A program made the translations under genes and the position numbers. Below are positions 1 through 64,000 of a stretch of 64,000 nucleotides of DNA, piece after piece. The notes beneath the pieces were generated by a model. That model had not been told where the DNA came from. It ran no database searches and worked only from the letters and a program-made list of their open reading frames with translations. Position 1 is the first letter of the stretch; each line of letters starts with the position of its first letter. Origin of the DNA: Martelella mediterranea (lineage in GTDB: Bacteria; Pseudomonadota; Alphaproteobacteria; Rhizobiales; Rhizobiaceae); contig NZ_SMAR01000006.1 in the NCBI RefSeq assembly GCF_004342225.1, forward strand, positions 1-64,000, written 5' to 3'.

Positions 1-406
1 TCTCTTTTCCAGCGAACCCGAAAGTCCACCAAAAGACAAAGCCGCTCGCCACGTTTCTCTTTCTTCAATATGCAATTGTCCAAATAACCGACACTGAAGA
101 AATCAGTGTCAAAAACCTATCCGCGTGCCAAACCTTTCAGTTAAACACGTCAATCAGCAGAGCTAACTGGCGGAAGCGGGTCAACATCTCTTCGTCGCGG
201 AAGCGACCGTCGACCCCGTCGGTGATGCGCATATAGGGTTATCCGCCCTTCAGAGTCAACAAGGAAAATGCAAAAAATGTAGAAAATATGTAAGAGGCCT
301 GCCGAAGCGCTTAAATCCCCGTGTTAATTCTGGCAAAAAAGCCAGAGCGTTCGCATTCCCGGCAACGCGCCTGAGAACCATATAACAATCATCCTCCAGG
401 GCTTTT
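1..406. other. Left-edge intergenic region with one short open frame
   Basis: No convincing gene is seen in the first 406 bases. On the minus strand 232..137 a 31-codon frame begins ATG, has an in-frame TAA two codons upstream and ends in TGA; its peptide is charged and ends LALLIDVFN. It has no good ribosome binding site and could be a gene remnant or chance. The stretch 260-400 is A/T rich and probably holds the promoter of the peptidase gene that starts at 407. Confidence 0.3.
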
Positions 407-1399
407 ATGAAAAACCTCATCACCGATATTCATGGCATCGCCGTTGGCAACGCAACTGATTTGAAGCTGGGCTCCGGCGTTACAGCCATTGTCTTCGACA
501 AACCGGCAATCGCTTCCGGCACAGCACTTGGTGGTGCGCCAGGTAGTCGAGAGCTTGCGCTTCTCGACCCGGCGAACACTGTCGAAACAGTCGACGCCTT
601 TGTCCTGTCCGGTGGCTCGGCCTACGGTCTCGATGCGGCAGGTGGCGTTCAAGCCGGGCTCCGCGAAGACGGCCGCGGCCTTCCAGTCGGCGGGTTCCAT
701 GTTCCAATTGTTCCTCAAGCCATTTTGATGGACCTGACCAACGGCGCTGACAAGGACTGGCCCCAGCACAGCCCCTACCGTGACCTTGGCTATGAAGCCT
801 ATCGCAATGCATCTGCCTCAGAACTGCAACTTGGCACCAAGGGTGCGGGCACTGGCGCAACAACCGTCAACCTGAAAGGCGGGCTCGGCTCAGCCTCTGC
901 CAGAACTGAAAGCGGCTTCCAGCTGGCAGCTCTTGTCGCCGTCAACGCCATGGGCAGTGTTACCATCGGACAAGGCCCTCATTTCTGGTCGGCGCCATTC
1001 GAAGAACAGGACGAATTCGGCGGGCGTGGCTGGCCACCTGCATTTCAACGCGAGGATCTGGCTCTTCGCATGAAAGGTGGCCCGACCACTGCGACCACGA
1101 TCGGCATCATCGTCACCGACGCCACACTAACGAAAGCAAGAGCGCACCGGCTTTCGATTGCCGCGCATGACGGTTTCGCGCGTGCAATCTATCCGGCACA
1201 CCTTCCCTTCGATGGTGATACCGTGTTTTCAGCAGCGACCTGCGAAAAAGCAGTGCCAGATGACTGGGCATTCGCCGAACTTTGCCTTCTGGCGACAACA
1301 ACAATGGCGCGGGCCATTGCCCGGGGGGTCTATGAAGCCGATGCCCTCCCACATGAGGGCGCCCTGAAAAGCTGGAAAGATAAATTCGGCAGACCCTGA
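407..1399 (+). CDS. P1 family (DmpA/NylC-like) N-terminal-nucleophile peptidase
   Basis: A 330-aa protein of the P1/S58 peptidase family, which holds L-aminopeptidase/D-esterase DmpA and nylon-oligomer hydrolase NylC. Visible family signatures are the early GITDxxGxxVG-like start (ITDIHGIAVGNAT), LSGGSAYGLDAAGGV near residues 68-80, GTGATT near 148-153, and TTATTIGIIVTDATL near 227-241. Family members cut themselves just before a Ser/Thr nucleophile in that last block, so Thr230 or Thr231 is the likely catalytic residue; the exact one is inferred. No signal peptide is seen, so it is probably cytoplasmic. ATG at 407 follows CAGGG. It converges on the efflux operon. The natural substrate is unknown. 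Confidence 0.85.
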   Translation: MKNLITDIHGIAVGNATDLKLGSGVTAIVFDKPAIASGTALGGAPGSRELALLDPANTVETVDAFVLSGGSAYGLDAAGGVQAGLREDGRGLPVGGFHVPIVPQAILMDLTNGADKDWPQHSPYRDLGYEAYRNASASELQLGTKGAGTGATTVNLKGGLGSASARTESGFQLAALVAVNAMGSVTIGQGPHFWSAPFEEQDEFGGRGWPPAFQREDLALRMKGGPTTATTIGIIVTDATLTKARAHRLSIAAHDGFARAIYPAHLPFDGDTVFSAATCEKAVPDDWAFAELCLLATTTMARAIARGVYEADALPHEGALKSWKDKFGRP

Positions 1400-1425
1400 G
1401 CAAAGCCGCGCCCAATAAAACAGGA

Positions 1426-1450
1426 AAAGCCCGGACAACGACCCGGGCTT
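1426..1450 (-). terminator. Terminator between peptidase and efflux operon
   Basis: Inverted repeat AAGCCCGG / CCGGGCTT with a loop of about 8 bases. Read on the minus strand it is followed by TTTTCCTGTTTTA, so it best serves the leftward efflux operon; on the plus strand the tail is only CTTCTTCG. Confidence 0.65.
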
Positions 1451-1496
1451 CTTCGATTCTGATGATCAGTTCGTCAGGCTTCGGCGACGACTTCAA

Positions 1497-2894
1497 TCAC
1501 TGAACTGCGTAGCCGCCGCCGATTGCGACGTTCAGGGCAACGAAATCACTCGCCTGATCAGCCACAGCATTGGCCAGGCTGGCTTCAGCATCTGAGACGC
1601 TACGCTGTGCATCCAACACATCGAGCAGCGAAATCGCGCCATCCTTGTAGCTGGCCGTGGAAAGCCGCAGTGCCTCCCGGTAGGAGGAGACCGAAGCACG
1701 CAGAGCTGCAACAGTCCTCCCATCACGGGTGGCAACGGCAAGCGCATTTTCCACCTCCTGAACGGCATTCAAGACGGTCTGCTTCCAGGTGAGATAAGCT
1801 TCACGTGCAACCGATTCGGATTTGGAAAGATTAGCCCGCAGTTCACCACCATCAAAAATCGGCAAATTGAGGCCAGGACCAAACGACCACGAGGTCATAC
1901 CACCATTGGCAATTGAGGTAGCGGAATAACTGGCCTGAAGCGTACCGCTCAGTGTGATCGACGGATAAAGCTGCGCTTCCGCAACACCAATTCGCGCTGT
2001 AGCGGCAGCAAGCTGACGCTCAGCCTGACGGATATCCGGGCGATTGCGAATCAGATCAGCGGGCACGCCGCTCGACAGCTTCGCGTGCGTAACCGGAATG
2101 GGCTTCTTCTTGTTCATCTGATCAATCAGCGCCGGAGCCGGAAGCCCCATCAGCGTCGAAAGCGCATAAACCTGCTGACGATATTGCGCTTCCAGCGTCG
2201 GAATTGTCGACAGCTGCGCATTCACGAGACCTTCCGACTGAACGACATCAAGCCTCGAAGCCGCACCGGCATCAAGCTGGAACTGCGTCAAACGCAGGGT
2301 TTCACGACGGCTCTGCAGGTTCGAACGGGCAATCTGCAACCGCTCCTGATAGAGGCGCGCGCCAATATAAGCATCTGTAAGATTGGAAATCAGCGTGAGA
2401 CGGGCAACATCGGCACTGGCATAAGCGGCATCGAGCTGCGCTTCCGATGCCTCGCCAGCACGTCGATAAAGGCCGAAGAGATCAAGATACCATGAAACCG
2501 GGATAGAACCGCTGACCGTGTTGCTGGTTTTGCGCTGTTGCGCAGATGCGCCATCACCGGCCGCACCAGCGCCAGTATCGGACCCCTGCAAGCTGACCGA
2601 AGGGAAAGCGCCAGCCGTATTGATGACAACATCGCTCTCAGCCTGATTGATCCGTTCGAGAGCCTGCAGAATACTCAGGTTCTGAGACAGGCCCTGCTCC
2701 ACATAGGAGGTGAGAAGCGAGTCATTAAAGCTCTCCCACCACGCAACTTCTGTTACATTTCCGACGCTTTCATCGCTTCCTTCGGAAAACTTGCCCGGAA
2801 GATCTGTCTCCGGCGCGGTGTAATCCGGTCCTACGACGCAGCCGGACAACAGCAGCATCAGGAACGGAACGGCGGTAGCGCGGCGCAACAACAT
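1497..2894 (-). CDS. RND efflux outer-membrane lipoprotein, OprM/NodT family
   Basis: Outer-membrane channel of a tripartite drug efflux pump. It has a lipoprotein signal with lipobox LLLSGC, mature start CVVGPDYTAPETDLP, and the two OEP repeats typical of the NodT/OprM family (for example NRPDIRQAERQLAAATARIGVAEAQLYPSI style motif in the second half). Length about 465 aa matches the family. ATG at 2894 is preferred because AGGGA lies 6-7 bases upstream; an in-frame ATG at 2912 is also possible. It is the third gene of the operon, 78-96 bases after the pump gene, with a GC-rich hairpin in that gap. Substrates cannot be told from sequence. Confidence 0.93.
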   Translation of the reverse strand: MLLRRATAVPFLMLLLSGCVVGPDYTAPETDLPGKFSEGSDESVGNVTEVAWWESFNDSLLTSYVEQGLSQNLSILQALERINQAESDVVINTAGAFPSVSLQGSDTGAGAAGDGASAQQRKTSNTVSGSIPVSWYLDLFGLYRRAGEASEAQLDAAYASADVARLTLISNLTDAYIGARLYQERLQIARSNLQSRRETLRLTQFQLDAGAASRLDVVQSEGLVNAQLSTIPTLEAQYRQQVYALSTLMGLPAPALIDQMNKKKPIPVTHAKLSSGVPADLIRNRPDIRQAERQLAAATARIGVAEAQLYPSITLSGTLQASYSATSIANGGMTSWSFGPGLNLPIFDGGELRANLSKSESVAREAYLTWKQTVLNAVQEVENALAVATRDGRTVAALRASVSSYREALRLSTASYKDGAISLLDVLDAQRSVSDAEASLANAVADQASDFVALNVAIGGGYAVQ

Positions 2895-2951
2895 AGTAAT
2901 TCCCTGTTTCATTGACTCACCAAAGAAGTAAGCCAGCCGTTATCCTTTTAT

Positions 2952-2972
2952 GCGCCGGGCGAGGCCCGGCGC
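2952..2972. repeat. Intercistronic hairpin between RND pump and OM channel genes
   Basis: Perfect 9-bp inverted repeat GCGCCGGGC / GCCCGGCGC with a GAG loop. On the minus strand no U-tract follows, so it looks like an mRNA-stabilising or attenuating stem rather than a full terminator. It would let the channel be made at a different level from the pump. Confidence 0.6.
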
Positions 2973-2990
2973 AATATCGTTAACATATTT

Positions 2991-5900
2991 TTAAATAGCC
3001 TGTTGCTCTTCTGCCTCGTCTTTCCCCTTCTTACCGATGCCCATCAGCCGGCACACAGCAACGAAGAAAGAAGGAACGAAGAAGATACCGAGCGTTGTGG
3101 CAGCAAGCATACCGAAGAACACCGCGATACCAATCGCGTTCTGCGCCGCTGACCCCGCGCCGGTTGCCAGAACCAGCGGCGTAACGCCGAGGATAAAGGC
3201 AAGCGAAGTCATAATAATCGGACGCAGACGCATTCTGGCAGCATGCACGGCAGCATCGAAGAGGTTGTCCCCCTTCTCACTCTGCTCCCGGGCAAACTCC
3301 ACGATCAGAATCGCGTTCTTCGCTGCAAGGCCCATCGTCGTCAACAAGCCAACCTTGAAATAGACGTCATTGTCCTGACCAAGGAAGTGAGCCCCCATGA
3401 CAGCACCGAGGATACCGACGGGAACAGCCAAAATGACTGAGAACGGAATGCTCCAGCTCTCATAAAGCGCGGCAAGGCACAGGAACACGAAGACGATCGA
3501 CACAATGTACAGGTAAGTCGCTTCGTTACCGGAAATGACCTGCTGCAGCGACATGTCAGTCCAGGCAACGGAGAACCCACCGCCGGCCTGCGAAACAAGC
3601 GATTCCAGCTGGTTCATCGCCTCACCTGAGGCCATGCCGGGTTGCGTCTGCCCCTGAATGTCGACCGCAGGGTTGCCGTTAAAGTGGGCAAGAGAAGGCG
3701 CGCCAGACGTCCAGCTCAGATCGGTAAAGGCCGAGAAGGGCACCATATCGCCCTGATTATTCCGGGCATACCACCGATAAATATCCTGAGGCTGCATACG
3801 GTATGGCGCATCGCCCTGAACATAAACCTTCTTCACTTTGTCATTCAGCGTGAAGTTGTTGATGTTCGTGCCGGCATAGATCGTTGAGAGCATACCAGTG
3901 GCTTCAGCAATGCTGACCCCATAAGACCCGGCCTTCTGCTCATCAATATTGATCTTCATCTGCGTCTCGTTCGGCAGCGTATTGGTGCGAACCTGAGCGG
4001 CAATGCCACCGGTATTCATCTGCTGAATGATACGGTTGGTGGTTGCAAGCGTGGCTTCCTGACCCTGCCCGCCCGAATCAACGACATAACCCGTCCAGCC
4101 TGTCGACTGACCGAGACCAGGGATTGCAGGCGGTTGAACCACATAAACCTGCGCATCGCGAACATTCATATAGAAATAGCCATTGGCGCGCTGCGCGACG
4201 GCTGCCGCGGTTTCAGCCTCATTCGTACGATCTTCAAAAGGCTTAAGCTGAATAAACGCCATAGCATAGTTCTGCCCCTGGCCCGCAAACGAGAAGCCAA
4301 GCACAGTGAACACAGCATCGACAGCATCCGATTCCTGATCGCGGAAATACGCGGCAACCTGGTCGGTCACAGCCTGGGTGCGTTCGGTTGTGGCGCCGGT
4401 GGGCAGGTTAACGATGGTGAACAGAGATCCCTGATCTTCATCCGGAAGGAAGGAGTCAGGGAGCTGGACAAAGTAGTGGTAGACGGCGAACAGAAGAACG
4501 CCGAAGACAGCAAACACCGGCAACGGCCACTTCAGCAGGAAGCTGACAGTGCCTGTATAGGCATTTGTAACCCTCTCAAAACCACGGTTGAACACACCTG
4601 AAAGGCCGCGATCCTTCTTGGTCGGGTCGACAGGCTTCAGCATCGTTGCGCACAAAGCGGGCGTGAAGATCATTGCGACCAGTACGGATAGAACCATCGC
4701 GGCAACGATCGAAATCGAGAACTGACGATAGATGATACCTGTCGAACCACCGATGAAGGCCATCGGAATGAACACCGCCGTCAGCACCATCACGATACCG
4801 ATCAGAGCGCCCTGGATTTCGCCCATAGACTTCTGGGTCGCCTCTTTCGGTGGAAGCCCCTCTTCGTGCATTATTCGTTCGACATTTTCGACCACGACGA
4901 TCGCGTCATCCACAAGAAGGCCGATGGCCAGCACCATCGCGAACATGGTCAGCGTGTTGATCGAGAACCCTGCAAACGAAAGGACACCAAACGCCCCGAG
5001 AAGCACAACCGGAACCACGATCGTCGCAATCAGCGTTGCCCGGAGGTTCTGAAGGAAGACCAGAAGAACGACGAACACGAGCACTATGGCCTCGAAGAGC
5101 GTATGAACAACCTGCTCAATAGAAAGCTCAACAAACGGCGTCGTATCGTAAGGATAGATCACATCAACGCCCTGCGGCAAAGACGGCTTGATCGAATCCA
5201 TAAAATCCGTCACGCGCTTCGAGGTATCAATGGCATTGGCACCATTGGCAAGCTCGACAGCAAAACCGGCGGCAGGAACGCCATTGTAATATGTATAAAA
5301 CTGATAATAACGCTGGCCCAGCTCAACACGACCGACATCCGAAAGGGTCACATTCGCCCCGTTTTCGGTCGTCTTCAGAACGATGCCTTCAAACTCTGAG
5401 ACGTTCTCCAGCTGAGCTGCAGAAACAGCGGTAATACTGAGCTGCTGCCCCTTCACCGATGGGTTATTACCAATATCACCGACAGCAACCTGCTGGTTCT
5501 GCGCCTGAATAGCATTCGCGACATCAGAGACCGTCATGTTGTACTGATTGAGCTTGTAGGGATCGAGCCAGATACGCATCGCATAAGGCGTATAGAACCC
5601 CTGCACACTGCCGACACCGTCAAGACGCGCGATACCGTCGTTGATGCTACTGTCGATAATATTGCCGAGGTCGGCAGCAGAATATGTTCCGCTGCTATCC
5701 GTCAGCGCCACAACCATAAGGAAGCTCGAGGATGAACGATCAACGGTGATACCAAGATTTCGAACGATATCAGGCAGCTGAGGTTGCACAAGCTGAAGCT
5801 TATTCTGCACCTCGACCTGGGCAATTTCAGGATCGATTTCCGGGCCGAAAATCACAGAAATCTGCATCAATCCCGGGCTCGAGGTTGAGGTCAGATAAAG

Positions 5901-6125
5901 CATGTCATCAAAGCCGGTAAGACCTTCTTCGATCACATTGGTCACTGTTGTTTCGACAGTTCTGGCACTGGCGCCAGGATAAGTGGCCGTCAAGGAAATG
6001 GTCGTAGGCGCGATCTGCGGATATTGTGAGATCGGGAGCTGCGAAATTCCAAGCCCGCCGATGAGCATGATCACAATCGCGATCACCCATGCGAACACTG
6101 GTCTGTTAATAAAGAAATTAGCCAT
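2991..6125 (-). CDS. RND multidrug efflux pump, inner-membrane subunit (HAE-1 family)
   Basis: A 1044-aa proton-driven transporter of the AcrB/MexB/AmeB/BepE type. It begins MANFFINRPVFAWVIAI, the usual first membrane helix, and has the duplicated 6+6 helix layout with two large periplasmic loops. The proton-relay pair is seen as GLLVDDAIVVVENVER with Asp406 and Asp407; the second half carries GLAAKNAILIVEFARE, containing the conserved Lys region. GAGG lies 8 bases before the ATG. It follows the adaptor gene by 47 bases and precedes the channel gene, so it works as part of one complex spanning both membranes. Homologues export dyes, detergents, bile salts and antibiotics; the range here is unknown. 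Confidence 0.96.
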   Translation of the reverse strand: MANFFINRPVFAWVIAIVIMLIGGLGISQLPISQYPQIAPTTISLTATYPGASARTVETTVTNVIEEGLTGFDDMLYLTSTSSPGLMQISVIFGPEIDPEIAQVEVQNKLQLVQPQLPDIVRNLGITVDRSSSSFLMVVALTDSSGTYSAADLGNIIDSSINDGIARLDGVGSVQGFYTPYAMRIWLDPYKLNQYNMTVSDVANAIQAQNQQVAVGDIGNNPSVKGQQLSITAVSAAQLENVSEFEGIVLKTTENGANVTLSDVGRVELGQRYYQFYTYYNGVPAAGFAVELANGANAIDTSKRVTDFMDSIKPSLPQGVDVIYPYDTTPFVELSIEQVVHTLFEAIVLVFVVLLVFLQNLRATLIATIVVPVVLLGAFGVLSFAGFSINTLTMFAMVLAIGLLVDDAIVVVENVERIMHEEGLPPKEATQKSMGEIQGALIGIVMVLTAVFIPMAFIGGSTGIIYRQFSISIVAAMVLSVLVAMIFTPALCATMLKPVDPTKKDRGLSGVFNRGFERVTNAYTGTVSFLLKWPLPVFAVFGVLLFAVYHYFVQLPDSFLPDEDQGSLFTIVNLPTGATTERTQAVTDQVAAYFRDQESDAVDAVFTVLGFSFAGQGQNYAMAFIQLKPFEDRTNEAETAAAVAQRANGYFYMNVRDAQVYVVQPPAIPGLGQSTGWTGYVVDSGGQGQEATLATTNRIIQQMNTGGIAAQVRTNTLPNETQMKINIDEQKAGSYGVSIAEATGMLSTIYAGTNINNFTLNDKVKKVYVQGDAPYRMQPQDIYRWYARNNQGDMVPFSAFTDLSWTSGAPSLAHFNGNPAVDIQGQTQPGMASGEAMNQLESLVSQAGGGFSVAWTDMSLQQVISGNEATYLYIVSIVFVFLCLAALYESWSIPFSVILAVPVGILGAVMGAHFLGQDNDVYFKVGLLTTMGLAAKNAILIVEFAREQSEKGDNLFDAAVHAARMRLRPIIMTSLAFILGVTPLVLATGAGSAAQNAIGIAVFFGMLAATTLGIFFVPSFFVAVCRLMGIGKKGKDEAEEQQAI

Positions 6126-6172
6126 TAAGAATACCTCGAGCGTGTGGTCTTGCTGCCTGAACTCCCATACGC

Positions 6173-7402
6173 TCAGCCATTTCCGTCAGAAGAACCAGAC
6201 GCGCCCGAAGAGCCGCCCCCTGAACCGTTGCCAGACGACTTGTCATCAACGACAACACCATTTTCATTAACCTTAGCAGGCACCGGCGTGACGGTATCGA
6301 CACCGCCAACAAGCCGCTGGAAACCGTCAACGATCAGACGATCACCATCAGAAATCCCGCTTTGAACAACCCAAGAGTTGTCAGAAACCATCGCATTGTC
6401 AAAAACGCGGGTTTCAACCTTGTTGTCGGAAGTAACAAACCGTGCAGTTACCCGACCATCCGGCTCGATATCTGCAGCAAGCTGCGGAATGAGATAACCC
6501 TGCTCTTCCGCAACCGTAATCGTTGCACGAACGAACATACCGGGAAGAAGCGTATTGTCGGGATTATCGAAGATAGCACGCAGATTGACCGTACCAGTCG
6601 ATGCATCGACAGTGCGCGACGACACGTCGATATGACCAGGCACGGAATACTGGGAACCATCATCAAGCTCCAGCGTCACCTTAACCTTGGAAAGGTCTGT
6701 CTCACTTTTGAAGTCAGAATACTTACCGGAGGCCGAGAGGACCTGCCCGGCTGACTCATACATGTCGACATAAATCGGGTCGAGCTGGTTCAAAGTCACA
6801 AGCGAGTTTGTCGACGTCGGCGATGCGAGGTTACCGATGGAAACGTTGGAAACACCAAGAACACCACCGAAAGGCGCGGTAATCTGTGTGTGGTCAAGAT
6901 TGATCTGAGCTGTCTTGACAGCCGCTTTGGCCGATTCAACATCGGCAAGGGCCTGCTCATACTGAGTCTGCGCATCGGTCAGCTGGATCTCAGTGGCACC
7001 CTTGTTCACGATGCGCTTATAACGCTCATAATTCGCCTCTGCACCCGGAACGGTCGCGTTGGCCTTAGCGAGACTAGCCTTAGCCTGTGCCAGAGATGCT
7101 TCGTATGCATCGGCCTCAATCTGATAAAGAAGATCGCCCTTCTCCACTAAGGCGCCATCTTTAAATGCTTTGTCAGTGATAATCCCACTGACCTGCGGGC
7201 GGATCTCGGCATAACGATAGGAAACAGCACGCGCAGGAAGAGTGGTCGTGATCGGAACCGTCTGCTCATTCATCGTGACCACCCCGACCTGGGGGGGCGG
7301 CGTTTGCGCGCCTGCCTGTTGGTTTTTACCTTCATCGCTGCACGCGCCAAGCGCAAATGCAACTACTGTGAAAGCGGCAATCGGAAGCTTGCGCGACAGC
7401 AT
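6173..7402 (-). CDS. RND efflux periplasmic adaptor (membrane fusion protein)
   Basis: AcrA/MexA-type adaptor of about 409 aa. It has a lipoprotein signal ending FALGAC (Cys21 from the ATG at 7402), a barrel-sandwich/lipoyl domain with YRYAEIRPQVSGIIT and KDGALVEKGDLLYQIE, an alpha-hairpin region rich in Ala/Lys, and the second lipoyl half INLDHTQITAPFGGVLG. The C-terminus is a Gly/Ser tail. A GTG six bases upstream at 7408 could also be used. It is the first gene of the pump operon and sits directly downstream of the palindromic operator at 7455-7493. Known family role: links the inner pump to the outer channel. Confidence 0.95.
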   Translation of the reverse strand: MLSRKLPIAAFTVVAFALGACSDEGKNQQAGAQTPPPQVGVVTMNEQTVPITTTLPARAVSYRYAEIRPQVSGIITDKAFKDGALVEKGDLLYQIEADAYEASLAQAKASLAKANATVPGAEANYERYKRIVNKGATEIQLTDAQTQYEQALADVESAKAAVKTAQINLDHTQITAPFGGVLGVSNVSIGNLASPTSTNSLVTLNQLDPIYVDMYESAGQVLSASGKYSDFKSETDLSKVKVTLELDDGSQYSVPGHIDVSSRTVDASTGTVNLRAIFDNPDNTLLPGMFVRATITVAEEQGYLIPQLAADIEPDGRVTARFVTSDNKVETRVFDNAMVSDNSWVVQSGISDGDRLIVDGFQRLVGGVDTVTPVPAKVNENGVVVDDKSSGNGSGGGSSGASGSSDGNG

Positions 7403-7454
7403 GGGCACCTATCCAAAATATAAAAAATAAAACTCGGTCGATTCCTTAACACAA

Positions 7455-7493
7455 TCTTACCTCGTCAGGAACACTGTATCTGACGAGGTAAGA
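7455..7493. promoter_or_regulatory. Perfect 14-bp inverted repeat, probable TetR operator of the efflux operon
   Basis: TCTTACCTCGTCAG (7455-7468) and its exact complement CTGACGAGGTAAGA (7480-7493) are separated by 11 bases. It lies 53 bases upstream of the adaptor start and just after the TetR gene. Neither strand has a U-tract after it, which argues for a protein-binding site over a terminator. Inference: the adjacent TetR represses here. Confidence 0.7.
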
Positions 7494-7530
7494 CATATGC
7501 GCGAGAAAGTCCGCGAAGCTGACTTGTTAG

Positions 7531-7556
7531 AGTGACGTATCGAAGAAAACGTCACT
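7531..7556. repeat. 8-bp inverted repeat over the TetR stop codon
   Basis: AGTGACGT (7531-7538) and ACGTCACT (7549-7556) flank a 10-base loop and include the stop codon of the TetR gene. No U-tract follows on the minus strand. It may be a weak processing stem or a second binding site. Confidence 0.35.
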
Positions 7557-8154
7557 TTGCAACGCGGTATTTCAATCCACCGTCGACAATTTTCAACATA
7601 AGTTGCGTTTTATCAGGTACTGTTGCGAGATCGGCACAGCTCAGCATCTTTGGATTCAGCACACTGCCGAGCATATCCAATGCAAGCGCGGCGTCTGCTG
7701 CCGGGTCCTCGCTGCGATAGGTGCCAGCCTCCACCGCTTCGCTGATCAGCTTTGCCACATGCGTCTCCAGAAGCCGGCGATAAATACGCCCCTCTTTTCG
7801 CGGATCCTCGAAAACAAGTGGTATCATTTCAAACAGATACCGGTTTTCCGTCATGTCCCGAAGGTGCTCATGACTCAGGCGCGAAAGGAACGCCATCAGA
7901 CGCTCATCCGGCGGACCGCTGACACCATCATCACGGCAGCGGGCAGCGAGATTTCGGGCATGGCGAAACGCTGTCGCCCGTCCGAGTGCAAGTTTGTTTT
8001 TAAAATGCTTGAAAATATTAGCCGGCGACATTTCAAGTTCGCTGGCAATATCGGCGATGGATACCCCCGTGAAACCACGTTCGCGAAACAGGCGCTCCGC
8101 AACATTGAGGATATCTTCCCGCGTTTCCTCCGCTTTGCGTCTTGGTCTGCGCAT
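7552..8154 (-). CDS. TetR/AcrR family repressor of the efflux operon
   Basis: A 200-aa regulator. The N-terminal helix-turn-helix is clear: EDILNVAERLFRERGFTGVSIADIASELEMSPANIFKHFKNK at about residues 13-54. The C-terminal ligand domain is divergent, as is normal for the family. Its ATG overlaps the purC stop by one base (TAATG), so it is probably translated from the purC transcript as well as from any promoter of its own. The neighbouring adaptor-pump-channel genes and the palindrome at 7455-7493 suggest it represses them and is released by a pump substrate. That target is inferred. Confidence 0.9.
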   Translation of the reverse strand: MRRPRRKAEETREDILNVAERLFRERGFTGVSIADIASELEMSPANIFKHFKNKLALGRATAFRHARNLAARCRDDGVSGPPDERLMAFLSRLSHEHLRDMTENRYLFEMIPLVFEDPRKEGRIYRRLLETHVAKLISEAVEAGTYRSEDPAADAALALDMLGSVLNPKMLSCADLATVPDKTQLMLKIVDGGLKYRVAK

Positions 8155-9119
8155 TACCTCCTGCCCCAGCTCCCCTCTGGATAATAGGCCACGAGATTAT
8201 CCCTGACCCGCTCCTTCACCGTTGCGCCGGAAATATCAGGCTCAAAGCGGCGCCCGGTTATCATTTCAAAAGCCTGCGCATAAACATCTGATGCAGCCTC
8301 AATCACTTCGGCAGGAATTTCCGGGATCGGGTCCTTATACGGATCGCAGCGCGCACCGACCCAGGAACGGATAAAATCCTTATCGAAGCTCTCAGGCCGT
8401 GCACCATCTGCAAATGCCTGATCATAGCTCTCCGCGATCCAGTAACGCGAAGAATCCGGCGTATGGATTTCATCGGCTACAAGAATATTACCGTCGGAAT
8501 CGGTTCCGAATTCATACTTTGTATCGGCCAGAATCAGTCCCCGGCGCGCTGCCAGAGCCTGCCCGCGTTCGAAAAGCTTTAAAGCTACGGAGGATACAGT
8601 CTCCCACTGAGCTTCAGTCAAAAGCCCGCGCTCAAGAATTTCAGCCGGCGTCAGAGGTTCATCGTGTCCACCATCAAAGGCCTTGCTTGTCGGCGTGATA
8701 ACCGGCTCAGGCAGCTTTTCATTATCGCGCATGCCGTCCGGAAACTTAATGCCGTACATGTCCCGCTCGCCACGTTTATAGCGAGTCAGAATGGATGTGT
8801 CGGTCGAGCCGGCCAGATACCCTCGAACGATGATCTCGACCGGCAGAATATCGAGCCTTCGCCCGACAACGACATTCGGATCAGGATATGCGACGACATG
8901 ATTGGCGCAGATGTCTGCGGTTTCCTCAAACCAGAAGCGAGCGACCTGAGTCAGGATGGCGCCTTTGTGCGGAATTGAAGCCAGAACACGATCAAAGGCA
9001 CTGATCCGGTCAGTCGTAATGATGAGGCGTCGTCCATCCGGCAGGTCATAATTTTCCCGGACCTTGCCGCGATAATAATTCGGCAGTTCGGGAAAATGGG
9101 CTTCATCCAGAATGCGCAA
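8154..9119 (-). CDS. purC: Phosphoribosylaminoimidazole-succinocarboxamide synthase (SAICAR synthase)
   Basis: Catalyses ATP-dependent joining of CAIR and aspartate in purine synthesis. At 321 aa it is of the longer, yeast ADE1-like type; many rhizobia have this in addition to a shorter PurC. Signatures include [31 protein letters not shown] near the N-terminus, [14 protein letters not shown], and [16 protein letters not shown]. The start is probably TTG at 9119, with AAGGGA about 8 bases upstream. The stop is shared with the start of the TetR regulator gene, an odd partnership of purine synthesis and efflux control. Confidence 0.95.
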
Positions 9120-9285
9120 GGTCGATCCCTTTCAAAATTCAGGCCGGACAAACAGAGATTTGAACTCTTCTACCGACTTCATTACAGATTGTTAACGTGA
9201 TCGGCAATCGCTACAGACAAGTTGTTCTGGTGCCGTTCACAGTGCATTTTCTGTCCGTCGCATATCTTCAGCCTGAGGCTCAATC

Positions 9286-9936
9286 ATGGACTTTATTCCG
9301 ACACTGCCTGTTCTCCTCACCTTTTCAGCCGCCACACTGCTTCTGGCGCTCACGCCCGGCCCCGATATGACGCTTTCGATCAACAAGGCACTGCGTCACG
9401 GCAAAGGCGCAGGCCTGATGGTTCTGGCAGGGACCAATCTCGGGCTGTGCGTCCACACGCTTCTGGTTGCCTTCGGCGTATCTGCGCTGATCATTGCATC
9501 GCCAGCAGCCTTCTTTATTCTGAAAACGGGTGGCGCGGCCTATCTGTTCTGGCTGGCGGTGATGGCCATTCGCAAGGGTAATAATTTTGTGCTGGAGGCT
9601 GAGGCAACACCACAAAGGCAAAAGGGCCAGCTGCGCGCGGCGATGGCGAGCGGCTTCTGGGTCAATATCCTCAACCCCAAAATCATCATATTTTTCATGA
9701 CATTTCTGCCGCAATTCGTTGAGGCCAGCGACCCGAATGTCACCGGAAAGCTGATCTTTCTCGGCTTCACCTTCATCGCTGTCGCTTTGCTCCCAACGAT
9801 TGCGATTGTGCTCGCAGCCCATCAGCTTTCAGGCTGGCTGATGGCCCACAAGAAAACACTCCGGCTGATCGATTATCTGTTTGCCAGCGTCTTCTCGCTG
9901 TTCGCCGTCAAAATCCTGCTGACACAGGGACGGTAG
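9286..9936 (+). CDS. LysE/RhtB family amino-acid exporter
   Basis: A 216-aa inner-membrane protein with about six hydrophobic segments. The family signature LTPGPDMTLSINKALRHGKGAGLMVLAGTNLG sits at about residues 22-53, and the mid-protein WVNILNPKIIIFFMTFLPQF motif is typical of RhtB proteins. GAGG lies 8 bases before the ATG. It is divergent from purC and ends 3 bases from the convergent rlmN stop. Family members export lysine, threonine, homoserine or related amino acids; the substrate here is unknown. Confidence 0.9.
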   Translation: MDFIPTLPVLLTFSAATLLLALTPGPDMTLSINKALRHGKGAGLMVLAGTNLGLCVHTLLVAFGVSALIIASPAAFFILKTGGAAYLFWLAVMAIRKGNNFVLEAEATPQRQKGQLRAAMASGFWVNILNPKIIIFFMTFLPQFVEASDPNVTGKLIFLGFTFIAVALLPTIAIVLAAHQLSGWLMAHKKTLRLIDYLFASVFSLFAVKILLTQGR

Positions 9937-9939
9937 GGC

Positions 9940-11169
9940 CTATTCCGCTCTGCCCCCGATCGACATCGCCTCATAGGCCATGCGTTCAGTTTTGCGCATA
10001 CGCTCGGATTCGGATTTGAGCTGACCGCAGGCCGCCAGGATATCACGACCGCGTGGCGTGCGGATCGGCGAAGCGTAACCGGCCTGATTGATGAAATCGG
10101 CAAAACGCTCAATCGTCTCCCAGTCAGAACACTGGTAGTTCGATCCCGGCCATGGATTGAACGGGATAAGATTGATCTTTGCCGGGATACCCTTGAGAAG
10201 TTTCACCAGATCTCGGGCGTCTTCAAGGCTGTCATTCACATCCTTCAGCATCACATATTCAAAGGTAATGCGCCGGGCATTGGAAAGCCCCGGATAATCG
10301 CGACAGGCCTGAATCAGTTGTTCAAGGGGATATTTCTTATTGATCGGCACCAGAATGTTACGCAGATCATCCCTTACGGCATGGAGCGAGATTGCCAGCA
10401 TACAGCCGATCTCCTCGCCGGTGCGATACATTTCCGGTACGACACCTGAAGTCGAAAGCGTGATGCGCCGCTTGGACATGGATAATCCATCCTCAGCCGA
10501 GGCAATCAGCAGCGCTTTCTTCACCTGCTCGAAATTATAAAGCGGCTCACCCATGCCCATCATCACGATGTTGGTGACCTTGCGATCAGATTCAGGGATG
10601 AAAGCACCGTTTGGCGCATCCCGGTTGGGGAAATCGCCCAGTGCATCGCGGGCCACCAGCAACTGACCAAGGATTTCTTCCGGGCGCAGATTGCGCACCA
10701 GACGCTGCGTTCCGGTATGACAGAATGAACATGTCAGCGTGCAGCCAACCTGGCTGGAAATGCACAGCGTGCCGCGATCTTCCTCAGGGATATAAACCGT
10801 CTCGATTTCGACCGGCTTTCCCGCGCCATGGGCAGGAAAACGGATCAGCCATTTGCGGGTGCCATCTGATGACATCTGCTCGGTAACGATTTCCGGGCGC
10901 TCAACGGAAAATGCCACATCCATTTTGACGCGCAGATCCTTGGCGATATTGGTCATATCGGCGAATTCTGAAACGCCACGCACATAAAGCCAGTTCCATA
11001 TCTGGTTGACGCGCATTTTCAGCTGCCGCTCAGGCACACCGATATCGTACAGCGCCTCAGCCATTTCCGGCTTGGAAAGCCCGATCAGGGACGGCTTCGG
11101 CACCCGGACGGCAGCATTCGCGCCACGGCGGGCTTCAATATCGATAGTTGCGGTTCCCGAAACGGACAT
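9940..11169 (-). CDS. rlmN: Dual-specificity 23S rRNA m2A2503 / tRNA m2A37 methyltransferase
   Basis: Radical-SAM methyltransferase of 409 aa that adds a C2 methyl group to adenine 2503 of 23S rRNA. The 4Fe-4S cluster motif CxxxCxxC is seen as CTLTCSFC with Cys143, Cys147 and Cys150. Other family blocks are [42 protein letters not shown] and [16 protein letters not shown]-like text near the C-terminus. The length is the usual one for alphaproteobacteria, slightly longer at the N-terminus than E. coli RlmN. It stands alone between convergent LysE and the upstream IalB-like gene. Confidence 0.96.
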
Positions 11170-11419
11170 CGGTCGGCTCCAAACGAAACAGGCGGCCGCA
11201 GTGTCTGGCGTTCTTTACAAGCAAAGAAACCGGCAGAAGCGCGTCCGCAAAACGGAAAAAAGAAGTCTCACAAAGGCAAACCTTCAGATTCGCCACCCAT
11301 CGCCTGCGACCAGAGACAGTCATACCGGCAGGCATTTTCGAAAGCCAATAGCACGGATTTCAGGTTTCGTCACCCGGATTGAGCGTTTCCGCAGGCGGCC
11401 TGCCCAAAAAGGACCATAC
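11170..11419. other. Intergenic region upstream of rlmN
   Basis: About 250 bases with no supported gene. It should hold the rlmN promoter; I could not pick clear -35/-10 boxes. The right end is the terminator of the next gene. Confidence 0.4.
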
Positions 11420-11450
11420 AAAACAAAAAGACCCGGTCATACGACCGGGC
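11420..11450 (-). terminator. Rho-independent terminator of the IalB-like gene
   Basis: On the minus strand CCCGGTC-GTAT-GACCGGG is followed by TCTTTTTGTTTTG, 28 bases after the stop of the gene at 11479. Confidence 0.85.
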
Positions 11451-11478
11451 CGTCAAATGAACGATTGACTGAAAGACT

Positions 11479-11982
11479 TTACTTGCAGGCGCTGATCTTG
11501 TTCAGCGCTGCCGTAATCCCGATCAGCGAATAGGTGTGAACGGTATTTGTGCCACGGGCAGACGTCGCCCGGACTTCCATGGTCCGGCCAGCCTTCAATG
11601 CATTAACAAGCGTTGGCTCCTGAGCGGCATTTTCAAGCCAGGCGCCTTTGCCCTTGTGGTACATCGGGAAGCTTTTGCCATCCACGACGACGTTGACATT
11701 CGATCCGTCACGCAGGCTGTAACCGAACATGGCCTGCGGCTCGAGCGAAACATTCTGGCCCGGATACTTGGTGACAACAAAATAGTTATCGCCATGATCG
11801 ACGTTTGCCGGCTCTTTTTTGGCCGGTACGGAGAGTACGTAGCAAACCTTACCATCACTCGAATCATAGGAATACGCGACCCAGGCATCGAATTTCTGAA
11901 TGGGCGTGGGTGTCTGTGCGGAAGCGATCGAAGCGCCCGCGAACAGGAGCGCCAATACGAGAACGATTCTTTTTGCCAACAT
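11479..11982 (-). CDS. Invasion-associated locus B (IalB) family periplasmic protein
   Basis: A 167-aa secreted protein. ATG at 11982 is chosen because AGGATC lies just upstream and it gives a clean signal peptide (MLAKRIVLVLALLFAGASIASAQ). The mature part has the IalB-type features FDAWVAYSY, a CYVLSVPAKKEPANVDHGDNYFVVTKYP block, SLRDGSNVNVVVDG, and a C-terminal Cys (ISACK) that could pair with the Cys of KVCYVL. Bartonella IalB is linked to erythrocyte invasion, but most alphaproteobacteria carry several paralogues of unknown role. It is monocistronic with its own terminator. Confidence 0.85.
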   Translation of the reverse strand: MLAKRIVLVLALLFAGASIASAQTPTPIQKFDAWVAYSYDSSDGKVCYVLSVPAKKEPANVDHGDNYFVVTKYPGQNVSLEPQAMFGYSLRDGSNVNVVVDGKSFPMYHKGKGAWLENAAQEPTLVNALKAGRTMEVRATSARGTNTVHTYSLIGITAALNKISACK

Positions 11983-12231
11983 GTGATCCTGCCGTTTTAT
12001 CTCTGCCTGCCGCCAGTCCGGTTTCATGTCGAACACACCGGACTGTTAGCTGATGATTTGCCCAAAGTGATACGCATTCGAGGTTACCAAAGAGTCAACG
12101 AACAGGGTTTGCCGGCCTTCCTTTTCGAAAGTGGCCCCGCACTTTTTGATAACCGAGTGCTTCCAGCGGTGTTTAGGCGGTCAAAGACGGCAAGAATGGG
12201 GCATCCTCACCATCAAATATGACTAATATTA

Positions 12232-12609
12232 TCACTCATTGCTGAACGTTTCGAGTGCATGATCGGCCTTCTGATAGTGCGTATCCTGCATATTCCGGCG
12301 AATCATGGTCATCGCTGTCATCAGCACCGCCAGATCATCCGAAAAACCGACAATCGCAAAAAAGTCCGGTATGATGTCAGCAGGCATGATGAAATAAGCC
12401 AGTGCGGCAAACAGGATAGCTCTTGCGCCCAGCGGGGTGTCTTTATCAGTGGCACAATAAAAGGCCGCGACCGCATCGCGTGCAAACGGAATATGCGCTG
12501 CGGTCTTTTTCAGCTTGCCCCAGAAACCCGCGCGCACGGCCTTCTCATTTTGCTCACGCGTCTTTTCATCGCCTGGTTCAAGGATTTCACCATATCTGAT
12601 TTCGTCCAT
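12232..12609 (-). CDS. YkvA/DUF1232 family membrane protein
   Basis: A 125-aa protein with the DUF1232 core: ARAILFAALAYFIMPADIIPDFFAIVGFSDDLAVL at about residues 60-95. The phrase P-x-D-x-IPDF...G..DD is the family hallmark. ATG at 12609 is favoured by a strong AAGGAGCC ribosome binding site; an upstream in-frame start at 12657 would overlap the next gene. The function of the family is not known. It lies 44 bases downstream of the pterin dehydratase gene and may be co-transcribed with it. Confidence 0.88.
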   Translation of the reverse strand: MDEIRYGEILEPGDEKTREQNEKAVRAGFWGKLKKTAAHIPFARDAVAAFYCATDKDTPLGARAILFAALAYFIMPADIIPDFFAIVGFSDDLAVLMTAMTMIRRNMQDTHYQKADHALETFSNE

Positions 12610-12653
12610 AAAAGGCTCCTTCGCCCACTGATATAAGGCGTCATCATGCCTGT

Positions 12654-12959
12654 TCAAACGTCAAACCGGGCAGCAGCGGCATTCATCATTCGTGCCATCT
12701 CAAGATCGAGCCGGGTGATACCGCCCGCGGAATGGGTCGACAGGAGAACGTGGACCTTGTTGTATACATTGCTCCATTCAGGGTGATGGTCAGCCTTTTC
12801 CGCAGCCAATGCACACTCACTCATGAAGGCGAATGCCTCCCGGAAATTGCGAAACCTGAAGTCACGGGTGATGGCGGCGTGATCATCGGACAACGCCCAG
12901 CCGGTAAGATCACGCACAGCATCTTCAATGGCAGCCTGATCCAGTCGTTCATTCGTCAT
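12654..12959 (-). CDS. phhB: Pterin-4a-carbinolamine dehydratase
   Basis: A 101-aa protein of the PCD/DCoH family, which dehydrates 4a-hydroxytetrahydrobiopterin to recycle the pterin cofactor used by aromatic amino-acid hydroxylases. The active-site motif is seen as EKADHHPEWSNVYNKVHVLLSTH with the His-His-Pro-Glu-Trp core. ATG at 12959 has GGGGAG 8 bases upstream; a longer frame to 13028 lacks support. No phenylalanine hydroxylase gene is nearby, so the role here may be general pterin repair. Confidence 0.92.
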   Translation of the reverse strand: MTNERLDQAAIEDAVRDLTGWALSDDHAAITRDFRFRNFREAFAFMSECALAAEKADHHPEWSNVYNKVHVLLSTHSAGGITRLDLEMARMMNAAAARFDV

Positions 12960-13121
12960 CTCAACATCTCCCCTTTCTCGGATACGTCCTCTTTTTAAGA
13001 AAGCGCACGAATTGCGAAATGGTTTCAAATCGCGTTAAGACTTCAACAAGGCACGATAAAAAGCATTGTTCAGCCCGCCATCATATCCAAACGCATTATT
13101 CAGGACAAAATTGCAAAGATC

Positions 13122-13592
13122 ATGACTATCGGCAAAAGCGCATCAATCCTGTTCGTCTGCACCGGAAACATCTGCCGTTCACCTCTGGCTGAAGGCATAT
13201 TTCGCCATCTTGTCACGGAAGCCGGGCGTGATGCCGATGTCCTGATCGACTCGGCCGGAACCGGCGGCTGGCATGAGGGAGAGCTGCCTGACCCGCGCTC
13301 GCGGGCGATTGCGAAAACACACGGCATTGACATTTCAGGTCAGCGCGCGCGGCAGATCAGGCCAGACGACTTTAACCGTTTTTCACTGATCCTGGCTATG
13401 GATCGTGGCAATCTGGCATCCCTGAGACGCAGCGCAGGCAGCACAAGCTCAGCCGAGATCGCACTCTTCAATCAGTACACACTTGGCCAGAATAAGGATG
13501 TTCCGGACCCCTATTACGGCGGCGAAGACGGTTTTCTCAACGTTTACAACATGCTCTTGGCAGGTTGCCAGTCATTGCTGTCAAAATCATAA
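13122..13592 (+). CDS. Low-molecular-weight protein-tyrosine phosphatase
   Basis: A 156-aa enzyme of the LMW-PTP family. The phosphate loop CX5R(S) is CTGNICRS with nucleophile Cys13 and Arg19; the general acid is Asp129 in DVPDPYYGG. No secretion signal is present. The last 49 bases overlap the 3' end of the convergent thpR gene. A tyrosine kinase or exopolysaccharide gene, its common partner, is not in the neighbourhood, so the substrate is open. Confidence 0.93.
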   Translation: MTIGKSASILFVCTGNICRSPLAEGIFRHLVTEAGRDADVLIDSAGTGGWHEGELPDPRSRAIAKTHGIDISGQRARQIRPDDFNRFSLILAMDRGNLASLRRSAGSTSSAEIALFNQYTLGQNKDVPDPYYGGEDGFLNVYNMLLAGCQSLLSKS

Positions 13593-14137
13593 GCCTCAGC
13601 CGGATCAAAGAGGTCGAACGCCTCCTCAATCTGATAGGGCCCGCCACCGACAGAATCTCGCGAAGACATCAACACAAAGCGAGATGCGGTGAAAGGCAAT
13701 GTCTGGAAGTTACCGCGCGCAGCGAGATAGTCGACCACATCGGGAACTTTCGAGCCGCGGAGCCTTGCCAGCGTAACATGCGGCGAAAACTTGCGCGGGT
13801 CAGCCCCAAGACCGATACGCTGACAGATTCTTTCGATTTCCCCCTGCAAGGCATAGAGCTCCGGCGTGGGCGAAACGCCAGCCCAGATCGCATGCGGCTT
13901 CTTGTTGCCGAAGGCGCCGGTTCCTGAAAGGTGGAGCTGAAAAGCAGAGCGATCAATCCGATCAAGCCAGTGAACGACTTCATCTGCTGTGCGGAAGTCA
14001 ACATCGCCGATGAACCGCAGAGTAATGTGGTAATTCTCCACATCAATCCAGCGGGCCCCGGGAAGGCCGCCGCGCAGAAGCGAGAGGCTCAAAGCCTGTT
14101 CGCGCGGAATTTCGAGGGCGGTGAACAATCTCGGCAT
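13544..14137 (-). CDS. thpR: RNA 2',3'-cyclic phosphodiesterase (2H family)
   Basis: A 197-aa 2H phosphoesterase formerly called 2'-5' RNA ligase. Both catalytic HxT motifs are visible: NYHITLRFIGDVD at about residues 36-48 and FSPHVTLARLRG at about 122-133. The N-terminus MPRLFTALEIP is typical. The family opens 2',3'-cyclic phosphates on RNA ends. The gene is convergent with, and overlaps, the phosphatase gene by 49 bases. Confidence 0.92.
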   Translation of the reverse strand: MPRLFTALEIPREQALSLSLLRGGLPGARWIDVENYHITLRFIGDVDFRTADEVVHWLDRIDRSAFQLHLSGTGAFGNKKPHAIWAGVSPTPELYALQGEIERICQRIGLGADPRKFSPHVTLARLRGSKVPDVVDYLAARGNFQTLPFTASRFVLMSSRDSVGGGPYQIEEAFDLFDPAEAYDFDSNDWQPAKSML

Positions 14138-14211
14138 GGCGAGCTCCCCGAATCTGCATCTGACACCATCAGCGAATCATTTAACTCCATCAGACGCAAG
14201 GCCTATTTTTA

Positions 14212-14850
14212 TTATCCCCTGATTGTTTTTATGAACGCTTCAACCGCAGGCAGTGTATTTTCAACCATGACCTCCACGCCGTCGGCGTTAGGATGCATAC
14301 CGTCGGAAAGCTGAAGATCCGGATGCGTCGTGACGCCGTTCAGAAAAAACGGATAAAGCGGCAGACTGTAGCGACTTGCCAGATCATCATAGACCGGATT
14401 GAACTCGGCGGCATAATCCTCGCCCATGTTCGGCGGCGCCATCATGCCCATCAGCATCACCGGAATATCGCGCTCCTGAAGACGGGAGATGATCGCGGCA
14501 AGATTATCTTCAACTTTCTGCGGTGCGATGCCACGCAGGGCGTCGTTTGCACCAAGCTCAAGGATGACACCATCGGCGCCATCGGGAACGGACCAGTCGA
14601 CCCGCGCCAGCCCGCCGCTGGTCGTATCACCGGAAACACCGGCATTGATCACAGAGATTTGATAGCCCTTTGCTTCTAAAGCGGCCTGAAGCCTTGTCGG
14701 ATAGTCTTCCCCCGAACCCAGTTGATATCCCGCAACAAGACTGTCTCCAAGCACCACGATTTCAAGCGGCTCCGCCTCTTCAGCTAAGACTGCACTGCTA
14801 AAAGCAGCCGTTGCAGCAAAAACAATCGGGGCTATCGCTTTCAATCGCAT
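14212..14850 (-). CDS. tesA: Periplasmic GDSL esterase (arylesterase / TesA type)
   Basis: A 212-aa SGNH hydrolase related to E. coli TesA (thioesterase I/protease I/lysophospholipase L1). A signal peptide (about residues 1-23, ending VLAEE) sends it to the periplasm. Block I is VVLGDSLVAGYQL with the nucleophile Ser; block II has the Gly in GVSGDTTSGG; block III is ELGANDALRGI; block V has the Asp and His in SDGMHPNADG. It is divergent from an ABC ATPase/permease pair, the same arrangement as tesA-ybbA-ybbP in E. coli. Confidence 0.92.
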   Translation of the reverse strand: MRLKAIAPIVFAATAAFSSAVLAEEAEPLEIVVLGDSLVAGYQLGSGEDYPTRLQAALEAKGYQISVINAGVSGDTTSGGLARVDWSVPDGADGVILELGANDALRGIAPQKVEDNLAAIISRLQERDIPVMLMGMMAPPNMGEDYAAEFNPVYDDLASRYSLPLYPFFLNGVTTHPDLQLSDGMHPNADGVEVMVENTLPAVEAFIKTIRG

Positions 14851-14945
14851 GATCGGGCTCCTAAATCTTTTTGGTCCACTGGTGGCGGGACTGCGTAAAC
14901 CTTTATGTGTTCATTGAGACAGCATTTTCAAAGCGAGACAACAAT

Positions 14946-15650
14946 TTGGCCGATACTCTCATCAAAATTGAAGACGCGGAACTGACGCTTGGCAACGGTT
15001 CAGCTGCAGTGCATGTCCTTAAAGGAATGTCACTGGATATCGCCCGTGGTGCGTCCGTCGGCATTCTCGGACCATCGGGTTCGGGAAAGTCAACGCTTCT
15101 GATGGTCATTGCCGGTCTTGAAAGGCTCGACAACGGTGAAATCACAATTGGTCAAACAGCACTTTCTCCGCTTTCCGAAGATGCGCTGGCGGCATTTCGC
15201 GGCGAAAACATCGGCATTGTTTTTCAGTCATTTCACTTGATCGCGAACATGACCGCTCTGGAAAATGCTGCCATTCCACTGGAACTTGCAGGCAGGAGCG
15301 ACGCTTTCGAGCGGGCGCGCGAAGCCCTCAAAAGCGTTGGCCTGGGGCACCGGCTGACGCACTATCCCGGCCAGCTTTCCGGTGGCGAACAACAACGCGT
15401 TGCCATTGCCCGCGCCCTTGCGCCTGAACCTTCCGTTCTGATCGCAGACGAGCCGACCGGCAATCTGGATGGTGAGACGGGAAAACAGATCGCCGAACTT
15501 TTATTCGAACGGCAGCGCGTGAGCGGCACAACGCTGGTGCTCGTGACGCATGACCCTGCACTTGCGGCGCGTTGCGACCGGCAGGTGCATGTGCGTTCCG
15601 GCGAAATTTTATCCCCTGAAGCCAGCAAAGCGGAACTTTCCGGCTCATGA
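14946..15650 (+). CDS. ybbA: ABC transporter ATP-binding protein, YbbA type
   Basis: ATPase subunit of a MacB/LolD-like exporter. Walker A is GPSGSGKSTLL, the signature is LSGGEQQRVAIARAL, and Walker B is VLIADEPTGNLDGETG. The start is most likely TTG at 14946, which begins the usual beta-strand (ADTLIKIEDAELTLG); an in-frame TTG at 14871 would add an atypical leader. Its stop overlaps the permease start (ATGA), so the two are coupled. In E. coli YbbA-YbbP sits beside TesA; its substrate is not established. Confidence 0.92.
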   Translation: MADTLIKIEDAELTLGNGSAAVHVLKGMSLDIARGASVGILGPSGSGKSTLLMVIAGLERLDNGEITIGQTALSPLSEDALAAFRGENIGIVFQSFHLIANMTALENAAIPLELAGRSDAFERAREALKSVGLGHRLTHYPGQLSGGEQQRVAIARALAPEPSVLIADEPTGNLDGETGKQIAELLFERQRVSGTTLVLVTHDPALAARCDRQVHVRSGEILSPEASKAELSGS

Positions 15651-18196
15651 ACCCCAACCGTATCCGCCCCTTACTCGCTCTGAGGCTGGCGCTGCGCGAA
15701 ATGCGCGGTGGCCTTTCCGGTTTCTATATTTTCCTGTCTTGCATCGCCCTCGGTGTTGCCGCAATCGCCGCCGTCAACTCGGTCTCGCAGGCTGTCAATC
15801 AGGGTATTGAAGAACGCGGCCGTGAAATTCTGGCCGGCGACATCCGCTTCGAGCGCGACAACGAGCCCATCGACGGGGATGCGCTGTCTTATGTTGAAGA
15901 TCTCGGAGATGTATCGCAATCGGTGACGTTGCGCTCGATGACACGGTTGCCTGATGGCTCCGATCAGTCGCTTGCCGAAGTGAAGGCCGTCGACGGCCTT
16001 TATCCACTTTATGGCGCGGTTGTTGCAGACCCGGCCCAGCCGGTCTCTCAGGCACTTGCAGAAGACGACGGCCGGTTCGGTGTTCTGGTCGCCCCGCTTC
16101 TGGCCGACCGTCTCGGCCTTGCCACAGGCGATACACTGCTTCTTGGCAATACGAGCCTCAGGGTATCGGGCACATTGGTGGAAGAGCCGGATGCCCTTTC
16201 GGAAGGTTTTGCCTTCGCGCCGCGCATTCTGATCAGCAGGCAGGCACTGGACGCATCCGGGCTGATCCGGCTGGGTAGTCTGATTGATTATTCATACCGC
16301 GTTCGTCTTTCAGATACGTCCGCTCCGCCGGAAACAGTCAAGGAACAGGCAGAGGATAAATTTCCCAATATTGGCTGGTCCGTCCGCACCTCGGATCGCG
16401 CAGCACCATCCTTAAGCGAAAATGTCGACCGGCTATCGGAATTCCTGACACTGGTCGGTCTGGCAACGCTGATTACAGGCGGAGTCGGCATTGCCAATGC
16501 GGTCAGCGCCTATCTGGAAAGCCGGCGCCGTGCGATTGCCGCGTTCAAATGCCTTGGTGCACCCGCCAATATGGTGGTGCTGATCTATCTCATTCAGATC
16601 ATGCTCGTTGCGCTGATCGGCATAGCCGCCGGCATGGTCTTTGGTGCAGTCATTCCATTGGTCGCCCTGCCCCTTCTGTCTTCACTCCTTGAAATCAGCT
16701 TCCCTCTTTCTGTCTATCCGCTGGCACTGGCCCTTGCGGCATTGTTTGGTTTGCTGACAGCCGGGGCCTTTGCCATTCTTCCGCTTTCTGCCGCACGGCA
16801 TGTTCCGGCAACCGCCCTGCTGCGTGAACATGGCTATGACGAGGGAAACCGGCCAGGCTGGCCTTATCTTCTGGCCGCAGGCCTGATCCTGGCAGCACTT
16901 TCAGCACTGGCAATCTTCACGACGGAAGAACGCTTCGTTGCCGCCGTATTCCTTGGCGCAACAGCCGTTGCGTTTCTGGTGCTGCGCATGGTTGCGTTCG
17001 CCATAAAGGCGCTGGCCCGCAAGGCGCCTCACACCAAAGCACCATCGCTTCGCCTTGCCATCGGCAACATTCACCGCCCCGGTTCGCTTACCGGATCAGT
17101 TGTTCTGTCACTGGGCCTTGGCCTGACACTGCTCGTTGCCTTGGCGCTGATTGACGGCAATCTCAACCGCGAGCTTTCCAGCACGTTGCCCGAGCGCGCC
17201 CCCAATTTCTTCTTCGTCGATATTCAGAACAATGAAGCCGACGGCTTCAAAGACCTGATCAGCAAAGAAGCGCCGGACGGCGACCTGACGCTTGTGCCAA
17301 TGCTGCGCGGGAGGATTGTATCCTTGAACGATACGCCTGCCAGCGAATGGGAGCCACCCACCGAAGAGGCCAACTGGGTGCTGCGCGGTGACCGCGGCGT
17401 GACCTATAATGCTGCACTTCCGGAAAACGCCACGCTTTCTGAGGGCAAGTGGTGGCCGGACGACTACAGCGGCAAACCGCTCGTCTCTTTTGCAGCACAA
17501 GAGGGGCGCGAACTGGGCCTTGAACTCGGCGACACGGTCACCGTGAACGTGCTTGGCCGTGATATCACCGCGACGATTGCCAATTTCCGGACAGTTGAAT
17601 GGGAATCGCTCTCGATCAACTTCGTCATGGTGTTTTCGCCGAACACATTTGCCGGCGCACCACATGCGTGGCTGGCAACCCTGACGGATGAGACCGCCGA
17701 TACTGCGAAGAACGCTGAAATTTTAGGCGCGGTGACCCGTACCTTCCCGACCGTCACCACAATCGAGGTCAAGGCTGCCCTCGAAATTGCCAGCGATCTC
17801 GTCGGCCAACTTGCCACGGCTATTCGCGCAGCCGCTGCAATTGCGCTGATCGCCTCTGTCCTTGTTCTTTCAGGCGCACTTGCGGCCGGCAATCGCCGTC
17901 GCGGTCATGATGCCGTGATCATGAAAACGCTGGGCGCGACCCGGCCTGCGCTCATCCGCGCCTTTGTCTATGAATATCTTCTGCTGGGCGCAATGACAGG
18001 CATCTTCGCACTGGTCGCAGGTTCTGCGGCTGCGTGGTATGCCCTAACGCAGATTATGATGCTGCCATTCAGTCTTCTGCCAACTGTTGCGCTTGCCACG
18101 ATTGCAGGTGCAGTGGCTGTGACCGTGGCAATCGGCCTTTTCGGGACGTGGCACCTTCTTGGCCAGAAGCCCGCGCTTTATCTGCGCGAGCTTTGA
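15647..18196 (+). CDS. ybbP: FtsX-like ABC permease, YbbP type
   Basis: An 849-aa integral membrane protein with an N-terminal membrane helix (FYIFLSCIALGVAAIAAVNSV), a large periplasmic domain, and two FtsX/MacB core repeats: LVGLATLITGGVGIANAVSAYLESRRRAIAAFKCLGA at about residues 265-305 and LIASVLVLSGALAAGNRRRGHDAVIMKTLGATR near 735-770. It is about the usual length of YbbP (some 800 aa). It pairs with the ATPase encoded just upstream with a 4-base overlap. Predicted role: release or repair of envelope lipids or lipoproteins together with TesA, by inference from the conserved gene order. Confidence 0.92.
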   Translation: MNPNRIRPLLALRLALREMRGGLSGFYIFLSCIALGVAAIAAVNSVSQAVNQGIEERGREILAGDIRFERDNEPIDGDALSYVEDLGDVSQSVTLRSMTRLPDGSDQSLAEVKAVDGLYPLYGAVVADPAQPVSQALAEDDGRFGVLVAPLLADRLGLATGDTLLLGNTSLRVSGTLVEEPDALSEGFAFAPRILISRQALDASGLIRLGSLIDYSYRVRLSDTSAPPETVKEQAEDKFPNIGWSVRTSDRAAPSLSENVDRLSEFLTLVGLATLITGGVGIANAVSAYLESRRRAIAAFKCLGAPANMVVLIYLIQIMLVALIGIAAGMVFGAVIPLVALPLLSSLLEISFPLSVYPLALALAALFGLLTAGAFAILPLSAARHVPATALLREHGYDEGNRPGWPYLLAAGLILAALSALAIFTTEERFVAAVFLGATAVAFLVLRMVAFAIKALARKAPHTKAPSLRLAIGNIHRPGSLTGSVVLSLGLGLTLLVALALIDGNLNRELSSTLPERAPNFFFVDIQNNEADGFKDLISKEAPDGDLTLVPMLRGRIVSLNDTPASEWEPPTEEANWVLRGDRGVTYNAALPENATLSEGKWWPDDYSGKPLVSFAAQEGRELGLELGDTVTVNVLGRDITATIANFRTVEWESLSINFVMVFSPNTFAGAPHAWLATLTDETADTAKNAEILGAVTRTFPTVTTIEVKAALEIASDLVGQLATAIRAAAAIALIASVLVLSGALAAGNRRRGHDAVIMKTLGATRPALIRAFVYEYLLLGAMTGIFALVAGSAAAWYALTQIMMLPFSLLPTVALATIAGAVAVTVAIGLFGTWHLLGQKPALYLREL

Positions 18197-18224
18197 GAGG
18201 TTTTGGCTTCACAAAGACCGTGTT

Positions 18225-18428
18225 CTACTTGTTCCGGCGAAGTTCGTCTAAAAGCTCTTCGTTGCGACGATCGGCAAAGAAGTTCTGGACCGAAAACACG
18301 GCCCAGATCGCCGCAACCGGCCAGCCTATCAGCGTGATCTGCAGGATCAGGCAGATGATGCCCGAAATCGGTTTGCCGATTGTGAAGAAAGAAAGCCAGG
18401 GCAAAACGACGGCAATGAAGTAGCGCAT
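18225..18428 (-). CDS. YqaE/Pmp3 family small membrane protein
   Basis: A 67-aa protein with two hydrophobic segments (FIAVVLPWLSFFTIG and GIICLILQITLIGWPVAAIWAVFSV) and a charged C-terminus ending DELRRNK. The IGWPVAAIWA turn is like the LGWIPGIIHA motif of Pmp3/YqaE stress peptides. ATG at 18428 is chosen over 18524 because AAGGA lies just upstream and the hydrophobic part starts at once. It is convergent with ybbP. Homologues affect membrane potential and salt stress; no direct evidence here. Confidence 0.75.
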   Translation of the reverse strand: MRYFIAVVLPWLSFFTIGKPISGIICLILQITLIGWPVAAIWAVFSVQNFFADRRNEELLDELRRNK

Positions 18429-18711
18429 GTGAATGTCCTTCGCTAAAAAGAGCAGAGCTGACAGGCTTTGCCAGCCTTGAAGGACTGGTAAATGGTGACC
18501 GCAATACGGCTTTTGCAGGTGCAACGCAGCAAAACTTACGAAAAATTGAGCTTTTCCAACCCGTTTTACGCCTGAATCGGCTTGTAACAGATGCCATGAA
18601 CGATCATATTATCTCCAGGCTTGCTGGGCCCCGCAGCGGCGCCTGGGTGCTTTCATTCAAAGGTAGTACCCGACACCGTGATTCACAAAGGGGCTTTAAA
18701 AGAGGAAATTG

Positions 18712-19470
18712 ATGGCTGATCTTCGTAACTACCAGACCCGCGCGCAGACGGGAGCGCACGCGAGTGCCGAAATCGATCAGGGCCTGCGCGCCTACATGCT
18801 CAAGATCTACAACCTGATGGCGCTTGGCCTGGTGATTACAGGCATTGCCGCCTACGGTATTTTCATGATGTCCGTGTCGCAGACCGGGGCTGATGGCCAG
18901 GTCGCGCTCACCCAGTTCGGTCAGGTAATGTATGCCTCACCGCTGAAATGGGTTGTCATGTTTGCACCGCTGATCGCGTTTTTCTTCCTCGCGTTCCGCG
19001 TAAACAAGATGAGCGTCGCCGGCGCGCAGATGGCGTTCTGGGTGTATGCCGCCCTGACAGGCATCTCGCTTTCAACGATCTTCCTGGTTTATACCGGACA
19101 AAGCATCGTACAGACCTTCTTCATCACCGCGGCTTCCTTCGGCGCTCTTTCACTCTACGGTTACACGACCAAGCGTGATCTTTCGGCGATGGGTTCGTTC
19201 ATGATTGTCGGCCTTTTTGGCATTCTGATCGCCATGGTGGTCAACATCTTCCTGCAGTCGAGCGCTCTGAGCTTCGCTGTTTCGGTTCTTGGTGTTCTGA
19301 TCTTTGCCGGTTTGACCGCATGGGATACGCAGAAGCTGAAAGAAATGTACTATGACGGTGACAGCGATGTTGTCGCCGGCCGCAAGGCTGTCATGGGTGC
19401 ACTGACGCTCTACCTCGACTTCATCAACATGTTCCTGTTCCTTCTTCGCCTTCTGGGCAACCGGAACTAA
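18712..19470 (+). CDS. BAX inhibitor-1 / YccA-like integral membrane protein
   Basis: A 252-aa protein of the BI-1 (TMBIM, YbhL/YccA) family with seven predicted membrane helices. The C-terminal signature LIFAGLTAWDTQKLKEMYYDG followed by GALTLYLDFINMFLFLLRLLGNRN is diagnostic. ATG at 18712 has AGGA 6 bases upstream. Family members are calcium-leak or FtsH-modulating proteins; the function in alphaproteobacteria is not settled. It has its own terminator at 19494-19518. Confidence 0.95.
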   Translation: MADLRNYQTRAQTGAHASAEIDQGLRAYMLKIYNLMALGLVITGIAAYGIFMMSVSQTGADGQVALTQFGQVMYASPLKWVVMFAPLIAFFFLAFRVNKMSVAGAQMAFWVYAALTGISLSTIFLVYTGQSIVQTFFITAASFGALSLYGYTTKRDLSAMGSFMIVGLFGILIAMVVNIFLQSSALSFAVSVLGVLIFAGLTAWDTQKLKEMYYDGDSDVVAGRKAVMGALTLYLDFINMFLFLLRLLGNRN

Positions 19471-19493
19471 GACTGTTGACAAACTGATACGGG

Positions 19494-19518
19494 AAAGGCG
19501 GCGTGAAGCCGCCTTTTT
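19494..19518 (+). terminator. Rho-independent terminator after BI-1 gene
   Basis: AAAGGCGGC-GTGAA-GCCGCCTTT followed by further T bases, 24 bases after the stop. Confidence 0.9.
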
Positions 19519-19555
19519 CATGCCCGCCTTTCTTCCGGAAACACCATTGCCCGCC

Positions 19556-20095
19556 ATGTCCATTGAAATCCGCACAGCCCAACCAGGCGATATCGCAGCC
19601 ATTACCGGCATTTATGCCGAGAGCGTTTTAAACGGTTTTGCAAGCTACGAAATTGAGCCGCCGACCGACACCGAAATGCAGAACCGCATGGCGACGGTCC
19701 TTAATGGCGGCTATCCGTATTTTACGGCGATCGATGCCAGCGGAAATGTTGCTGGCTATGCCTATGCCAGCGCATTTCGCACCCGGCCCGCTTATCGATG
19801 GCTGGTAGAAAATTCTGTTTATCTCGCCCCACAGGCACGTGGAAAAGGCGTTGGCAAAGCGCTCCTTACAAACCTGATCGACGCCTGCGAGAAACGTGGA
19901 TTTCGTCAGATGGTCGCCGTTATCGGCGGCGCCAGCCCGGCCTCTGTCGCGCTTCACCGCGCTTGCGGTTTTTCAGATGCGGGACGGTTGTCCGGAACAG
20001 GTTTCAAAAACGGGCGCTGGCTGGACACGGTGTTCATGCAGCGCGCACTTGGAGATGGCAATATGTCCGCGCCCGGCCCGATCGCCTTGCCATGA
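19556..20095 (+). CDS. GNAT N-acetyltransferase, phosphinothricin/methionine-sulfoximine acetyltransferase-like
   Basis: A 179-aa GNAT enzyme. The N-terminus IEIRTAQPGDIAAITGIYAESVLNGFASYEIEPP is typical of the Pat/Bar/YncA group. Motif A with the acetyl-CoA loop is VYLAPQARGKGVGKALL at about residues 88-104 and is followed by GASPASVALHRACGF. ATG at 19556 is preferred to 19520, which lies almost inside the terminator of the previous gene. Such enzymes acetylate glutamine-synthetase inhibitors such as methionine sulfoximine; substrate is inferred only. Confidence 0.88.
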   Translation: MSIEIRTAQPGDIAAITGIYAESVLNGFASYEIEPPTDTEMQNRMATVLNGGYPYFTAIDASGNVAGYAYASAFRTRPAYRWLVENSVYLAPQARGKGVGKALLTNLIDACEKRGFRQMVAVIGGASPASVALHRACGFSDAGRLSGTGFKNGRWLDTVFMQRALGDGNMSAPGPIALP

Positions 20096-20106
20096 CGGCA
20101 GGCGGT

Positions 20107-20502
20107 CTATTTTTCGACCAGCTTCAGCTTCTTATCAAACACTTTCAGAACCTGCTTGAGATCGTGTCCGCGCTTGAGCACCATTCCGGCATTGTTCGTC
20201 ACTGAAAAGGCCCCCTGCCGGGCAGCCAGCTTGGGATTTTTTTCGATCCGGTAGAGCGGCATTTCACCTGCTCGCTTGAACACCGAAAAAACGGCACGGT
20301 CCTTCATATGGTCCAGTGCGTAATCCCGCCATTCACCGTCGCCGACCATACGACCGTAAAGCCAAAGGATCGTATCAAGCTCGCGGCGATGAAACGTCAC
20401 GGGCAAAGGCTCTGGCTTTTTACTGGGACGGTACTGCGAAAGATCGACAACCTTGCCGCTGCCTTTAACTGAGCTTGTCTGGGATTCCGGCTTCTGCGCC
20501 AT
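20107..20502 (-). CDS. DUF2794 domain protein
   Basis: A 131-aa protein with a polar N-terminal tail and the DUF2794 core VDLSQYRPSKKPEPLPVTFHRRELDTILWLYGRMVGDGEWRDYALD...AVFSVFKRAGEMPLYRIEKNPKLAARQGAFSV. ATG at 20502 has AGGAG 7 bases upstream. The family is common in Hyphomicrobiales and its function is unknown. It is convergent with the GNAT gene (12-base gap). Confidence 0.85.
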   Translation of the reverse strand: MAQKPESQTSSVKGSGKVVDLSQYRPSKKPEPLPVTFHRRELDTILWLYGRMVGDGEWRDYALDHMKDRAVFSVFKRAGEMPLYRIEKNPKLAARQGAFSVTNNAGMVLKRGHDLKQVLKVFDKKLKLVEK

Positions 20503-20817
20503 GCGATCTCCTGTTTCGCCACAAACAAGGGTCTGGCGTCCAGCGGCGTCTGGGCCTGCCGAATGGCCATGTGACATTCATAAGACAGTCTGCCCGGTTG
20601 AAAGAGAAATGCAAGAGTGGTTTTCCACATCGCATTGCCTCCGGGCTGCAGCGAACAAACCCTTTGTTAACCTTGGCCGCCTAGTCTTCATGGACAAAGT
20701 TTCATTAAAGTCCAGTAGCGCGTCGATGACTTTCAAGCCCAGACAAATGCCAGCGTCCGGCCCTTCGGCTCTGCCGGAAAGCCATCAGCCCTTTCACGGC
20801 AAAAGGGTGGCAGCACG
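20503..20817. other. Intergenic region between DUF2794 and GNAT-fold genes
   Basis: About 315 bases between divergent genes. Short open frames on both strands lack ribosome binding sites and codon bias, so I read it as promoter space for both flanking genes. No inverted repeat of note was seen. Confidence 0.4.
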
Positions 20818-21978
20818 ATGAGCATCATCCGGAAGGATCTCGGTCCCCGCACGCCTGCACGGCTGAAGTCCAAGTTATCTGTCGTCCGCCCCGGTCGCGC
20901 CGTTCCCGATGTTCGGCTCGAACTGAAAACCGGCGGAGAATTTTCGCTTTATTCAACCCCGCCAGAGGAACTTGAACGCGCATTTGACCGTCTGGTTTTC
21001 CGCTCCAGCGAGACCAATGTTTTCCAGGCTGCCCCGTTTCTGCTGACGGCCCTGAAGAACGGCCTTCACGGCCTTCGGCTGGCGTTAATCCACGAAGGCG
21101 CGCAGGGTATGGAACAGGACGATCTTGCCGCTTTGATGGCATTTCGTGTGGAAGATGGCGGGCGCTGGATCACCGCGCACGGCTTTGGCGATGGGACAGC
21201 TGCCTATAATGCACCGCTCATTTCCCGCCACCGTCCAATGGCCACCATTGACCAGCTTTTCGAAGCCCTGGCCAACAATCTGACCAATCTGCCGGGCATT
21301 GCAGTTCTGCCGGACCTTCTGGCTGATGGCGCGATCATGCGGCTTGGACGCGCAGTGGCTGCAGCAAGGGGGCTGGCTTTTAGGGTGACGGGCGCTACGC
21401 GCAGACGCGCCCTGACGGCAAGGGTCGACCCGTCTTCGCGGCTCGCCGGATCTGAACGCGCGGCCTGGCAAGACAAGCTGGAAAAATGGCAGGCTCTGCA
21501 GCAAAAGGGGCATGTCACATATCGGGTCGCAAGGAACAGCGATGAGATCGAGCCTGTCCTCGAAGCGCTTCCGATGCTTGCACGGGATACCGCCGGGCCG
21601 GCACCAAACGCGTTTCTGACAGCGGCCTGCCGTGCGCTTGCCAAACGCGACTGGATCCGCCTGCACGCGCTCTACCTCGACGAGATTCTGATTGCCGTTG
21701 CCGTACAGCCGGTTGTTGCAGGCGAAGCCTGGATCGCAGACACGATCGTGCACACTGATCTGGCCGATATGGCCGTGGATGAACAACTCATCGTCCGTCT
21801 GACTGAGTGGAACCTCCGTGACACAAACATCCGTGTGACACGCTGTGCGCCCGGCGTCGGCCCGTTTCTTGCCGAACGGTTCTGGTCAGACGATGAAGGC
21901 CGGGCAACCCTTATGGTTGCTTTAAAACCCGGGCATGAGCGCTCACTTGATGCTGCAGCAAAGGCTCTGGAAGTCTGA
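20818..21978 (+). CDS. Hypothetical protein, possible BioF2-like/GNAT-fold acyltransferase
   Basis: A 386-aa soluble protein that I cannot assign firmly. It has no signal peptide or membrane segment. The middle and C-terminal parts (for example DWIRLHALYLDEILIAVAVQPVVAGEAWIADTIVHTDLADMAVDEQLIVRLTEW) recall the BioF2-like/CelD acetyltransferase fold, in which a strand pair that reads as a substrate or host response is followed by a helix. The catalytic residues cannot be picked. It is divergent from DUF2794 and convergent with a lipoprotein gene. Confidence 0.7.
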   Translation: MSIIRKDLGPRTPARLKSKLSVVRPGRAVPDVRLELKTGGEFSLYSTPPEELERAFDRLVFRSSETNVFQAAPFLLTALKNGLHGLRLALIHEGAQGMEQDDLAALMAFRVEDGGRWITAHGFGDGTAAYNAPLISRHRPMATIDQLFEALANNLTNLPGIAVLPDLLADGAIMRLGRAVAAARGLAFRVTGATRRRALTARVDPSSRLAGSERAAWQDKLEKWQALQQKGHVTYRVARNSDEIEPVLEALPMLARDTAGPAPNAFLTAACRALAKRDWIRLHALYLDEILIAVAVQPVVAGEAWIADTIVHTDLADMAVDEQLIVRLTEWNLRDTNIRVTRCAPGVGPFLAERFWSDDEGRATLMVALKPGHERSLDAAAKALEV

Positions 21979-22073
21979 GTTTTCACCCCAGGCGTTTCTT
22001 CCGGAAGGCAGCTGCCAGCACAGCGGCATGATCTGGCTTCATCGGCAACAGAGTGTTTGCATGAATAACGGGA

Positions 22074-22655
22074 TCAGGAGCAGGGTTTAAGCCGTGACTC
22101 TTCCGGCCGGTTCAGCAAGGCAAATATGTCGATATCGGATAGCAGAGGATGAAAACCTTCTTCGCCGCCAGCTTCAATCAACACATCGAGCGGAACGCCG
22201 GGGGCATAGACCGGGCCATCCCAGCAGGCTTTATCAAGATCGACAGAAAAGCCCGGTTTTGCCTTGCCGCGCTCGCGTGCTGCAGCCATCTCCTGCTGCT
22301 GGTCGCGCAACGCAAGCGCATCGGAGGGTGCAAGACGATAAAGATGCAGCACCTGACCGGGCTTGCGGAACTTTGCAATCGCCGCCTTAGCTTCGGAAGG
22401 ATCAACACTTACAAGCGTGTAGTCATGCGAGATCTCATTGCTTCCGCCGTTTTGGTACACCGTGAGATCAAGGTCACCTTCTTCCAGCCTGAAGGCTTCC
22501 GGGGCCAGAACCGCGATACGGATTGCAGCCGGATTGGCAGCGATCGGTGTCGGGATCGACGGTTTACTCCCGGGCAGAAAGGAAAAGGATGAGCAGGCCG
22601 AAAGCATGAGCAATCCGAAGACAGCCGAAAGCCTGACAAGGGGCGAAAAAGACAT
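22074..22655 (-). CDS. Hypothetical lipoprotein
   Basis: A 193-aa protein with a lipoprotein signal peptide (LLMLSAC, Cys21) followed by a Ser/Pro-rich linker and a mixed alpha/beta domain with two conserved-looking cysteines, CWDGPVY and the C-terminal LKPCS. I do not recognise the domain. It stands alone, convergent with the preceding gene, and no clear ribosome binding site is present before the ATG. Probably an envelope lipoprotein. Confidence 0.75.
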   Translation of the reverse strand: MSFSPLVRLSAVFGLLMLSACSSFSFLPGSKPSIPTPIAANPAAIRIAVLAPEAFRLEEGDLDLTVYQNGGSNEISHDYTLVSVDPSEAKAAIAKFRKPGQVLHLYRLAPSDALALRDQQQEMAAARERGKAKPGFSVDLDKACWDGPVYAPGVPLDVLIEAGGEEGFHPLLSDIDIFALLNRPEESRLKPCS

Positions 22656-22955
22656 GGCAAAACCAAAAACAGGAATCGAAACGTAAGTTAAATACTAAAC
22701 CGCAGTGCTTAAAGCCCGGTAAATGATGACTGTGCAGTCCGTTTCTCAAAACAGGGCATCGCGACAGAACAGACAAAGCCGAATATTTAAGGGATCCTGA
22801 TCAGGCCATATCAGCATTTTTATTTTCTATGTCTAAATTAAGCAACAAACAAACAACGGTCAGGATAAACAACAAAACCAGCTAGCAAAATATTTATTGA
22901 TCCTAAGCAATAAAAATATTAATTGACGCAAAAACGTTTCATCAAGGTTTCATTG
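22656..22955. other. AT-rich divergent intergenic region
   Basis: Three hundred bases between divergent genes. Bases 22790-22925 are markedly A/T rich compared with the flanks, with many AACAAA and AATAAAA runs. It likely contains promoters of the lipoprotein gene and the membrane protein gene; no palindrome or gene was found. Confidence 0.4.
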
Positions 22956-23507
22956 ATGCGCTCAGAAAGCCGGAAACATAACATCAGAACATATCAGTGC
23001 TGGAAGCGCGCTATTCGCGTCTGCCAGTTTGCTTTGATTGGCGCCCTGCTCTATCAGGCATGGGAGTCGGTCGCCAATCCATCAGTCTTTGCTGCCGATA
23101 TCAGCGCCGATATGGGTTTTTCGACAACCATCGCCCTTGACCCGGTGACCAGCACGATATTGATCGTCATTATGGCGTTGGTTTCAGCACTGAGCCTGCT
23201 TGGGCTTCAGTGTGTCTGGTGCTTTTTCGAACAGGTCGAAAGCGAGCGTTCAATTTCGCCGGAAACAGCATCCTATCTGCGACAATCCGGCGTTTATGCG
23301 GTGGCAAGCTGCACCTTAGGCATTCTGGCCCAGCAAGGTTCAACATTCTTTGCGACTCTTAAAAACCCTGGGGCGGGACACATTTCCTATTTCGACATCA
23401 GCAGCTTGCTGCTCGTTTTACTGCCCGCCGCCGGTCTGCTGTTCGTCATTGGGCACATCCTGACGATTGCCTCAGGTTTCAGACAGAACAATCAGGGCAC
23501 AGCGTGA
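22956..23507 (+). CDS. Hypothetical four-helix membrane protein (DUF2975-like layout)
   Basis: About 183 aa with four hydrophobic segments (around residues 17-37, 67-88, 110-130 and 145-170). The layout, with a loop after helix 2 containing FFEQVESERSISPETASYLRQSG, resembles DUF2975 proteins, which are often encoded beside Xre-type regulators; none is seen here. ATG at 22956 has AAGG 8 bases upstream; a TTG at 22923 could extend it. Function unknown. Confidence 0.65.
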   Translation: MRSESRKHNIRTYQCWKRAIRVCQFALIGALLYQAWESVANPSVFAADISADMGFSTTIALDPVTSTILIVIMALVSALSLLGLQCVWCFFEQVESERSISPETASYLRQSGVYAVASCTLGILAQQGSTFFATLKNPGAGHISYFDISSLLLVLLPAAGLLFVIGHILTIASGFRQNNQGTA

Positions 23508-23544
23508 CTGCCGGTGTTTTCTGGCCCCGAAGGCAGATTATGCC

Positions 23545-24471
23545 CTAAAGCCCGATCTCGTGTGCATAGGGCGGATTGGCCCCGGCGCGCGAAACCGTAA
23601 CAGCGGCAGCCTTCGCACCCAGCGCCAGCGCGTTCGAGATGGCCTCCGGTGGCAGGTTTTTCACCTTCTCCTTGGTTAGCAGCCCGGCCATATGGAGTGA
23701 AGCCAGAATACCGGCATCAAAGGTGTCGCCCGCGCCGACAGTATCGACCACATCAACCTTTTCGCTCGGCACCTCGACCTTTTGCGTCGCAGTATAACCG
23801 ATCGCGCCATGCGCCCCGCAGGTAATCACAACGAGACTTGCGCCCTGATCGATCCAGTATTTCGCCCGCTCATCCATCGACCCTTCCAGCTCGAACCATT
23901 CCAGATCCTCGTCGGAAAACTTTACGATATCGGACTTCGCCGCCATGCGTTCGATGCGGGCGCGGTGCTTTGCCTTGTCCTTGATAAAGGTCGGGCGAAT
24001 ATTCGGGTCAAGCGAAATAACCCGGCGGTCGGCCTCGCGCATCAGGAAGGCTTCATAGGTTGACCCGCAGGGTTCCGGTATGAGGCTGATGGCCCCGAAA
24101 TGCATTGCATCGCAATCATCACCAACCTTCGGCAGATCGTCTTCTGTTATCATGCGCCCGGCCGTGTTTTCATCGTAAAACGCGTAACTCGCCGATCCAT
24201 TGACCAGCTTCACAAAGGCCAGTGTCGTCGGGCGGTCGGAGATCGCGGCATAGGTGTGATCGACGTTGGAATCGTCGAGCTTTTCACGAATAATGTCACC
24301 CATCAGATCCGACGAAATACCGGAGAAGAAACCTGTTTTGCAGCCCAGTCGGGAAAGCGCGACCGCGGTGTTGCAGACGGCCCCGCCTGCATATGGCGCA
24401 AAGGCCGCCTCGCCTGTCCTGGCCTCACGCGGCAGCATGTCAATCAACGCTTCTCCGCAGCATAAAATCAT
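23545..24471 (-). CDS. PfkB-family carbohydrate kinase, fructokinase-like
   Basis: A 308-aa ribokinase-fold sugar kinase. N-terminal MILCCGEALIDMLP and the glycine-rich AGGAVCNTAVALSRLG motif bind the sugar; the C-terminal PfkB signature DTVGAGDTFDAGILASL contains the catalytic Asp and anion hole. DEDLEWFE and VVITCGAHGAIGY are also typical of fructokinases of alphaproteobacteria. The 51-base gap to pyrE suggests possible co-transcription. Fructose to fructose-6-phosphate is the likely reaction; other ketoses are possible. Confidence 0.88.
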   Translation of the reverse strand: MILCCGEALIDMLPREARTGEAAFAPYAGGAVCNTAVALSRLGCKTGFFSGISSDLMGDIIREKLDDSNVDHTYAAISDRPTTLAFVKLVNGSASYAFYDENTAGRMITEDDLPKVGDDCDAMHFGAISLIPEPCGSTYEAFLMREADRRVISLDPNIRPTFIKDKAKHRARIERMAAKSDIVKFSDEDLEWFELEGSMDERAKYWIDQGASLVVITCGAHGAIGYTATQKVEVPSEKVDVVDTVGAGDTFDAGILASLHMAGLLTKEKVKNLPPEAISNALALGAKAAAVTVSRAGANPPYAHEIGL

Positions 24472-24522
24472 GTCTCTCTCCCAGATGATCTGATCAATTC
24501 TCTCAGCGATTTTAAGCCCGCA

Positions 24523-25227
24523 TCAAAAGCCTTCAACAATCAGCTTGTCGAGGCCACCATGGGCACGCGACCAATCCATCGGATGGTCCAGAAATGCCGC
24601 AACGGCTTCAAGCGTTTTCGCATCGAACAGCTTCTTTTCTTTTGCGACAGCCAGAACGTTCTTCCATGTCGCAAGATAGTGCAGATCGACACGTCCGCCC
24701 TTGAAGCGCCCCTTAGCTTCGCTGAAAATATCGTAGTAAAACAACGCCAGACCGTGTTCGACAGTGCCGCCCGCATTGCGAATGGCATTGATAAAGGTGA
24801 ACATTGATCCGCCTGCTGTCGTCAGGTCTTCGACGACGAGCACGCGGGCACCATGCGGCATATGCCCTTCAATCTGGGCATTCCGGCCATGCCCCTTCGG
24901 TTTTTTGCGCACATAAATCATCGGCAGATCCAGCCGGTCGGCCAGAAATGCGGCAAAAGGAATCCCGGCGGTTTCGCCACCGGCCACGCAATCAAACTTT
25001 TCGAAGCCAGCCTCCCGCATCACGGTTGCGGCGGCAAAGTCCATGAGTGTTGAACGAATGCGCGGATAAGAAATCAGCTTACGGCAATCGATGTAGACAG
25101 GACTGACCAGACCGGAGGCCAGTTTATAAGGCTCTTCCGGTGAGAAATGAACCGCTTCGATTTCCCAAAGCATACGTGCCATGAGGTCGGCCACAACCGC
25201 CGGATCGGCAAAACTCGCCTGCGCCAT
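24523..25227 (-). CDS. pyrE: Orotate phosphoribosyltransferase
   Basis: A 234-aa pyrimidine-synthesis enzyme that makes OMP from orotate and PRPP. The PRPP-binding motif is [19 protein letters not shown] at about residues 128-146. Early blocks are [27 protein letters not shown] and [42 protein letters not shown]. The length is that of the rhizobial version, longer than the 213-aa E. coli enzyme. AAGGAA lies just before the ATG. Confidence 0.95.
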
Positions 25228-25439
25228 TTCATTCCTTTCCTACTGCCGTCGCACGTCCGGCGACTGACCCGAACATGCGAAAAAACACGGCGATTGCAAG
25301 GCTTGAAGGTCGAAAGACCTTTGCCTTGAACCGATAAAATCGTCAATCGCGGAAAATAGCGTTTTCGCAGCCGACCGCAATGATATTCATTAAATCGTTT
25401 ATATCATTACGGCCAGAAAGCAGGAATGCCTGTCATCAT

Positions 25440-26123
25440 TCACACTTCCATAGCATAACCGGCGCCGCGCACAGTGCGGATCACGTCCTGCATCTGCGAG
25501 AAATTCAGCGCTTTTCTCAAACGTCCGACATGCACATCGACGGTCCGCTCATCCACATAGATGTCATGACCCCAGACCCCGTCGAGAAGCTGTGCGCGGG
25601 AGAACACCCGCCCCGGTGAGCTCATCAAAAACTCCAGCAGCCGGAATTCCGTCGGTCCAAGCCGGACTTCCCGGTTCTTGCGATGAACGCGGTGGGTTTC
25701 ACGGTCCAGCTCGATATCGCCGCATTTAAGAACAGTCGACAAGACCTCCGGACGCGCTCGACGCAGGATAGCCTTAACCCTTGCCATCAGTTCCGGCGTC
25801 GAAAAAGGCTTGGTGACGTAGTCATCTGCACCGATGGCCAGTCCCCGAACACGCTCGCTTTCTTCACCGCGTGCTGTCAGCATGATAATGGGCAGACGTT
25901 CGGTTTCGGGCCGCATTCTCAAACGGCGGCAAAGTTCAATGCCGGAGACGCCGGGCAGCATCCAGTCGAGCAACAGAAGATCCGGCACCCATTCCTGAAG
26001 ACGGATTTCCGCTTCATCACCGCGCAGGATTGTTTCGACTTCATACCCCTCGGCTTCGAGATTGTAGCGAAGAAGAACGCTCAAAGCCTCTTCATCTTCA
26101 ACAACAGCAATCTTTGGGACCAT
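25440..26123 (-). CDS. phoB: Phosphate regulon response regulator
   Basis: A 227-aa OmpR-family regulator. The receiver domain has the acidic pair EDE at 9-11, phospho-acceptor Asp53 in LLLLDWMLPG, and Lys in DDYVTKPFS. The winged-helix DNA-binding domain ends with the typical RTVDVHVGRLRKALNFSQMQDVIRTVRGAGYAME. It is the last gene of the pho/pst cluster, 33 bases after phoU. In the family it activates genes with Pho boxes when phosphate is scarce and PhoR phosphorylates it. Confidence 0.96.
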   Translation of the reverse strand: MVPKIAVVEDEEALSVLLRYNLEAEGYEVETILRGDEAEIRLQEWVPDLLLLDWMLPGVSGIELCRRLRMRPETERLPIIMLTARGEESERVRGLAIGADDYVTKPFSTPELMARVKAILRRARPEVLSTVLKCGDIELDRETHRVHRKNREVRLGPTEFRLLEFLMSSPGRVFSRAQLLDGVWGHDIYVDERTVDVHVGRLRKALNFSQMQDVIRTVRGAGYAMEV

Positions 26124-26156
26124 TGGACTTCAAACTCCCTTTCAAAAGCAAAGGCA

Positions 26157-26870
26157 TCAAATGTCGTTCGAGCCGACAGATGTGGATGTATCGTGCTTGG
26201 GCCGCTCACCTTCAGGCTGCGTGCCGGTTGCGATGTAGTAGATCATTTCAGCGATATTGGTTGCATGATCGCCGATGCGCTCAATATTCTTGGCGCAGAA
26301 CAGAAGATGCGTGCACGTGGTGATATTGCGCGGGTCTTCCATCATGTAGGTCAAAAGCTCCCGGAAAAGCGACGTATAGATCGAGTCGATTTCATCGTCG
26401 CGTTCGCGGATGGAATTGGCCTTGTCTGCCTGCCGCGAGGTGTAGACATCCAGCACCTCCTTCAGCTGCATCAGCGCCAGTTCAGAAAGATGCTCAATGC
26501 CATGCGCCAGTTTGCGCGGAACGCCGGTGCCCTGAACCGAAATCACCCGCTTGGCGGTATTCTTGGCAAGGTCGCCGACCCGCTCAAGATCAGAAGCGAT
26601 CCGAATCGCGCCCATGATTTCGCGCAGGTCCGTGGCCACCGGCTGACGTCGTGCGATGGTCACAACAGCCTTGTCGCCGATTTCACGCTCGGCCTCGTCC
26701 AGAATGAGATCGTCAGAAATCACCTTCTGGGCCAGCCCCATGTCGGTGTTGACCAGCGCTCTGAGAGAATCGCCAACCATTTCCTCTGCCAGTCCGCCCA
26801 TTTCGGAAATCCGGCGCTGCAGATATTTCAGTTCTTCATCATATGCCGTCAGAATGTGTGAGGGCGCCAT
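26157..26870 (-). CDS. phoU: Phosphate signalling complex protein
   Basis: A 237-aa cytoplasmic helical protein made of two PhoU repeats. The metal-binding motifs are EREIGDKAV...RQPVATDLREIMGAIRIASDLERVGDLAKN in the first repeat and ICAKNIERIGDHATNIAEMIYY-like text in the second. It links the Pst transporter to PhoR and keeps the kinase off when phosphate is plentiful. It lies between pstB (30-base gap) and phoB. Confidence 0.96.
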   Translation of the reverse strand: MAPSHILTAYDEELKYLQRRISEMGGLAEEMVGDSLRALVNTDMGLAQKVISDDLILDEAEREIGDKAVVTIARRQPVATDLREIMGAIRIASDLERVGDLAKNTAKRVISVQGTGVPRKLAHGIEHLSELALMQLKEVLDVYTSRQADKANSIRERDDEIDSIYTSLFRELLTYMMEDPRNITTCTHLLFCAKNIERIGDHATNIAEMIYYIATGTQPEGERPKHDTSTSVGSNDI

Positions 26871-26900
26871 TTTGCTTTATCCTTCGTCCGTCCGCTGCGA

Positions 26901-27716
26901 TCAGCCAAGCCGGCCCATGATATAATCCTGGGTGCGCTCATCAGAGGGATTGGTGAAAATCGTGTCCGTATCGTTTTCCTCGACCATACGGCCCAGATGG
27001 AACATGGCCGTGCGCTCGGAAACGCGAGCGGCCTGCTGCATAGAGTGCGTCACGATCACGATCGTATAGTCTTGCCTCAGCTCACTGATCAGCTCCTCCA
27101 CGCGGGCCGTGGCAATCGGATCAAGCGCTGAACAGGGTTCATCCATCAGGATCACTTCCGGATTCACAGCGATCGCCCGCGCTATGCACAAACGCTGCTG
27201 CTGGCCATCGGAAAGGCTCGTGCCAGGCTCGTGAAGCCGGTCTCTGACTTCGTTGAACAGGCCTGCCTTTTGCAAGCTGGTCTCCACCAGTTCGTCAAAT
27301 TCGTGACGATGCTGCGCCAGTCCGTGAATGCGGGCGCCATAGGCAACATTTTCATAAATCGTCTTGGGAAACGGATTGGGTTTCTGAAACACCATGCCGA
27401 CACGCGAACGCAACTCAACGACATCGACGTCAGAACCATAGATGTCGTTCCCGTCCAGCGTCAGGCGCCCGCTCACCCGGCAGTTTCCCAACGTATCATT
27501 CATCCGGTTCAGCGCCCTCAGAAACGTCGATTTTCCGCAACCGGAAGGGCCAATCAATGCTGTCACCGCCCGTTCACGGATCTTGATGCTGACATCGAAC
27601 AGAACGCGCTTCTGACCGTAGTATACGGAGACATCCGTGCCGACTATTTTGTAGATTGTCTCACTCATTTTATCGTCCAGCACCTTTTTCGCGTCGGGAT
27701 CGCTCATCATGTTCAC
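26901..27716 (-). CDS. pstB: Phosphate ABC transporter ATP-binding protein
   Basis: ATPase of the high-affinity phosphate importer. Walker A is [19 protein letters not shown], the signature is [16 protein letters not shown] (the SDGQQQR form is usual for PstB), and Walker B is [17 protein letters not shown] chose GTG at 27716, with GAGGGG 6 bases upstream, giving 271 aa; a longer frame to 27767 would overlap the pstA end, and later ATGs at 27710 and 27707 are possible. Encoded 10 bases after pstA. Confidence 0.95.
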
Positions 27717-27726
27717 GGCCAACCCC

Positions 27727-29058
27727 TCACCACTTCTTCTCGAAACGCCGCCTGAGAACGACTGCAATTACATTCATGCTCAACAGAAACACCAAAAGCA
27801 CCATGATGGCGGCAGATGTTCTGGCAATGAAGCCCTGCTGCACCTCGCCTGCCCACATATAAATCTGAACAGGCAAGGCCGTTGCCGCATCCAGCGGGCT
27901 TTCCGGATAATCTGCAACGAAGGCCACCATTCCGATCAAAAGCAGAGGCGCGGTTTCCCCGAGTGCGCGGGCCATACCCAGTATGGCGCCGGTCACAATG
28001 CCCGGAGTCGCCAGCGGCAGCACATGGTGGAAAACAGCCTGCATGCGTGACGCGCCGACTGAAAGCGCCGCCTCACGCACGGAAAACGGTACAGCGTCCA
28101 GCGCGGAGCGGGTCGCAATGATAATTGTTGGCAGCGTCAGAAGCGTCAGCACAAGCCCGCCAACAAGCACCGACGAGCGGGGAACCCCTGCATAGCCAAT
28201 GAAAAAGGCAAGACCGAGCAACCCGAAAACAATCGACGGAACAGCCGCAAGGTTATTGATGTTGACTTCAATCAGATCCGTGAAGCGGTTCCTCGGCGCA
28301 AATTCCTCCAGATAGATTGCAGACGCAACGCCGATCGGCAGCGCCAGCACCAGAACGATCACAAGCATGTAGAATGAACCGGCCAATGCGACACCGATAC
28401 CAGCGGCCTCGGGACGGGATGAGGCACCATTGACCAGGAAGCCGATATTGAAGGACTGGTTGACTGAGCCCTGTGCGATCAACTCTGAAAGCCATACTTC
28501 CTGCGTTTGATTCAGTCCGTGGCCGGAACCGAGCCGTTCCTCTTTGCCAGCTGATTTGAAGGCTGCATCAGCCGGAGCAGAAGCCAGAAAAGTGACGGAA
28601 AGCGTTTTGCCGATCACAGAAGGATCTTCCTGCACGACCTCACGCAGCCTGATCCCCGCATTCAGCGAGATCAGGCGCATGGCATGACGCATTGTCGTCT
28701 GGTTGGCCGGATCAAGGCCGAGTGCCTCTGCAACAGCATTGGCCAGAATGCTGTTATAGTTTGACCGCAGCAGTGCCTCGGGATCGTCTGTGCGCCTGTC
28801 TTGCGGATCAATAATCGCTTCGGTGAAGGTCACCGGCAAAGTGATGGTGGTTTGCTGAAACGCAGAATAGCCGTTTGAAACGATAGAGACGAACAATACC
28901 GCAAGGAAAAACAGGCCAAGAGCGATGGCCATCAGGCCATAGGTCCGGAAGCGCAGCTCTGCTGCAAGACGCTGTTTCAGGCGCTTTTTTCGTTTTTCTG
29001 CCGTTGCTTTATGCTCGTTTTGCCTCTGAGGCACTGGAGCCTGCGTGACATCGGTCAT
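27727..29058 (-). CDS. pstA: Phosphate ABC transporter permease PstA
   Basis: A 443-aa permease, longer than E. coli PstA because of a large periplasmic insertion between the first helix and the core, usual in rhizobia. The C-terminal half has the binding-protein-dependent permease domain, with the coupling motif [46 protein letters not shown]. The start overlaps the pstC stop (ATGA), so both are made together. Confidence 0.94.
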
Positions 29059-30538
29059 GCGTAAAGCTCCTTGTAACCACGGACGATGTAAAGCGCATAG
29101 ATATTCAGAACCAGTGTGATGACGAAAAGCGTCAGACCAAGCGCGAAGGCCACGAGTGTCTGTGGCGTATCAAAAGCGGGGCTGCCGATCAGCTGGTTGA
29201 CGATCTGAACCGTCACCGTCGTCATGGGTTCAAAAGGATTATAGTGGATCTGCGCCGCGAGACCGGCAGCCAGCACCACAATCACAGTTTCACCGATTGC
29301 CCGCGAGGCCGTGAGCAGCAGAGCACCGGCAATGCCCGGCTTGGCTGCTGGCAACAGCACATGGCGAATGGTTTCAGACTGCGTTGCCCCGAGGCTTAAA
29401 GACCCTTCCTTCAGAGAAGCAGGCACAGCCTTGATAATATCGTCAGCAAGCGATGAGATATAAGGGATCAGCATTGCACCGATTACCAGTCCAGCCGTCA
29501 GAACAGACTGCGCGGCAACAAGCCCGGCATTATCACCGGTTACAATACCATTGATAACGCCGGAAAGATCACGCAGGAAAGGCCCGACAATCACTAGAGC
29601 GAAGACGCCGTAAACGATGGCGGGAATGCCGGCGAGCACCTCCAGCGCTGGCTTTGCAATGGCCCTGAACCGTGCCCCGGCATATTCTGCCAGATAAATC
29701 GCTGCGAAAAGGCCGACTGGAACCGCGAACACGAGCGCCACCGCGGCAATATAGAGCGTTCCGACAAGGAGCGGAATCAGGCCGAACAGACCCGCAACGC
29801 CGGCCTCCCCTGCCGATGAGAACCCCGGATCCCAGATCGCCCCAAAGAAAAAGGCTTTTGGTGAAACCAGCGAGAAGAACCTTAAGGATTCAACAATCAA
29901 AGACAGCACAATGCCCAGTGTCGTCAGTACCGCGACCGACGATGCAGCAATCAGAAACAGGTAAACGACACGTTCAACCCTGCGGCGCGCCCTGAACTCC
30001 GGACGGATATTTCGAAGCGACAGGACAAAACCGCCGAGTGCCGTGGCGGCGACCACAACTGCCATAGAGACATTGCTGATCGTCCGCAGCTTATTCAGGT
30101 GTTTGGCGGCTAAGATCACCTCTTTCCGGGGGACCTGGGCAAGCTGAACGCCCACTTGGGCAAATGACGTGCGTAACTGCTCTCCATCGCCAGCAGATGT
30201 GTCGGCTTTCTCTGCCTCGACCAAACGCAGACCGCGCGCAACAGAAAGTACAGAATTATAGCTCAGGCTCGTAGCGGCGGGAGGCTGATTATCCAATGCA
30301 CCTGAAAACCCTTCCCGCACCTGAACCCCCATCACAATCGGGCTGAGAACGAGCCAGACGATCATCACCGCAAGAGCAGGCACGACGGTGTAAAACGCCA
30401 CAAAACTTGCGTAGTGAATGGGCCTTGACTTAAGCCGTGCGGCGCGGTGCCGGACAACGCTATGACGCGTGTACGCGCGGCCAGAAAGCCGACGACACCG
30501 AAAAGAGCCAACAAAACTACAATCAAAGCGACAAACAT
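29055..30538 (-). CDS. pstC: Phosphate ABC transporter permease PstC with apparent 5' frameshift
   Basis: The main frame (29055-30401, GTG start, 448 aa) has the permease core with KEGSLSLGATQSETIRHVLLPAAKPGIAGALLLTASRAIGETVIVV. It lacks the first membrane helix expected for rhizobial PstC. That helix is found upstream in another frame: ATG at 30538 encodes MFVALIVVLLALFGVVGFLA then ARTRVIALSG. The frame of the core stays open upstream and reads ARLKSRPIHYASFV directly before the GTG. Joining them needs one extra base near 30430-30455. Left as is, the ATG frame ends at a TGA near 30372. This may be a real one-base loss or a sequencing error. The permease partner is PstA. Confidence 0.85.
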
Positions 30539-30593
30539 ATGTCCATCCGATAGACGGTCTCAGCCAAAACGATGCTGAACCCGCTTGTTATTT

Positions 30594-31679
30594 TCATTCG
30601 TTTTTTCCGGGCGCGGCCTGCGGGCGCCCGTCAGTATCCTGATATGTCATTCCCGCATCTTCGGCTGCCAGCGCCGCGCGAATATCCCGACGCTCTCTCG
30701 CAGAAACAGGAACAAGCCCATATTCAGTCAGCGGCGAGTAAGCCCCCACCATGTCTTCGGAAAAGAAGAAATCAACATATTCCCGAAGGCCCGGAATGAC
30801 ATTGAGGTGCGCCTGTTTCACATAGAAAAACAGAGGACGCGACACCGGATAGGCGCCCGAAGCCACTGTTGCCGCAGATGGCTCGACACCATCGATAGCG
30901 GCGACATTCAGCTGGCGCACATTATTTTCATAAAAGGACAGACCGAAAACACCCAACGCGCCCGGGTTCGACTGAATGCGCTGCAGTGTTTCGGTATAAT
31001 CGCCAGCGATGCCGATCGCCCGGCCATCCCGGCGCACTTCGACACAACGATCTTCGGCCTCTTCTGCGTCGAGCTTCTCGGCCCATGCTGCCAGCGTTCC
31101 GCTCTTCATGCACCCAACCGACATGATGCGGTCTTCCAGCACCTCCCGTGTGCCATGCTTCTCACCGGGTATAAATGCATCAATGCGGATATCCGGAAGC
31201 GACGGATCGATCTCGGACCAGCGCTGATACGGATTGGCTACGAGCTCACCATCGACCAGCAGTTCTTTGGCAAGCGCCTGGTAGAGCTGTTCGATCGTAA
31301 GATCAAAACCGGCAGTTTCCGCACTGGTCGCGAACACGATACCATCGTATCCGAAATTGAACTCCTCGATACCTGTGACGCCATTTTCAGCGCAAAAGCT
31401 GGCTTCCCCGGAACGGATCGGTCTGGAGGAATTGGCGATATCAATCGTATCAGGTCCAACACCCTTGCAGAATTCCTTCAGCCCCGCAGAAGAACCACCG
31501 GATTCGATCAGCGGCGTTTTGAACTGCGGATAAACTTTTCCAAACGTCTCACCAACAATGCGCGCATAAGGCAGCACTGTGGAAGACCCGACAATCCTGA
31601 CCTGATCACGCGCATCGGCAGCGCTGGCGGTGATGCACAGCGCAAAAAGCGAAATCCTGATCAATGTCGAGAGCGTCAT
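30594..31679 (-). CDS. pstS: Phosphate ABC transporter substrate-binding protein, PstS family
   Basis: A 361-aa periplasmic protein with signal peptide MTLSTLIRISLFALCITASAADA. The phosphate-binding features are VRIVGSSTVLPYARIVGETFGK, ESGGSSAGLKEFCKGVG and DIANSSRPI near residues 28-95, and GEKHGTREVLED in the middle. It is encoded between phoR and pstC, as in Brucella and other Hyphomicrobiales. It captures phosphate for PstCAB. Confidence 0.93.
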   Translation of the reverse strand: MTLSTLIRISLFALCITASAADARDQVRIVGSSTVLPYARIVGETFGKVYPQFKTPLIESGGSSAGLKEFCKGVGPDTIDIANSSRPIRSGEASFCAENGVTGIEEFNFGYDGIVFATSAETAGFDLTIEQLYQALAKELLVDGELVANPYQRWSEIDPSLPDIRIDAFIPGEKHGTREVLEDRIMSVGCMKSGTLAAWAEKLDAEEAEDRCVEVRRDGRAIGIAGDYTETLQRIQSNPGALGVFGLSFYENNVRQLNVAAIDGVEPSAATVASGAYPVSRPLFFYVKQAHLNVIPGLREYVDFFFSEDMVGAYSPLTEYGLVPVSARERRDIRAALAAEDAGMTYQDTDGRPQAAPGKNE

Positions 31680-31786
31680 TGCGCTTGTCCCTTGGCGGGT
31701 TTTGTTGATTGGAGCGCGGTCTGAATGTCTGGCGCAGCTAAGAACACGCTAAACCAGATAGCTATCGCGTGCAGGTCCTTCTTTTA

Positions 31787-31793
31787 TGACACT
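31787..31793 (-). promoter_or_regulatory. Possible Pho-box half-site upstream of pstS
   Basis: On the minus strand GTGTCAT (6 of 7 to the CTGTCAT half-site) followed by AAAA lies about 110 bases upstream of the pstS start. A second, weaker copy CCTTCAT is 21 bases upstream of it. The spacing and match are not perfect, so this is only a candidate. Confidence 0.25.
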
Positions 31794-31823
31794 TTTGCAA
31801 AGTATTTATGAAGGATCACCGCT

Positions 31824-31855
31824 TTGTTTTCTTTATTGTTTTCTTTATTGTTTTC
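31824..31855. repeat. 12-bp tandem repeat between phoR and pstS
   Basis: TTGTTTTCTTTA occurs twice in tandem with a third partial copy TTGTTTTC. It starts some 20 bases after the phoR stop, in the leader of pstS if transcription begins at phoR. Confidence 0.75.
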
Positions 31856-31875
31856 AGGTACGGCGTGAAATGCAC

Positions 31876-33132
31876 CTAAAAGCGTACGATAAAGGTCGTA
31901 CCCATTCCGACTTCAGAGCGGACAATCAGTCTGGCGCGATGCCTTGTCAAAATGTGTTTGACGATCGCCAGGCCAAGACCAGTGCCTTTCTTGGAACGAC
32001 TGTCGGCCACAGAAACACGATAAAAACGCTCCGTCAGGCGCGGCACATGCTCAGCCGGGATACCTGGACCATAATCGATGACAGACACTTCGGCACCACG
32101 CGGTGAAAGGTGCTTGAGATGAACATCGATTTTCTCGCCATCGGAACCGTATTTGCAGGCATTCTCCATGAGGTTTTCAAAGACCTCTACGAGTTCATCC
32201 TTATCGCCCTGCACGTAAACAGGCTCATCAGGCATGTGCAGCGAAATACCGACACCAAGTTCGTTTGCCAGCGGCAGGAGAGAGTCACGCACATGCTCAA
32301 TCAGCGGCGCCAGTTCAATGGTCTGGTCAGGCGGCAGATGAGCCCTCACCTCCAGACGTGACAGCGACATAAGATCATCAACCAGACGGCTCATGCGCGT
32401 GGCCTGATCCAGCATAATCGGCAAAAACCGCTCCTGCGCTTTTGCATCACCCTTTGCCGGTCCCTGCAGTGTTTCAATATAACCGCGCAGAGAAGCAAGC
32501 GGCGTGCGCAGCTCGTGGCTCGCATTGGCGACAAAGTCGGACCGCATCCGATCGATGCGACGGGATTCAGAAACATCCCGGAACATCAGCAGGAAAGTCG
32601 GTCGCCCGCCCGCTTCAGCCGTTGCAGCAACAGGCGCAGAGCGCACCAGATAAACCCGCTCGGAGGGCAGACGCTCGGAATATTCGATCTGATTGGAGCG
32701 TCCGCTCGACAGCGTATCGCGCACGATATCGAGAACACCCGGCGCACGCATGCGCGCAGAAATATGTGCTCCGATCGGAAACGTTCCAAAGGTATCGCCG
32801 GCAGAACGGTTCTGAAACAGAACGGACCCGTCAACATTCAGCACGTAGATCGCCAGATCGATCTCGTCGAGGAACCGTGGCATGTCGCCAAAATCAAGAG
32901 GCGCATCATGCTCATGCCTATCGGCAACCGGCGTTTCACGCTCCTCGTTTTTCAGCTTCACCTGATAAAGTGCAGCAGCAACCACCGCCAGCCAGCCGAT
33001 CAGAACATGCGGAATATCCAGAGCACTCGTGCCCCAGGCAACCAGTGCCACCAGAGACGCAGCCACCAGCACAGCGCGCGCTGAAGTCGCACGCACTGTC
33101 AGATTACGGACCGCATGGTTCAGCCGGTTCAA
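31876..33132 (-). CDS. phoR: Phosphate regulon sensor histidine kinase
   Basis: A 418-aa membrane kinase. Two membrane helices lie at about residues 17-55 (AVLVAASLVALVAWG and VLIGWLAVVAAALYQV), followed by a PAS domain (about 80-180: EIDLAIYVLNVDGSVLFQN), then the HisKA box FVANASHELRTPLASLRGY with phospho-acceptor His206. The ATPase domain shows LMENACKYGSDG (N box), DYGPGIPAEHVPRL (G1) and KGTGLGLAIVKHIL (G2). It is upstream of pstS and is the cognate kinase of PhoB by order. Confidence 0.95.
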   Translation of the reverse strand: MNRLNHAVRNLTVRATSARAVLVAASLVALVAWGTSALDIPHVLIGWLAVVAAALYQVKLKNEERETPVADRHEHDAPLDFGDMPRFLDEIDLAIYVLNVDGSVLFQNRSAGDTFGTFPIGAHISARMRAPGVLDIVRDTLSSGRSNQIEYSERLPSERVYLVRSAPVAATAEAGGRPTFLLMFRDVSESRRIDRMRSDFVANASHELRTPLASLRGYIETLQGPAKGDAKAQERFLPIMLDQATRMSRLVDDLMSLSRLEVRAHLPPDQTIELAPLIEHVRDSLLPLANELGVGISLHMPDEPVYVQGDKDELVEVFENLMENACKYGSDGEKIDVHLKHLSPRGAEVSVIDYGPGIPAEHVPRLTERFYRVSVADSRSKKGTGLGLAIVKHILTRHRARLIVRSEVGMGTTFIVRF

Positions 33133-33229
33133 TTGCCACTCCAGATCATCTGCAGAAATCCATCTTAACAGACGGTCGCTACACGTGTTTTATGACAGTA
33201 ATATTCCTGCGGCCGAAATCAGTGCGGTT

Positions 33230-34519
33230 TTACTGAACATTCTCCGCTTCATCCACAGACCTCGCGCGGATTGCGAAAATATCCAGCGGAATACCGGTCC
33301 CGTTCACATCACTCGAAATCATCAGCTGAGACGGAAGGGCGCCGCCATTCGGCCTTAGCTGGATCACCAGATTATCGCGATGCGCCGGAGCGGAGTATCG
33401 GTGGCGCTGACATCCCTGTATCGTCCCATCATAACAGGCGATAGCTGCCTGATGGTCACCACCCTCAGGCGCCACAACGGTCGCCTCGACCAGTACCGGC
33501 CCGTCTTCCAGCATATTCGTCACAGCAGGGGGAATGCGAAACCGAACAGAACCGGAATCGCCTGCGGCATTGGCCACAATGCGCAGTGCCGGTTCGCCAT
33601 CCACTGTCACCTCCTCTGCCGAAGCAGATGCACCTGTCGCAACACCGCTCGCCTGTCCCGGCAGATAGACCGGTGTCCAGGTGGAAGCGCCTTCAAAATC
33701 CTCAGCCTCAATCCGCGGCGGTGGGTTGGGAACAGCCGTATCGCGCGACTGCGGGTTCATCGTAAAGCCGGACTGCATGATCCACCAGGCGCCCGCAGCG
33801 ACAAAAGCGATGACGACGAGCAGCATGAAACCGGTCGCGAAAATACCGCGCTTTTTCTTGCGATAAGGTGGTTTACCGGTATCCCGTTTCGGGCTTCTAT
33901 GTTCTTTCTGACCGACCTTGGCCTTTGATGCCGCCGCCTTCTTTGGTGCACGCTTTCGCCTTGCCGGCCTGCGCCGGTCGTCATCCACCGAAATATCGCC
34001 CATGCCGCCGAGTGCGCCAGCATCAAGGTGACCTGTTTCCGGCTCGGGTGTAAAATCGTCTCGTGTGAAGTCAGCGTCGGTCCGGCCGCGGCCATCATCA
34101 AACGCAGGACCATCCGGAAAAACCGTCGGATCCGAGGCGTTTTCAAACGGCATCTCGACGGACGGTTCTGCATGCATGGGCGGGTCCATTTGCAGAAAAG
34201 GCTCTTCCGGGACGTCCGATGAGATTTGTTCACCAGCTTCCGGCGTGCGGCCAACGGCGAAAGGATCATCAAACAGCGGCGGGGCGTTTCGCCCCCTCAC
34301 CGAGCGCGCCCTTTCAGCTTCTTCACGTTCAATTTGCGTGATCGCATCATCAAGCTGTCGCCGCTGACGTGCGGCAACCTTGGGATCGGACACCTGCTGC
34401 TTCGACAAACCGCGCTCCAGCGCATCGCGCGCAGACTGGTAAATTCGCGCCCGCACATTCGCATCTTCACGTTCGGCGTTGTCGAGTGCCTTTCTGATGG
34501 CTTCTTCCAGTCCGCTCAC
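33230..34519 (-). CDS. Hypothetical single-pass membrane protein with periplasmic domain
   Basis: A 429-aa protein with an N-terminal helical stretch (residues 1-75), an acidic, Pro-rich disordered part (about 76-180), a strongly basic Lys/Arg stretch (about 185-232), a single membrane helix GIFATGFMLLVVIAFVAAGAWWIM (about 232-255), and a C-terminal globular domain predicted in the periplasm (about 275-429) with two cysteines in CYDGTIQGCQRH. I do not recognise a family name. It is 97 bases upstream of phoR on the same strand and may share its transcript, but no link to phosphate is visible. Confidence 0.75.
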   Translation of the reverse strand: MSGLEEAIRKALDNAEREDANVRARIYQSARDALERGLSKQQVSDPKVAARQRRQLDDAITQIEREEAERARSVRGRNAPPLFDDPFAVGRTPEAGEQISSDVPEEPFLQMDPPMHAEPSVEMPFENASDPTVFPDGPAFDDGRGRTDADFTRDDFTPEPETGHLDAGALGGMGDISVDDDRRRPARRKRAPKKAAASKAKVGQKEHRSPKRDTGKPPYRKKKRGIFATGFMLLVVIAFVAAGAWWIMQSGFTMNPQSRDTAVPNPPPRIEAEDFEGASTWTPVYLPGQASGVATGASASAEEVTVDGEPALRIVANAAGDSGSVRFRIPPAVTNMLEDGPVLVEATVVAPEGGDHQAAIACYDGTIQGCQRHRYSAPAHRDNLVIQLRPNGGALPSQLMISSDVNGTGIPLDIFAIRARSVDEAENVQ

Positions 34520-34731
34520 GTTTCCTATCCCGTTTTATTCAGAACCTGCTGCATTGAACGCACAGCCTGATCGCTATTGACAGGGTTTCGCACAATGTAT
34601 CAAGGCAAAATACATGTCTACTGTTCCATAGACTCATCGACATTCAGATGACAACGATCGGTCTGGCGTTGCAATCCGTCCCGAAAAATGCCTTTGTTAT
34701 CAGGCAACAAGCGCATGAGAGGAGCCGATCA

Positions 34732-35511
34732 TTGTCGCAGACATTCCGCCTCGACGATCTGATGCGGATCGCCCGCGAAGAAGGCCGGATTGTGGCTGAG
34801 GAGGCTGCTGCCCGCATGGGGGTTACGGTGCAGACGATCCGCCGTGACCTTCTGAAGCTGTCTGATGCCGGAAAACTGACTCGCGTACATGGAGGCGCGG
34901 TGCTGCCATCTGGCACCGCCAATATCGGCTATGATGATCGCCGCAGCCTGCATTCTGATGAAAAAGCAAACATCGCCGCAGCCTGTGCCGCCGCGATTCC
35001 GGACAATGCCGCCATTTTCATGAATATCGGCACGACGACCGAGGCCGTTGCCCGTGCGCTGCTCGGCCACAGCAAGCTGCTCGTTGTCACCAACAACATC
35101 AATGTCGCCAATATCCTCGTGGCCAATCCGGACTGCGAGATCGTGCTGGCTGGCGGTTTGCTGCGGCGTACCGATGGCGGACTTGTTGGCACACTGGCCA
35201 ACCGGATTGTCGAGCAGTTCAAGTTTGATCTGGCTGTGATCGGCTGTTCCGCCATCGATGACGACGGCGACCTTCTGGACTTTGATATCATGGAGGTCGG
35301 CGTCAGCCAGACCGCAATTGCCCGCTCGCGCAAGACATTTCTCGTCGCCGATCATTCAAAGTTTTCACGGACGGCCCCTGCCCGCATTGCCTCACTGGCT
35401 GACATCAACACCTTTTTCACCGACAGATCACTGACGCCGGAATTATCAGCCAGTTGCAAGCGATGGAACACAGAAATCGCCGTTTCTAGAACGGAAAAAC
35501 CCGCCGGTTGA
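34732..35511 (+). CDS. DeoR/GlpR family transcriptional regulator
   Basis: About 259 aa. TTG at 34732 is chosen as the start because GGAG lies 7 bases before it and the protein then begins MSQTFRLDDLMRIAREEGRIVAEEAAARMGVTVQTIRRDLLKLSDAGKLTRVHGGA, the typical HTH. The C-terminal DeoR sensor domain has IFMNIGTTTEAVARAL and VTNNINVANIL, the sugar-phosphate binding loops. It is closest to GlpR-like regulators. It is convergent with the L-fucose operon, so a role there is possible but unproven. Its stop codon lies in the loop of its own terminator. Confidence 0.92.
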   Translation: MSQTFRLDDLMRIAREEGRIVAEEAAARMGVTVQTIRRDLLKLSDAGKLTRVHGGAVLPSGTANIGYDDRRSLHSDEKANIAAACAAAIPDNAAIFMNIGTTTEAVARALLGHSKLLVVTNNINVANILVANPDCEIVLAGGLLRRTDGGLVGTLANRIVEQFKFDLAVIGCSAIDDDGDLLDFDIMEVGVSQTAIARSRKTFLVADHSKFSRTAPARIASLADINTFFTDRSLTPELSASCKRWNTEIAVSRTEKPAG

Positions 35512-35521
35512 GGCGGGTTTT
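35497..35521 (+). terminator. Terminator overlapping the DeoR stop codon
   Basis: AAACCCGCC-GGTTGA-GGCGGGTTT followed by TG. The TGA stop at 35509-35511 lies in the loop, so a ribosome ending translation would cover the hairpin. On the minus strand AAAACC..GGTTTTTCC also gives a T-run, so it may serve both converging units. Confidence 0.75.
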
Positions 35522-35548
35522 GCATCAGGAATTCCAGCACAAAGCGCC

Positions 35549-36400
35549 TCAGGCATTCCAGGCAATCGTCTTCTGTGTCTGCTCGCCGAGACCCTCAATG
35601 CCAAGCTTCATAGTCTGGCCTTCTTTCAGATAGACGGGCTCCGGCTTCTGGCCCATACCAACACCGGGCGGCGTGCCGGTGGTGATGATGTCACCCGGCT
35701 GCAGGCTCATGAACTGGCTCAGATGGCTGACAAGCGTCGCCACACCAAACACCATCGTGCTGGTCGAACCATCCTGATAGCGATGACCGTCCACCTCCAG
35801 CCACATCGGCAGGTTCTGCGGATCGTCCACCTCGTCGCGGGTGACGAGATAGGGACCAATCGGGCCGAATGTATCGGCGCTCTTGCCCTTCACCCACTGA
35901 CCGGAGCGTTCAATCTGAAATTCACGCTCGGAGAGATCGTTGATGACGCAGTAACCGGCGACATGATCCATCGCATCGTCCTCATCGACGTATCGGGCTT
36001 CCTTGCCAATGACGACGCCAAGCTCGACTTCCCAGTCGGTCTTCTTCGAATTCTTCGGAATGCGGACATCATCATTCGGCCCGATGATGGCGCTGGTCGC
36101 CTTCATAAAGATGATCGGCTCTTTCGGCAGTTCCGCACCCGTTTCAGCAGCATGATCGGCATAATTCAGACCAATGCAGATGAATTTCCCGACATCGCCA
36201 ACGCAAGGCCCGATACGGCTCGATTGCGGCAGAACCGGCAGGCTGTCGATCCCGGCAGCGGCAATGCGGGCGAGGCCTTCATCGGTCAGCGTCTCGCCAG
36301 CGATATCAACCGCAACCGAGGAAATGTCGCGATATGTGCCGTCAGTGTGAAGAATGGCCGGACGTTCGGCGCCGGATGCGCCAAGCCGAAGCAGTTTCAT
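35549..36400 (-). CDS. FAH-family hydrolase, probable 2,4-diketo-3-deoxy-L-fuconate hydrolase
   Basis: A 283-aa fumarylacetoacetate-hydrolase-fold enzyme. The core has FICIGLNYADHAAETG (about 70-85), the metal-binding ExE in DWEVELGVVIG, NDLSEREFQIERSGQWVKGKSADTFGPIGPYLV, and GDIITTGTPPGVGMG. Next to an L-fuconate dehydratase and a 2-keto-3-deoxy-L-fuconate dehydrogenase-like SDR it most likely cleaves 2,4-diketo-3-deoxy-L-fuconate to pyruvate and L-lactate, the last step of the non-phosphorylative route. It is the last gene of the leftward operon. Family members also include ureidoglycolate lyase, so activity is inferred from context. Confidence 0.85.
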   Translation of the reverse strand: MKLLRLGASGAERPAILHTDGTYRDISSVAVDIAGETLTDEGLARIAAAGIDSLPVLPQSSRIGPCVGDVGKFICIGLNYADHAAETGAELPKEPIIFMKATSAIIGPNDDVRIPKNSKKTDWEVELGVVIGKEARYVDEDDAMDHVAGYCVINDLSEREFQIERSGQWVKGKSADTFGPIGPYLVTRDEVDDPQNLPMWLEVDGHRYQDGSTSTMVFGVATLVSHLSQFMSLQPGDIITTGTPPGVGMGQKPEPVYLKEGQTMKLGIEGLGEQTQKTIAWNA

Positions 36401-36425
36401 GGTATGTCTCCCTGTTCGTGGCGTT

Positions 36426-37703
36426 TCAGGACGCCGGGTGCGCGTAGTTATGAAGCGTTTCAGACTTCATCTCAATGGAAAAGCCCGCACGTTTCGGCGG
36501 CATATAAGCCGCGTTTTTGATTGTGCATGGATCAATGAAATGCTCATGCAGATGATCGACATACTCAATCACGCGGCCTTCCTTCGTGCCTGAGACGACC
36601 AGATAATCGATCATCGACAAGTGCTGAACATACTCGCAAAGCCCGACACCGCCAGCATGAGGCCAGACGGGAAGGCCGAACTTTGCCGCCATCAGCAACA
36701 CGGAAAGAACTTCATTCAGGCCACCGATGCGGCAGGCATCGATCTGCACGATATCAATCGCACCGCCAGCAATAAACTGCTTGAACAATATCCGGTTTTG
36801 ACACATCTCGCCGGTCGCGATTTTCACCGGCTCCACGGCTTCGCGTATCTTCCGGTGTCCGGCAACATCGTCGGGGCTCGTCGGCTCCTCAATGAAATAC
36901 GGGCGGAATGGGGCAAGCGCGTTCACCCATTCAATCGCCTGATCGACCTCCCAGACCTGATTGGCATCGATCATCAGTGTGCGGTCTTCGCCGATGACCT
37001 CACGGACGATCTTCAGCCGCGCGATATCTTCTTCCAGGTCCTGACCAACTTTCATCTTGATGAAGGAAAAGCCTGAATCAACGGCTTCTTGCGCAAGGCG
37101 ACGCAATTTGTCGTGACTGTAGCCGAGCCAGCCAGCCGATGTTGTGTAGCAGGGATAGCCGTTTGTCTTCAGCTCTTCGAGACGTTCCGCCTTTCCGGCC
37201 TCCGCCTTGCGGAAGATCGCAAGCGCCTCATCCGGCGTAATCGCATCGGTGAGATAGCGAAAATCGACGATGGACACGAGCTGCTCCGGCGTCATGTCGG
37301 CGATCAGCTGCCAGACCGGCTTGTCTGCCGCTTTACCGAGAAGATCCCAAACGGCATTGACCACCGCGCCTGTTGCAAGATGCATCGCCCCCTTGTCCGG
37401 GCCGATCCAGCGCAACTGGCTGTCACCGGTCACATGCCGCCAGAAACGCGCAGGATCTTCGCTGATCCATCCGAGAGAAAGCCCTTGCACACGATTTTCA
37501 AGCGCTGAAATCGCCGCACAGACCACCTCATTCCCGCGCCCGATGGTGAAGGTCAGCCCGTGGCCCTCCAGATCGCAATCCGTCTTGAGCACGACATAGG
37601 CAGCCGAGTAATCGGGGTCGGGGTTCATTGCATCCGAGCCGTCCAGCTTATCAGAGGTTGGAAAGCGCAGATCATGAACCGAAAGACCGGTAATGCTTGT
37701 CAT
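36426..37703 (-). CDS. fucD: L-fuconate dehydratase (enolase superfamily)
   Basis: About 425 aa, mandelate-racemase subgroup of the enolase superfamily, like human ENOSF1 and Xanthomonas FucD. The N-terminal capping text DLRFPTSDKLDGSDAMNPDPDYSAAYVVL is diagnostic. The barrel carries the base lysine in SFIKMKVGQD, metal ligands in MIDANQVWEVDQAIEW and FIEEPTSPDD and ATGEMCQNR, and the His in WPHAGGVGLCEY. It dehydrates L-fuconate to 2-keto-3-deoxy-L-fuconate. ATG at 37703 is preferred; 37733 would overlap the preceding gene. Confidence 0.94.
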   Translation of the reverse strand: MTSITGLSVHDLRFPTSDKLDGSDAMNPDPDYSAAYVVLKTDCDLEGHGLTFTIGRGNEVVCAAISALENRVQGLSLGWISEDPARFWRHVTGDSQLRWIGPDKGAMHLATGAVVNAVWDLLGKAADKPVWQLIADMTPEQLVSIVDFRYLTDAITPDEALAIFRKAEAGKAERLEELKTNGYPCYTTSAGWLGYSHDKLRRLAQEAVDSGFSFIKMKVGQDLEEDIARLKIVREVIGEDRTLMIDANQVWEVDQAIEWVNALAPFRPYFIEEPTSPDDVAGHRKIREAVEPVKIATGEMCQNRILFKQFIAGGAIDIVQIDACRIGGLNEVLSVLLMAAKFGLPVWPHAGGVGLCEYVQHLSMIDYLVVSGTKEGRVIEYVDHLHEHFIDPCTIKNAAYMPPKRAGFSIEMKSETLHNYAHPAS

Positions 37704-37720
37704 TCTTTCATGCCCTCCGC

Positions 37721-38452
37721 TCAGCAGGCCCATGCGCCATCAATGATATGCGCCTGCCCGGTGGTGTAGGTCGCACCGGCCAGATAGACGGCGAGTTCAG
37801 CAATTTCTTCCGGTGTACCAATGCGGCCTATCGGCTGGCGGGCAATGAAATCCGTGCGTGCCTTTTCATAGTCGCCGGTCGCCTTCAGCCGCTCCTGCAG
37901 CGAAGGGCTGTCGACGGTTCCCGGCGCAATGGCATTGCAGCGAATTCCTTTGGTCACATAATCAGCGGCAATCGCCTTGGTCATGCCGATGACAGCAGCC
38001 TTTGTGGTGGAATAGGCAAACCGGTTCGGCACGCCCTTGATGGACGAAGCGACCGAAGACATGTTGATGATGGAGCCATCGCCGCGCTCGATCATGCCGG
38101 GCAGGAAGGCGCGGATCATCCGAACCATGGCCTTTACATTGAGATCGAAGGCGAAATCGAGATCGCCCTCCTTCATCTCCAGCACGGAGCCACCATGAAC
38201 GACACCGGCACAGTTAAACAGGATATCGACACCGCCGGTCTCAGCGGCCAGTGCTGCAATGGCATTTTCATTCAGCACGTCAAGAACGCGGGTTTCGATG
38301 CCTGCAATACCATCAAGCTCTGAAAGCTTATCGGCGTTGATATCAGTGGCGATCACCTTTGCACCCGCTTTGACAAAGGCAAGTGCGGAGGCCGCACCGA
38401 TGCCTTGCGCAGCGGCGGTGATCAGGCAGGTTTTTCCGGTCAGATCTGTCAT
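37721..38452 (-). CDS. SDR dehydrogenase, probable 2-keto-3-deoxy-L-fuconate dehydrogenase
   Basis: A 243-aa short-chain dehydrogenase. Cofactor motif TAAAQGIGAASALAF (TGxxxGIG type), NCAG, catalytic Ser in INMSSVASS and YSTTKAA (Tyr-x-x-x-Lys) are visible, with the usual RCNAIAPGTVDSP. It is close in style to DHRS6/BDH2-like enzymes, which include the Xanthomonas 2-keto-3-deoxy-L-fuconate dehydrogenase. ATG at 38452 has AGGA 7 bases upstream. Placed between the transporter ATPase gene and fucD it should oxidise the fucD product to the 2,4-diketo acid. Confidence 0.87.
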   Translation of the reverse strand: MTDLTGKTCLITAAAQGIGAASALAFVKAGAKVIATDINADKLSELDGIAGIETRVLDVLNENAIAALAAETGGVDILFNCAGVVHGGSVLEMKEGDLDFAFDLNVKAMVRMIRAFLPGMIERGDGSIINMSSVASSIKGVPNRFAYSTTKAAVIGMTKAIAADYVTKGIRCNAIAPGTVDSPSLQERLKATGDYEKARTDFIARQPIGRIGTPEEIAELAVYLAGATYTTGQAHIIDGAWAC

Positions 38453-38466
38453 ATTCATTTCCTTTC

Positions 38467-39570
38467 TCACGCGCGCAGGCTTTTGCCGCTTTCGCCGTCA
38501 AAGACGTGCAGGCGTTCAACATCGAGCGTGAAGGTCAGCGCTTCACCATCTTTCAATGGCCGCGGATCAAGCATCTTTGCCTGCACTTCCTTGCCGCCGA
38601 TTTGGGTATAGATGATGGTTTCCGTGCCGAGTGGCTCAGAAATTTCCACTGGCAGGTCAAGTTCAACCGAGCGGTCTTCCGGATGCAGCGAATGCCCCTT
38701 CGGTGCGAAGGCATCCGGGCGGAACCCGATCACAACCTTCTGACCGGCCCTGACTTTCGGCGCGATGTCCTCAGGAAGCGGCACGGCAACACCGCCACCG
38801 ACGCGCGCCACGACATCCCCGTTTTCCTGTTCGATCATCCCTTCAAGCTGGTTCATCGGCGGCGAGCCGATAAAACCGGCAACAAAGGTGTTCACGGGAT
38901 TTTCAAACACATCTGTCGGCGTACCGACCTGTTCGACATGTCCGTCACGCATGATCACAATCCGGTCGGCCAGCGTCATCGCTTCCACCTGATCGTGCGT
39001 TACATAGATGACGGTGGTTTTGACGCGCTGATGCAGTTTCTTGATCTCAACGCGCATCTGGCCTCTGAGCTTCGCATCAAGGTTTGAAAGCGGCTCATCG
39101 AACAGAAACACATCCGGGTGGCGCACGATGGCCCGCCCCATAGCCACACGCTGACGCTGGCCACCGGAAAGGTTCGCCGGAAGCCGGTCCATGAACTTCT
39201 CAAGACCGAGAATGGCGGACGCTTCATCAACACGCGGGGTGATCTCTTCCGGCGACATGCCCGCGATCTTGAGACCGAAGCCGAGATTTTCGCGCACGGT
39301 CATGTGCGGATAGAGCGCATAGGACTGAAAAACCATGGAGATGTTACGCGAACGCGGTGGCAAAGCGTTGACGACGCGGTCGCCGATCCGCAGCTCACCG
39401 TCAGAGATTTCCTCCAGTCCGGCGATCATTCTGAGGGTCGTTGACTTGCCGCAGCCTGACGGGCCGACAAGAACCACGAACTCGTTGTGTTTGACTTCAA
39501 GATCAATGCCATGGACGACTTCCAGCGAACCATAACGCTTGACGATTTTGGAAAGGTGCACTTCGGCCAC
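38467..39570 (-). CDS. Sugar ABC transporter ATP-binding protein (UgpC/MalK type)
   Basis: A 367-aa CUT1 ATPase. Walker A is [16 protein letters not shown], the signature LSGGQRQRVAMGRAIV, Walker B VFLFDEPLSNLDAKLR, and the C-terminal OB/TOBE domain ends IGFRPDAFAPKGH...ERLHVFDGESGKSL. It couples ATP hydrolysis to the two permeases encoded just upstream (4-base gap). By position it powers L-fucose or L-fucoside uptake. Confidence 0.94.
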   Translation of the reverse strand: MAEVHLSKIVKRYGSLEVVHGIDLEVKHNEFVVLVGPSGCGKSTTLRMIAGLEEISDGELRIGDRVVNALPPRSRNISMVFQSYALYPHMTVRENLGFGLKIAGMSPEEITPRVDEASAILGLEKFMDRLPANLSGGQRQRVAMGRAIVRHPDVFLFDEPLSNLDAKLRGQMRVEIKKLHQRVKTTVIYVTHDQVEAMTLADRIVIMRDGHVEQVGTPTDVFENPVNTFVAGFIGSPPMNQLEGMIEQENGDVVARVGGGVAVPLPEDIAPKVRAGQKVVIGFRPDAFAPKGHSLHPEDRSVELDLPVEISEPLGTETIIYTQIGGKEVQAKMLDPRPLKDGEALTFTLDVERLHVFDGESGKSLRA

Positions 39571-39574
39571 GGGA

Positions 39575-40438
39575 TTATCCTTTCACACCACCGAACGTCA
39601 GTCCGGCAATCAGATGCTTTTGTACAATGAAGGTGAGAATGAGCGCGGGGATGATGATCAGCACCGCCATGGCGCTCATACCGGTCCAGTCCACAGTGAA
39701 CTGGGCGGTAAAATCCATCAGCCCGACCGGCATGGTTTTCGATGCGGTGGTACGGGTCAGCTGGCTGGCAAGCGCAAACTCGTTCCATGCTGTCAGAAAG
39801 GCAAAGATGCCAGCAGACGCAAGGCCGGAACGGGCGAGAGGGAACTCGACCTTCCAGAACGCCTGCCAGCGGGTGCAGCCGTCAATCTGCGCGGCTTCCG
39901 AAAGATCCGCCGGAATTTGGCGGAAAAAACCATCCGTCAGCCAGATCGTAAAGGGGATGTTGATCGCCATATAAACGAGGATCAGACCAAACTTCGTATC
40001 GATCAGGCCGATACGGCTCCACAGGATGAACAGCGGCAGCGACAGGGCAACGCCGGGCACCGTGCGCGATAGCATGAACGACAAGAACAGCGCGCCCTTG
40101 CCTTTAAAACGGTAACGGGCGAAGGCATAGCCGCCCATCATGCCGATGAAGATCGCGACGAAAGTCGACGTCAGCGAGATCACCAGCGAGTTGATGAAAT
40201 AATTGGCGACCGGCAGGCCCTGCTGACGCTCCGGCAAAAGGCCAAAGATGCCGAGGAAGTTGTTCAGTGTCCACTGCTCGGGAATCCAGATCGGCGGACG
40301 GGCCATTACCTCGACATTCGGGCGGAATGCGGTCATCACCACCCATGCACCAGGCACGACGAGGATGGCCATGGCGATGAACAGTGTGATCCACAAAAGC
40401 CAGCGCTGCCAGGGTTTTTCGATGGTTCTCGCGCTCAT
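39575..40438 (-). CDS. Carbohydrate ABC transporter permease (MalG type)
   Basis: A 287-aa CUT1 permease starting MSARTIEKPWQRWLLWITLFIAMAILVVPGAWVVMTAFRP. Six membrane helices are expected; the coupling EAA motif is DLSEAAQIDGCTRWQAFWKVEFPLARSGL at about residues 190-218. A longer open frame reaches 41038, but its first part is only the opposite reading of the neighbouring permease; ATG at 40438 overlaps the previous stop (ATGA). Confidence 0.94.
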   Translation of the reverse strand: MSARTIEKPWQRWLLWITLFIAMAILVVPGAWVVMTAFRPNVEVMARPPIWIPEQWTLNNFLGIFGLLPERQQGLPVANYFINSLVISLTSTFVAIFIGMMGGYAFARYRFKGKGALFLSFMLSRTVPGVALSLPLFILWSRIGLIDTKFGLILVYMAINIPFTIWLTDGFFRQIPADLSEAAQIDGCTRWQAFWKVEFPLARSGLASAGIFAFLTAWNEFALASQLTRTTASKTMPVGLMDFTAQFTVDWTGMSAMAVLIIIPALILTFIVQKHLIAGLTFGGVKG

Positions 40439-41337
40439 TGTGCACCTCCCATGAACAGCCGCGATTTGGCAAGGTTGCGATAGAAGATGATGGTGAAGGC
40501 AATCGAGAGCAGGATCGAGATATAGCCCATGGCATTGGCCATACCCATTTGCGAATTCTGGTAGCCGGTGCGTGTCATCAGCGTCCAGATCAGCTCTGTG
40601 CGGCCTGCCGGCCCGCCATTGGTCATGATCTTCACCATGTCGTAAGCACGCGCAACATCGAGCGAACGGATCGTCATTGCGATCCAGATGAACGGCATAA
40701 GAAACGGCAGCGTGATATGGCGGAACACCTGAATGGCGTTGCAGCCATCCACACGGGCCGCCTCGATCGGATCTTTCGGCATTGCCAGAAGCCCAGCCAT
40801 CAGAAGGATCGCGAAGATTGAGGTCGACATCCACATTTCCGCGACAATGATGGAGAAGTTCGCCAGCCAGCCATTGACCAGCCACGGGATCGGTTTGTCG
40901 ATCAGGTTCAGCGCGAACAGAGCATTGTTCACCAGGCCGACGGAATCGTTGAACAGATATTTGAACTGAAAGCCGACGAGAATAGGCGAGAACATCATCG
41001 GGAACATCATGATGGTTCTGAGCGTGCGCTGCCCCCACGTGATCCGGTTGACCAGCAACGCCAGCCCCAGCCCCATGACCATTTCAAGATTTAGCGTGAT
41101 GGTGATGAAAACCACGGTGCGGCCAAACGCCCACCAGAAATCATCGTCTCCCATCAGCCGCTGATAGTTTCGAAGTCCGACGAAATTGAACAGCGTGTGC
41201 GGGCGCACGAGATTGTAGCTGGTGAAACTCGTCCAGAATGAAACCACGAGCGGCACAAGAACAACCGCCAGAATGACGACGATTGCAGGCAGCAGCAATA
41301 GATACGGCGTCGCCCTTGGCGACCTGAAGAATTTCAT
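40435..41337 (-). CDS. Sugar ABC transporter permease (MalF/UgpA type)
   Basis: About 300 aa with six hydrophobic helices. The EAA motif is DPIEAARVDGCNAIQVFRHITLPFLMPFIWIA near the middle. ATG at 41337 (MKFFRSPRATPYLLLLPAIVVIL) is chosen; an upstream in-frame start at 41400 adds residues with no matching ribosome binding site. It forms the heterodimer with the next permease. It is separated from the binding-protein gene by a hairpin. Confidence 0.93.
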   Translation of the reverse strand: MKFFRSPRATPYLLLLPAIVVILAVVLVPLVVSFWTSFTSYNLVRPHTLFNFVGLRNYQRLMGDDDFWWAFGRTVVFITITLNLEMVMGLGLALLVNRITWGQRTLRTIMMFPMMFSPILVGFQFKYLFNDSVGLVNNALFALNLIDKPIPWLVNGWLANFSIIVAEMWMSTSIFAILLMAGLLAMPKDPIEAARVDGCNAIQVFRHITLPFLMPFIWIAMTIRSLDVARAYDMVKIMTNGGPAGRTELIWTLMTRTGYQNSQMGMANAMGYISILLSIAFTIIFYRNLAKSRLFMGGAQ

Positions 41338-41397
41338 GTCACGCCTATCTGTATTGACAAAAATGATTGGGTATCCGGCCTTGGAGCCGTTAAGGGC

Positions 41398-41417
41398 CAC
41401 CGGCGCCAGGGCCGGTG
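41398..41417. repeat. Hairpin between binding-protein and permease genes
   Basis: CACCGGC-GCCAGG-GCCGGTG, 21 bases after the binding-protein stop on the minus strand, with no U-tract. Such stems commonly raise the level of binding-protein mRNA over permease mRNA. Confidence 0.6.
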
Positions 41418-41438
41418 ACCAAAGTTGAGGTATGAGGC

Positions 41439-42767
41439 TTAGTAGTAGCCAGCATCCTGCATGATGTAGGTCGCTTCCTGCGCTGCATCGTCAAGCGCTT
41501 CCTGCGGGGTTTTCTCGCCCACAATCGCCGCCTGAAGCTCAGGCCACAGCACGTTGGATACCTGAATCCACTCCGCGATCAGTGGCGGCGTGCGGGCATC
41601 GGCCAGCGATTCCTGCCAGACCTGGAACATCTCGGCGAGGTTTTCCTTACCGTTTTCATTGAACCAGGTGATAACCTCGTCGTAGGTCGCCGTACGGGTC
41701 GGCAGGTTGCCGGCCTTGGCTTCCATCAGCTCGCTTTCATCATTGGTCATGAAGACGGCAAAGGAAACGCCTGCGTCCTTGTTGTCGCAATCTTCTGTGA
41801 CTGAGAAAGAGTGCGAGCCGGACCAGCCACCACGCTTGCCGGAAGAACCGACAGGGGCAACCGCATAACCGAGATCGTCAGAGATCTTTGACGCTTCCGG
41901 ATCCGCAAAGAAAGCGGCAAAGCCCGGCCAGTCGAGATCAATTGCCAGCTGGCCGGCGGCCATGGCCTGACCGATATCATCCCATGTGTAGTTGACAGTA
42001 CCGGCAGGAACTGCACCGGCATTATAGACATCAACAAACCACTGCAGCGCTTCGACCCCGGCTTCGGAATTGAAGATGGGTTTCAGGTCTTCATCGAAAA
42101 TATCACCACCATTGGCGCGCAGAATTTCCATGAAGCGACCGGACATTCCCTCGTCCTTGCCGGCAAAGGCTGTGCCGTAAAGGTTCGGCGGATCTGCAAA
42201 GAAGATCACCTGATCACGGAACTCATCATAGGTTTTCGGCGGCTGAAGCTCGGTGCCATATTTTTCTTTCCAGGCCGCCTGATTGGCCGGATCCGCATAA
42301 AGGCTCTTGCGATAATAAAGGTTTGAAACATCTGTTACGCGCGGAAGCTGAACCAGCCGTCCGTCAACCTTGGACGATTCCAGCGTGCCGGGCACATATT
42401 TATCAAGCTCGGACTGCGGAACATGCTCCGAAAGGTCGATGTAAAGGCTGCCATATTGCGGCGCAAAGCTGGTATGGTTGGAACCGACACACCAGGAAAC
42501 CGGACCGGCTGCGATATCCTGCTTGATTTCACGGTCGAGATCGAAATGGTTTTTCGAAGACACGATTTCGACCTTCGCACCCGTCATCTCCTCCCATTCC
42601 GGGATTCGGGTGTAAAGCTTCTCATACTGGGTACCACCGATCAGTTTGACCTTCAGTGTGTAGTCCGGAAAGCTGCCGTAATCGAATTCCTGAGCGTTGG
42701 CTGTCACAGCCAGCCCGCCAACCGCGCAGCAGGCGACCAGCAGTGTCCTTAACGGTTTCAATGCCAT
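41439..42767 (-). CDS. Sugar ABC transporter substrate-binding protein (family 1)
   Basis: About 442 aa, first gene of the leftward fucose operon. The ATG at 42767 follows GAGGAGG; the start of the longer open frame at 42863 is in the promoter. The signal peptide is MALKPLRTLLVACCAVGGLAVTANAQ. The mature protein has the CUT1 binding-protein text EWEEMTGAKVEIVSSKN and VDVYNAGAVPAGTVNYTWDDIGQAMAAGQLAIDLDWPGF. It should deliver L-fucose or a fucoside to the permeases; the ligand is inferred from the catabolic genes downstream. Confidence 0.92.
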   Translation of the reverse strand: MALKPLRTLLVACCAVGGLAVTANAQEFDYGSFPDYTLKVKLIGGTQYEKLYTRIPEWEEMTGAKVEIVSSKNHFDLDREIKQDIAAGPVSWCVGSNHTSFAPQYGSLYIDLSEHVPQSELDKYVPGTLESSKVDGRLVQLPRVTDVSNLYYRKSLYADPANQAAWKEKYGTELQPPKTYDEFRDQVIFFADPPNLYGTAFAGKDEGMSGRFMEILRANGGDIFDEDLKPIFNSEAGVEALQWFVDVYNAGAVPAGTVNYTWDDIGQAMAAGQLAIDLDWPGFAAFFADPEASKISDDLGYAVAPVGSSGKRGGWSGSHSFSVTEDCDNKDAGVSFAVFMTNDESELMEAKAGNLPTRTATYDEVITWFNENGKENLAEMFQVWQESLADARTPPLIAEWIQVSNVLWPELQAAIVGEKTPQEALDDAAQEATYIMQDAGYY

Positions 42768-42815
42768 GTTTTCCTCCTCGATCCTTTTCAAACGCCAAGT
42801 CAGAAAAGACTTGAT

Positions 42816-42871
42816 CCTCCATATTTGAAAAGAGTATTTGTATATAAGCATGATAATTGACAATCCGTCAA
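42816..42871 (-). promoter_or_regulatory. Promoter of the L-fucose importer with IclR-type candidate operator
   Basis: On the minus strand TTGACG (42871-42866), 18 bases, TTATAT (42847-42842) look like -35 and -10. Just downstream lies TTCAAATATGGAGG (plus-strand CCTCCATATTTGAA, 42816-42829), nearly identical to 46841-46854. Its position around the transcription start would suit repression. The divergent neighbour is the IclR gene. Confidence 0.55.
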
Positions 42872-42973
42872 CGCCCGGCCACGATATTTAAACTTGGCGC
42901 GTTCGGGACATGCCACAACAAAAGGCCGCAACCATGCATACAGACCGGTTCAAAAGCAGGCAGGAGACAGCAG

Positions 42974-43738
42974 ATGACCAATGATGATGCCGATCGTTAT
43001 CGCGCCCCTGCACTGGATAAGGGCCTCGACATCTTCGAGCTCCTGGCTGCGACCGAGGGCTCACTCAGTCAGGCTGAAATCGCCAAGGCGCTGTCTCGCA
43101 CGCCAAACGAGATTTACCGGATGTTAGACCGGCTGGTACGACGCGACTATATCCGCCGCACCCGCGAGGACCGCTACGAAATCACACTGAAGATGTTTGA
43201 GCTGGTTCATGCTCGTCCGCCATTGCGGCGGCTTGTCAACCAATCGATCCCGCATCTGCAGCAGGTTGCCCACGATTCGGGCCAGTCCTGTCATCTTGTC
43301 GTGTTTGACCGTTCCGCCGCTGTCGTCGTCGCACAGGTCGATGCACCGAGTTACTGGAGCCTGGCAGTGCGTGTCGGCACCCGCCTTGGCCTGACAACAA
43401 CAGGGTCCGGCCTTGTCTTTCTGGCATTCTCGTCGCCGGAGAACCGCGCCTTGATGCTGAAAGGTGCAGGCGAAACCCTGACAGAGGATGTGGAGGCACG
43501 TCTGCCGCGCATACGTGAAGACGGCTACGCCGTGACGGCCAGCGAACAGATAGCGGGTGTCACCAATCTGACAGCACCGGTGATGGGGCCGCTGGGTTCG
43601 GTGATGGCTGTCATCACCTGCCCCTACACGGCCCGCCTTGATCGCCCGGTTGAAAGCGATCAGCAAAACGCACTCACACTCGTCCGCGCAGCAGCAAGCC
43701 ACCTTTCGCAGGACCGCTCCGGCAACGACAGCGACTAA
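42974..43738 (+). CDS. IclR family transcriptional regulator
   Basis: About 254 aa. N-terminal winged helix YRAPALDKGLDIFELLAATEGSLSQAEIAKALSRTPNEIYRMLDRLVRRDYIRRTREDRYEIT (about 8-70) and the C-terminal effector domain with VVAQVDAPSYWSLAVRVGTRLGLTTTGSG and VTNLTAPVMGPLGSVMAVI. ATG at 42974 has AGGAGAC just upstream. It is divergent from the importer operon and is the best candidate to control it, and perhaps the operon at 46915, through the shared element described in the findings. Confidence 0.93.
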   Translation: MTNDDADRYRAPALDKGLDIFELLAATEGSLSQAEIAKALSRTPNEIYRMLDRLVRRDYIRRTREDRYEITLKMFELVHARPPLRRLVNQSIPHLQQVAHDSGQSCHLVVFDRSAAVVVAQVDAPSYWSLAVRVGTRLGLTTTGSGLVFLAFSSPENRALMLKGAGETLTEDVEARLPRIREDGYAVTASEQIAGVTNLTAPVMGPLGSVMAVITCPYTARLDRPVESDQQNALTLVRAAASHLSQDRSGNDSD

Positions 43739-43750
43739 GCGCTTTTACAG

Positions 43751-43853
43751 CATCGGCCCGAAAATCGAAATCGATTTTCGGAAAGCACGATTCGTAGATT
43801 CAATAGGTTAGGGCGTCCTTTGTGCATCCGAATGGATGCACGGCGCTCTAAAT
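43751..43853. repeat. Palindromic intergenic repeat, Brucella-like
   Basis: Two hairpins between the IclR and lactonase genes: CCGAAAATCG-AAAT-CGATTTTCGG (43758-43781), then GTGCATCC-GAAT-GGATGCAC (43822-43841) inside an outer stem TTAGGGCG / CGCTCTAA (43808-43815, 43844-43851, one mismatch). From memory similar elements are scattered in Brucella and Ochrobactrum intergenic regions; only one copy was found in this window. The first hairpin could also end the IclR transcript. Confidence 0.6.
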
Positions 43854-43877
43854 TAAAACGCATGAGAGGGAGGAACC

Positions 43878-44702
43878 ATGCGCATCATCGATACCCACCT
43901 GCACCTTGTTTACAAGGATCGCTTTTCCTATCCATGGCTTGAAGGCGTGCCAGCGCTGAATAAGCAGACGACAGCTGAAGACTATTTTAAAAAGGCTGAA
44001 GCCCTCGGTATTGAGGCCGCTCTTCACATGGAAGTTGATGTGGCCGATAAAGATATCGAGGCGGAGAGCAATTTTATCTCCGGCGCACATGAAAAGATCA
44101 TAGGCGCCATTGCGGCATGCCGCCCGGAAGAAAAGAATTTCCCGGCATTTCTGGAGAGGATGACAGCCAATCCCGGCATCAAAGGTTTTCGCCGTGTCCT
44201 GCACACCATGCCGGATGACCTTTCACAAGCCCCCGTCTTTGCCGAAAATATCAGCCGACTTGCCGATCACAACCTCACCTTCGATCTGTGTGTGCTGGCG
44301 CGCCAGCTACCGCTGGCAATGGATCTGGCGAAGAAGTGCCCGAACGTCCGGTTTGTCCTCGATCATTGCGGTGTGCCCGACATTGAAAATAACGGACTTG
44401 ATCCGTGGCGCAGCGCCATCAGCGAAATCGCACGTCTGCCAAATGTCGCCGCAAAAATCTCCGGCGTCATCGCATATGGAGGTGCAAACTGGAGCGTAGA
44501 AACACTGCGACCCTATATCGAACACGTCATCGATGCCTTCTCGTTTGACCGCGTCGTCTGGGGCTCGGATTTTCCGGTCTGCACACTGACAGCCAGCCTT
44601 GAAGACTGGGTGAATGCTTCCCGCGAGATCACCGGCACCGCCAGCCTGCAAGAGCAGGAAAAACTCTTCAGCGGCAATGCCAGCCGTATTTATGGACTTT
44701 GA
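43878..44702 (+). CDS. Amidohydrolase-family lactonase, probable L-fucono-1,5-lactonase
   Basis: A 274-aa TIM-barrel hydrolase of the amidohydrolase/DUF849-like lactonase group (COG3618). Metal-ligand style motifs are IIDTHLHLVYKDRFSYPWL at the start, EAALHMEVDVAD, GFRRVLHTMP, FVLDHCGVPDIEN and VVWGSDFPVCTLTAS. COG3618 enzymes in L-fucose clusters open L-fuconolactone to L-fuconate, which FucD then uses. It is co-directional with the mutarotase, 16 bases downstream. Confidence 0.88.
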   Translation: MRIIDTHLHLVYKDRFSYPWLEGVPALNKQTTAEDYFKKAEALGIEAALHMEVDVADKDIEAESNFISGAHEKIIGAIAACRPEEKNFPAFLERMTANPGIKGFRRVLHTMPDDLSQAPVFAENISRLADHNLTFDLCVLARQLPLAMDLAKKCPNVRFVLDHCGVPDIENNGLDPWRSAISEIARLPNVAAKISGVIAYGGANWSVETLRPYIEHVIDAFSFDRVVWGSDFPVCTLTASLEDWVNASREITGTASLQEQEKLFSGNASRIYGL

Positions 44703-44718
44703 AAACCGGGAGAAGAAA

Positions 44719-45048
44719 ATGCAACGAATTGGAATGGTGATCCAGCTCAACGCCGAAAAAGTCGCTGAATACAAACAGCTTCACGCCAATGCCTGGCCGG
44801 AAGTGCTGGACATGATCAAACAGTGCAATATCCAAAACTATACGATTTTTCTGCGTGAACCGGAAAACCTGTTGTTTTCCTATTACGAATATACCGGCGA
44901 CGATTACGAAGCCGATATGGCAAAGATGGCAGCAGACCCGAAAACACAGGAATGGTGGGCGGTCTGCGAACCCTGCCAGAAACCGCTCGACACCGCCAAA
45001 GACGGAGACTGGTGGACCAAGATGGAAGACGTTTTCCATCTGGCGTGA
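44719..45048 (+). CDS. L-rhamnose mutarotase-family protein (probable L-fucose mutarotase)
   Basis: A 109-aa dimeric ferredoxin-fold protein of the RhaM family (COG3254). It begins MQRIGMVIQLNAEKVAEYKQLHANAWPEVLDMI with the catalytic His and Tyr region and continues NYTIFLREPENLLFSYYEYTG and EWWAVCEPCQKPL. It interconverts sugar anomers so that the dehydrogenase gets the right one. Members occur in both rhamnose and fucose clusters; the neighbours here point to L-fucose. GGGAGAAG precedes the ATG. Confidence 0.88.
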   Translation: MQRIGMVIQLNAEKVAEYKQLHANAWPEVLDMIKQCNIQNYTIFLREPENLLFSYYEYTGDDYEADMAKMAADPKTQEWWAVCEPCQKPLDTAKDGDWWTKMEDVFHLA

Positions 45049-45091
45049 GGCCTTTCCGCCTGTTTTCCGCTTGCCGGGAAACAAGGATCGC

Positions 45092-46117
45092 CTAGACCAG
45101 TCCGCGGGAAATGAGGCTTCTGGTCATATCACCGATCGTTTCCCCCGCGGCTCTTGGCGCGCACCCGAGCAGGTTTGCCGCACGGCTGGCATCCAGCGCG
45201 GGCGCATAGCCAAGCTCGTTGAGATTGGAACGGATATCACCATCAAAAAGCGCAATCAGACGCACCAAAAAATCAGGGGCCTGGCGCGACGGCAACTTCT
45301 TGGCATACGCAGGCGCGGCCTCTGTCATGATGGCTGATATTTCCTTCAGCGAGGCTGTGGAGAAGGCAGCCGGATGGCGCTTGTTGACGGCCTCCGGTGC
45401 GCTCAACGCTGCAACATGAATACGCGCGAGATCACGAACATCAACCAAATGCATGTGCAACCGCGGCACCATCGGCAGATCACCGCGCAACAATCGCTGA
45501 AATACAGCGCCAGATGTCCCCGGATCATCATCCAGCAACGGGCCAATTATGAAACCGGGATTTATGACGGCAAGGTCCAGACCTGTCTCTCCGGCCATTT
45601 CCCAGGCCCGTCGTTCAGCCAGATTTTTCGATAGCGCATAAGCCGAAAGCCGCCCTTCATCAGGGTCCGGCCAGTCATCCGGACCAAGCCTTGCAGGTCG
45701 GCCCGGTCCCCGCCCCTGAACGATGGCCACCGTGGATGAGGTCAAAACCACCCGCTCAACGCCCGCTTTTACTGCGGCGTTCAATGCCCGCTCCGTTCCA
45801 GCTACAGCCGGTTTGACCAGAACATCAGGATCTTTCGGCATTGAGGTCACGAACGGCGACGCCACATGCATGACATAACGCACGCCTTCTGCGGCTTGAT
45901 CCCAGCCCTGATCCTTCAGCAGATCAAGCGTGACAAACTCCAACTGCGAGGTATCAGCGCCAGCGGCTTCCAAAGATTGCCTGACCCCTTGTATACGCTC
46001 GCCGTCTGCCCCCGGATTGCGCAGACTTCCGCGCACATGGTAACCGGAGTTCAGAAGTTCGATCGCGATGTGCCCACCGAGAAAGCCTGTGACGCCGGTC
46101 AGAAGTACTGTATCCAT
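45092..46117 (-). CDS. NAD(P)-dependent reductase, extended SDR (dihydroflavonol reductase-like)
   Basis: A 341-aa Rossmann-fold protein. The cofactor motif is LLTGVTGFLGGHIAIELL and the active-site Tyr and Lys are in SAYALSKNLAERRAWEMA. MHVASPF and VERVVLTSSTVAIVQG are typical of dihydroflavonol-4-reductase/cinnamoyl-CoA-reductase-like SDRs, which in bacteria usually reduce small aldehydes or ketones. ATG at 46117 has GAGG 8 bases upstream. It is divergent from a TetR gene with a palindrome between them, so it is probably regulated by that protein. Not obviously part of the sugar pathways. Confidence 0.88.
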   Translation of the reverse strand: MDTVLLTGVTGFLGGHIAIELLNSGYHVRGSLRNPGADGERIQGVRQSLEAAGADTSQLEFVTLDLLKDQGWDQAAEGVRYVMHVASPFVTSMPKDPDVLVKPAVAGTERALNAAVKAGVERVVLTSSTVAIVQGRGPGRPARLGPDDWPDPDEGRLSAYALSKNLAERRAWEMAGETGLDLAVINPGFIIGPLLDDDPGTSGAVFQRLLRGDLPMVPRLHMHLVDVRDLARIHVAALSAPEAVNKRHPAAFSTASLKEISAIMTEAAPAYAKKLPSRQAPDFLVRLIALFDGDIRSNLNELGYAPALDASRAANLLGCAPRAAGETIGDMTRSLISRGLV

Positions 46118-46146
46118 CAATTCAACCTCACATTTTTATACGAAAC

Positions 46147-46161
46147 GAACGATATTCGTTC
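46147..46161. promoter_or_regulatory. Candidate TetR operator
   Basis: Palindrome GAACGA-TAT-TCGTTC in the 75-base divergent region between the reductase and TetR starts, covering both presumed promoters. Confidence 0.6.
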
Positions 46162-46192
46162 AGTATGAACATTTTTTCGGAGCCTTCAAGGT

Positions 46193-46762
46193 ATGACGCA
46201 ACCACCAATGAGAAAAAAACAGGATCGTGCGCAGCGGATCACCGCCGCAGCCAAGACGCAGTTTCTGGAATTCGGCCTGCGATCAACCACGATGGAAGCG
46301 ATCGCCCGACGTGCTGGCGTCGCAAAGGCCACACTCTACACCTATTTTCCTGATAAAGACGCTGTATTCCGTGCCGTTCTCATGTCCGTGGCATCACGCC
46401 TGAAGATCGCAGCTGAAACGGCCTTCACGGCAAATGGCTCTGCCAGTGACCGGATCGCTGCTGCTTTGTCTGCAAAGTATTTCGAGCTTGATGCCGTGCT
46501 TGAAGCCTCTCCGCATCGGGCGGAGCTGACACACCAGGCCGTTATCCTCACGGGTTCGGAAATTACTCTTCTCAGTAATGAACTTCAGGAACGCGCAACC
46601 GCTCTTTTGATTGAAGAGGGCTGGTCACGCGCTAAAGCCTCAGAGCGCACTGCCCTTCTGTTTGCCTGTATCGGCGGCCTTTACAAGATACCGGCGGGAC
46701 GGGAAAGGCGGGAGGAACAGATCACATTTCTGACGGAACGCCTCCTCGACGAGAGCTGCTAA
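46193..46762 (+). CDS. TetR/AcrR family transcriptional regulator
   Basis: A 189-aa regulator with HTH residues DRAQRITAAAKTQFLEFGLRSTTMEAIARRAGVAKATLYTYFPDKDAVFRAV at about 11-60. The C-terminal domain is typical of AefR/TetR_C type proteins. GGAG is 10 bases before the ATG at 46193; a second in-frame ATG follows at 46208. It is divergent from the reductase gene and probably represses it and itself through the palindrome at 46147-46161. Confidence 0.9.
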   Translation: MTQPPMRKKQDRAQRITAAAKTQFLEFGLRSTTMEAIARRAGVAKATLYTYFPDKDAVFRAVLMSVASRLKIAAETAFTANGSASDRIAAALSAKYFELDAVLEASPHRAELTHQAVILTGSEITLLSNELQERATALLIEEGWSRAKASERTALLFACIGGLYKIPAGRERREEQITFLTERLLDESC

Positions 46763-46832
46763 ATTCCGCAGATGAGACAGGGTCTATTGGACTGGTTGCA
46801 CTATGAAAAATGAACCCGGTTGTTTTCGGCTC

Positions 46833-46860
46833 TTGCAATACCTCCAAATTTGAATAATCT
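46833..46860 (+). promoter_or_regulatory. Promoter of the CoA-transferase operon with shared operator element
   Basis: TTGCAA (46833-46838), 16 bases, TAATCT (46855-46860). The spacer contains CCTCCAAATTTGAA (46841-46854), which matches 13 of 14 bases with the element in the L-fucose importer promoter. Both copies are followed, at exactly the same distance (19 bases from their first base), by TATTT. Confidence 0.55.
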
Positions 46861-46914
46861 ATTTACATAAGAATGACAGCAGGGCTGAAAGCCCGAACCT
46901 GAAGGAGGAGCAGG

Positions 46915-47979
46915 TTGTCAGTTTCACTTATCGCACCCGCTCAAAGCTGGGCTGCGGCCACGACGCCGCGCCCGATCGTCATCATTGGTGCAGGCTCCAT
47001 TGTAGGCGATGCCCATATGCCTGCCTATCGCATGGCCGGTTTACCGGTTGTCGGTGTTTTCGACATTGACGGCGAACGTGCGGCCAAACTCGCCAGCGAC
47101 TGGGATATGCCCGCTTTTGGCAGCCTTGAAGACGCAATCGCAACGCCCGATGCTGTTTTCGATCTGGCCCTGCCACCTGCAGCCCATGTTTCTGTATTGA
47201 AACAACTGCCCGAGGGCGCACCCGTTCTCCTGCAAAAGCCGATGGGACGCGACCTTGCAGAGGCGACGCGTATTCTGGAGGTTTGCCGTGATCGTCATCT
47301 GACTGCGGCGGTGAACTTTCAGCTCCGCTTCGCACCGATGATGCTGGCCGCGCACGATCTTTATAAAAGTGGGCGGCTGGGAGAGCTGGTCGATGTCGAA
47401 ATGCACGCCAACATGATGACGCCGTGGCATCTCTGGCCGTTCCTGAAGGGGATGGAGCGGGTCGAGATCCTTCTGCATTCGATCCACTATCTTGATCTGT
47501 TCCGCCACTTTCTCGGTAATCCGAAAGGCATTCACGCGAAAACGCTGGGCCATCCGCAAACCACGGTTTCCCAATCCCGCACCTCCGCAATCCTCGACTA
47601 TGACGCGCCGGTGCGCGCGATCATGTCGGTTAATCACAATCACGATTTCGGACCGAAATTTCAGGATTGCGGGTTCCGCTTCGAAGGCACTGAAGGCGTC
47701 TTGATGACGACGCTGGGTGTCAATCTCGATTATCCGAAAGGTGTTCCCGATGAGCTCTGGTTTTCGGCCAAAGGCGGTGCGTGGGAGCAAATCACTCTAT
47801 CCGGCACGTGGTTTCCGCACGCCTTTATCGGCACGATGAGCAACCTGCAGCGCTACACCGCTGGTGAGGACAAGACGCTTCTGACCTCGGTCGAGGATGC
47901 CTGGCACACGATGGCGCTGGTTGAGGCCGCCTATGAGTCCAGTGCAGCACCGGCCACGGCCATAAAGGATAAACCATGA
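46915..47979 (+). CDS. Gfo/Idh/MocA family oxidoreductase
   Basis: A 354-aa NAD(P)-dependent sugar-type dehydrogenase. The start is probably TTG with GGAGGAG 4-6 bases before. The Rossmann motif is VIIGAGSIVGDAHMPAY; the family EKP motif is QKPMGRDLAEA, so Glu is replaced by Gln while Lys is kept. A His in HSIHYLDLFRHFLG is in the usual catalytic position. It is the first gene of a four-gene coupled operon and its stop overlaps the CoA-transferase start (ATGA). Substrate unknown; a sugar, inositol or sugar acid is likely. Confidence 0.88.
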   Translation: MSVSLIAPAQSWAAATTPRPIVIIGAGSIVGDAHMPAYRMAGLPVVGVFDIDGERAAKLASDWDMPAFGSLEDAIATPDAVFDLALPPAAHVSVLKQLPEGAPVLLQKPMGRDLAEATRILEVCRDRHLTAAVNFQLRFAPMMLAAHDLYKSGRLGELVDVEMHANMMTPWHLWPFLKGMERVEILLHSIHYLDLFRHFLGNPKGIHAKTLGHPQTTVSQSRTSAILDYDAPVRAIMSVNHNHDFGPKFQDCGFRFEGTEGVLMTTLGVNLDYPKGVPDELWFSAKGGAWEQITLSGTWFPHAFIGTMSNLQRYTAGEDKTLLTSVEDAWHTMALVEAAYESSAAPATAIKDKP

Positions 47980-49139
47980 CAAACGAAAAAGACGACCTGC
48001 CGCTTTCCGGTGTGCTGGTGCTGGATATGTGCCAGTTTCTGTCCGGTCCGTACTGTTCACTGAGGCTTCAGGATCTGGGCGCGCGGGTGATCAAGATCGA
48101 ACGCCCCGGCCTTGGTGACCTGTCGCGCCGCCTCTACCTGTCGGACACGGAAATCGGCGGCGATTCCACCATCTTTCATGCGATCAATCGCTCGAAAGAA
48201 AGTCTCGCCATCGATATGAAAAGCGCCGACGACCTGGCCGCGCTGAAAAAGCTGATCGCAAAAGCCGATGTTGTGCTGCAAAACTTCCGTCCCGGCGTGA
48301 TCAAACGTCTTGGTCTCGATTACGAAACTGTCAGAGCCCTTAACCCCGGCCTCGTTTATGGTTCCATCACGGGCTATGGCGATGAAGGCCCATGGGTGAT
48401 GCGACCGGGACAGGATCTTCTGGCGCAGGCGCGTTCCGGCGTGATGTGGCTTAATGGCGATGAGGATCAGGGGCCGGTCCCCTTCGGGCTTGCGATTGCC
48501 GATATGCTGGCTGGCGCAGCCCTTGCGCAAGGTGTGCTGGCGGCGCTGGTGAAGCAGGGCCGCACCGGCAAGGGTGCGCACATCGAAACCAGTTTGATGG
48601 AAGCGCTGATCGATCTTCAGTTCGAAGTGCTGACAACGCATCTGAATGATGGCCGCAGACCACCGAAACGCTCGACCTATCGTTCGGCCCACGCCTATCT
48701 GTCGGCACCTTATGGCGTCTACGAAACGGCCGACGGCTGGCTGGCACTGGCGATGATGCCGATTGATCAGCTGGCCGATGTGCTCGGAATCGAAGCGCTG
48801 GCACCTTATCGCGGCAAGACGGAAACCTGGTTCACCAGCCGCGATGGCATCAAAAAAATCATTGCGGAAACACTGAAAGAGCACACCACAGACCACTGGC
48901 TTTCAATCCTGGAACCGGCCGACATCTGGTGCTCGAAAGTGCTCGACTGGCCGGAACTGCTGGACCATGCGGGTTTTAAAGTCCTCGACATGCTGCAGAC
49001 AGTCACCCGCGACGACTGCGTTGAAATCCAGACCACGCGTTCACCGCTCAGAATCAACGGAATGCGGGTCAGAACCGACCGCGCTGCGCCGAAGATCGGT
49101 GAGCAGAGCGCATCCATCAGAGCGGAGTTTAATCTTTGA
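47976..49139 (+). CDS. CaiB/BaiF family class III CoA-transferase
   Basis: A 387-aa formyl-CoA-transferase-fold protein. Family text is VLVLDMCQFLSGPYCSLRLQDLGARVIKIERPGLGD at the N-terminus and NFRPGVIKRLGLDYE, and the catalytic Asp147 lies in MRPGQDLLAQARSGVMWLNG, which carries the CoA-ester intermediate in the family. It transfers CoA between carboxylic acids. Its ATG overlaps the previous stop and its own TGA shares a base with the next ATG. The acid substrate is unknown. Confidence 0.9.
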   Translation: MTNEKDDLPLSGVLVLDMCQFLSGPYCSLRLQDLGARVIKIERPGLGDLSRRLYLSDTEIGGDSTIFHAINRSKESLAIDMKSADDLAALKKLIAKADVVLQNFRPGVIKRLGLDYETVRALNPGLVYGSITGYGDEGPWVMRPGQDLLAQARSGVMWLNGDEDQGPVPFGLAIADMLAGAALAQGVLAALVKQGRTGKGAHIETSLMEALIDLQFEVLTTHLNDGRRPPKRSTYRSAHAYLSAPYGVYETADGWLALAMMPIDQLADVLGIEALAPYRGKTETWFTSRDGIKKIIAETLKEHTTDHWLSILEPADIWCSKVLDWPELLDHAGFKVLDMLQTVTRDDCVEIQTTRSPLRINGMRVRTDRAAPKIGEQSASIRAEFNL

Positions 49140-50266
49140 TGACCAGACTGAAAGGCATGACCTGGAACCATCCGCGCGGCTTTGATCCCATGATCGCAAC
49201 ATCAAAGGTTTGGACGGAAAAGACCGGTGTTACCATCGACTGGGACAAGCGCAGTCTTCAGGATTTCGAGAGCTTTCCTGTTGAAGAACTGGCTCGGCAA
49301 TACGACCTGATCGTGATCGACCATCCGCATGTCGGACAGATTACGGCAGAACAATGCCTCACCCCGCTGGACATTGAAGGCTGTCAGAAAGAGCGCGAAG
49401 CCCTTAGAGCCGGTTCGGTCGGGCAGTCTTATGACAGCTATTTTTATAAAGGCCACCAGTGGGGTTTTCCCATTGATGCGGCAACACAGGTCATGGCCTA
49501 CCGGCCGGATCGACTGGATAAGCCGCCACAAGACTGGGAAAGCCTGATGGACCTGGCAAAAGATGGCCGTACGCTCCTGCCGCTTCGTCCGCCGCACAGT
49601 CTGATGACCTTCTTTACGCTGTCCGCCAACATCGGTGCGCCCTGCCACAACGACCAGCCTGACGGGTTCATCGATATGCAATCCGGCGCGTACGTCTTCG
49701 AACACTTCTGCGAATTGGCAAGGCTGGTGCCGGAGGACAATTTCAACCACGACCCGATTGCCATTTACGAAACGCTGGCTGGTGATGAAACAGAAGCCAG
49801 CGTGGTTCCATTCGCTTACGGCTATGTCAGTTATGCCATGGAAGGTTTCAGGGCGAACCGGCTGGTGTTTTCCGATATTCCTGCCCTTGGCCAAGATGGC
49901 CCTGCAGGTTCCGCCCTTGGTGGCACCGGCATCGCTGTTTCTGCCTTTTCCAAAGCCCGCGAGGCTGCCATCGATTATGCCTATTGGGTAGCAAGCGGCG
50001 ATGTGCAGAAAACCCTGTTTGCACAAGCAGGCGGCCAGCCGGGCCATGCTGACGGCTGGGAAGACGATGCCGTGAACGCAGCAACCGACGATTTTTACCG
50101 CAACACCCGCCAGTCGCATGAGCGCGCTTATGTGCGGCCCCGCCATCGTGGCTATATGGCCTTTCAAAAGAAGGCTTCAGAAGCCCTCAATGAAAGCGTC
50201 CGACAGAACCGGAAAGCCACCGATGTGATCGCCACGCTGAATGCACTTTATAAGGAGAGTTTCTGA
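49139..50266 (+). CDS. Solute-binding-protein-fold protein without signal peptide
   Basis: A 375-aa protein that reads like a family-1 extracellular solute-binding protein (GMTWNHPRGFDPMIATSKVWTEKTGVTIDWDKRSLQDFESFPVEELARQYDLIVIDHPHVG, then WGFPIDAATQVMAYRPDRLD, VVPFAYGYVSYAME, GTGIAVSAFSKAREAAIDYAYWVASG). It lacks any signal peptide or membrane segment: the binding-fold starts at residue 4. Thus it probably stays in the cytoplasm. It is translationally coupled to both a CoA-transferase and a MaoC gene, and no permease or ATPase gene is adjacent. Role unknown; a cytosolic ligand carrier or sensor is a guess. Confidence 0.82.
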   Translation: MTRLKGMTWNHPRGFDPMIATSKVWTEKTGVTIDWDKRSLQDFESFPVEELARQYDLIVIDHPHVGQITAEQCLTPLDIEGCQKEREALRAGSVGQSYDSYFYKGHQWGFPIDAATQVMAYRPDRLDKPPQDWESLMDLAKDGRTLLPLRPPHSLMTFFTLSANIGAPCHNDQPDGFIDMQSGAYVFEHFCELARLVPEDNFNHDPIAIYETLAGDETEASVVPFAYGYVSYAMEGFRANRLVFSDIPALGQDGPAGSALGGTGIAVSAFSKAREAAIDYAYWVASGDVQKTLFAQAGGQPGHADGWEDDAVNAATDDFYRNTRQSHERAYVRPRHRGYMAFQKKASEALNESVRQNRKATDVIATLNALYKESF

Positions 50267-50712
50267 TGGAGCGACCGCGCCACTTTGAAGACATTACGAT
50301 CGGCGAGGAGCGTGTCACCTATGGCCGCACCATTACAGAAGCCGACTTCGTCGTTCATGCAGGCCATACCGGTGACTTTTTCCCGCACCACATGGATGCC
50401 GAGCACATGAAAGATACGCCGTTTGGTCAGCGCATCGCCCATGGCACAATGACATTTGCGATTGGCATCGGCCTGTCTGCCAGCGAAATCAACCCGCATT
50501 CATTCACCTATGGCTATGAACGGCTGCGTTTTCCAAAGCCGGTTTTTATCGGTGATACCATCCACACAGTGCTTACAATCGCTTCCAAGGAAGATGACCC
50601 CAAACGTCCCGGTCATGGTCGCATCATCGAGCAGGTGCGGGTGATTAACCAACGCGGGGACGTGGTTCTGGCCTGCGACCACGTTTATCTCGTGGCGCGA
50701 AAAGCTGTCTAG
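50266..50712 (+). CDS. MaoC-like hotdog-fold dehydratase
   Basis: A 148-aa hotdog protein. The MaoC/(R)-hydratase text is FEDITIGEERVTYGRTITEADFVVHAGHTGDFFPHHMDAEHM with the conserved Asp and His, and GQRIAHGTMTFAIGIGLSA with the second His block. The family adds or removes water at enoyl-CoA esters. ATG is coupled to the previous stop (TGATG) with AAGGAGAG upstream. Together with the CaiB protein it suggests a CoA-thioester pathway ended by the terminator at 50747. Confidence 0.88.
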   Translation: MERPRHFEDITIGEERVTYGRTITEADFVVHAGHTGDFFPHHMDAEHMKDTPFGQRIAHGTMTFAIGIGLSASEINPHSFTYGYERLRFPKPVFIGDTIHTVLTIASKEDDPKRPGHGRIIEQVRVINQRGDVVLACDHVYLVARKAV

Positions 50713-50746
50713 CGCCCAAAATCCAGCATTTCTCAGTGCGGACTTG

Positions 50747-50774
50747 AAAATCGGCAATGGTTTTGCCGATTTTT
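50747..50774 (+). terminator. Terminator of the CoA-transferase operon
   Basis: AAAATCGGCAA-TGGTT-TTGCCGATTTT followed by T, 35 bases after the MaoC stop. Confidence 0.85.
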
Positions 50775-50805
50775 GATTTACGTACATCATTTTTGCCGCT
50801 ATAGA
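50775..50805 (+). promoter_or_regulatory. Promoter of the LacI-xylBA unit with shared operator element
   Basis: GATTTACGTACATCAT (50775-50790) matches 15 of 16 bases with 55048-55063. TTTACG (50777-50782) with a 17-base spacer and TATAGA (50800-50805) reads as a promoter. TTTACGTACA is close to the CG-centred palindromes bound by LacI-family proteins. Confidence 0.6.
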
Positions 50806-50860
50806 TTTCTGCCAGAAACCAGACAGCACATTGATGCGCTTCTTTGATGAGCAGGAAGAT

Positions 50861-51889
50861 ATGCGACCAACCGTCCACGACATAGCAGCCGAAGCAGGTG
50901 TGAGCCTGGCGACGGTCGACCGTGTCCTGAACGCCCGCCCCGGTGTGCGTGCCAAAACCCGTGAAAAGGTCGAAAAAGCAGTCACCAAACTTGGTTATGT
51001 TCGTGATGTCGCCGCTGCAAATCTGGCGAAGGGCCGTATCTATCCTTTCACCTTTATTCTTCCCCAGAATGATAACGCCTTCATGCGCGGTCTGCATGAT
51101 GCCGTTGAGCAGGCTGTAGAACGCGGACCGATTGAGCGCACGCAAATCGACATCGTTGACGTTCCTGCCTTTGATGCGGAAGCACTGGCCGCTGCCATCG
51201 ATGCCGCTCGCGCCAAAGCACCGGCAGGCATTGCTCTTGTTGCCATCGAATCTGCGCCGGTGATTGCCGCCGTTGCCCGGCTTAAACAGGCAGGCATTCC
51301 TGTTGTCACGCTTGTTTCCGACCTTCAGGATGGTGAGCGCGACCACTATGCCGGTGTCGACAACCGGGCCGCCGGCCGAACTGCTGCAACGCTGCTTGGC
51401 CGTTTTCTTGGCGAGCGTCGTGGAACGGTAGGCGTTCTGGCCGGTTCACTTTCGGTGCGCGACCACCAGAACCGTTTTGAGGGTTTTTCCGAAGTCATGT
51501 CGGAGCGCTTCGCGCATCTTGACGTTCTCGCGCCAATGGAAGGGCGGGACGATGCAGCACTTGCACAAAAACTGGTTGAAGACGCACTGACCAGTCATCC
51601 GGATATGATCGGACTATACAGTCTTGGCGCAGGTAACCGCGGCCTGCTGAAAGCCCTTGATCCGGCTCACGATAGCGGCCGCGAAATCGTCACTGTCGCG
51701 CATGAGCTTTCCGAACATGCCCGCGCAGCGCTGGAGCACGGAACCTTTGACGCCGTGCTGAATCAGGATGCCGGGCATGAGGTCCGAAGCGCCATCCGCG
51801 TTCTGAAAGCCAAGGCAGACGGCCTGCCTGTCATCGACAGTCAGGAACGCATCCGTATCGACATTTTTATAAAAGACAACCTGCCGTAA
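50861..51889 (+). CDS. LacI family transcriptional regulator
   Basis: About 342 aa. HTH residues PTVHDIAAEAGVSLATVDRVLNARPGVRAKTREKVEKAVTKLGY are at the N-terminus from the chosen ATG at 50861 (AGGA 5 bases upstream; 50831/50834 are alternatives with no ribosome binding site). The C-terminal periplasmic-binding fold binds a sugar effector. The TVDRVLN form is typical of rhizobial xylose or ribose-type regulators. It is the first gene before xylB and probably controls this unit and the importer downstream. Confidence 0.9.
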   Translation: MRPTVHDIAAEAGVSLATVDRVLNARPGVRAKTREKVEKAVTKLGYVRDVAAANLAKGRIYPFTFILPQNDNAFMRGLHDAVEQAVERGPIERTQIDIVDVPAFDAEALAAAIDAARAKAPAGIALVAIESAPVIAAVARLKQAGIPVVTLVSDLQDGERDHYAGVDNRAAGRTAATLLGRFLGERRGTVGVLAGSLSVRDHQNRFEGFSEVMSERFAHLDVLAPMEGRDDAALAQKLVEDALTSHPDMIGLYSLGAGNRGLLKALDPAHDSGREIVTVAHELSEHARAALEHGTFDAVLNQDAGHEVRSAIRVLKAKADGLPVIDSQERIRIDIFIKDNLP

Positions 51890-51923
51890 TCAGCAGAAAA
51901 TATAATTTTCAGGGAGGATATGC

Positions 51924-53381
51924 ATGTATCTCGGACTTGATCTTGGAACCTCGGGCCTCAAGGCCATGCTGATCGACGAGAGCCAGAAGGTGATCGCAAG
52001 TGCCGATGCGCCGCTCACCGTCTCGCGCCTTCATCACGGCTGGTCTGAGCAAAACCCGGCGGACTGGCTTTCCGCCTGCCAGGTTGCTGTCGGCCGCCTG
52101 AAAGAGCGTCATCCTTCAGAGCTTGCGGCCGTCAAGGGCATCGGCCTTTCCGGCCATATGCACGGCGCGACACTGGTTGGTGCATCAGGTGATGTGTTGC
52201 GTCCTTGCATTTTGTGGAACGACACGCGCTCATATGTTGAAGCCGCACAGCTTGATGACGATCCACGGTTCCGCGCCATCACCGGCAACATTGTATTTCC
52301 CGGGTTCACCGCACCGAAACTGGTCTGGGTGAGAAATAACGAGCCAGACACCTTTGCGAAGGTCAGCAAGGTGCTCCTGCCGAAAGATTATCTACGCTAC
52401 TGGCTGACCGGGGAATATATCTCCGAAATGTCGGATTCGGCGGGCACGTCCTGGCTGGATACAGAAAAGCGCGACTGGTCTGACGAACTGCTTTCGGCCA
52501 CAGAGCTGAAACGCGAACAGATGCCGGACCTCGTTGAAGGCTCACAAGCTGGCGGCGTTCTGAAACAGGCGCTTGCCTCCGAATGGGGGATGACCGGGCC
52601 GGTCGTCGTCGCCGGTGGTGCCGGTGACAATGCGGCTTCAGCTTGCGGCATGGGCACCGTTGCCAATGGCTCTGCTTTCGTTTCGCTGGGCACATCCGGC
52701 GTCGTTTTCGCAGCCAATGACCGCTACCTGCCGAAACCGGAATCAGCCGTTCACGCCTTCTGCCACGCCCTGCCCGCCACCTGGCATCAGATGGGCGTGA
52801 TCCTTTCGGCCACCGATGCACTCAACTGGTATGCAAAGGTCACAGACAAGACACCGGCAGAGCTGACAGCAGAAGTCGGCGACACACTGCAGGCCCCGAG
52901 CGAAGTGACCTTCCTGCCTTATCTTTCCGGCGAACGAACACCGCATAACGATGCCGCCATCCGTGGCGCATTCATCGGCCTTGCCCATGAAAGCGACCGC
53001 GCCGCCATGACGCAGGCGGTCATGGAAGGTGTCACCTTTGCACTGCGTGACAGCATGGAAGCTCTAAAGGCAGCAGGTACCAACCTTGAACGCATCACGG
53101 CAATCGGCGGTGGTTCACGGTCACGCTACTGGTTGAAGGCCATAGCCACCGCGCTCAATCTGCCGGTCGATATTCCAGCCGACGGCGATTTCGGCGCCGC
53201 TTTCGGCGCGGCTCGTCTGGGGCTTCTGGCTGCAACCGGCGGCGACCCACTTGCCGTTTGCACACCACCTGAAACCGCGGAAACCGTAGAACCTGAAACG
53301 GCGCTCTCAGATGCTTTCGAGACCGCCTACCAACGTTACCGGGCGCTTTACCCGGCCATCAAACCACTTTCCGGCAACTGA
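51924..53381 (+). CDS. xylB: Xylulokinase
   Basis: A 485-aa FGGY kinase: MYLGLDLGTSGLKAMLIDESQ at the start, ATP phosphate loop and hinge VVAGGAGDNAASACGMGTV, and the C-terminal signature ERITAIGGGSRSRYWLKAIATALNLPVDI. The D-xylulose-specific GLSGHMHG motif at about residues 73-80 supports XylB. It phosphorylates D-xylulose to xylulose-5-phosphate. AGGGAGG precedes the ATG; xylA follows after 40 bases. Confidence 0.95.
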   Translation: MYLGLDLGTSGLKAMLIDESQKVIASADAPLTVSRLHHGWSEQNPADWLSACQVAVGRLKERHPSELAAVKGIGLSGHMHGATLVGASGDVLRPCILWNDTRSYVEAAQLDDDPRFRAITGNIVFPGFTAPKLVWVRNNEPDTFAKVSKVLLPKDYLRYWLTGEYISEMSDSAGTSWLDTEKRDWSDELLSATELKREQMPDLVEGSQAGGVLKQALASEWGMTGPVVVAGGAGDNAASACGMGTVANGSAFVSLGTSGVVFAANDRYLPKPESAVHAFCHALPATWHQMGVILSATDALNWYAKVTDKTPAELTAEVGDTLQAPSEVTFLPYLSGERTPHNDAAIRGAFIGLAHESDRAAMTQAVMEGVTFALRDSMEALKAAGTNLERITAIGGGSRSRYWLKAIATALNLPVDIPADGDFGAAFGAARLGLLAATGGDPLAVCTPPETAETVEPETALSDAFETAYQRYRALYPAIKPLSGN

Positions 53382-53421
53382 AAATCTTCCCCGGAAACAT
53401 TAACTCAAAGGGAGTGAACAT

Positions 53422-54732
53422 ATGAGCACCGGCTTTTTCGGCGATATTGCCAAAATCCAGTACGAAGGCCCGAACAGCGACAATCCGCTGGCTTTCAAAC
53501 ATTATAACCCCGACGAAGTCGTCATGGGCAAGCCGCTGAAAGAGCATCTGCGCTTTGCCATCGCCTACTGGCACAGCCTCGCCTGGGAAGGCGGAGACCC
53601 CTTTGGCGGACGCACTTTTGACCGCCCGTGGTATGACGGCGGCATGGAAAAGGCGAAGTTGAAAGCCGATGTTGCTTTTGAACTGTTCACGCTTCTCGGC
53701 GCGCCTTTCTATTGCTTCCACGATGTGGATGTGCGCCCGGAAGGCGACAGCTTCTCTGAGAACACGAAGAATCTGAACGAAATCGTCGATTATTTCGCAG
53801 GAAAACAGGAAGAAACCGGGATGCAGCTCCTCTGGGGCACAGCAAACCTGTTCACCAACCGCCGCTTCATGTCAGGTGCGGCGACCAACCCCGATCCGGA
53901 CGTGTTCGCTTTCTCGGCTGCAACCATCAAGACCTGCATGGACGCAACTCACAAACTCGGTGGCCAGAACTATGTTCTGTGGGGCGGTCGCGAAGGTTAT
54001 GAAACCCTGCTCAACACAGACATGGGCAAGGAACTCGATCAGATGGCGCGAATGCTGCACATGGTTGTCGAGTACAAGCACAAGATCGGCTTCAAGGGCC
54101 AGATCCTGGTGGAACCGAAGCCGCAGGAACCGACCAAGCACCAGTATGATTACGACGTCGCGACCGTTTACGGCTTCCTCCAGAAGCACGGGCTGGAAAA
54201 GGAAGTGAAGGTCAATATCGAGCAGGGTCACGCAATCCTGGCTGGTCACACCTTCGAGCATGAGCTGGCACTGGCCCGCGAACTCGGCGTTCTCGGCTCC
54301 ATCGACATGAACCGCAACGACTATCAGTCAGGCTGGGATACCGATCAGTTCCCGAACAATGTTCCGGAAATGGCACTGGCTTACTATCAGGTTCTGCTGG
54401 CAGGTGGCTTCACCGGTGGTGGCACCAACTTCGATGCCAAGCTGCGGCGCCAGTCGATTGACCCTGCTGACCTGCTTCACGGTCATATCGGCGGCATGGA
54501 TTGCTGCGCCCGTGGCCTGAAGGCGGCAGCCAAAATGGTCGAGGACGGCGCTCTGCAGAAACCGCTCGATGAACGCTATGCAGGCTGGGAAGACGCAACG
54601 GCGAAGAAGATGCTTTCCGGAGAAATGTCGCTGGAAGACATTGCAGCCATGGTTGAAAAAGAAAACATCAACCCGGCTCCGAAATCGGGCCGCCAGGAAT
54701 ATCTGGAAAACATCGTCAACAAATACGTCTGA
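53422..54732 (+). CDS. xylA: Xylose isomerase
   Basis: A 436-aa class II xylose isomerase. Catalytic His100 and Asp103 are in [11 protein letters not shown]; metal ligands lie in [36 protein letters not shown] and [17 protein letters not shown]. It turns D-xylose into D-xylulose, which XylB phosphorylates for the pentose phosphate route. A strong terminator follows 30 bases after the stop. Confidence 0.97.
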
Positions 54733-54761
54733 TCAAAGACCGTTGGCGAAAGCAAAAACAG

Positions 54762-54795
54762 AAAAGCCGGGGCGCGCAAGCACCCCGGCTTTTTT
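54762..54795 (+). terminator. Rho-independent terminator after xylA
   Basis: AAGCCGGGG (54764-54772) and CCCCGGCTT (54783-54791) with a 10-base loop, A-run before and T-run after. Confidence 0.92.
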
Positions 54796-55306
54796 ACGGG
54801 TAGGACGATATGACGGATGATGTTGCGGCTTGACGGACCGCTGGACAGATGAAATTGGGTTGATCGGCACCGCAATTTCAAAAAGTGTCTCTATTCTGTT
54901 TTCAGGATCTAGCAACCGAGACTTTGAGGATTGTGAACTGATTTTAGCCCCAAGAATAAGATAGCCTGCGGCCGCAGCCATCTTAAACGTGTCAAGCTCA
55001 GAATGACTTCCCCCCTTGAGCGAAAACAGGAAACTCATTTGATTTCTGGTTTACGTACATCATCTTTATAGGTAACGTGGCTCTCACATGTTCAGGCATT
55101 CTTTTTGGGTAGGAGCAAATTGAATGTTTGCAGAGGTCGTGGTTTGAGAATCCACGCTGGGGGAATGTTCCGGGACTGCACGCTCAAATGATCGGTGTTT
55201 TTGGCTGATCCGGATTTTATCTGGACTTTGGTTTGATTGAACATCTTCCGAGCGTATTGCAGGCCCAGCTCAGGGAATGAAAACATGCACTTGGGGAGGA
55301 GCATGT
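54796..55306. other. Long leader/intergenic region before the CUT2 importer
   Basis: About 510 bases without a convincing gene. Short frames on both strands lack ribosome binding sites. It holds a perfect 12-bp palindrome CTGCGGCCGCAG (54966-54977), the operator/promoter element at 55048-55078, and then more than 220 bases of presumed untranslated leader. Confidence 0.5.
55048..55078 (+). promoter_or_regulatory. Promoter of the CUT2 importer with shared LacI-type element
   Basis: GGTTTACGTACATCAT (55048-55063) repeats the element at 50775-50790. TTTACG (55050-55055), 17 bases, TAACGT (55073-55078) is the corresponding promoter reading. Confidence 0.6.
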
Positions 55307-56845
55307 ATGGAAAACGGGCACACAGATATGCCTGCGATTCTCGAAACCGAGGGACTTTCGAAGTCTTTCGGACCGATTGAAGTTCTCCATGATATCGATA
55401 TTGCAGTGCGGCCTGGAGAAATCCATGCCGTCATCGGTGAAAATGGTGCGGGCAAATCAACCCTGATGCGCCTGATCGCCGGAAACCTGGCGCCAAGCCG
55501 GGGCATTTTGCGCGTCGATGACAAGCCCGTTTCCTTTGCCAACCCGACAGAAGCAGAAGCAGCGGGGATTGTACTCGTACATCAGGAAATTCTGCTGGCG
55601 CCGGACCTGACCGTTGCCCAGAATATTTTCCTCGGCCGTGAAATCCGCAGCGGGTTTGCAGTCAACGACAAGGCGATGAATGAAGCCGCCCACAAGGCCG
55701 TGCTGGAACTGGGCGCTGATATTTCACCGGAAACACAGGTCAGCCAGCTTTCAATTGCAAAACGGCAGCTGGTGCAGATTGCCCGCGTTTTGCTGACCCC
55801 GCATCGCGTCGTCATCTTCGATGAACCGACCGCCTCGCTGACACCTGTTGAGACCGAAGCGCTGCTGAATGTTATACGAGACATCAAAGCACGCGGCGTT
55901 GCAGTTCTTTTCATTTCCCATCGGCTGCCGGAAGTGAAGGCCATTGCCGACCGGGTGACTGTTTTGCGTGACGGCACAAAGGTGGAAAGCCACCCTGCTG
56001 AAGCACTTCAGCCCGCTGATATGGCCCGCCTCATGGTGGGCCGAGACGTATCAAAGCTTTATCCGGACCGGATTTACACCAGCACTGATGAACCTGTCTT
56101 ATCCGTTGAGAATTTCCGTGTTCCCGACTACGTCAAAACCGCTTCGTTTTCGCTTCGCAAAGGCGAAATTCTGGGCTTTGCGGGCCTTGTCGGGGCTGGT
56201 CGTACTGAGCTGATGGAAGGCATTCTTGGCCTCCGCCCCGGCCGGGGCAATGTCAGACTTCATGGTCAGAAGGTACATTTTTCAGCGCCGGTTGCAGCTC
56301 TTAAGGCAGGCATTGTCTATCTCAGCGAAGACAGAAAGGGCAAAGGCCTGCTCCTGAATAAAGACCTCGGCACCAATCTGACGCTGGCGGCACTGGATCG
56401 GTTTATCCGTCATTTCCAAATCGATAGAAAAGCTGAAAACGGCGCGCTTGATAACGCAATCCGGGATTTTGATATCCGTACGGGTTCCAGCACGCTGGAT
56501 GCCGGAGAACTTTCCGGTGGCAATCAGCAGAAGCTTTTGCTGGCGAAAATGATGCTGCTCGAACCCCAGATCATCATCATTGACGAGCCCACACGCGGCA
56601 TCGATATCGGCAACAAGGAACAAATCTATAAGTTCATCGCCGAACTGGCCGATACGGGTCACTCTATTATCGTGATTTCATCAGAGATGCCGGAATTGAT
56701 CGGTCTTTGTGACCGGATCGTCGTGATGCAGTCCGGTCTTGTTGCGGGAGAAGTCTCCAGTGAACGCATGAATGAACACGAAATCGTCGTGCTGGCCACC
56801 GGGGTTTCGACGCATGGAGGAATGGAAATGGCAGGGGTTGAATGA
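55307..56845 (+). CDS. Sugar ABC transporter ATP-binding protein (XylG/RbsA type)
   Basis: A 512-aa CUT2 ATPase with two ABC domains. The first has Walker A GENGAGKSTLMRLIAG and Walker B VVIFDEPTASLTP; the second has the usual degenerate loop GLVGAGRTELMEGILG, signature LSGGNQQKLLLAKMM and IIIIDEPTRGIDIGNKEQIY. ATG at 55307 has GGGGAGGAG 5 bases before. The next permease overlaps by 4 bases (ATGA). The sugar is not known; xylose, ribose or a glycoside is suggested by the neighbours. Confidence 0.94.
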   Translation: MENGHTDMPAILETEGLSKSFGPIEVLHDIDIAVRPGEIHAVIGENGAGKSTLMRLIAGNLAPSRGILRVDDKPVSFANPTEAEAAGIVLVHQEILLAPDLTVAQNIFLGREIRSGFAVNDKAMNEAAHKAVLELGADISPETQVSQLSIAKRQLVQIARVLLTPHRVVIFDEPTASLTPVETEALLNVIRDIKARGVAVLFISHRLPEVKAIADRVTVLRDGTKVESHPAEALQPADMARLMVGRDVSKLYPDRIYTSTDEPVLSVENFRVPDYVKTASFSLRKGEILGFAGLVGAGRTELMEGILGLRPGRGNVRLHGQKVHFSAPVAALKAGIVYLSEDRKGKGLLLNKDLGTNLTLAALDRFIRHFQIDRKAENGALDNAIRDFDIRTGSSTLDAGELSGGNQQKLLLAKMMLLEPQIIIIDEPTRGIDIGNKEQIYKFIAELADTGHSIIVISSEMPELIGLCDRIVVMQSGLVAGEVSSERMNEHEIVVLATGVSTHGGMEMAGVE

Positions 56846-57843
56846 GCGAAGAAACGCAAAAAGGAACAAGTGGGTCAGGCGTCTTGAAATTGATCGATAT
56901 CCGGATGCTGGCACCTTTCATCGCCCTGGCATTGCTTCTGGTTGTCGGCACCTTCGCCAATCCTAATTTTCTGACGGTGACCAACCTGATGAATGTTGCC
57001 ACGCGGTCGGCTTTCATTGCCATTATTGCAGTTGGTGCAACGTTCGTTATCTCGTCTGGCGGACTGGATCTTTCGGTTGGTTCGATGGTTGCCTTTGTCG
57101 CCAGCCTGATGATCATGTTCATCAACACCGCCATCATTGGCGATCCTTTGATGTTGTTGATAACAGCCATGGTTCTGGCAGTACTGATTGGCGCAGCCTG
57201 CGGACTCGCCAATGGACTCATCACAACTGTCGGGCGGATTGAGCCATTCATCGCCACCTTGGGCACAATGGGCATTTATCGTGGCCTGACGACCTGGCTT
57301 TCGCAGGGTGGCGCCATCACAGTTCAGGATTTTGATGTTCAGGGGCTTTACAGACCTGTCTATTTCGGGACCGTCTTTGGTTTACCTGTTCCCGTGATTG
57401 CCATTATCGTGACAGCCTTGATCGGCGCTTTCGTACTATACCGAACGCGATACGGTCGCCATGTCATTGCTGTTGGCTCGAATGAGGAGGTCGCGCGCTA
57501 TTCCGGGATCTCCGTAAAAAAGGTCAGGATCGTTGCCTATCTCATTCAGGGCGTTTGCGTTGCTGTGGCGGTATTGTTCTATGTTCCGCGTCTCGGCTCG
57601 ACCTCGGCAACCACCGGCATGTTGTGGGAATTGCAGGCTATTACCGCCGTTGTGGTTGGCGGCACTGCGCTGCGGGGCGGGGTCGGCCGGATCTGGGGTA
57701 CCATATGCGGCGCATTCATTCTGGAAATTGTTGGCAATATCATGCTGCTTTCAAATTTCATCAGCGAATACCTGATCGCTGCCATACAAGGTGCAATTAT
57801 CATCATTGCCATGCTGGTTCAGCGTTCACTGGTTCGCAAATAG
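56842..57843 (+). CDS. Sugar ABC transporter permease (XylH/RbsC type)
   Basis: A 333-aa CUT2 permease with 8-10 hydrophobic helices. Family text includes ATFVISSGGLDLSVGSMVAFVASL, GRIEPFIATLGTMGIYRGL, SNEEVARYSGISVKKVRIVAYLIQG and AITAVVVGGTALRGGVGRIWGT. It forms a homodimer with the RbsA-type ATPase. Confidence 0.94.
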   Translation: MSEETQKGTSGSGVLKLIDIRMLAPFIALALLLVVGTFANPNFLTVTNLMNVATRSAFIAIIAVGATFVISSGGLDLSVGSMVAFVASLMIMFINTAIIGDPLMLLITAMVLAVLIGAACGLANGLITTVGRIEPFIATLGTMGIYRGLTTWLSQGGAITVQDFDVQGLYRPVYFGTVFGLPVPVIAIIVTALIGAFVLYRTRYGRHVIAVGSNEEVARYSGISVKKVRIVAYLIQGVCVAVAVLFYVPRLGSTSATTGMLWELQAITAVVVGGTALRGGVGRIWGTICGAFILEIVGNIMLLSNFISEYLIAAIQGAIIIIAMLVQRSLVRK

Positions 57844-57919
57844 CCAGGCTTGCGGGATCAAAGAACCGCCCGCCGCCCGATGCCGGGCAAAACTGGTTCG
57901 CCACTTGGGAGGAGTGAGA

Positions 57920-58864
57920 ATGAAACATTTTATATTGGGTGCAACACTTGCGGCCACAACAGCGCTGGCTGGTGCAGCCAACGCAGAAACTCTAACTGTC
58001 GGCGTATCCGTTCCAGCCGCCGATCACGGCTGGACGGCAGGCATTGTCTACCACGCCGAGCGTGTCGCCGAAAAGCTGATGGATGAGTATGATGATCTCA
58101 ATGTCATCGTCAAAACCTCACCGGATGCCGCCAGCCAGGCCAATGCTGTTCAGGACCTTGCTGTTCAGGGGATTGATGCCCTGGTGATCCTGCCGACAAA
58201 CCCTGATCCGCTGGTCAACGCCATCATGCAGGTCAAAATGCAGGGCACATTCGTAACCCTTGTTGACCGTGCACCGTCGAATAATTCAAGCGAAGTGCGT
58301 GACCTTTATGTCGCCGGCAATAATCCGGCACTGGGCGCTGTGGCCGGTGAGTATATCGCCGAAACCACGCCTGATGCAGACGTGGTTGTCATTCGCGGGC
58401 TGCCGATTCCGATTGATCAGCAGCGACAGGATGGCTTCGATTCCGCGTTGGAAGGTACAGACGTGAATGTTCTGGAAAAACAGTTCGGCAACTGGAACCG
58501 CGATGACGCCTTCCGGGTGATGCAGGACTTCCTGACCAAGTACCCCAATATCGATGTTGTCTGGGCACAGGATGACGATATGGTCGTAGGCGTTTTGCAG
58601 GCGATTGAACAATCCGGCCGCGATGACATTCAGTATGTGATTGGCGGCGCGGGTTCAAAAGACATGATCAAAAAAGTGATGGATGGCGATCCGATGATCC
58701 CGGTCGATGTCCTTTATCCACCGGCAATGATTGGTACGGCCATGGAACTGACAGTCGCGGGTATGAAGGATCAGGTTCCGATCGCCGGAAACTATATTCT
58801 GGATGCCACTCTTGTGACGCCCGAAAATGCCGAAAGCTATTACTTCCCGGATTCACCCTACTGA
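57920..58864 (+). CDS. Sugar ABC transporter substrate-binding protein (RbsB type)
   Basis: A 314-aa periplasmic protein with signal peptide MKHFILGATLAATTALAGAANA. The binding fold shows SVPAADHGWTAGIVYHAERVAEKL, DLAVQGIDALVILPTNPDPL, VVVIRGLPIPIDQQRQDGFDSAL and VWAQDDDMVVGVLQAIEQSG. GGGAGGAG lies 5 bases before the ATG. It feeds the RbsA/RbsC-type subunits encoded just upstream. Confidence 0.93.
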   Translation: MKHFILGATLAATTALAGAANAETLTVGVSVPAADHGWTAGIVYHAERVAEKLMDEYDDLNVIVKTSPDAASQANAVQDLAVQGIDALVILPTNPDPLVNAIMQVKMQGTFVTLVDRAPSNNSSEVRDLYVAGNNPALGAVAGEYIAETTPDADVVVIRGLPIPIDQQRQDGFDSALEGTDVNVLEKQFGNWNRDDAFRVMQDFLTKYPNIDVVWAQDDDMVVGVLQAIEQSGRDDIQYVIGGAGSKDMIKKVMDGDPMIPVDVLYPPAMIGTAMELTVAGMKDQVPIAGNYILDATLVTPENAESYYFPDSPY

Positions 58865-58884
58865 GCCGGTAGATCAAACCTTCG

Positions 58885-58907
58885 CGCCCCGCCGTTCAGG
58901 CGGGGCG
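58885..58907. repeat. Hairpin after the binding-protein gene
   Basis: CGCCCCGCC-GTTCA-GGCGGGGCG, 20 bases after the stop, without a T-run. A partial terminator or mRNA 3'-end protector between the importer and the isomerase gene. Confidence 0.7.
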
Positions 58908-58988
58908 TAAGCAGCTTGCTGACGGAACTATCTGGCAATACTCTCGCCAAAACTCACCATTTCGAACGCTTTCCGGGAGGATTTTATC

Positions 58989-60041
58989 ATGAAGACAATC
59001 AAGGGACCGGCTATTTTTCTCGGTCAGTTTGCAGGCGATGAAGCACCGTTCAACAGCTGGGATGCAATCACGAAATGGGCCGCAGACTGCGGCTATAAAG
59101 GCGTTCAGGTACCCACATGGGCAAACCAGCTGATCGACCTTAAGAAGGCTGCTCAGTCGAAAGACTATTGCGATGAATTCAAAGGGCAGGCCCGCGACAA
59201 TGGCGTCGAGGTAACCGAGCTCTCAACCCACCTGCAGGGCCAGCTCGTTGCAGTGCATCCGGCCTATGACGAAGCTTTCGACGGTTTTGCAGCGCCGGAA
59301 GTGCGCGGCAACCCGAAAGCCCGGCAGGAATGGGCCGTCGAACAGGTCAAAATGGCGATTTCTGCATCGCGTCACATGGGCATCAATGCGCTTGCCAGCT
59401 TTTCCGGCGCGCTGGCATGGCCATTTCTTTATCCATGGCCGCAGCGTCCTGCCGGACTGGTTGAAACGGCTTTTGCCGAACTTGCGAACCGCTGGAAACC
59501 GATCCTTGATCATGCCGACGAGAACGACGTTGATATCTGCTATGAAATTCATCCCGGTGAAGATCTCCATGATGGTGCAACCTTCGAAATGTTTCTCGAC
59601 CACCTGAGGGGCCATCGCCGGGCCAACATGCTTTATGATCCGTCGCACTATGTTCTGCAGTGCCTCGATTACATCGACAATATCGACATCTACAAAGACC
59701 GGATCAAAATGTTCCACGTCAAGGATGCCGAGTTTAACCCGACGGGCAGACAGGGCGTTTATGGCGGCTATCAAAGCTGGGTGGACCGGGCCGGACGTTT
59801 CCGCTCACTCGGCGATGGCCAGGTCGATTTTTCCGCAGTCTTCTCCAAAATGGCCGCCAATGATTTCGATGGCTGGGCTGTGGTTGAATGGGAATGTTGC
59901 CTGAAACATCCTGAAGACGGGGCACGCGAAGGCGCTCAGTTTGTGCGGGATCACATCATCCGCGTGACCGAACGCGCCTTTGATGATTTTGCGGGTTCCG
60001 GCACGGATGAAGCCGCTAACCGCCGTATGCTCGGACTTTAA
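58989..60041 (+). CDS. TIM-barrel sugar phosphate isomerase/epimerase
   Basis: A 350-aa xylose-isomerase-like barrel (AP endonuclease family 2 fold). Probable metal ligands are the Glu in ICYEIHPGEDLHDG, Asp in LYDPSHYVLQCLDY, His in MFHVKDAEFNPTG and Glu in AVVEWECCLKHPEDG. GGGAGGA precedes the ATG. It is directly before a Gfo/Idh/MocA gene; pairs like this occur in inositol breakdown and in 3-keto-sugar glycoside breakdown. True activity is unknown. Confidence 0.87.
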   Translation: MKTIKGPAIFLGQFAGDEAPFNSWDAITKWAADCGYKGVQVPTWANQLIDLKKAAQSKDYCDEFKGQARDNGVEVTELSTHLQGQLVAVHPAYDEAFDGFAAPEVRGNPKARQEWAVEQVKMAISASRHMGINALASFSGALAWPFLYPWPQRPAGLVETAFAELANRWKPILDHADENDVDICYEIHPGEDLHDGATFEMFLDHLRGHRRANMLYDPSHYVLQCLDYIDNIDIYKDRIKMFHVKDAEFNPTGRQGVYGGYQSWVDRAGRFRSLGDGQVDFSAVFSKMAANDFDGWAVVEWECCLKHPEDGAREGAQFVRDHIIRVTERAFDDFAGSGTDEAANRRMLGL

Positions 60042-60050
60042 GGGTGACAT

Positions 60051-61238
60051 ATGATGACCATTGAAGGCAGAAATGAAACGCATGACAGCCACATCCGGCT
60101 TGGTATGGTCGGAGGCGGCTCCGGTGCCTTTATCGGTGGCGTTCACCGTATTGCCGCCCGGCTCGACGATCATTACCGGCTTGTCGCCGGGGCTTTGTCC
60201 TCGACACCGGAAAAGGCGCTTGCTTCCGGTCAGGAGCTCGGTCTCGATCCGGACCGCACCTATGGTTCATGGGAGGAGATGGCAGAGAAAGAGGCTGCCC
60301 GGGAAGACGGGATTGAAGCGGTTGCCGTCGTGACACCGAACCACATGCATTTCGCTCCCGCAAAAGCTTTTCTGGAGAAAGGCATTCATGTCATCTGCGA
60401 CAAGCCGATGACAGCGACGCTGGATGAAGCGAAAACCCTGAAAACCATTGCTGACAAGGCTGACGCACTGTTCATTCTGACCCATAACTACACCGGCTAT
60501 CCGATGATCAGGCAGGCCCGTGCCATGATCGCCAATGGTAACCTCGGCCCGCTCAGACTCATTCAGGCCGAATACGTGCAGGACTGGCTGACGGAACCGG
60601 TCGAACGCGAAGGCTCCAAACAGGCAGAGTGGCGCACGGATCCGAAGCGTTCCGGCGCAGGCGGCGCGATTGGCGATATCGGCACCCACGCCTTTAACCT
60701 TCTCTCATTCGTCTCCGGTGCAAAGCTTCAAAGCCTTGCGGCTGATCTCGACAGCTTTGTCGAAGGCCGGCAGCTGGACGACAATGCCCATATGATGCTG
60801 CGCTTTGAAGAAAAAGCCGGTGTGAAAGCCAAGGGCATGCTCTGGGCCAGTCAGGTCGCGCCCGGGAATGAGAACAGCCTCACGCTTCGTATTTACGGCA
60901 CCAAAGGCGGGCTGGAATGGGCACAGGAACAGCCGAACCACCTGTGGTATACGCCGTTTGGCGAGCCCAAGCGCCTCCTGACCCGAAACGGCGCAGGTGC
61001 GGGCCCCGATGCTGTTCGCGTCTCCCGCGTTCCAGGCGGTCATCCGGAAGGCTATCTCGAAGGCTTCGCCAATATCTATTCCGATGCGGCTCTCGCCATT
61101 CGTGCCTTTAAAACAGGCAAGACTGACCCGGACGCCATCTGCCCGACCATTGATGATGGTGTCGCCGGCCTTGCCTTTATCGATGCCTGTGTGCGTTCTT
61201 CGCGCGAAAACGGCGCATGGGTCACGCCTGATATCTGA
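60051..61238 (+). CDS. Gfo/Idh/MocA family oxidoreductase
   Basis: A 395-aa NAD(P)-dependent dehydrogenase. Rossmann motif LGMVGGGSGAFIGGVHRIAARL, TPNHMHFAPAKAFLEKGIHVICDKPMTATLDEA (family EKP motif as DKP), and the active-site block GGAIGDIGTHAFNLLSFVSG with the conserved His. It lies 9 bases after the isomerase gene. Likely acts on a ring hydroxyl of an imported sugar or glycoside. Confidence 0.9.
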   Translation: MMTIEGRNETHDSHIRLGMVGGGSGAFIGGVHRIAARLDDHYRLVAGALSSTPEKALASGQELGLDPDRTYGSWEEMAEKEAAREDGIEAVAVVTPNHMHFAPAKAFLEKGIHVICDKPMTATLDEAKTLKTIADKADALFILTHNYTGYPMIRQARAMIANGNLGPLRLIQAEYVQDWLTEPVEREGSKQAEWRTDPKRSGAGGAIGDIGTHAFNLLSFVSGAKLQSLAADLDSFVEGRQLDDNAHMMLRFEEKAGVKAKGMLWASQVAPGNENSLTLRIYGTKGGLEWAQEQPNHLWYTPFGEPKRLLTRNGAGAGPDAVRVSRVPGGHPEGYLEGFANIYSDAALAIRAFKTGKTDPDAICPTIDDGVAGLAFIDACVRSSRENGAWVTPDI

Positions 61239-61260
61239 AGACCTTTCCCCTCTTAAGCTT

Positions 61261-61291
61261 CATCTGCGGCACTTCCAGCGTGCCGCAGATG
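61261..61291. terminator. Long hairpin after the oxidoreductase gene
   Basis: Perfect 12-bp stem CATCTGCGGCAC / GTGCCGCAGATG with a 7-base loop, 22 bases after the stop. No T-run follows, so strict Rho-independent activity is doubtful. Confidence 0.55.
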
Positions 61292-61610
61292 ATGACTGTC
61301 AAGCTGTGACGCAATTTGGCAACGGCGCAAAACCAAATACTGCAACGTTACAGTTTTGAGTTATTGCGATGTACAAACCATTCAAACTCGCATAAAAGCC
61401 ATGCCCGACATGCCAGAAACCGAAAGAACGGACACTCTTGTTTCTGCCGGTTTTTTTGCGTTTTCAGAGGCTTTTCCCTCAGGAATGATGCCCGGCAAAG
61501 CCTGAGCAGAGAATAATACTGGCGACATATGATTTTGAGAAACTGAAAGAATGGCGAACCGGCGCAAAGCCCGGTCCTTTCCTTTCAGATTGGATAAAAG
61601 GAATTCGAGC
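61292..61610. other. Intergenic region before the GH1 gene
   Basis: About 320 bases with no gene. A second stem CAGAAAC / GTTTCTG (61414-61446) is followed by CCGG and seven T bases (61451-61457), which could end transcription. The remaining 150 bases probably contain the GH1 promoter. Confidence 0.45.
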
Positions 61611-62969
61611 ATGATTGATCCCAAGGCTCTTGCCGGACGCTTTCCCAAGGACTTCATTTTCGGCACAGCGACAGCATCCTACCAGATTGAGGGTGCAGCG
61701 CGCGAAGATGGCCGCAAACCCTCGATCTGGGATGCGTTCAGCCACATGCCGGGCCGGGTCTATAACCGTGATACCGGTGATATCGCCTGCGATCACTACC
61801 ACCGCGTCGAAGAAGATCTCGATCTTATGGCCTCACTTGGTGTTGAGACCTACCGGTTTTCGATTGCATGGCCACGCATCATCCCCGATGGGCGCGGACC
61901 GGTTAACGAAGCAGGTCTCGACTTTTATGACCGATTGATTGATGCCTGCAAGGCGCGCGGGATCAAGACCAACGCAACGCTCTATCACTGGGACCTGCCG
62001 CTGACGCTTGCCGGTGACGGTGGCTGGACAGTGCGGTCAACCGCTTATGCCTTCCAGCGCTATGTCCAGACGGTGATGAAACGTTTTGGCGACCGGCTCG
62101 ACTTCGTCTCAACCTTCAACGAACCCTGGTGCGTGGTCTATCTCAGCCACCTTTATGGCATCCATGCTCCCGGCGAAAAGTCGATTGAGGCCTCGGTTGC
62201 TGCCCTGCACACGGTCAATCTGGCGCATGGCCTGGCGGTGGAAGCGATCCGTCAGGAAGCGCCGGATGTCGCCGTTGGCATCGTCTGTAATCATCAGGCT
62301 ATTATTCCGGTGACCGACAGCGAAGAAGACAAGGCGGCCTGCGAGCGCGCCTTCCAGTTCAACAACGGCGTCTTCTTCGACCCGATCTTCAAGGGCGAAT
62401 ATCCGGCTGACTTCATGGCAGCCTACGGCGATATCATGCCGAAGATCGAAGATGGCGACCTGGCTCTGATCAGCCAGCCGCTCGACTGGTGGGGACTGAA
62501 CTATTACAAGCCGGAGCGCTACAAGCATAATCCGGAAGCCCCCTTCCCGTCTGTGGCAGACGGGCCGGCACTGAACGACGTCTTCACCGATATCGGCTGG
62601 GAGGTTGATGCTTCAGCTCTGAAATTCCTCGTTCATCAGCTTTATGATCGCTATGAACTGCCTGACATGTACATCACCGAAAACGGTGCCTGCTACAATA
62701 TGGCGCCCGTTGATGGCGTCGTCGACGACCAGCCGCGGATCGAATATCTGTCCGAACATCTGGGCGTTGTCGCCGATCTCATAGAAGCGGGCCGCCCGAT
62801 CAAGGGCTATTATGCCTGGAGCCTGATGGACAATTTCGAATGGGCAGAAGGCTACAAGATGCGGTTCGGCCTCATCTATATCAATTATGAAACGCAGGAA
62901 CGCACGGTCAAGAATTCCGGCAAATGGTTCAAGGCACTCGCCGAGGAATTTTTAAACGCAGAGAAGTAA
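61611..62969 (+). CDS. GH1 family beta-glucosidase
   Basis: A 452-aa glycoside hydrolase family 1 enzyme without a signal peptide. The N-terminal signature is FIFGTATASYQIEGAAREDGRKPSIWDAF. The acid/base Glu171 is in STFNEPWCVV and the nucleophile Glu357 in MYITENGACYN. It removes beta-linked glucose (or related sugars) from small glycosides in the cytoplasm. ATG at 61611 has AAGGA 8 bases upstream; a longer frame starting at 61551 is not needed. It ends the sugar block and fits an importer that brings in a glycoside. Confidence 0.94.
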   Translation: MIDPKALAGRFPKDFIFGTATASYQIEGAAREDGRKPSIWDAFSHMPGRVYNRDTGDIACDHYHRVEEDLDLMASLGVETYRFSIAWPRIIPDGRGPVNEAGLDFYDRLIDACKARGIKTNATLYHWDLPLTLAGDGGWTVRSTAYAFQRYVQTVMKRFGDRLDFVSTFNEPWCVVYLSHLYGIHAPGEKSIEASVAALHTVNLAHGLAVEAIRQEAPDVAVGIVCNHQAIIPVTDSEEDKAACERAFQFNNGVFFDPIFKGEYPADFMAAYGDIMPKIEDGDLALISQPLDWWGLNYYKPERYKHNPEAPFPSVADGPALNDVFTDIGWEVDASALKFLVHQLYDRYELPDMYITENGACYNMAPVDGVVDDQPRIEYLSEHLGVVADLIEAGRPIKGYYAWSLMDNFEWAEGYKMRFGLIYINYETQERTVKNSGKWFKALAEEFLNAEK

Positions 62970-63006
62970 GCCGCCCCAAGACGGCTTTGTCTGAACTTCA
63001 AACGCA

Positions 63007-63029
63007 GGCCCGTACCAAAGGTGCGGGCC
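63007..63029. terminator. Hairpin between convergent GH1 and RidA genes
   Basis: GGCCCGTACC-AAA-GGTGCGGGCC, 10-bp stem with one G-U pair. It lies 14 bases after the RidA stop; a weaker stem AAGCCG / CGGCTT with TTTG (62968-62988) overlaps the end of the GH1 gene. Confidence 0.55.
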
Positions 63030-63043
63030 GCTTTACTGGTAAA

Positions 63044-63451
63044 TCAGGCAGAAGCGGTTTCAGCAGGAATACGCGCGATCACCTTGATTTCGAAGTCAAA
63101 ACCGGAAAGCCAGGTCACCCCGAGGGCCGTCCAGCCGGGATAAGGTGGCCGGGTAAAGAATTCATCCTTGATCGGCAGGACTGCAGACAGCTGGTTTTCC
63201 GGATCCGTATGGAATGACGTCACGTCGACAACATCATCAAAGCTGCAGCCAGCGGCCTTCAGCGTCGCCTCCAGATTGGTAAAAGCACGCCTGACCTGAG
63301 CATCAAATTCCGGCTCTGCAGAACCGTCTTCCCGACTTCCGACCTGGCCGGAAACGAATAGCAGATCACCCGAACGAACGGCTGCTGAGTATTTATGTGC
63401 TTCGTAAAGCGCGTGACGGTTATCGGGGAAAATAGTTTCTCGAACGGTCAT
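63044..63451 (-). CDS. RidA/YjgF family protein
   Basis: A 135-aa member of the YjgF/YER057c/UK114 family. The core is YSAAVRSGDLLFVSGQVGSREDG, FTNLEATLKAAGCSFDDVVDVTSFHTDPENQLSAVLPIKDEFF and PYPGWTALGVTWLSGFDFEIKVIARIP. RidA itself removes reactive enamines; this subgroup lacks a proven function, and the conserved Arg that RidA uses (in a PATR-type motif) is not obvious here. ATG at 63451 has AAGGA upstream. It is divergent from a TetR gene across an operator-rich gap. Confidence 0.88.
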   Translation of the reverse strand: MTVRETIFPDNRHALYEAHKYSAAVRSGDLLFVSGQVGSREDGSAEPEFDAQVRRAFTNLEATLKAAGCSFDDVVDVTSFHTDPENQLSAVLPIKDEFFTRPPYPGWTALGVTWLSGFDFEIKVIARIPAETASA

Positions 63452-63529
63452 GGATATCCTTTCCTCATAATCTTCGAAAAATGCCTCAAAACGAACGATG
63501 CAAGACTTTACGTGATGGGCTACACTCAA

Positions 63530-63593
63530 ATACGAAACGTATATTAAAATTACCGACATACAATTCGTATGTCAAATAATATACGAGGCGTAT
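63530..63593. promoter_or_regulatory. Three palindromes, probable TetR operators
   Basis: ATACG-AAA-CGTAT (63530-63542), GACATAC-AATTC-GTATGTC (63555-63573) and ATACG-AGG-CGTAT (63581-63593) lie in the 160-base divergent gap. The first and third share the form ATACGnnnCGTAT and start 51 bases apart, roughly five helical turns. Confidence 0.7.
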
Positions 63594-63610
63594 GTGAAAT
63601 GGAGGTTGCC

Positions 63611-64000
63611 TTGGCCAAAACCCGCCTAGAAAAAATGGAGGAGAATCGTGCGAAACTGATTGCCGCTGCACGAAAAGCCTTTGCTGAGAAAGGTTATGCC
63701 GCGTCCTCAATGGACGATCTGACCGCACAGGCAGGACTGACACGCGGTGCGCTTTATCACAATTTTGGTGATAAGCGCGGTCTTCTTGCCGCGGTGGTTG
63801 ACCAGATTGACACTGGGCTGGCTGAGCGCGCACGCCTTAAGGCAGCAGCAGAAACAACCAAATGGGGCGCACTGATGGCTGAAGGCGAGGCCTATATTGA
63901 AATGGCGCTGGAACCGGAGGTGCAACGCATCGTATTGCTGGATGGTCCAGCCTTCCTTGGCGACCCATCGCAATGGCCAAGCCAGAATGCCTGTCTTCAG
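63611..64000 (+). CDS. TetR/AcrR family regulator, cut by window edge
   Basis: Partial gene of at least 130 codons that runs off the right end. TTG at 63611 is likely the start, with GGAGG 5 bases before (an in-frame ATG lies at 63599). The HTH is ENRAKLIAAARKAFAEKGYAASSMDDLTAQAGLTRGALYHNFGDKRGLLAAVV at about residues 11-63. The remaining text is the start of a ligand domain. It is divergent from the RidA-like gene and probably controls that gene and itself. Confidence 0.9.
   Translation, partial: MAKTRLEKMEENRAKLIAAARKAFAEKGYAASSMDDLTAQAGLTRGALYHNFGDKRGLLAAVVDQIDTGLAERARLKAAAETTKWGALMAEGEAYIEMALEPEVQRIVLLDGPAFLGDPSQWPSQNACLQ

Follow-up and report, generated by a model that had tools for sequence, protein, structure and literature searches.

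Martelella mediterranea carries four coupled genes, whose products are a Gfo/Idh/MocA oxidoreductase, a class III CoA-transferase (CaiB), a signal-less protein with an MBP-type fold and a MaoC hydratase. Our best reading is that the binding-fold protein serves a CoA-thioester dehydration module as a cytosolic partner that binds a sugar acid, or as an enzyme; here we infer both substrate and chemistry. Put more specifically, and with slightly less than even confidence, we suggest that this 375-aa protein, a relative of sugar-binding proteins dedicated to work in the cytosol, makes up one CoA-thioester module with CaiB and an enoyl-CoA-hydratase-type enzyme in oxidative (deoxy)sugar catabolism. 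The observations behind this proposal are the absence of an export signal, the predicted fold, gene linkage, co-occurrence across genomes, and the catalytic residues of CaiB, MaoC and enoyl-CoA hydratase (ECH). Gene order and co-occurrence with two CoA enzymes point to an undescribed CoA-dependent breakdown of sugar acids (e.g., fucose-derived acids).

Operon layout and genomic setting

The operon lies in the window, by which we mean the whole stretch of 64,000 nucleotides that was analyzed (Table 1). Rereading the sequence returned the same four genes, coordinates and overlaps that a preliminary description of this DNA had given: gfo and caiB share ATGA at 47976-47979, caiB and the binding-fold gene meet in TGATG with base 49139 common to both, and base 50266 belongs to both the binding-fold gene and maoC. 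The product families and the CoA-transferase Asp147 that it named agree with Pfam matches and alignment. The hairpin beyond maoC is absent from the pattern-scan output, despite its z of -5.6.

Table 1. Features of the operon and of the adjoining cluster (window coordinates)
Feature	Position	Strand	Remarks
Gfo/Idh/MocA oxidoreductase	46915..47979	+	TTG start, TGA stop; AGGAGG precedes TTG; Pfam GFO_IDH_MocA 3.7e-14
Class III (CaiB/BaiF) CoA-transferase, Asp147	47976..49139	+	ATG start, TGA stop; Pfam CoA_transf_3 1.7e-101
Signal-less MBP-fold (SBP_bac_8) protein, 375 aa, N-terminal LKGMTWNHPRGFDP motif	49139..50266	+	ATG start, TGA stop; Pfam SBP_bac_8 1.5e-15
MaoC-type hydratase, Asp37-His42 dyad	50266..50712	+	ATG start, TAG stop; Pfam MaoC_dehydratas 9e-23
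Terminator-like hairpin and U-run	50744..50776	+	Just 3' of maoC; z -5.6
L-rhamnose mutarotase family gene (rhaM)	44719..45048	+	Pfam rhaM 4.6e-35; ATG picked by eye before domain start
Amidohydrolase, fuconolactonase-like	43878..44702	+	115 bits to NF052480, below cut-off 400
IclR-type regulator, predicted start	42857..43738	+	Similar gene in same place in most rhizobial loci; IclR in Martelella
Sugar ABC transporter including own binding protein (41439-42863)	38467..42863	-	Martelella synteny
SDR, KDF-dehydrogenase-like	37721..38470	-	Synteny; no equivalog cut-off reached
Enolase-superfamily dehydratase, L-fuconate dehydratase by synteny	36426..37733	-	RefSeq name in Martelella; best models under cut-offs
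FAH-family hydrolase, diketo-deoxy-sugar-acid hydrolase-like	35549..36400	-	411.8 bits to NF053535, below cut-off 500

An L-fucose-type oxidative cluster (35549-45048) flanks the operon; the preliminary description had left the two unconnected. The putative lactonase, dehydratase and FAH hydrolase of this cluster matched related NCBIfam models and missed every equivalog cut-off, and the binding protein of its ABC transporter belongs to a family with exported-type N-termini. An enolase-type match was found in 26 of 38 loci (L003-L040). If these names hold, the conventional dehydratase-like gene in the window and in many fucose-type loci would make a CoA module unneeded there for the dehydration step. 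The Gfo/Idh/MocA protein, whose N-terminus was set beside those of three orthologues, is likely the first dehydrogenase for a 6-deoxyaldose. Its orthologues adjoin rhaM and maoC in other loci, and at many loci the gene is grouped with mutarotase and MaoC genes, away from caiB and the binding-fold gene.

Linkage and co-occurrence

CaiB is the immediate same-strand neighbor of the binding-fold gene in 76 of 105 nonredundant loci (gaps of -7 to 106 bases), and lies within 12 kb in 97; it is absent from the stretch examined in eight of the 105, and wider stretches for five of these also lack it. CaiB-family matches number one in the window genome (the operon gene) and 2-13 per genome in six relatives. 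With so few CaiB genes per genome, yet one adjoining at so many loci, a chance neighborhood was rejected. Among 297 genomes of the order, the sets of carriers are nested, MaoC orthologues (25) inside CaiB (26) inside the binding fold (41); Fisher values for this co-occurrence ignore kinship. Linkage of the gene set, whose persistence beyond the genus the preliminary description had left to be checked and whose absence it would have counted against its hypothesis, extends far outside the genus.

The binding fold occurs without a CaiB of the window type in 15 of the 41 genomes, several of which hold another CaiB type. Mannonate dehydratases adjoin the binding-fold gene in CaiB's stead in Microvirga, and a second CaiB-ECH cluster in Martelella has no binding fold in the stretch seen. 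Neither a fusion protein (among 528 labelled frames) nor an E. coli record matching caiB plus the binding-fold gene was found. AMP-binding (acyl-CoA-synthetase-type) genes neighbor the family in Methylobacterium. In Croceibacterium and a haloarchaeon, genes of a second signal-less binding-protein family lie close to those for CaiB, MaoC and alpha-L-fucosidase, and in Halostagnicola this family likewise has an AMP-binding (acyl-CoA-synthetase-type) neighbor. At loci L161 and L162, alpha-L-fucosidase and other glycosidase genes lie nearby. The CaiB and binding-fold distance matrices correlate at 0.92 in the 76 adjoining pairs, against at most 0.29 over 1000 permutations; we do not take this as evidence of contact, because shared descent suffices for such values.

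A sugar-binding fold without an export signal

No export-like N-terminus was found in the binding-fold family (0 of 156 entries, even with the longest frame within 45 codons), against 27 of 34 transporter-type controls with the longest start and 17 of 34 with the nearest start; the test is one of hydropathy, not SignalP, and the entries count the window protein twice and include overlapping loci. The first strand of the predicted structure begins at residue 3, and structural alignment pairs residue 1 of the model with residue 4 of mature 1eu8. The signal peptide is thus absent, as the preliminary description had it, and homologues with one encoded upstream, which it had named as evidence to the contrary, did not appear among the entries. 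Mis-annotation of the start was rejected on the same result. Because the signal is missing, the protein would reside in the cytosol. A role as a transporter component was also set aside as unlikely, both for want of an export signal and on two loci (Rufibacter, L072; Persicobacter, L074) whose incomplete gene tables annotate no ABC transporter beside the binding-fold gene, and where the symporter RhaT occurs. Permeases are often found near the binding-fold gene, but with an exported-type binding protein of their own.

Structure prediction, which had been suggested as a check, gave a full two-lobed MBP-type sugar-binding protein across all 375 residues (Z 37.4 and rmsd 2.7 over 365 residues against 1eu8, a trehalose/maltose-binding protein). 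Only binding proteins are among the best 50 rows of the comparison; enzymes of similar fold may exist beyond those rows. W9, R13, D61, D113, Y229, Y232, Q300 and R333 are conserved at 98% or more (106 rows, with the window protein entered twice), and the near-invariant residues sit in loops of the predicted fold. An LKG[MLI]TW-type start is conserved across phyla.

The signal-less family is bounded and has members in four bacterial phyla, although sampling is sparse outside the order: a phylum draw held the family in 16 of 349 genomes and a class draw in 6 of 385 (both draws count the window genome and share members with earlier ones). The Cohnella phylum draw held it in 1 of 299 genomes, the centre genome itself. 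Where members carry an annotation, the listed records name them as binding proteins, either extracellular or of ABC transporters.

The CoA enzymes

Judged by its sequence, the window CaiB carries the family and catalytic-residue hallmarks of a CoA-transferase. The CoA_transf_3 match spans residues 10-377, i.e., the full length, and the catalytic Asp (residue 147) is conserved in all 77 aligned rows of CaiB proteins linked to a binding fold (from 76 loci, with the window protein counted a second time). Formyl-CoA transferase 10uh is a relative in the PDB (1.5e-64); NCBIfam equivalog cut-offs are far from reached (best 214 bits vs. 750).

The closest PDB chain to MaoC is 4ffu (1.5e-64). D37 and H42 are present in 49 of 49 rows outside the MaoC_u type, the 19 rows of which have Val in place of the His, and ECH retains Glu113 and Glu133 in 22 of 22 rows. 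The hydratase role falls to MaoC at some binding-fold loci and to ECH at others. The two folds are unrelated, and enoyl-CoA hydration is common to both; that MaoC and ECH stand in for each other within the module is our best reading. A dehydratase label of any kind occurs within 6 kb at 7 of 30 MaoC loci, and 12 of the 14 loci where ECH occurs together with an adjoining CaiB (b, c or f label) showed no dehydratase label; labels here come from BLASTP against hand-picked references. Because an IlvD/EDD reference was not among these, the latter count is weaker than an annotated case in Variovorax. In that cluster, CaiB, the binding fold and ECH occupy the places expected for a lactonase and an aldonate dehydratase, and no further sugar-acid dehydratase was seen at the locus.

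Proposed mechanism

A dehydrogenase and a lactonase would yield a (deoxy)aldonate. The cleft of the binding-fold protein would catch this sugar acid and hand it to CaiB, which would load CoA onto it via Asp147 acyl-anhydride chemistry. MaoC in the window, or ECH elsewhere, would then dehydrate the 3-hydroxyacyl-CoA across C2 and C3 to a 2-keto-3-deoxy acyl-CoA, and the CoA would be handed on to the next molecule. The closed cleft could also stop the polyhydroxy thioester from lactonizing. In all this, we infer the substrate, the order of steps, physical contact, the role of the cleft and the cytosolic location.

We favor the CoA module because the family is uniformly without export-like N-termini, CaiB is linked, the genome sets are nested, the window genome has a single CaiB match, and catalytic residues are kept; the exchange of MaoC and ECH, the Variovorax layout, the AMP-binding neighbors, the RhaT loci and the invariance of the loops favor it as well. 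Counted against it are the conventional dehydratase-like genes, the eight loci without CaiB, Microvirga, the second Martelella cluster, the 15 genomes without window-type CaiB, and the lack of a fusion. A bolder version, which we consider unlikely, is a new kind of two-part CoA-transferase in which a cytosolic Venus-flytrap keeps the polyhydroxy acid closed in and unlactonized during CoA loading by CaiB and dehydration by MaoC or ECH; this CoA-dependent counterpart of aldonate dehydratases would have evolved twice independently, with two binding-protein families, one of them also haloarchaeal.

Alternative readings

The preliminary description had proposed a cytosolic carrier or chaperone, or an enzyme on a binding scaffold. 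The missing signal and the CoA linkage lend that general idea partial support, and structure and conservation do not separate carrier from catalyst. It is somewhat unlikely, in our estimation, that the binding fold is itself the catalyst (a Venus-flytrap enzyme acting, e.g., on a sugar lactone, an aldonate or a CoA ester, with CaiB and MaoC/ECH working before or after it). Its polar and aromatic residues are highly invariant across contexts with differing sugar genes, and the family also adjoins mannonate dehydratases or SDR-ADH pairs where CaiB is farther off or unseen; however, the model is a complete binding protein without an extra domain, no catalytic motif was recognized in it, and lactonase-type genes are often also present. 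Distinctly improbable is a module acting on another acid, such as an acyl or methyl group that substitutes the natural sugar, or a small product like lactate, which the binding protein would carry. The conventional oxidative gene set already in the window region and the glycosidases close to L161 and L162 would suit this, but at the annotated Variovorax locus the sugar acid itself has no alternative dehydratase in view, and an MBP-type cleft, from what is known of the family, fits polyols better than small acids.

IclR genes often neighbor the binding-fold gene, as a cytosolic ligand sensor or regulatory subunit signaling the level of sugar acid to the pathway would lead one to expect. We regard such a sensor as very improbable, since the adjoining gene at most loci is CaiB rather than a regulator, and Pfam finds no output domain in the protein. 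An ordinary transporter-binding protein with a miscalled start, or a decayed one, has the sequence and fold family of ABC sugar-binding proteins in its favor, but is contradicted by the export test, by the start motif conserved across phyla, and by the exported-type binding protein that the cluster's own ABC transporter possesses; we give it hardly any credence.

Relation to known systems

ABC sugar-binding proteins (SBP_bac_8/SBP_bac_1; 1eu8, SmoF, LpqY) have the same complete two-lobed fold as the 375-aa protein, and in alignment 1eu8 matches it at the GG and RP positions and at an Asp that follows a strand. The window family differs in the absence of a signal peptide, in loop motifs of its own (TW-H-RG, DHP), and in its linkage to CaiB and a hydratase. 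MqnA/MqnD, THI5 and cyclohexadienyl dehydratase are enzymes on periplasmic-binding folds and hence a precedent for catalysis on the general fold; to our knowledge they belong to other sequence families and have no CoA-transferase partner. Class III CoA-transferases (formyl-CoA, succinate-glutarate, mesaconate) have the same sequence fold family and catalytic Asp as the window CaiB, and we know of none that is paired with a binding-fold protein.

Itaconate/mesaconate pathways also place a CoA-transferase before a hydratase, but on branched C5 acids, whereas the window setting is sugar catabolism; the available portions of PMC12290011 and PMC5592240 mention no binding-fold partner. The non-phosphorylating L-fucose pathway has mutarotase, lactonase-like, dehydratase-like, SDR and FAH-like genes, as does the window region, and the available parts of the literature found do not name CaiB, the binding fold or MaoC as parts of it. 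Within open-access literature (including the accessible parts of PMC11378808, PMC9007349 and PMC4207669, and with most subscription journals outside the search), no paper on the binding-fold/CaiB module was found.

Implications

Strict co-occurrence makes the idea directly testable, for example, in Sinorhizobium meliloti 1021, which has the gene set on pSymB (L109), CaiB and the binding fold being encoded there at about 731.3-733.6 kb; L-fucose is among S. meliloti carbon sources in a table in the available part of PMC4207669. If the proposal is true, a binding-protein fold has acquired an intracellular role, and sugar-acid catabolism gains a CoA-thioester branch not found in the literature searched. 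Should the family indeed partner CoA-transferases in the cytosol, a group of "transport" annotations would be mistaken.

The operon and its surroundings

The data show a family of binding-fold proteins that lack export signals and that, in sugar clusters, are linked with CaiB and with a hydratase. In the window, the four overlapping genes that encode such a protein and its partners lie where the preliminary description had placed them, and the family names proposed there for the products match those of Pfam. The catalytic Asp of the CoA-transferase is residue 147. A strong hairpin with a U-run occurs directly 3′ of maoC and is absent from the consensus-scan listing.

The sugar ABC transporter encoded upstream comes with a separate binding protein of the exported type; synteny was the basis for naming the ABC and IclR genes. 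Genes of these kinds also occur together in an annotated region of Martelella mediterranea, where one of them is named L-fuconate dehydratase and where Gfo, CaiB, binding fold and MaoC stand in the order seen in the window. L-fucose is the likely substrate of the window cluster, and only likely because none of the window copies of the fucose-type genes reaches the NCBIfam equivalog cut-offs. A YjdM gene occupies, in Martelella, the position of the window's extended SDR and TetR genes.

Features of the window and of compared loci (L numbers)
Feature	Location	Position	Content
Upstream genes	Window	35549-45048	FAH-type hydrolase, enolase-type dehydratase, SDR, sugar ABC transporter, IclR, amidohydrolase, rhaM mutarotase
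Between rhaM and gfo	Window	45092-46762	Extended SDR (minus strand) and TetR regulator
Operon	Window	46915-50712 (+)	gfo, caiB, binding-fold gene, maoC
Binding-fold gene	Window	49139-50266	375-aa MBP-fold (SBP_bac_8) protein
After operon	Window	50831-61238	LacI regulator, then xylose-type region (by eye: sugar kinase, xylose isomerase, ABC transporter)
Cluster adjoining fucose cluster	L070 (Martelella)	16785-25409	CaiB, enoyl-CoA hydratase (ECH), SDR and aldose epimerase, with FAH and ABC genes; without a first-family binding-fold gene
Locus with mannonate dehydratase	L077 (Microvirga)	6940-10997	Mannonate dehydratase and gluconolactonase-type gene overlap binding-fold gene; no CaiB seen within 9 kb
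Second MaoC-type gene (MaoC_u)	L005 and similar loci	8398-8802 (L005)	Directly 5′ of caiB in many rhizobia
Second-family locus	L162 (archaeon Halostagnicola)	5921-14231	Second-family gene with CoA-transferase, AMP-binding enzyme, MaoC, alpha-L-fucosidase

A bounded family without a leader

Homologues of the binding-fold protein (the first family) were found in named records from four phyla: Pseudomonadota (alpha and beta classes), Bacillota (Cohnella), Bacteroidota (Rufibacter, Persicobacter) and Actinomycetota (Streptomyces). In a plasmid collection, the alignment covers 80% or more of the query in 145 of 151 records. Across the spread of matches listed, identity drops from 33% at full length to no more than 28% over part only, so these proteins form a bounded family. 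They begin with LKG[MLI]TW (with small variations), mostly followed by [DNS]H[PSTA]RG, which leaves no space for a leader. Whether read from the nearest or the longest start, none of 156 entries (overlapping loci included) has a hydropathy segment of at least 2.0; of 34 transporter-type binding proteins from the same loci, used as a control, 27 passed from the longest start and 17 from the nearest.

The AlphaFold2 model of the window protein, built from 31 sequences, is confident (pLDDT 93.1, pTM 0.91), and the matches listed by Foldseek and VIA-align are MBP-type sugar-binding proteins, the best being 1eu8 (Z 37.4, rmsd 2.7, 365 residues), with the leading rows tied. Positions conserved at 98% identity or more among 106 rows (the 105 clusters and a repeat entry of the window protein) include W9, R13, D56, D61, P63, G66, D113, A115, Y229, Y232, G261, G262, G264, Q300, W307, R333 and P334, among which GG and RP are common to sugar binders too. 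In the model, many near-invariant residues fall at the ends of strands or directly behind them, the places where ligands are bound in this fold, and we infer that they line the cleft. In the alignment to 1eu8, D113 stands opposite Tyr, A115 opposite Asp and T263 opposite Trp, replacements that suggest a cleft re-tooled relative to that sugar binder.

Linkage to CaiB

After reduction of 157 entries to 105 non-redundant loci (90% identity), CaiB is the adjoining same-strand gene, no more than 200 bp away, in 76; it lies within 6 kb in 8 further loci and within 12 kb in another 13 (97/105 in total). It was not seen in eight loci (L077, L135, L129, L134, L056, L133, L115 and L145), five of which (L115, L145, L134, L133, L056) are near a contig end. 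Where at least 5.5 kb is available on both sides (72 loci), CaiB occurs within 6 kb in 60, MaoC or ECH in 49, and both in 48. CaiB-family matches number one in the window genome and 2-13 in each of six relatives. In L112, L115 and L118 the binding fold recurs together with an SDR and a zinc-type alcohol dehydrogenase, possibly a separate use of the first family.

Among 297 genomes of the order, the binding fold is present in 41, window-type CaiB in 26 and window-type MaoC in 25, at hand-set, unequal thresholds (E 1e-20, 1e-120 and 1e-40, respectively). All 26 CaiB genomes carry the binding fold, and all 25 MaoC genomes carry both fold and CaiB, counts uncorrected for kinship. The genes are separated in some genomes, MaoC being ~12 kb away in G244, for example, and on another contig in G282, so the co-occurrence exceeds the handing on of one tight operon. 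In one genome (G259) the binding fold, 54% identical, occurs without window-type CaiB.

Exchange of the hydratase

When window-type CaiB adjoins the binding fold (32 cases), MaoC is found within 6 kb in 22, ECH in none, and no hydratase was seen in 10; with a different CaiB type, CaiB_c (13 cases), the hydratase is ECH in 12 and MaoC in one. Catalytic residues are retained in the MaoC and ECH hydratases except MaoC_u, which has Val at the catalytic His position in 19 of 19 rows and may be a non-catalytic partner. Hotdog hydratases and crotonase hydratases differ in fold and are unrelated, yet share the chemistry of enoyl-CoA hydration, so their exchange speaks for genuine CoA thioesters. An annotated Variovorax cluster comprises Gfo, sugar isomerase/epimerase, aldose epimerase, SDR, ABC, CaiB, binding fold, ECH and FAH-type genes, with no lactonase or aldonate dehydratase annotated; in Azospirillum, CaiB, binding fold and ECH are accompanied by SDR, FAH-type and aldehyde dehydrogenase genes.

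A second signal-less family

In Rufibacter and Persicobacter there are two CaiB genes each and, besides the first-family protein, a second binding-fold protein. None of eight second-family entries (some overlapping) has an export-like N-terminus by the hydropathy test. Both families fall within the wide sugar-binding class, and pairwise similarity between them is not convincing (E 0.002 over 154 residues). In Croceibacterium the second-family gene has CaiB, MaoC, Gfo and alpha-L-fucosidase genes in its vicinity; in Halostagnicola a mutarotase gene also accompanies it, and no first-family gene is labelled in 21 kb of that locus. In the second family this fold seems to have been recruited independently for the same task.

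Interpretation

The module could carry out a CoA-dependent dehydration of sugar acids, in which the binding-fold cleft would hold the acid or guard it against lactonization. The main weakness of this CoA-dependent reading is that a conventional dehydratase-like gene is already present in the window and in many fucose-type clusters; an enolase-type match in 26 of the 38 loci L003-L040 counts against MaoC or ECH as the route of sugar-acid dehydration. For the binding fold itself we keep both readings, carrier and catalyst. The component families are each known already; their partnership was not found in searches of an open-access library.
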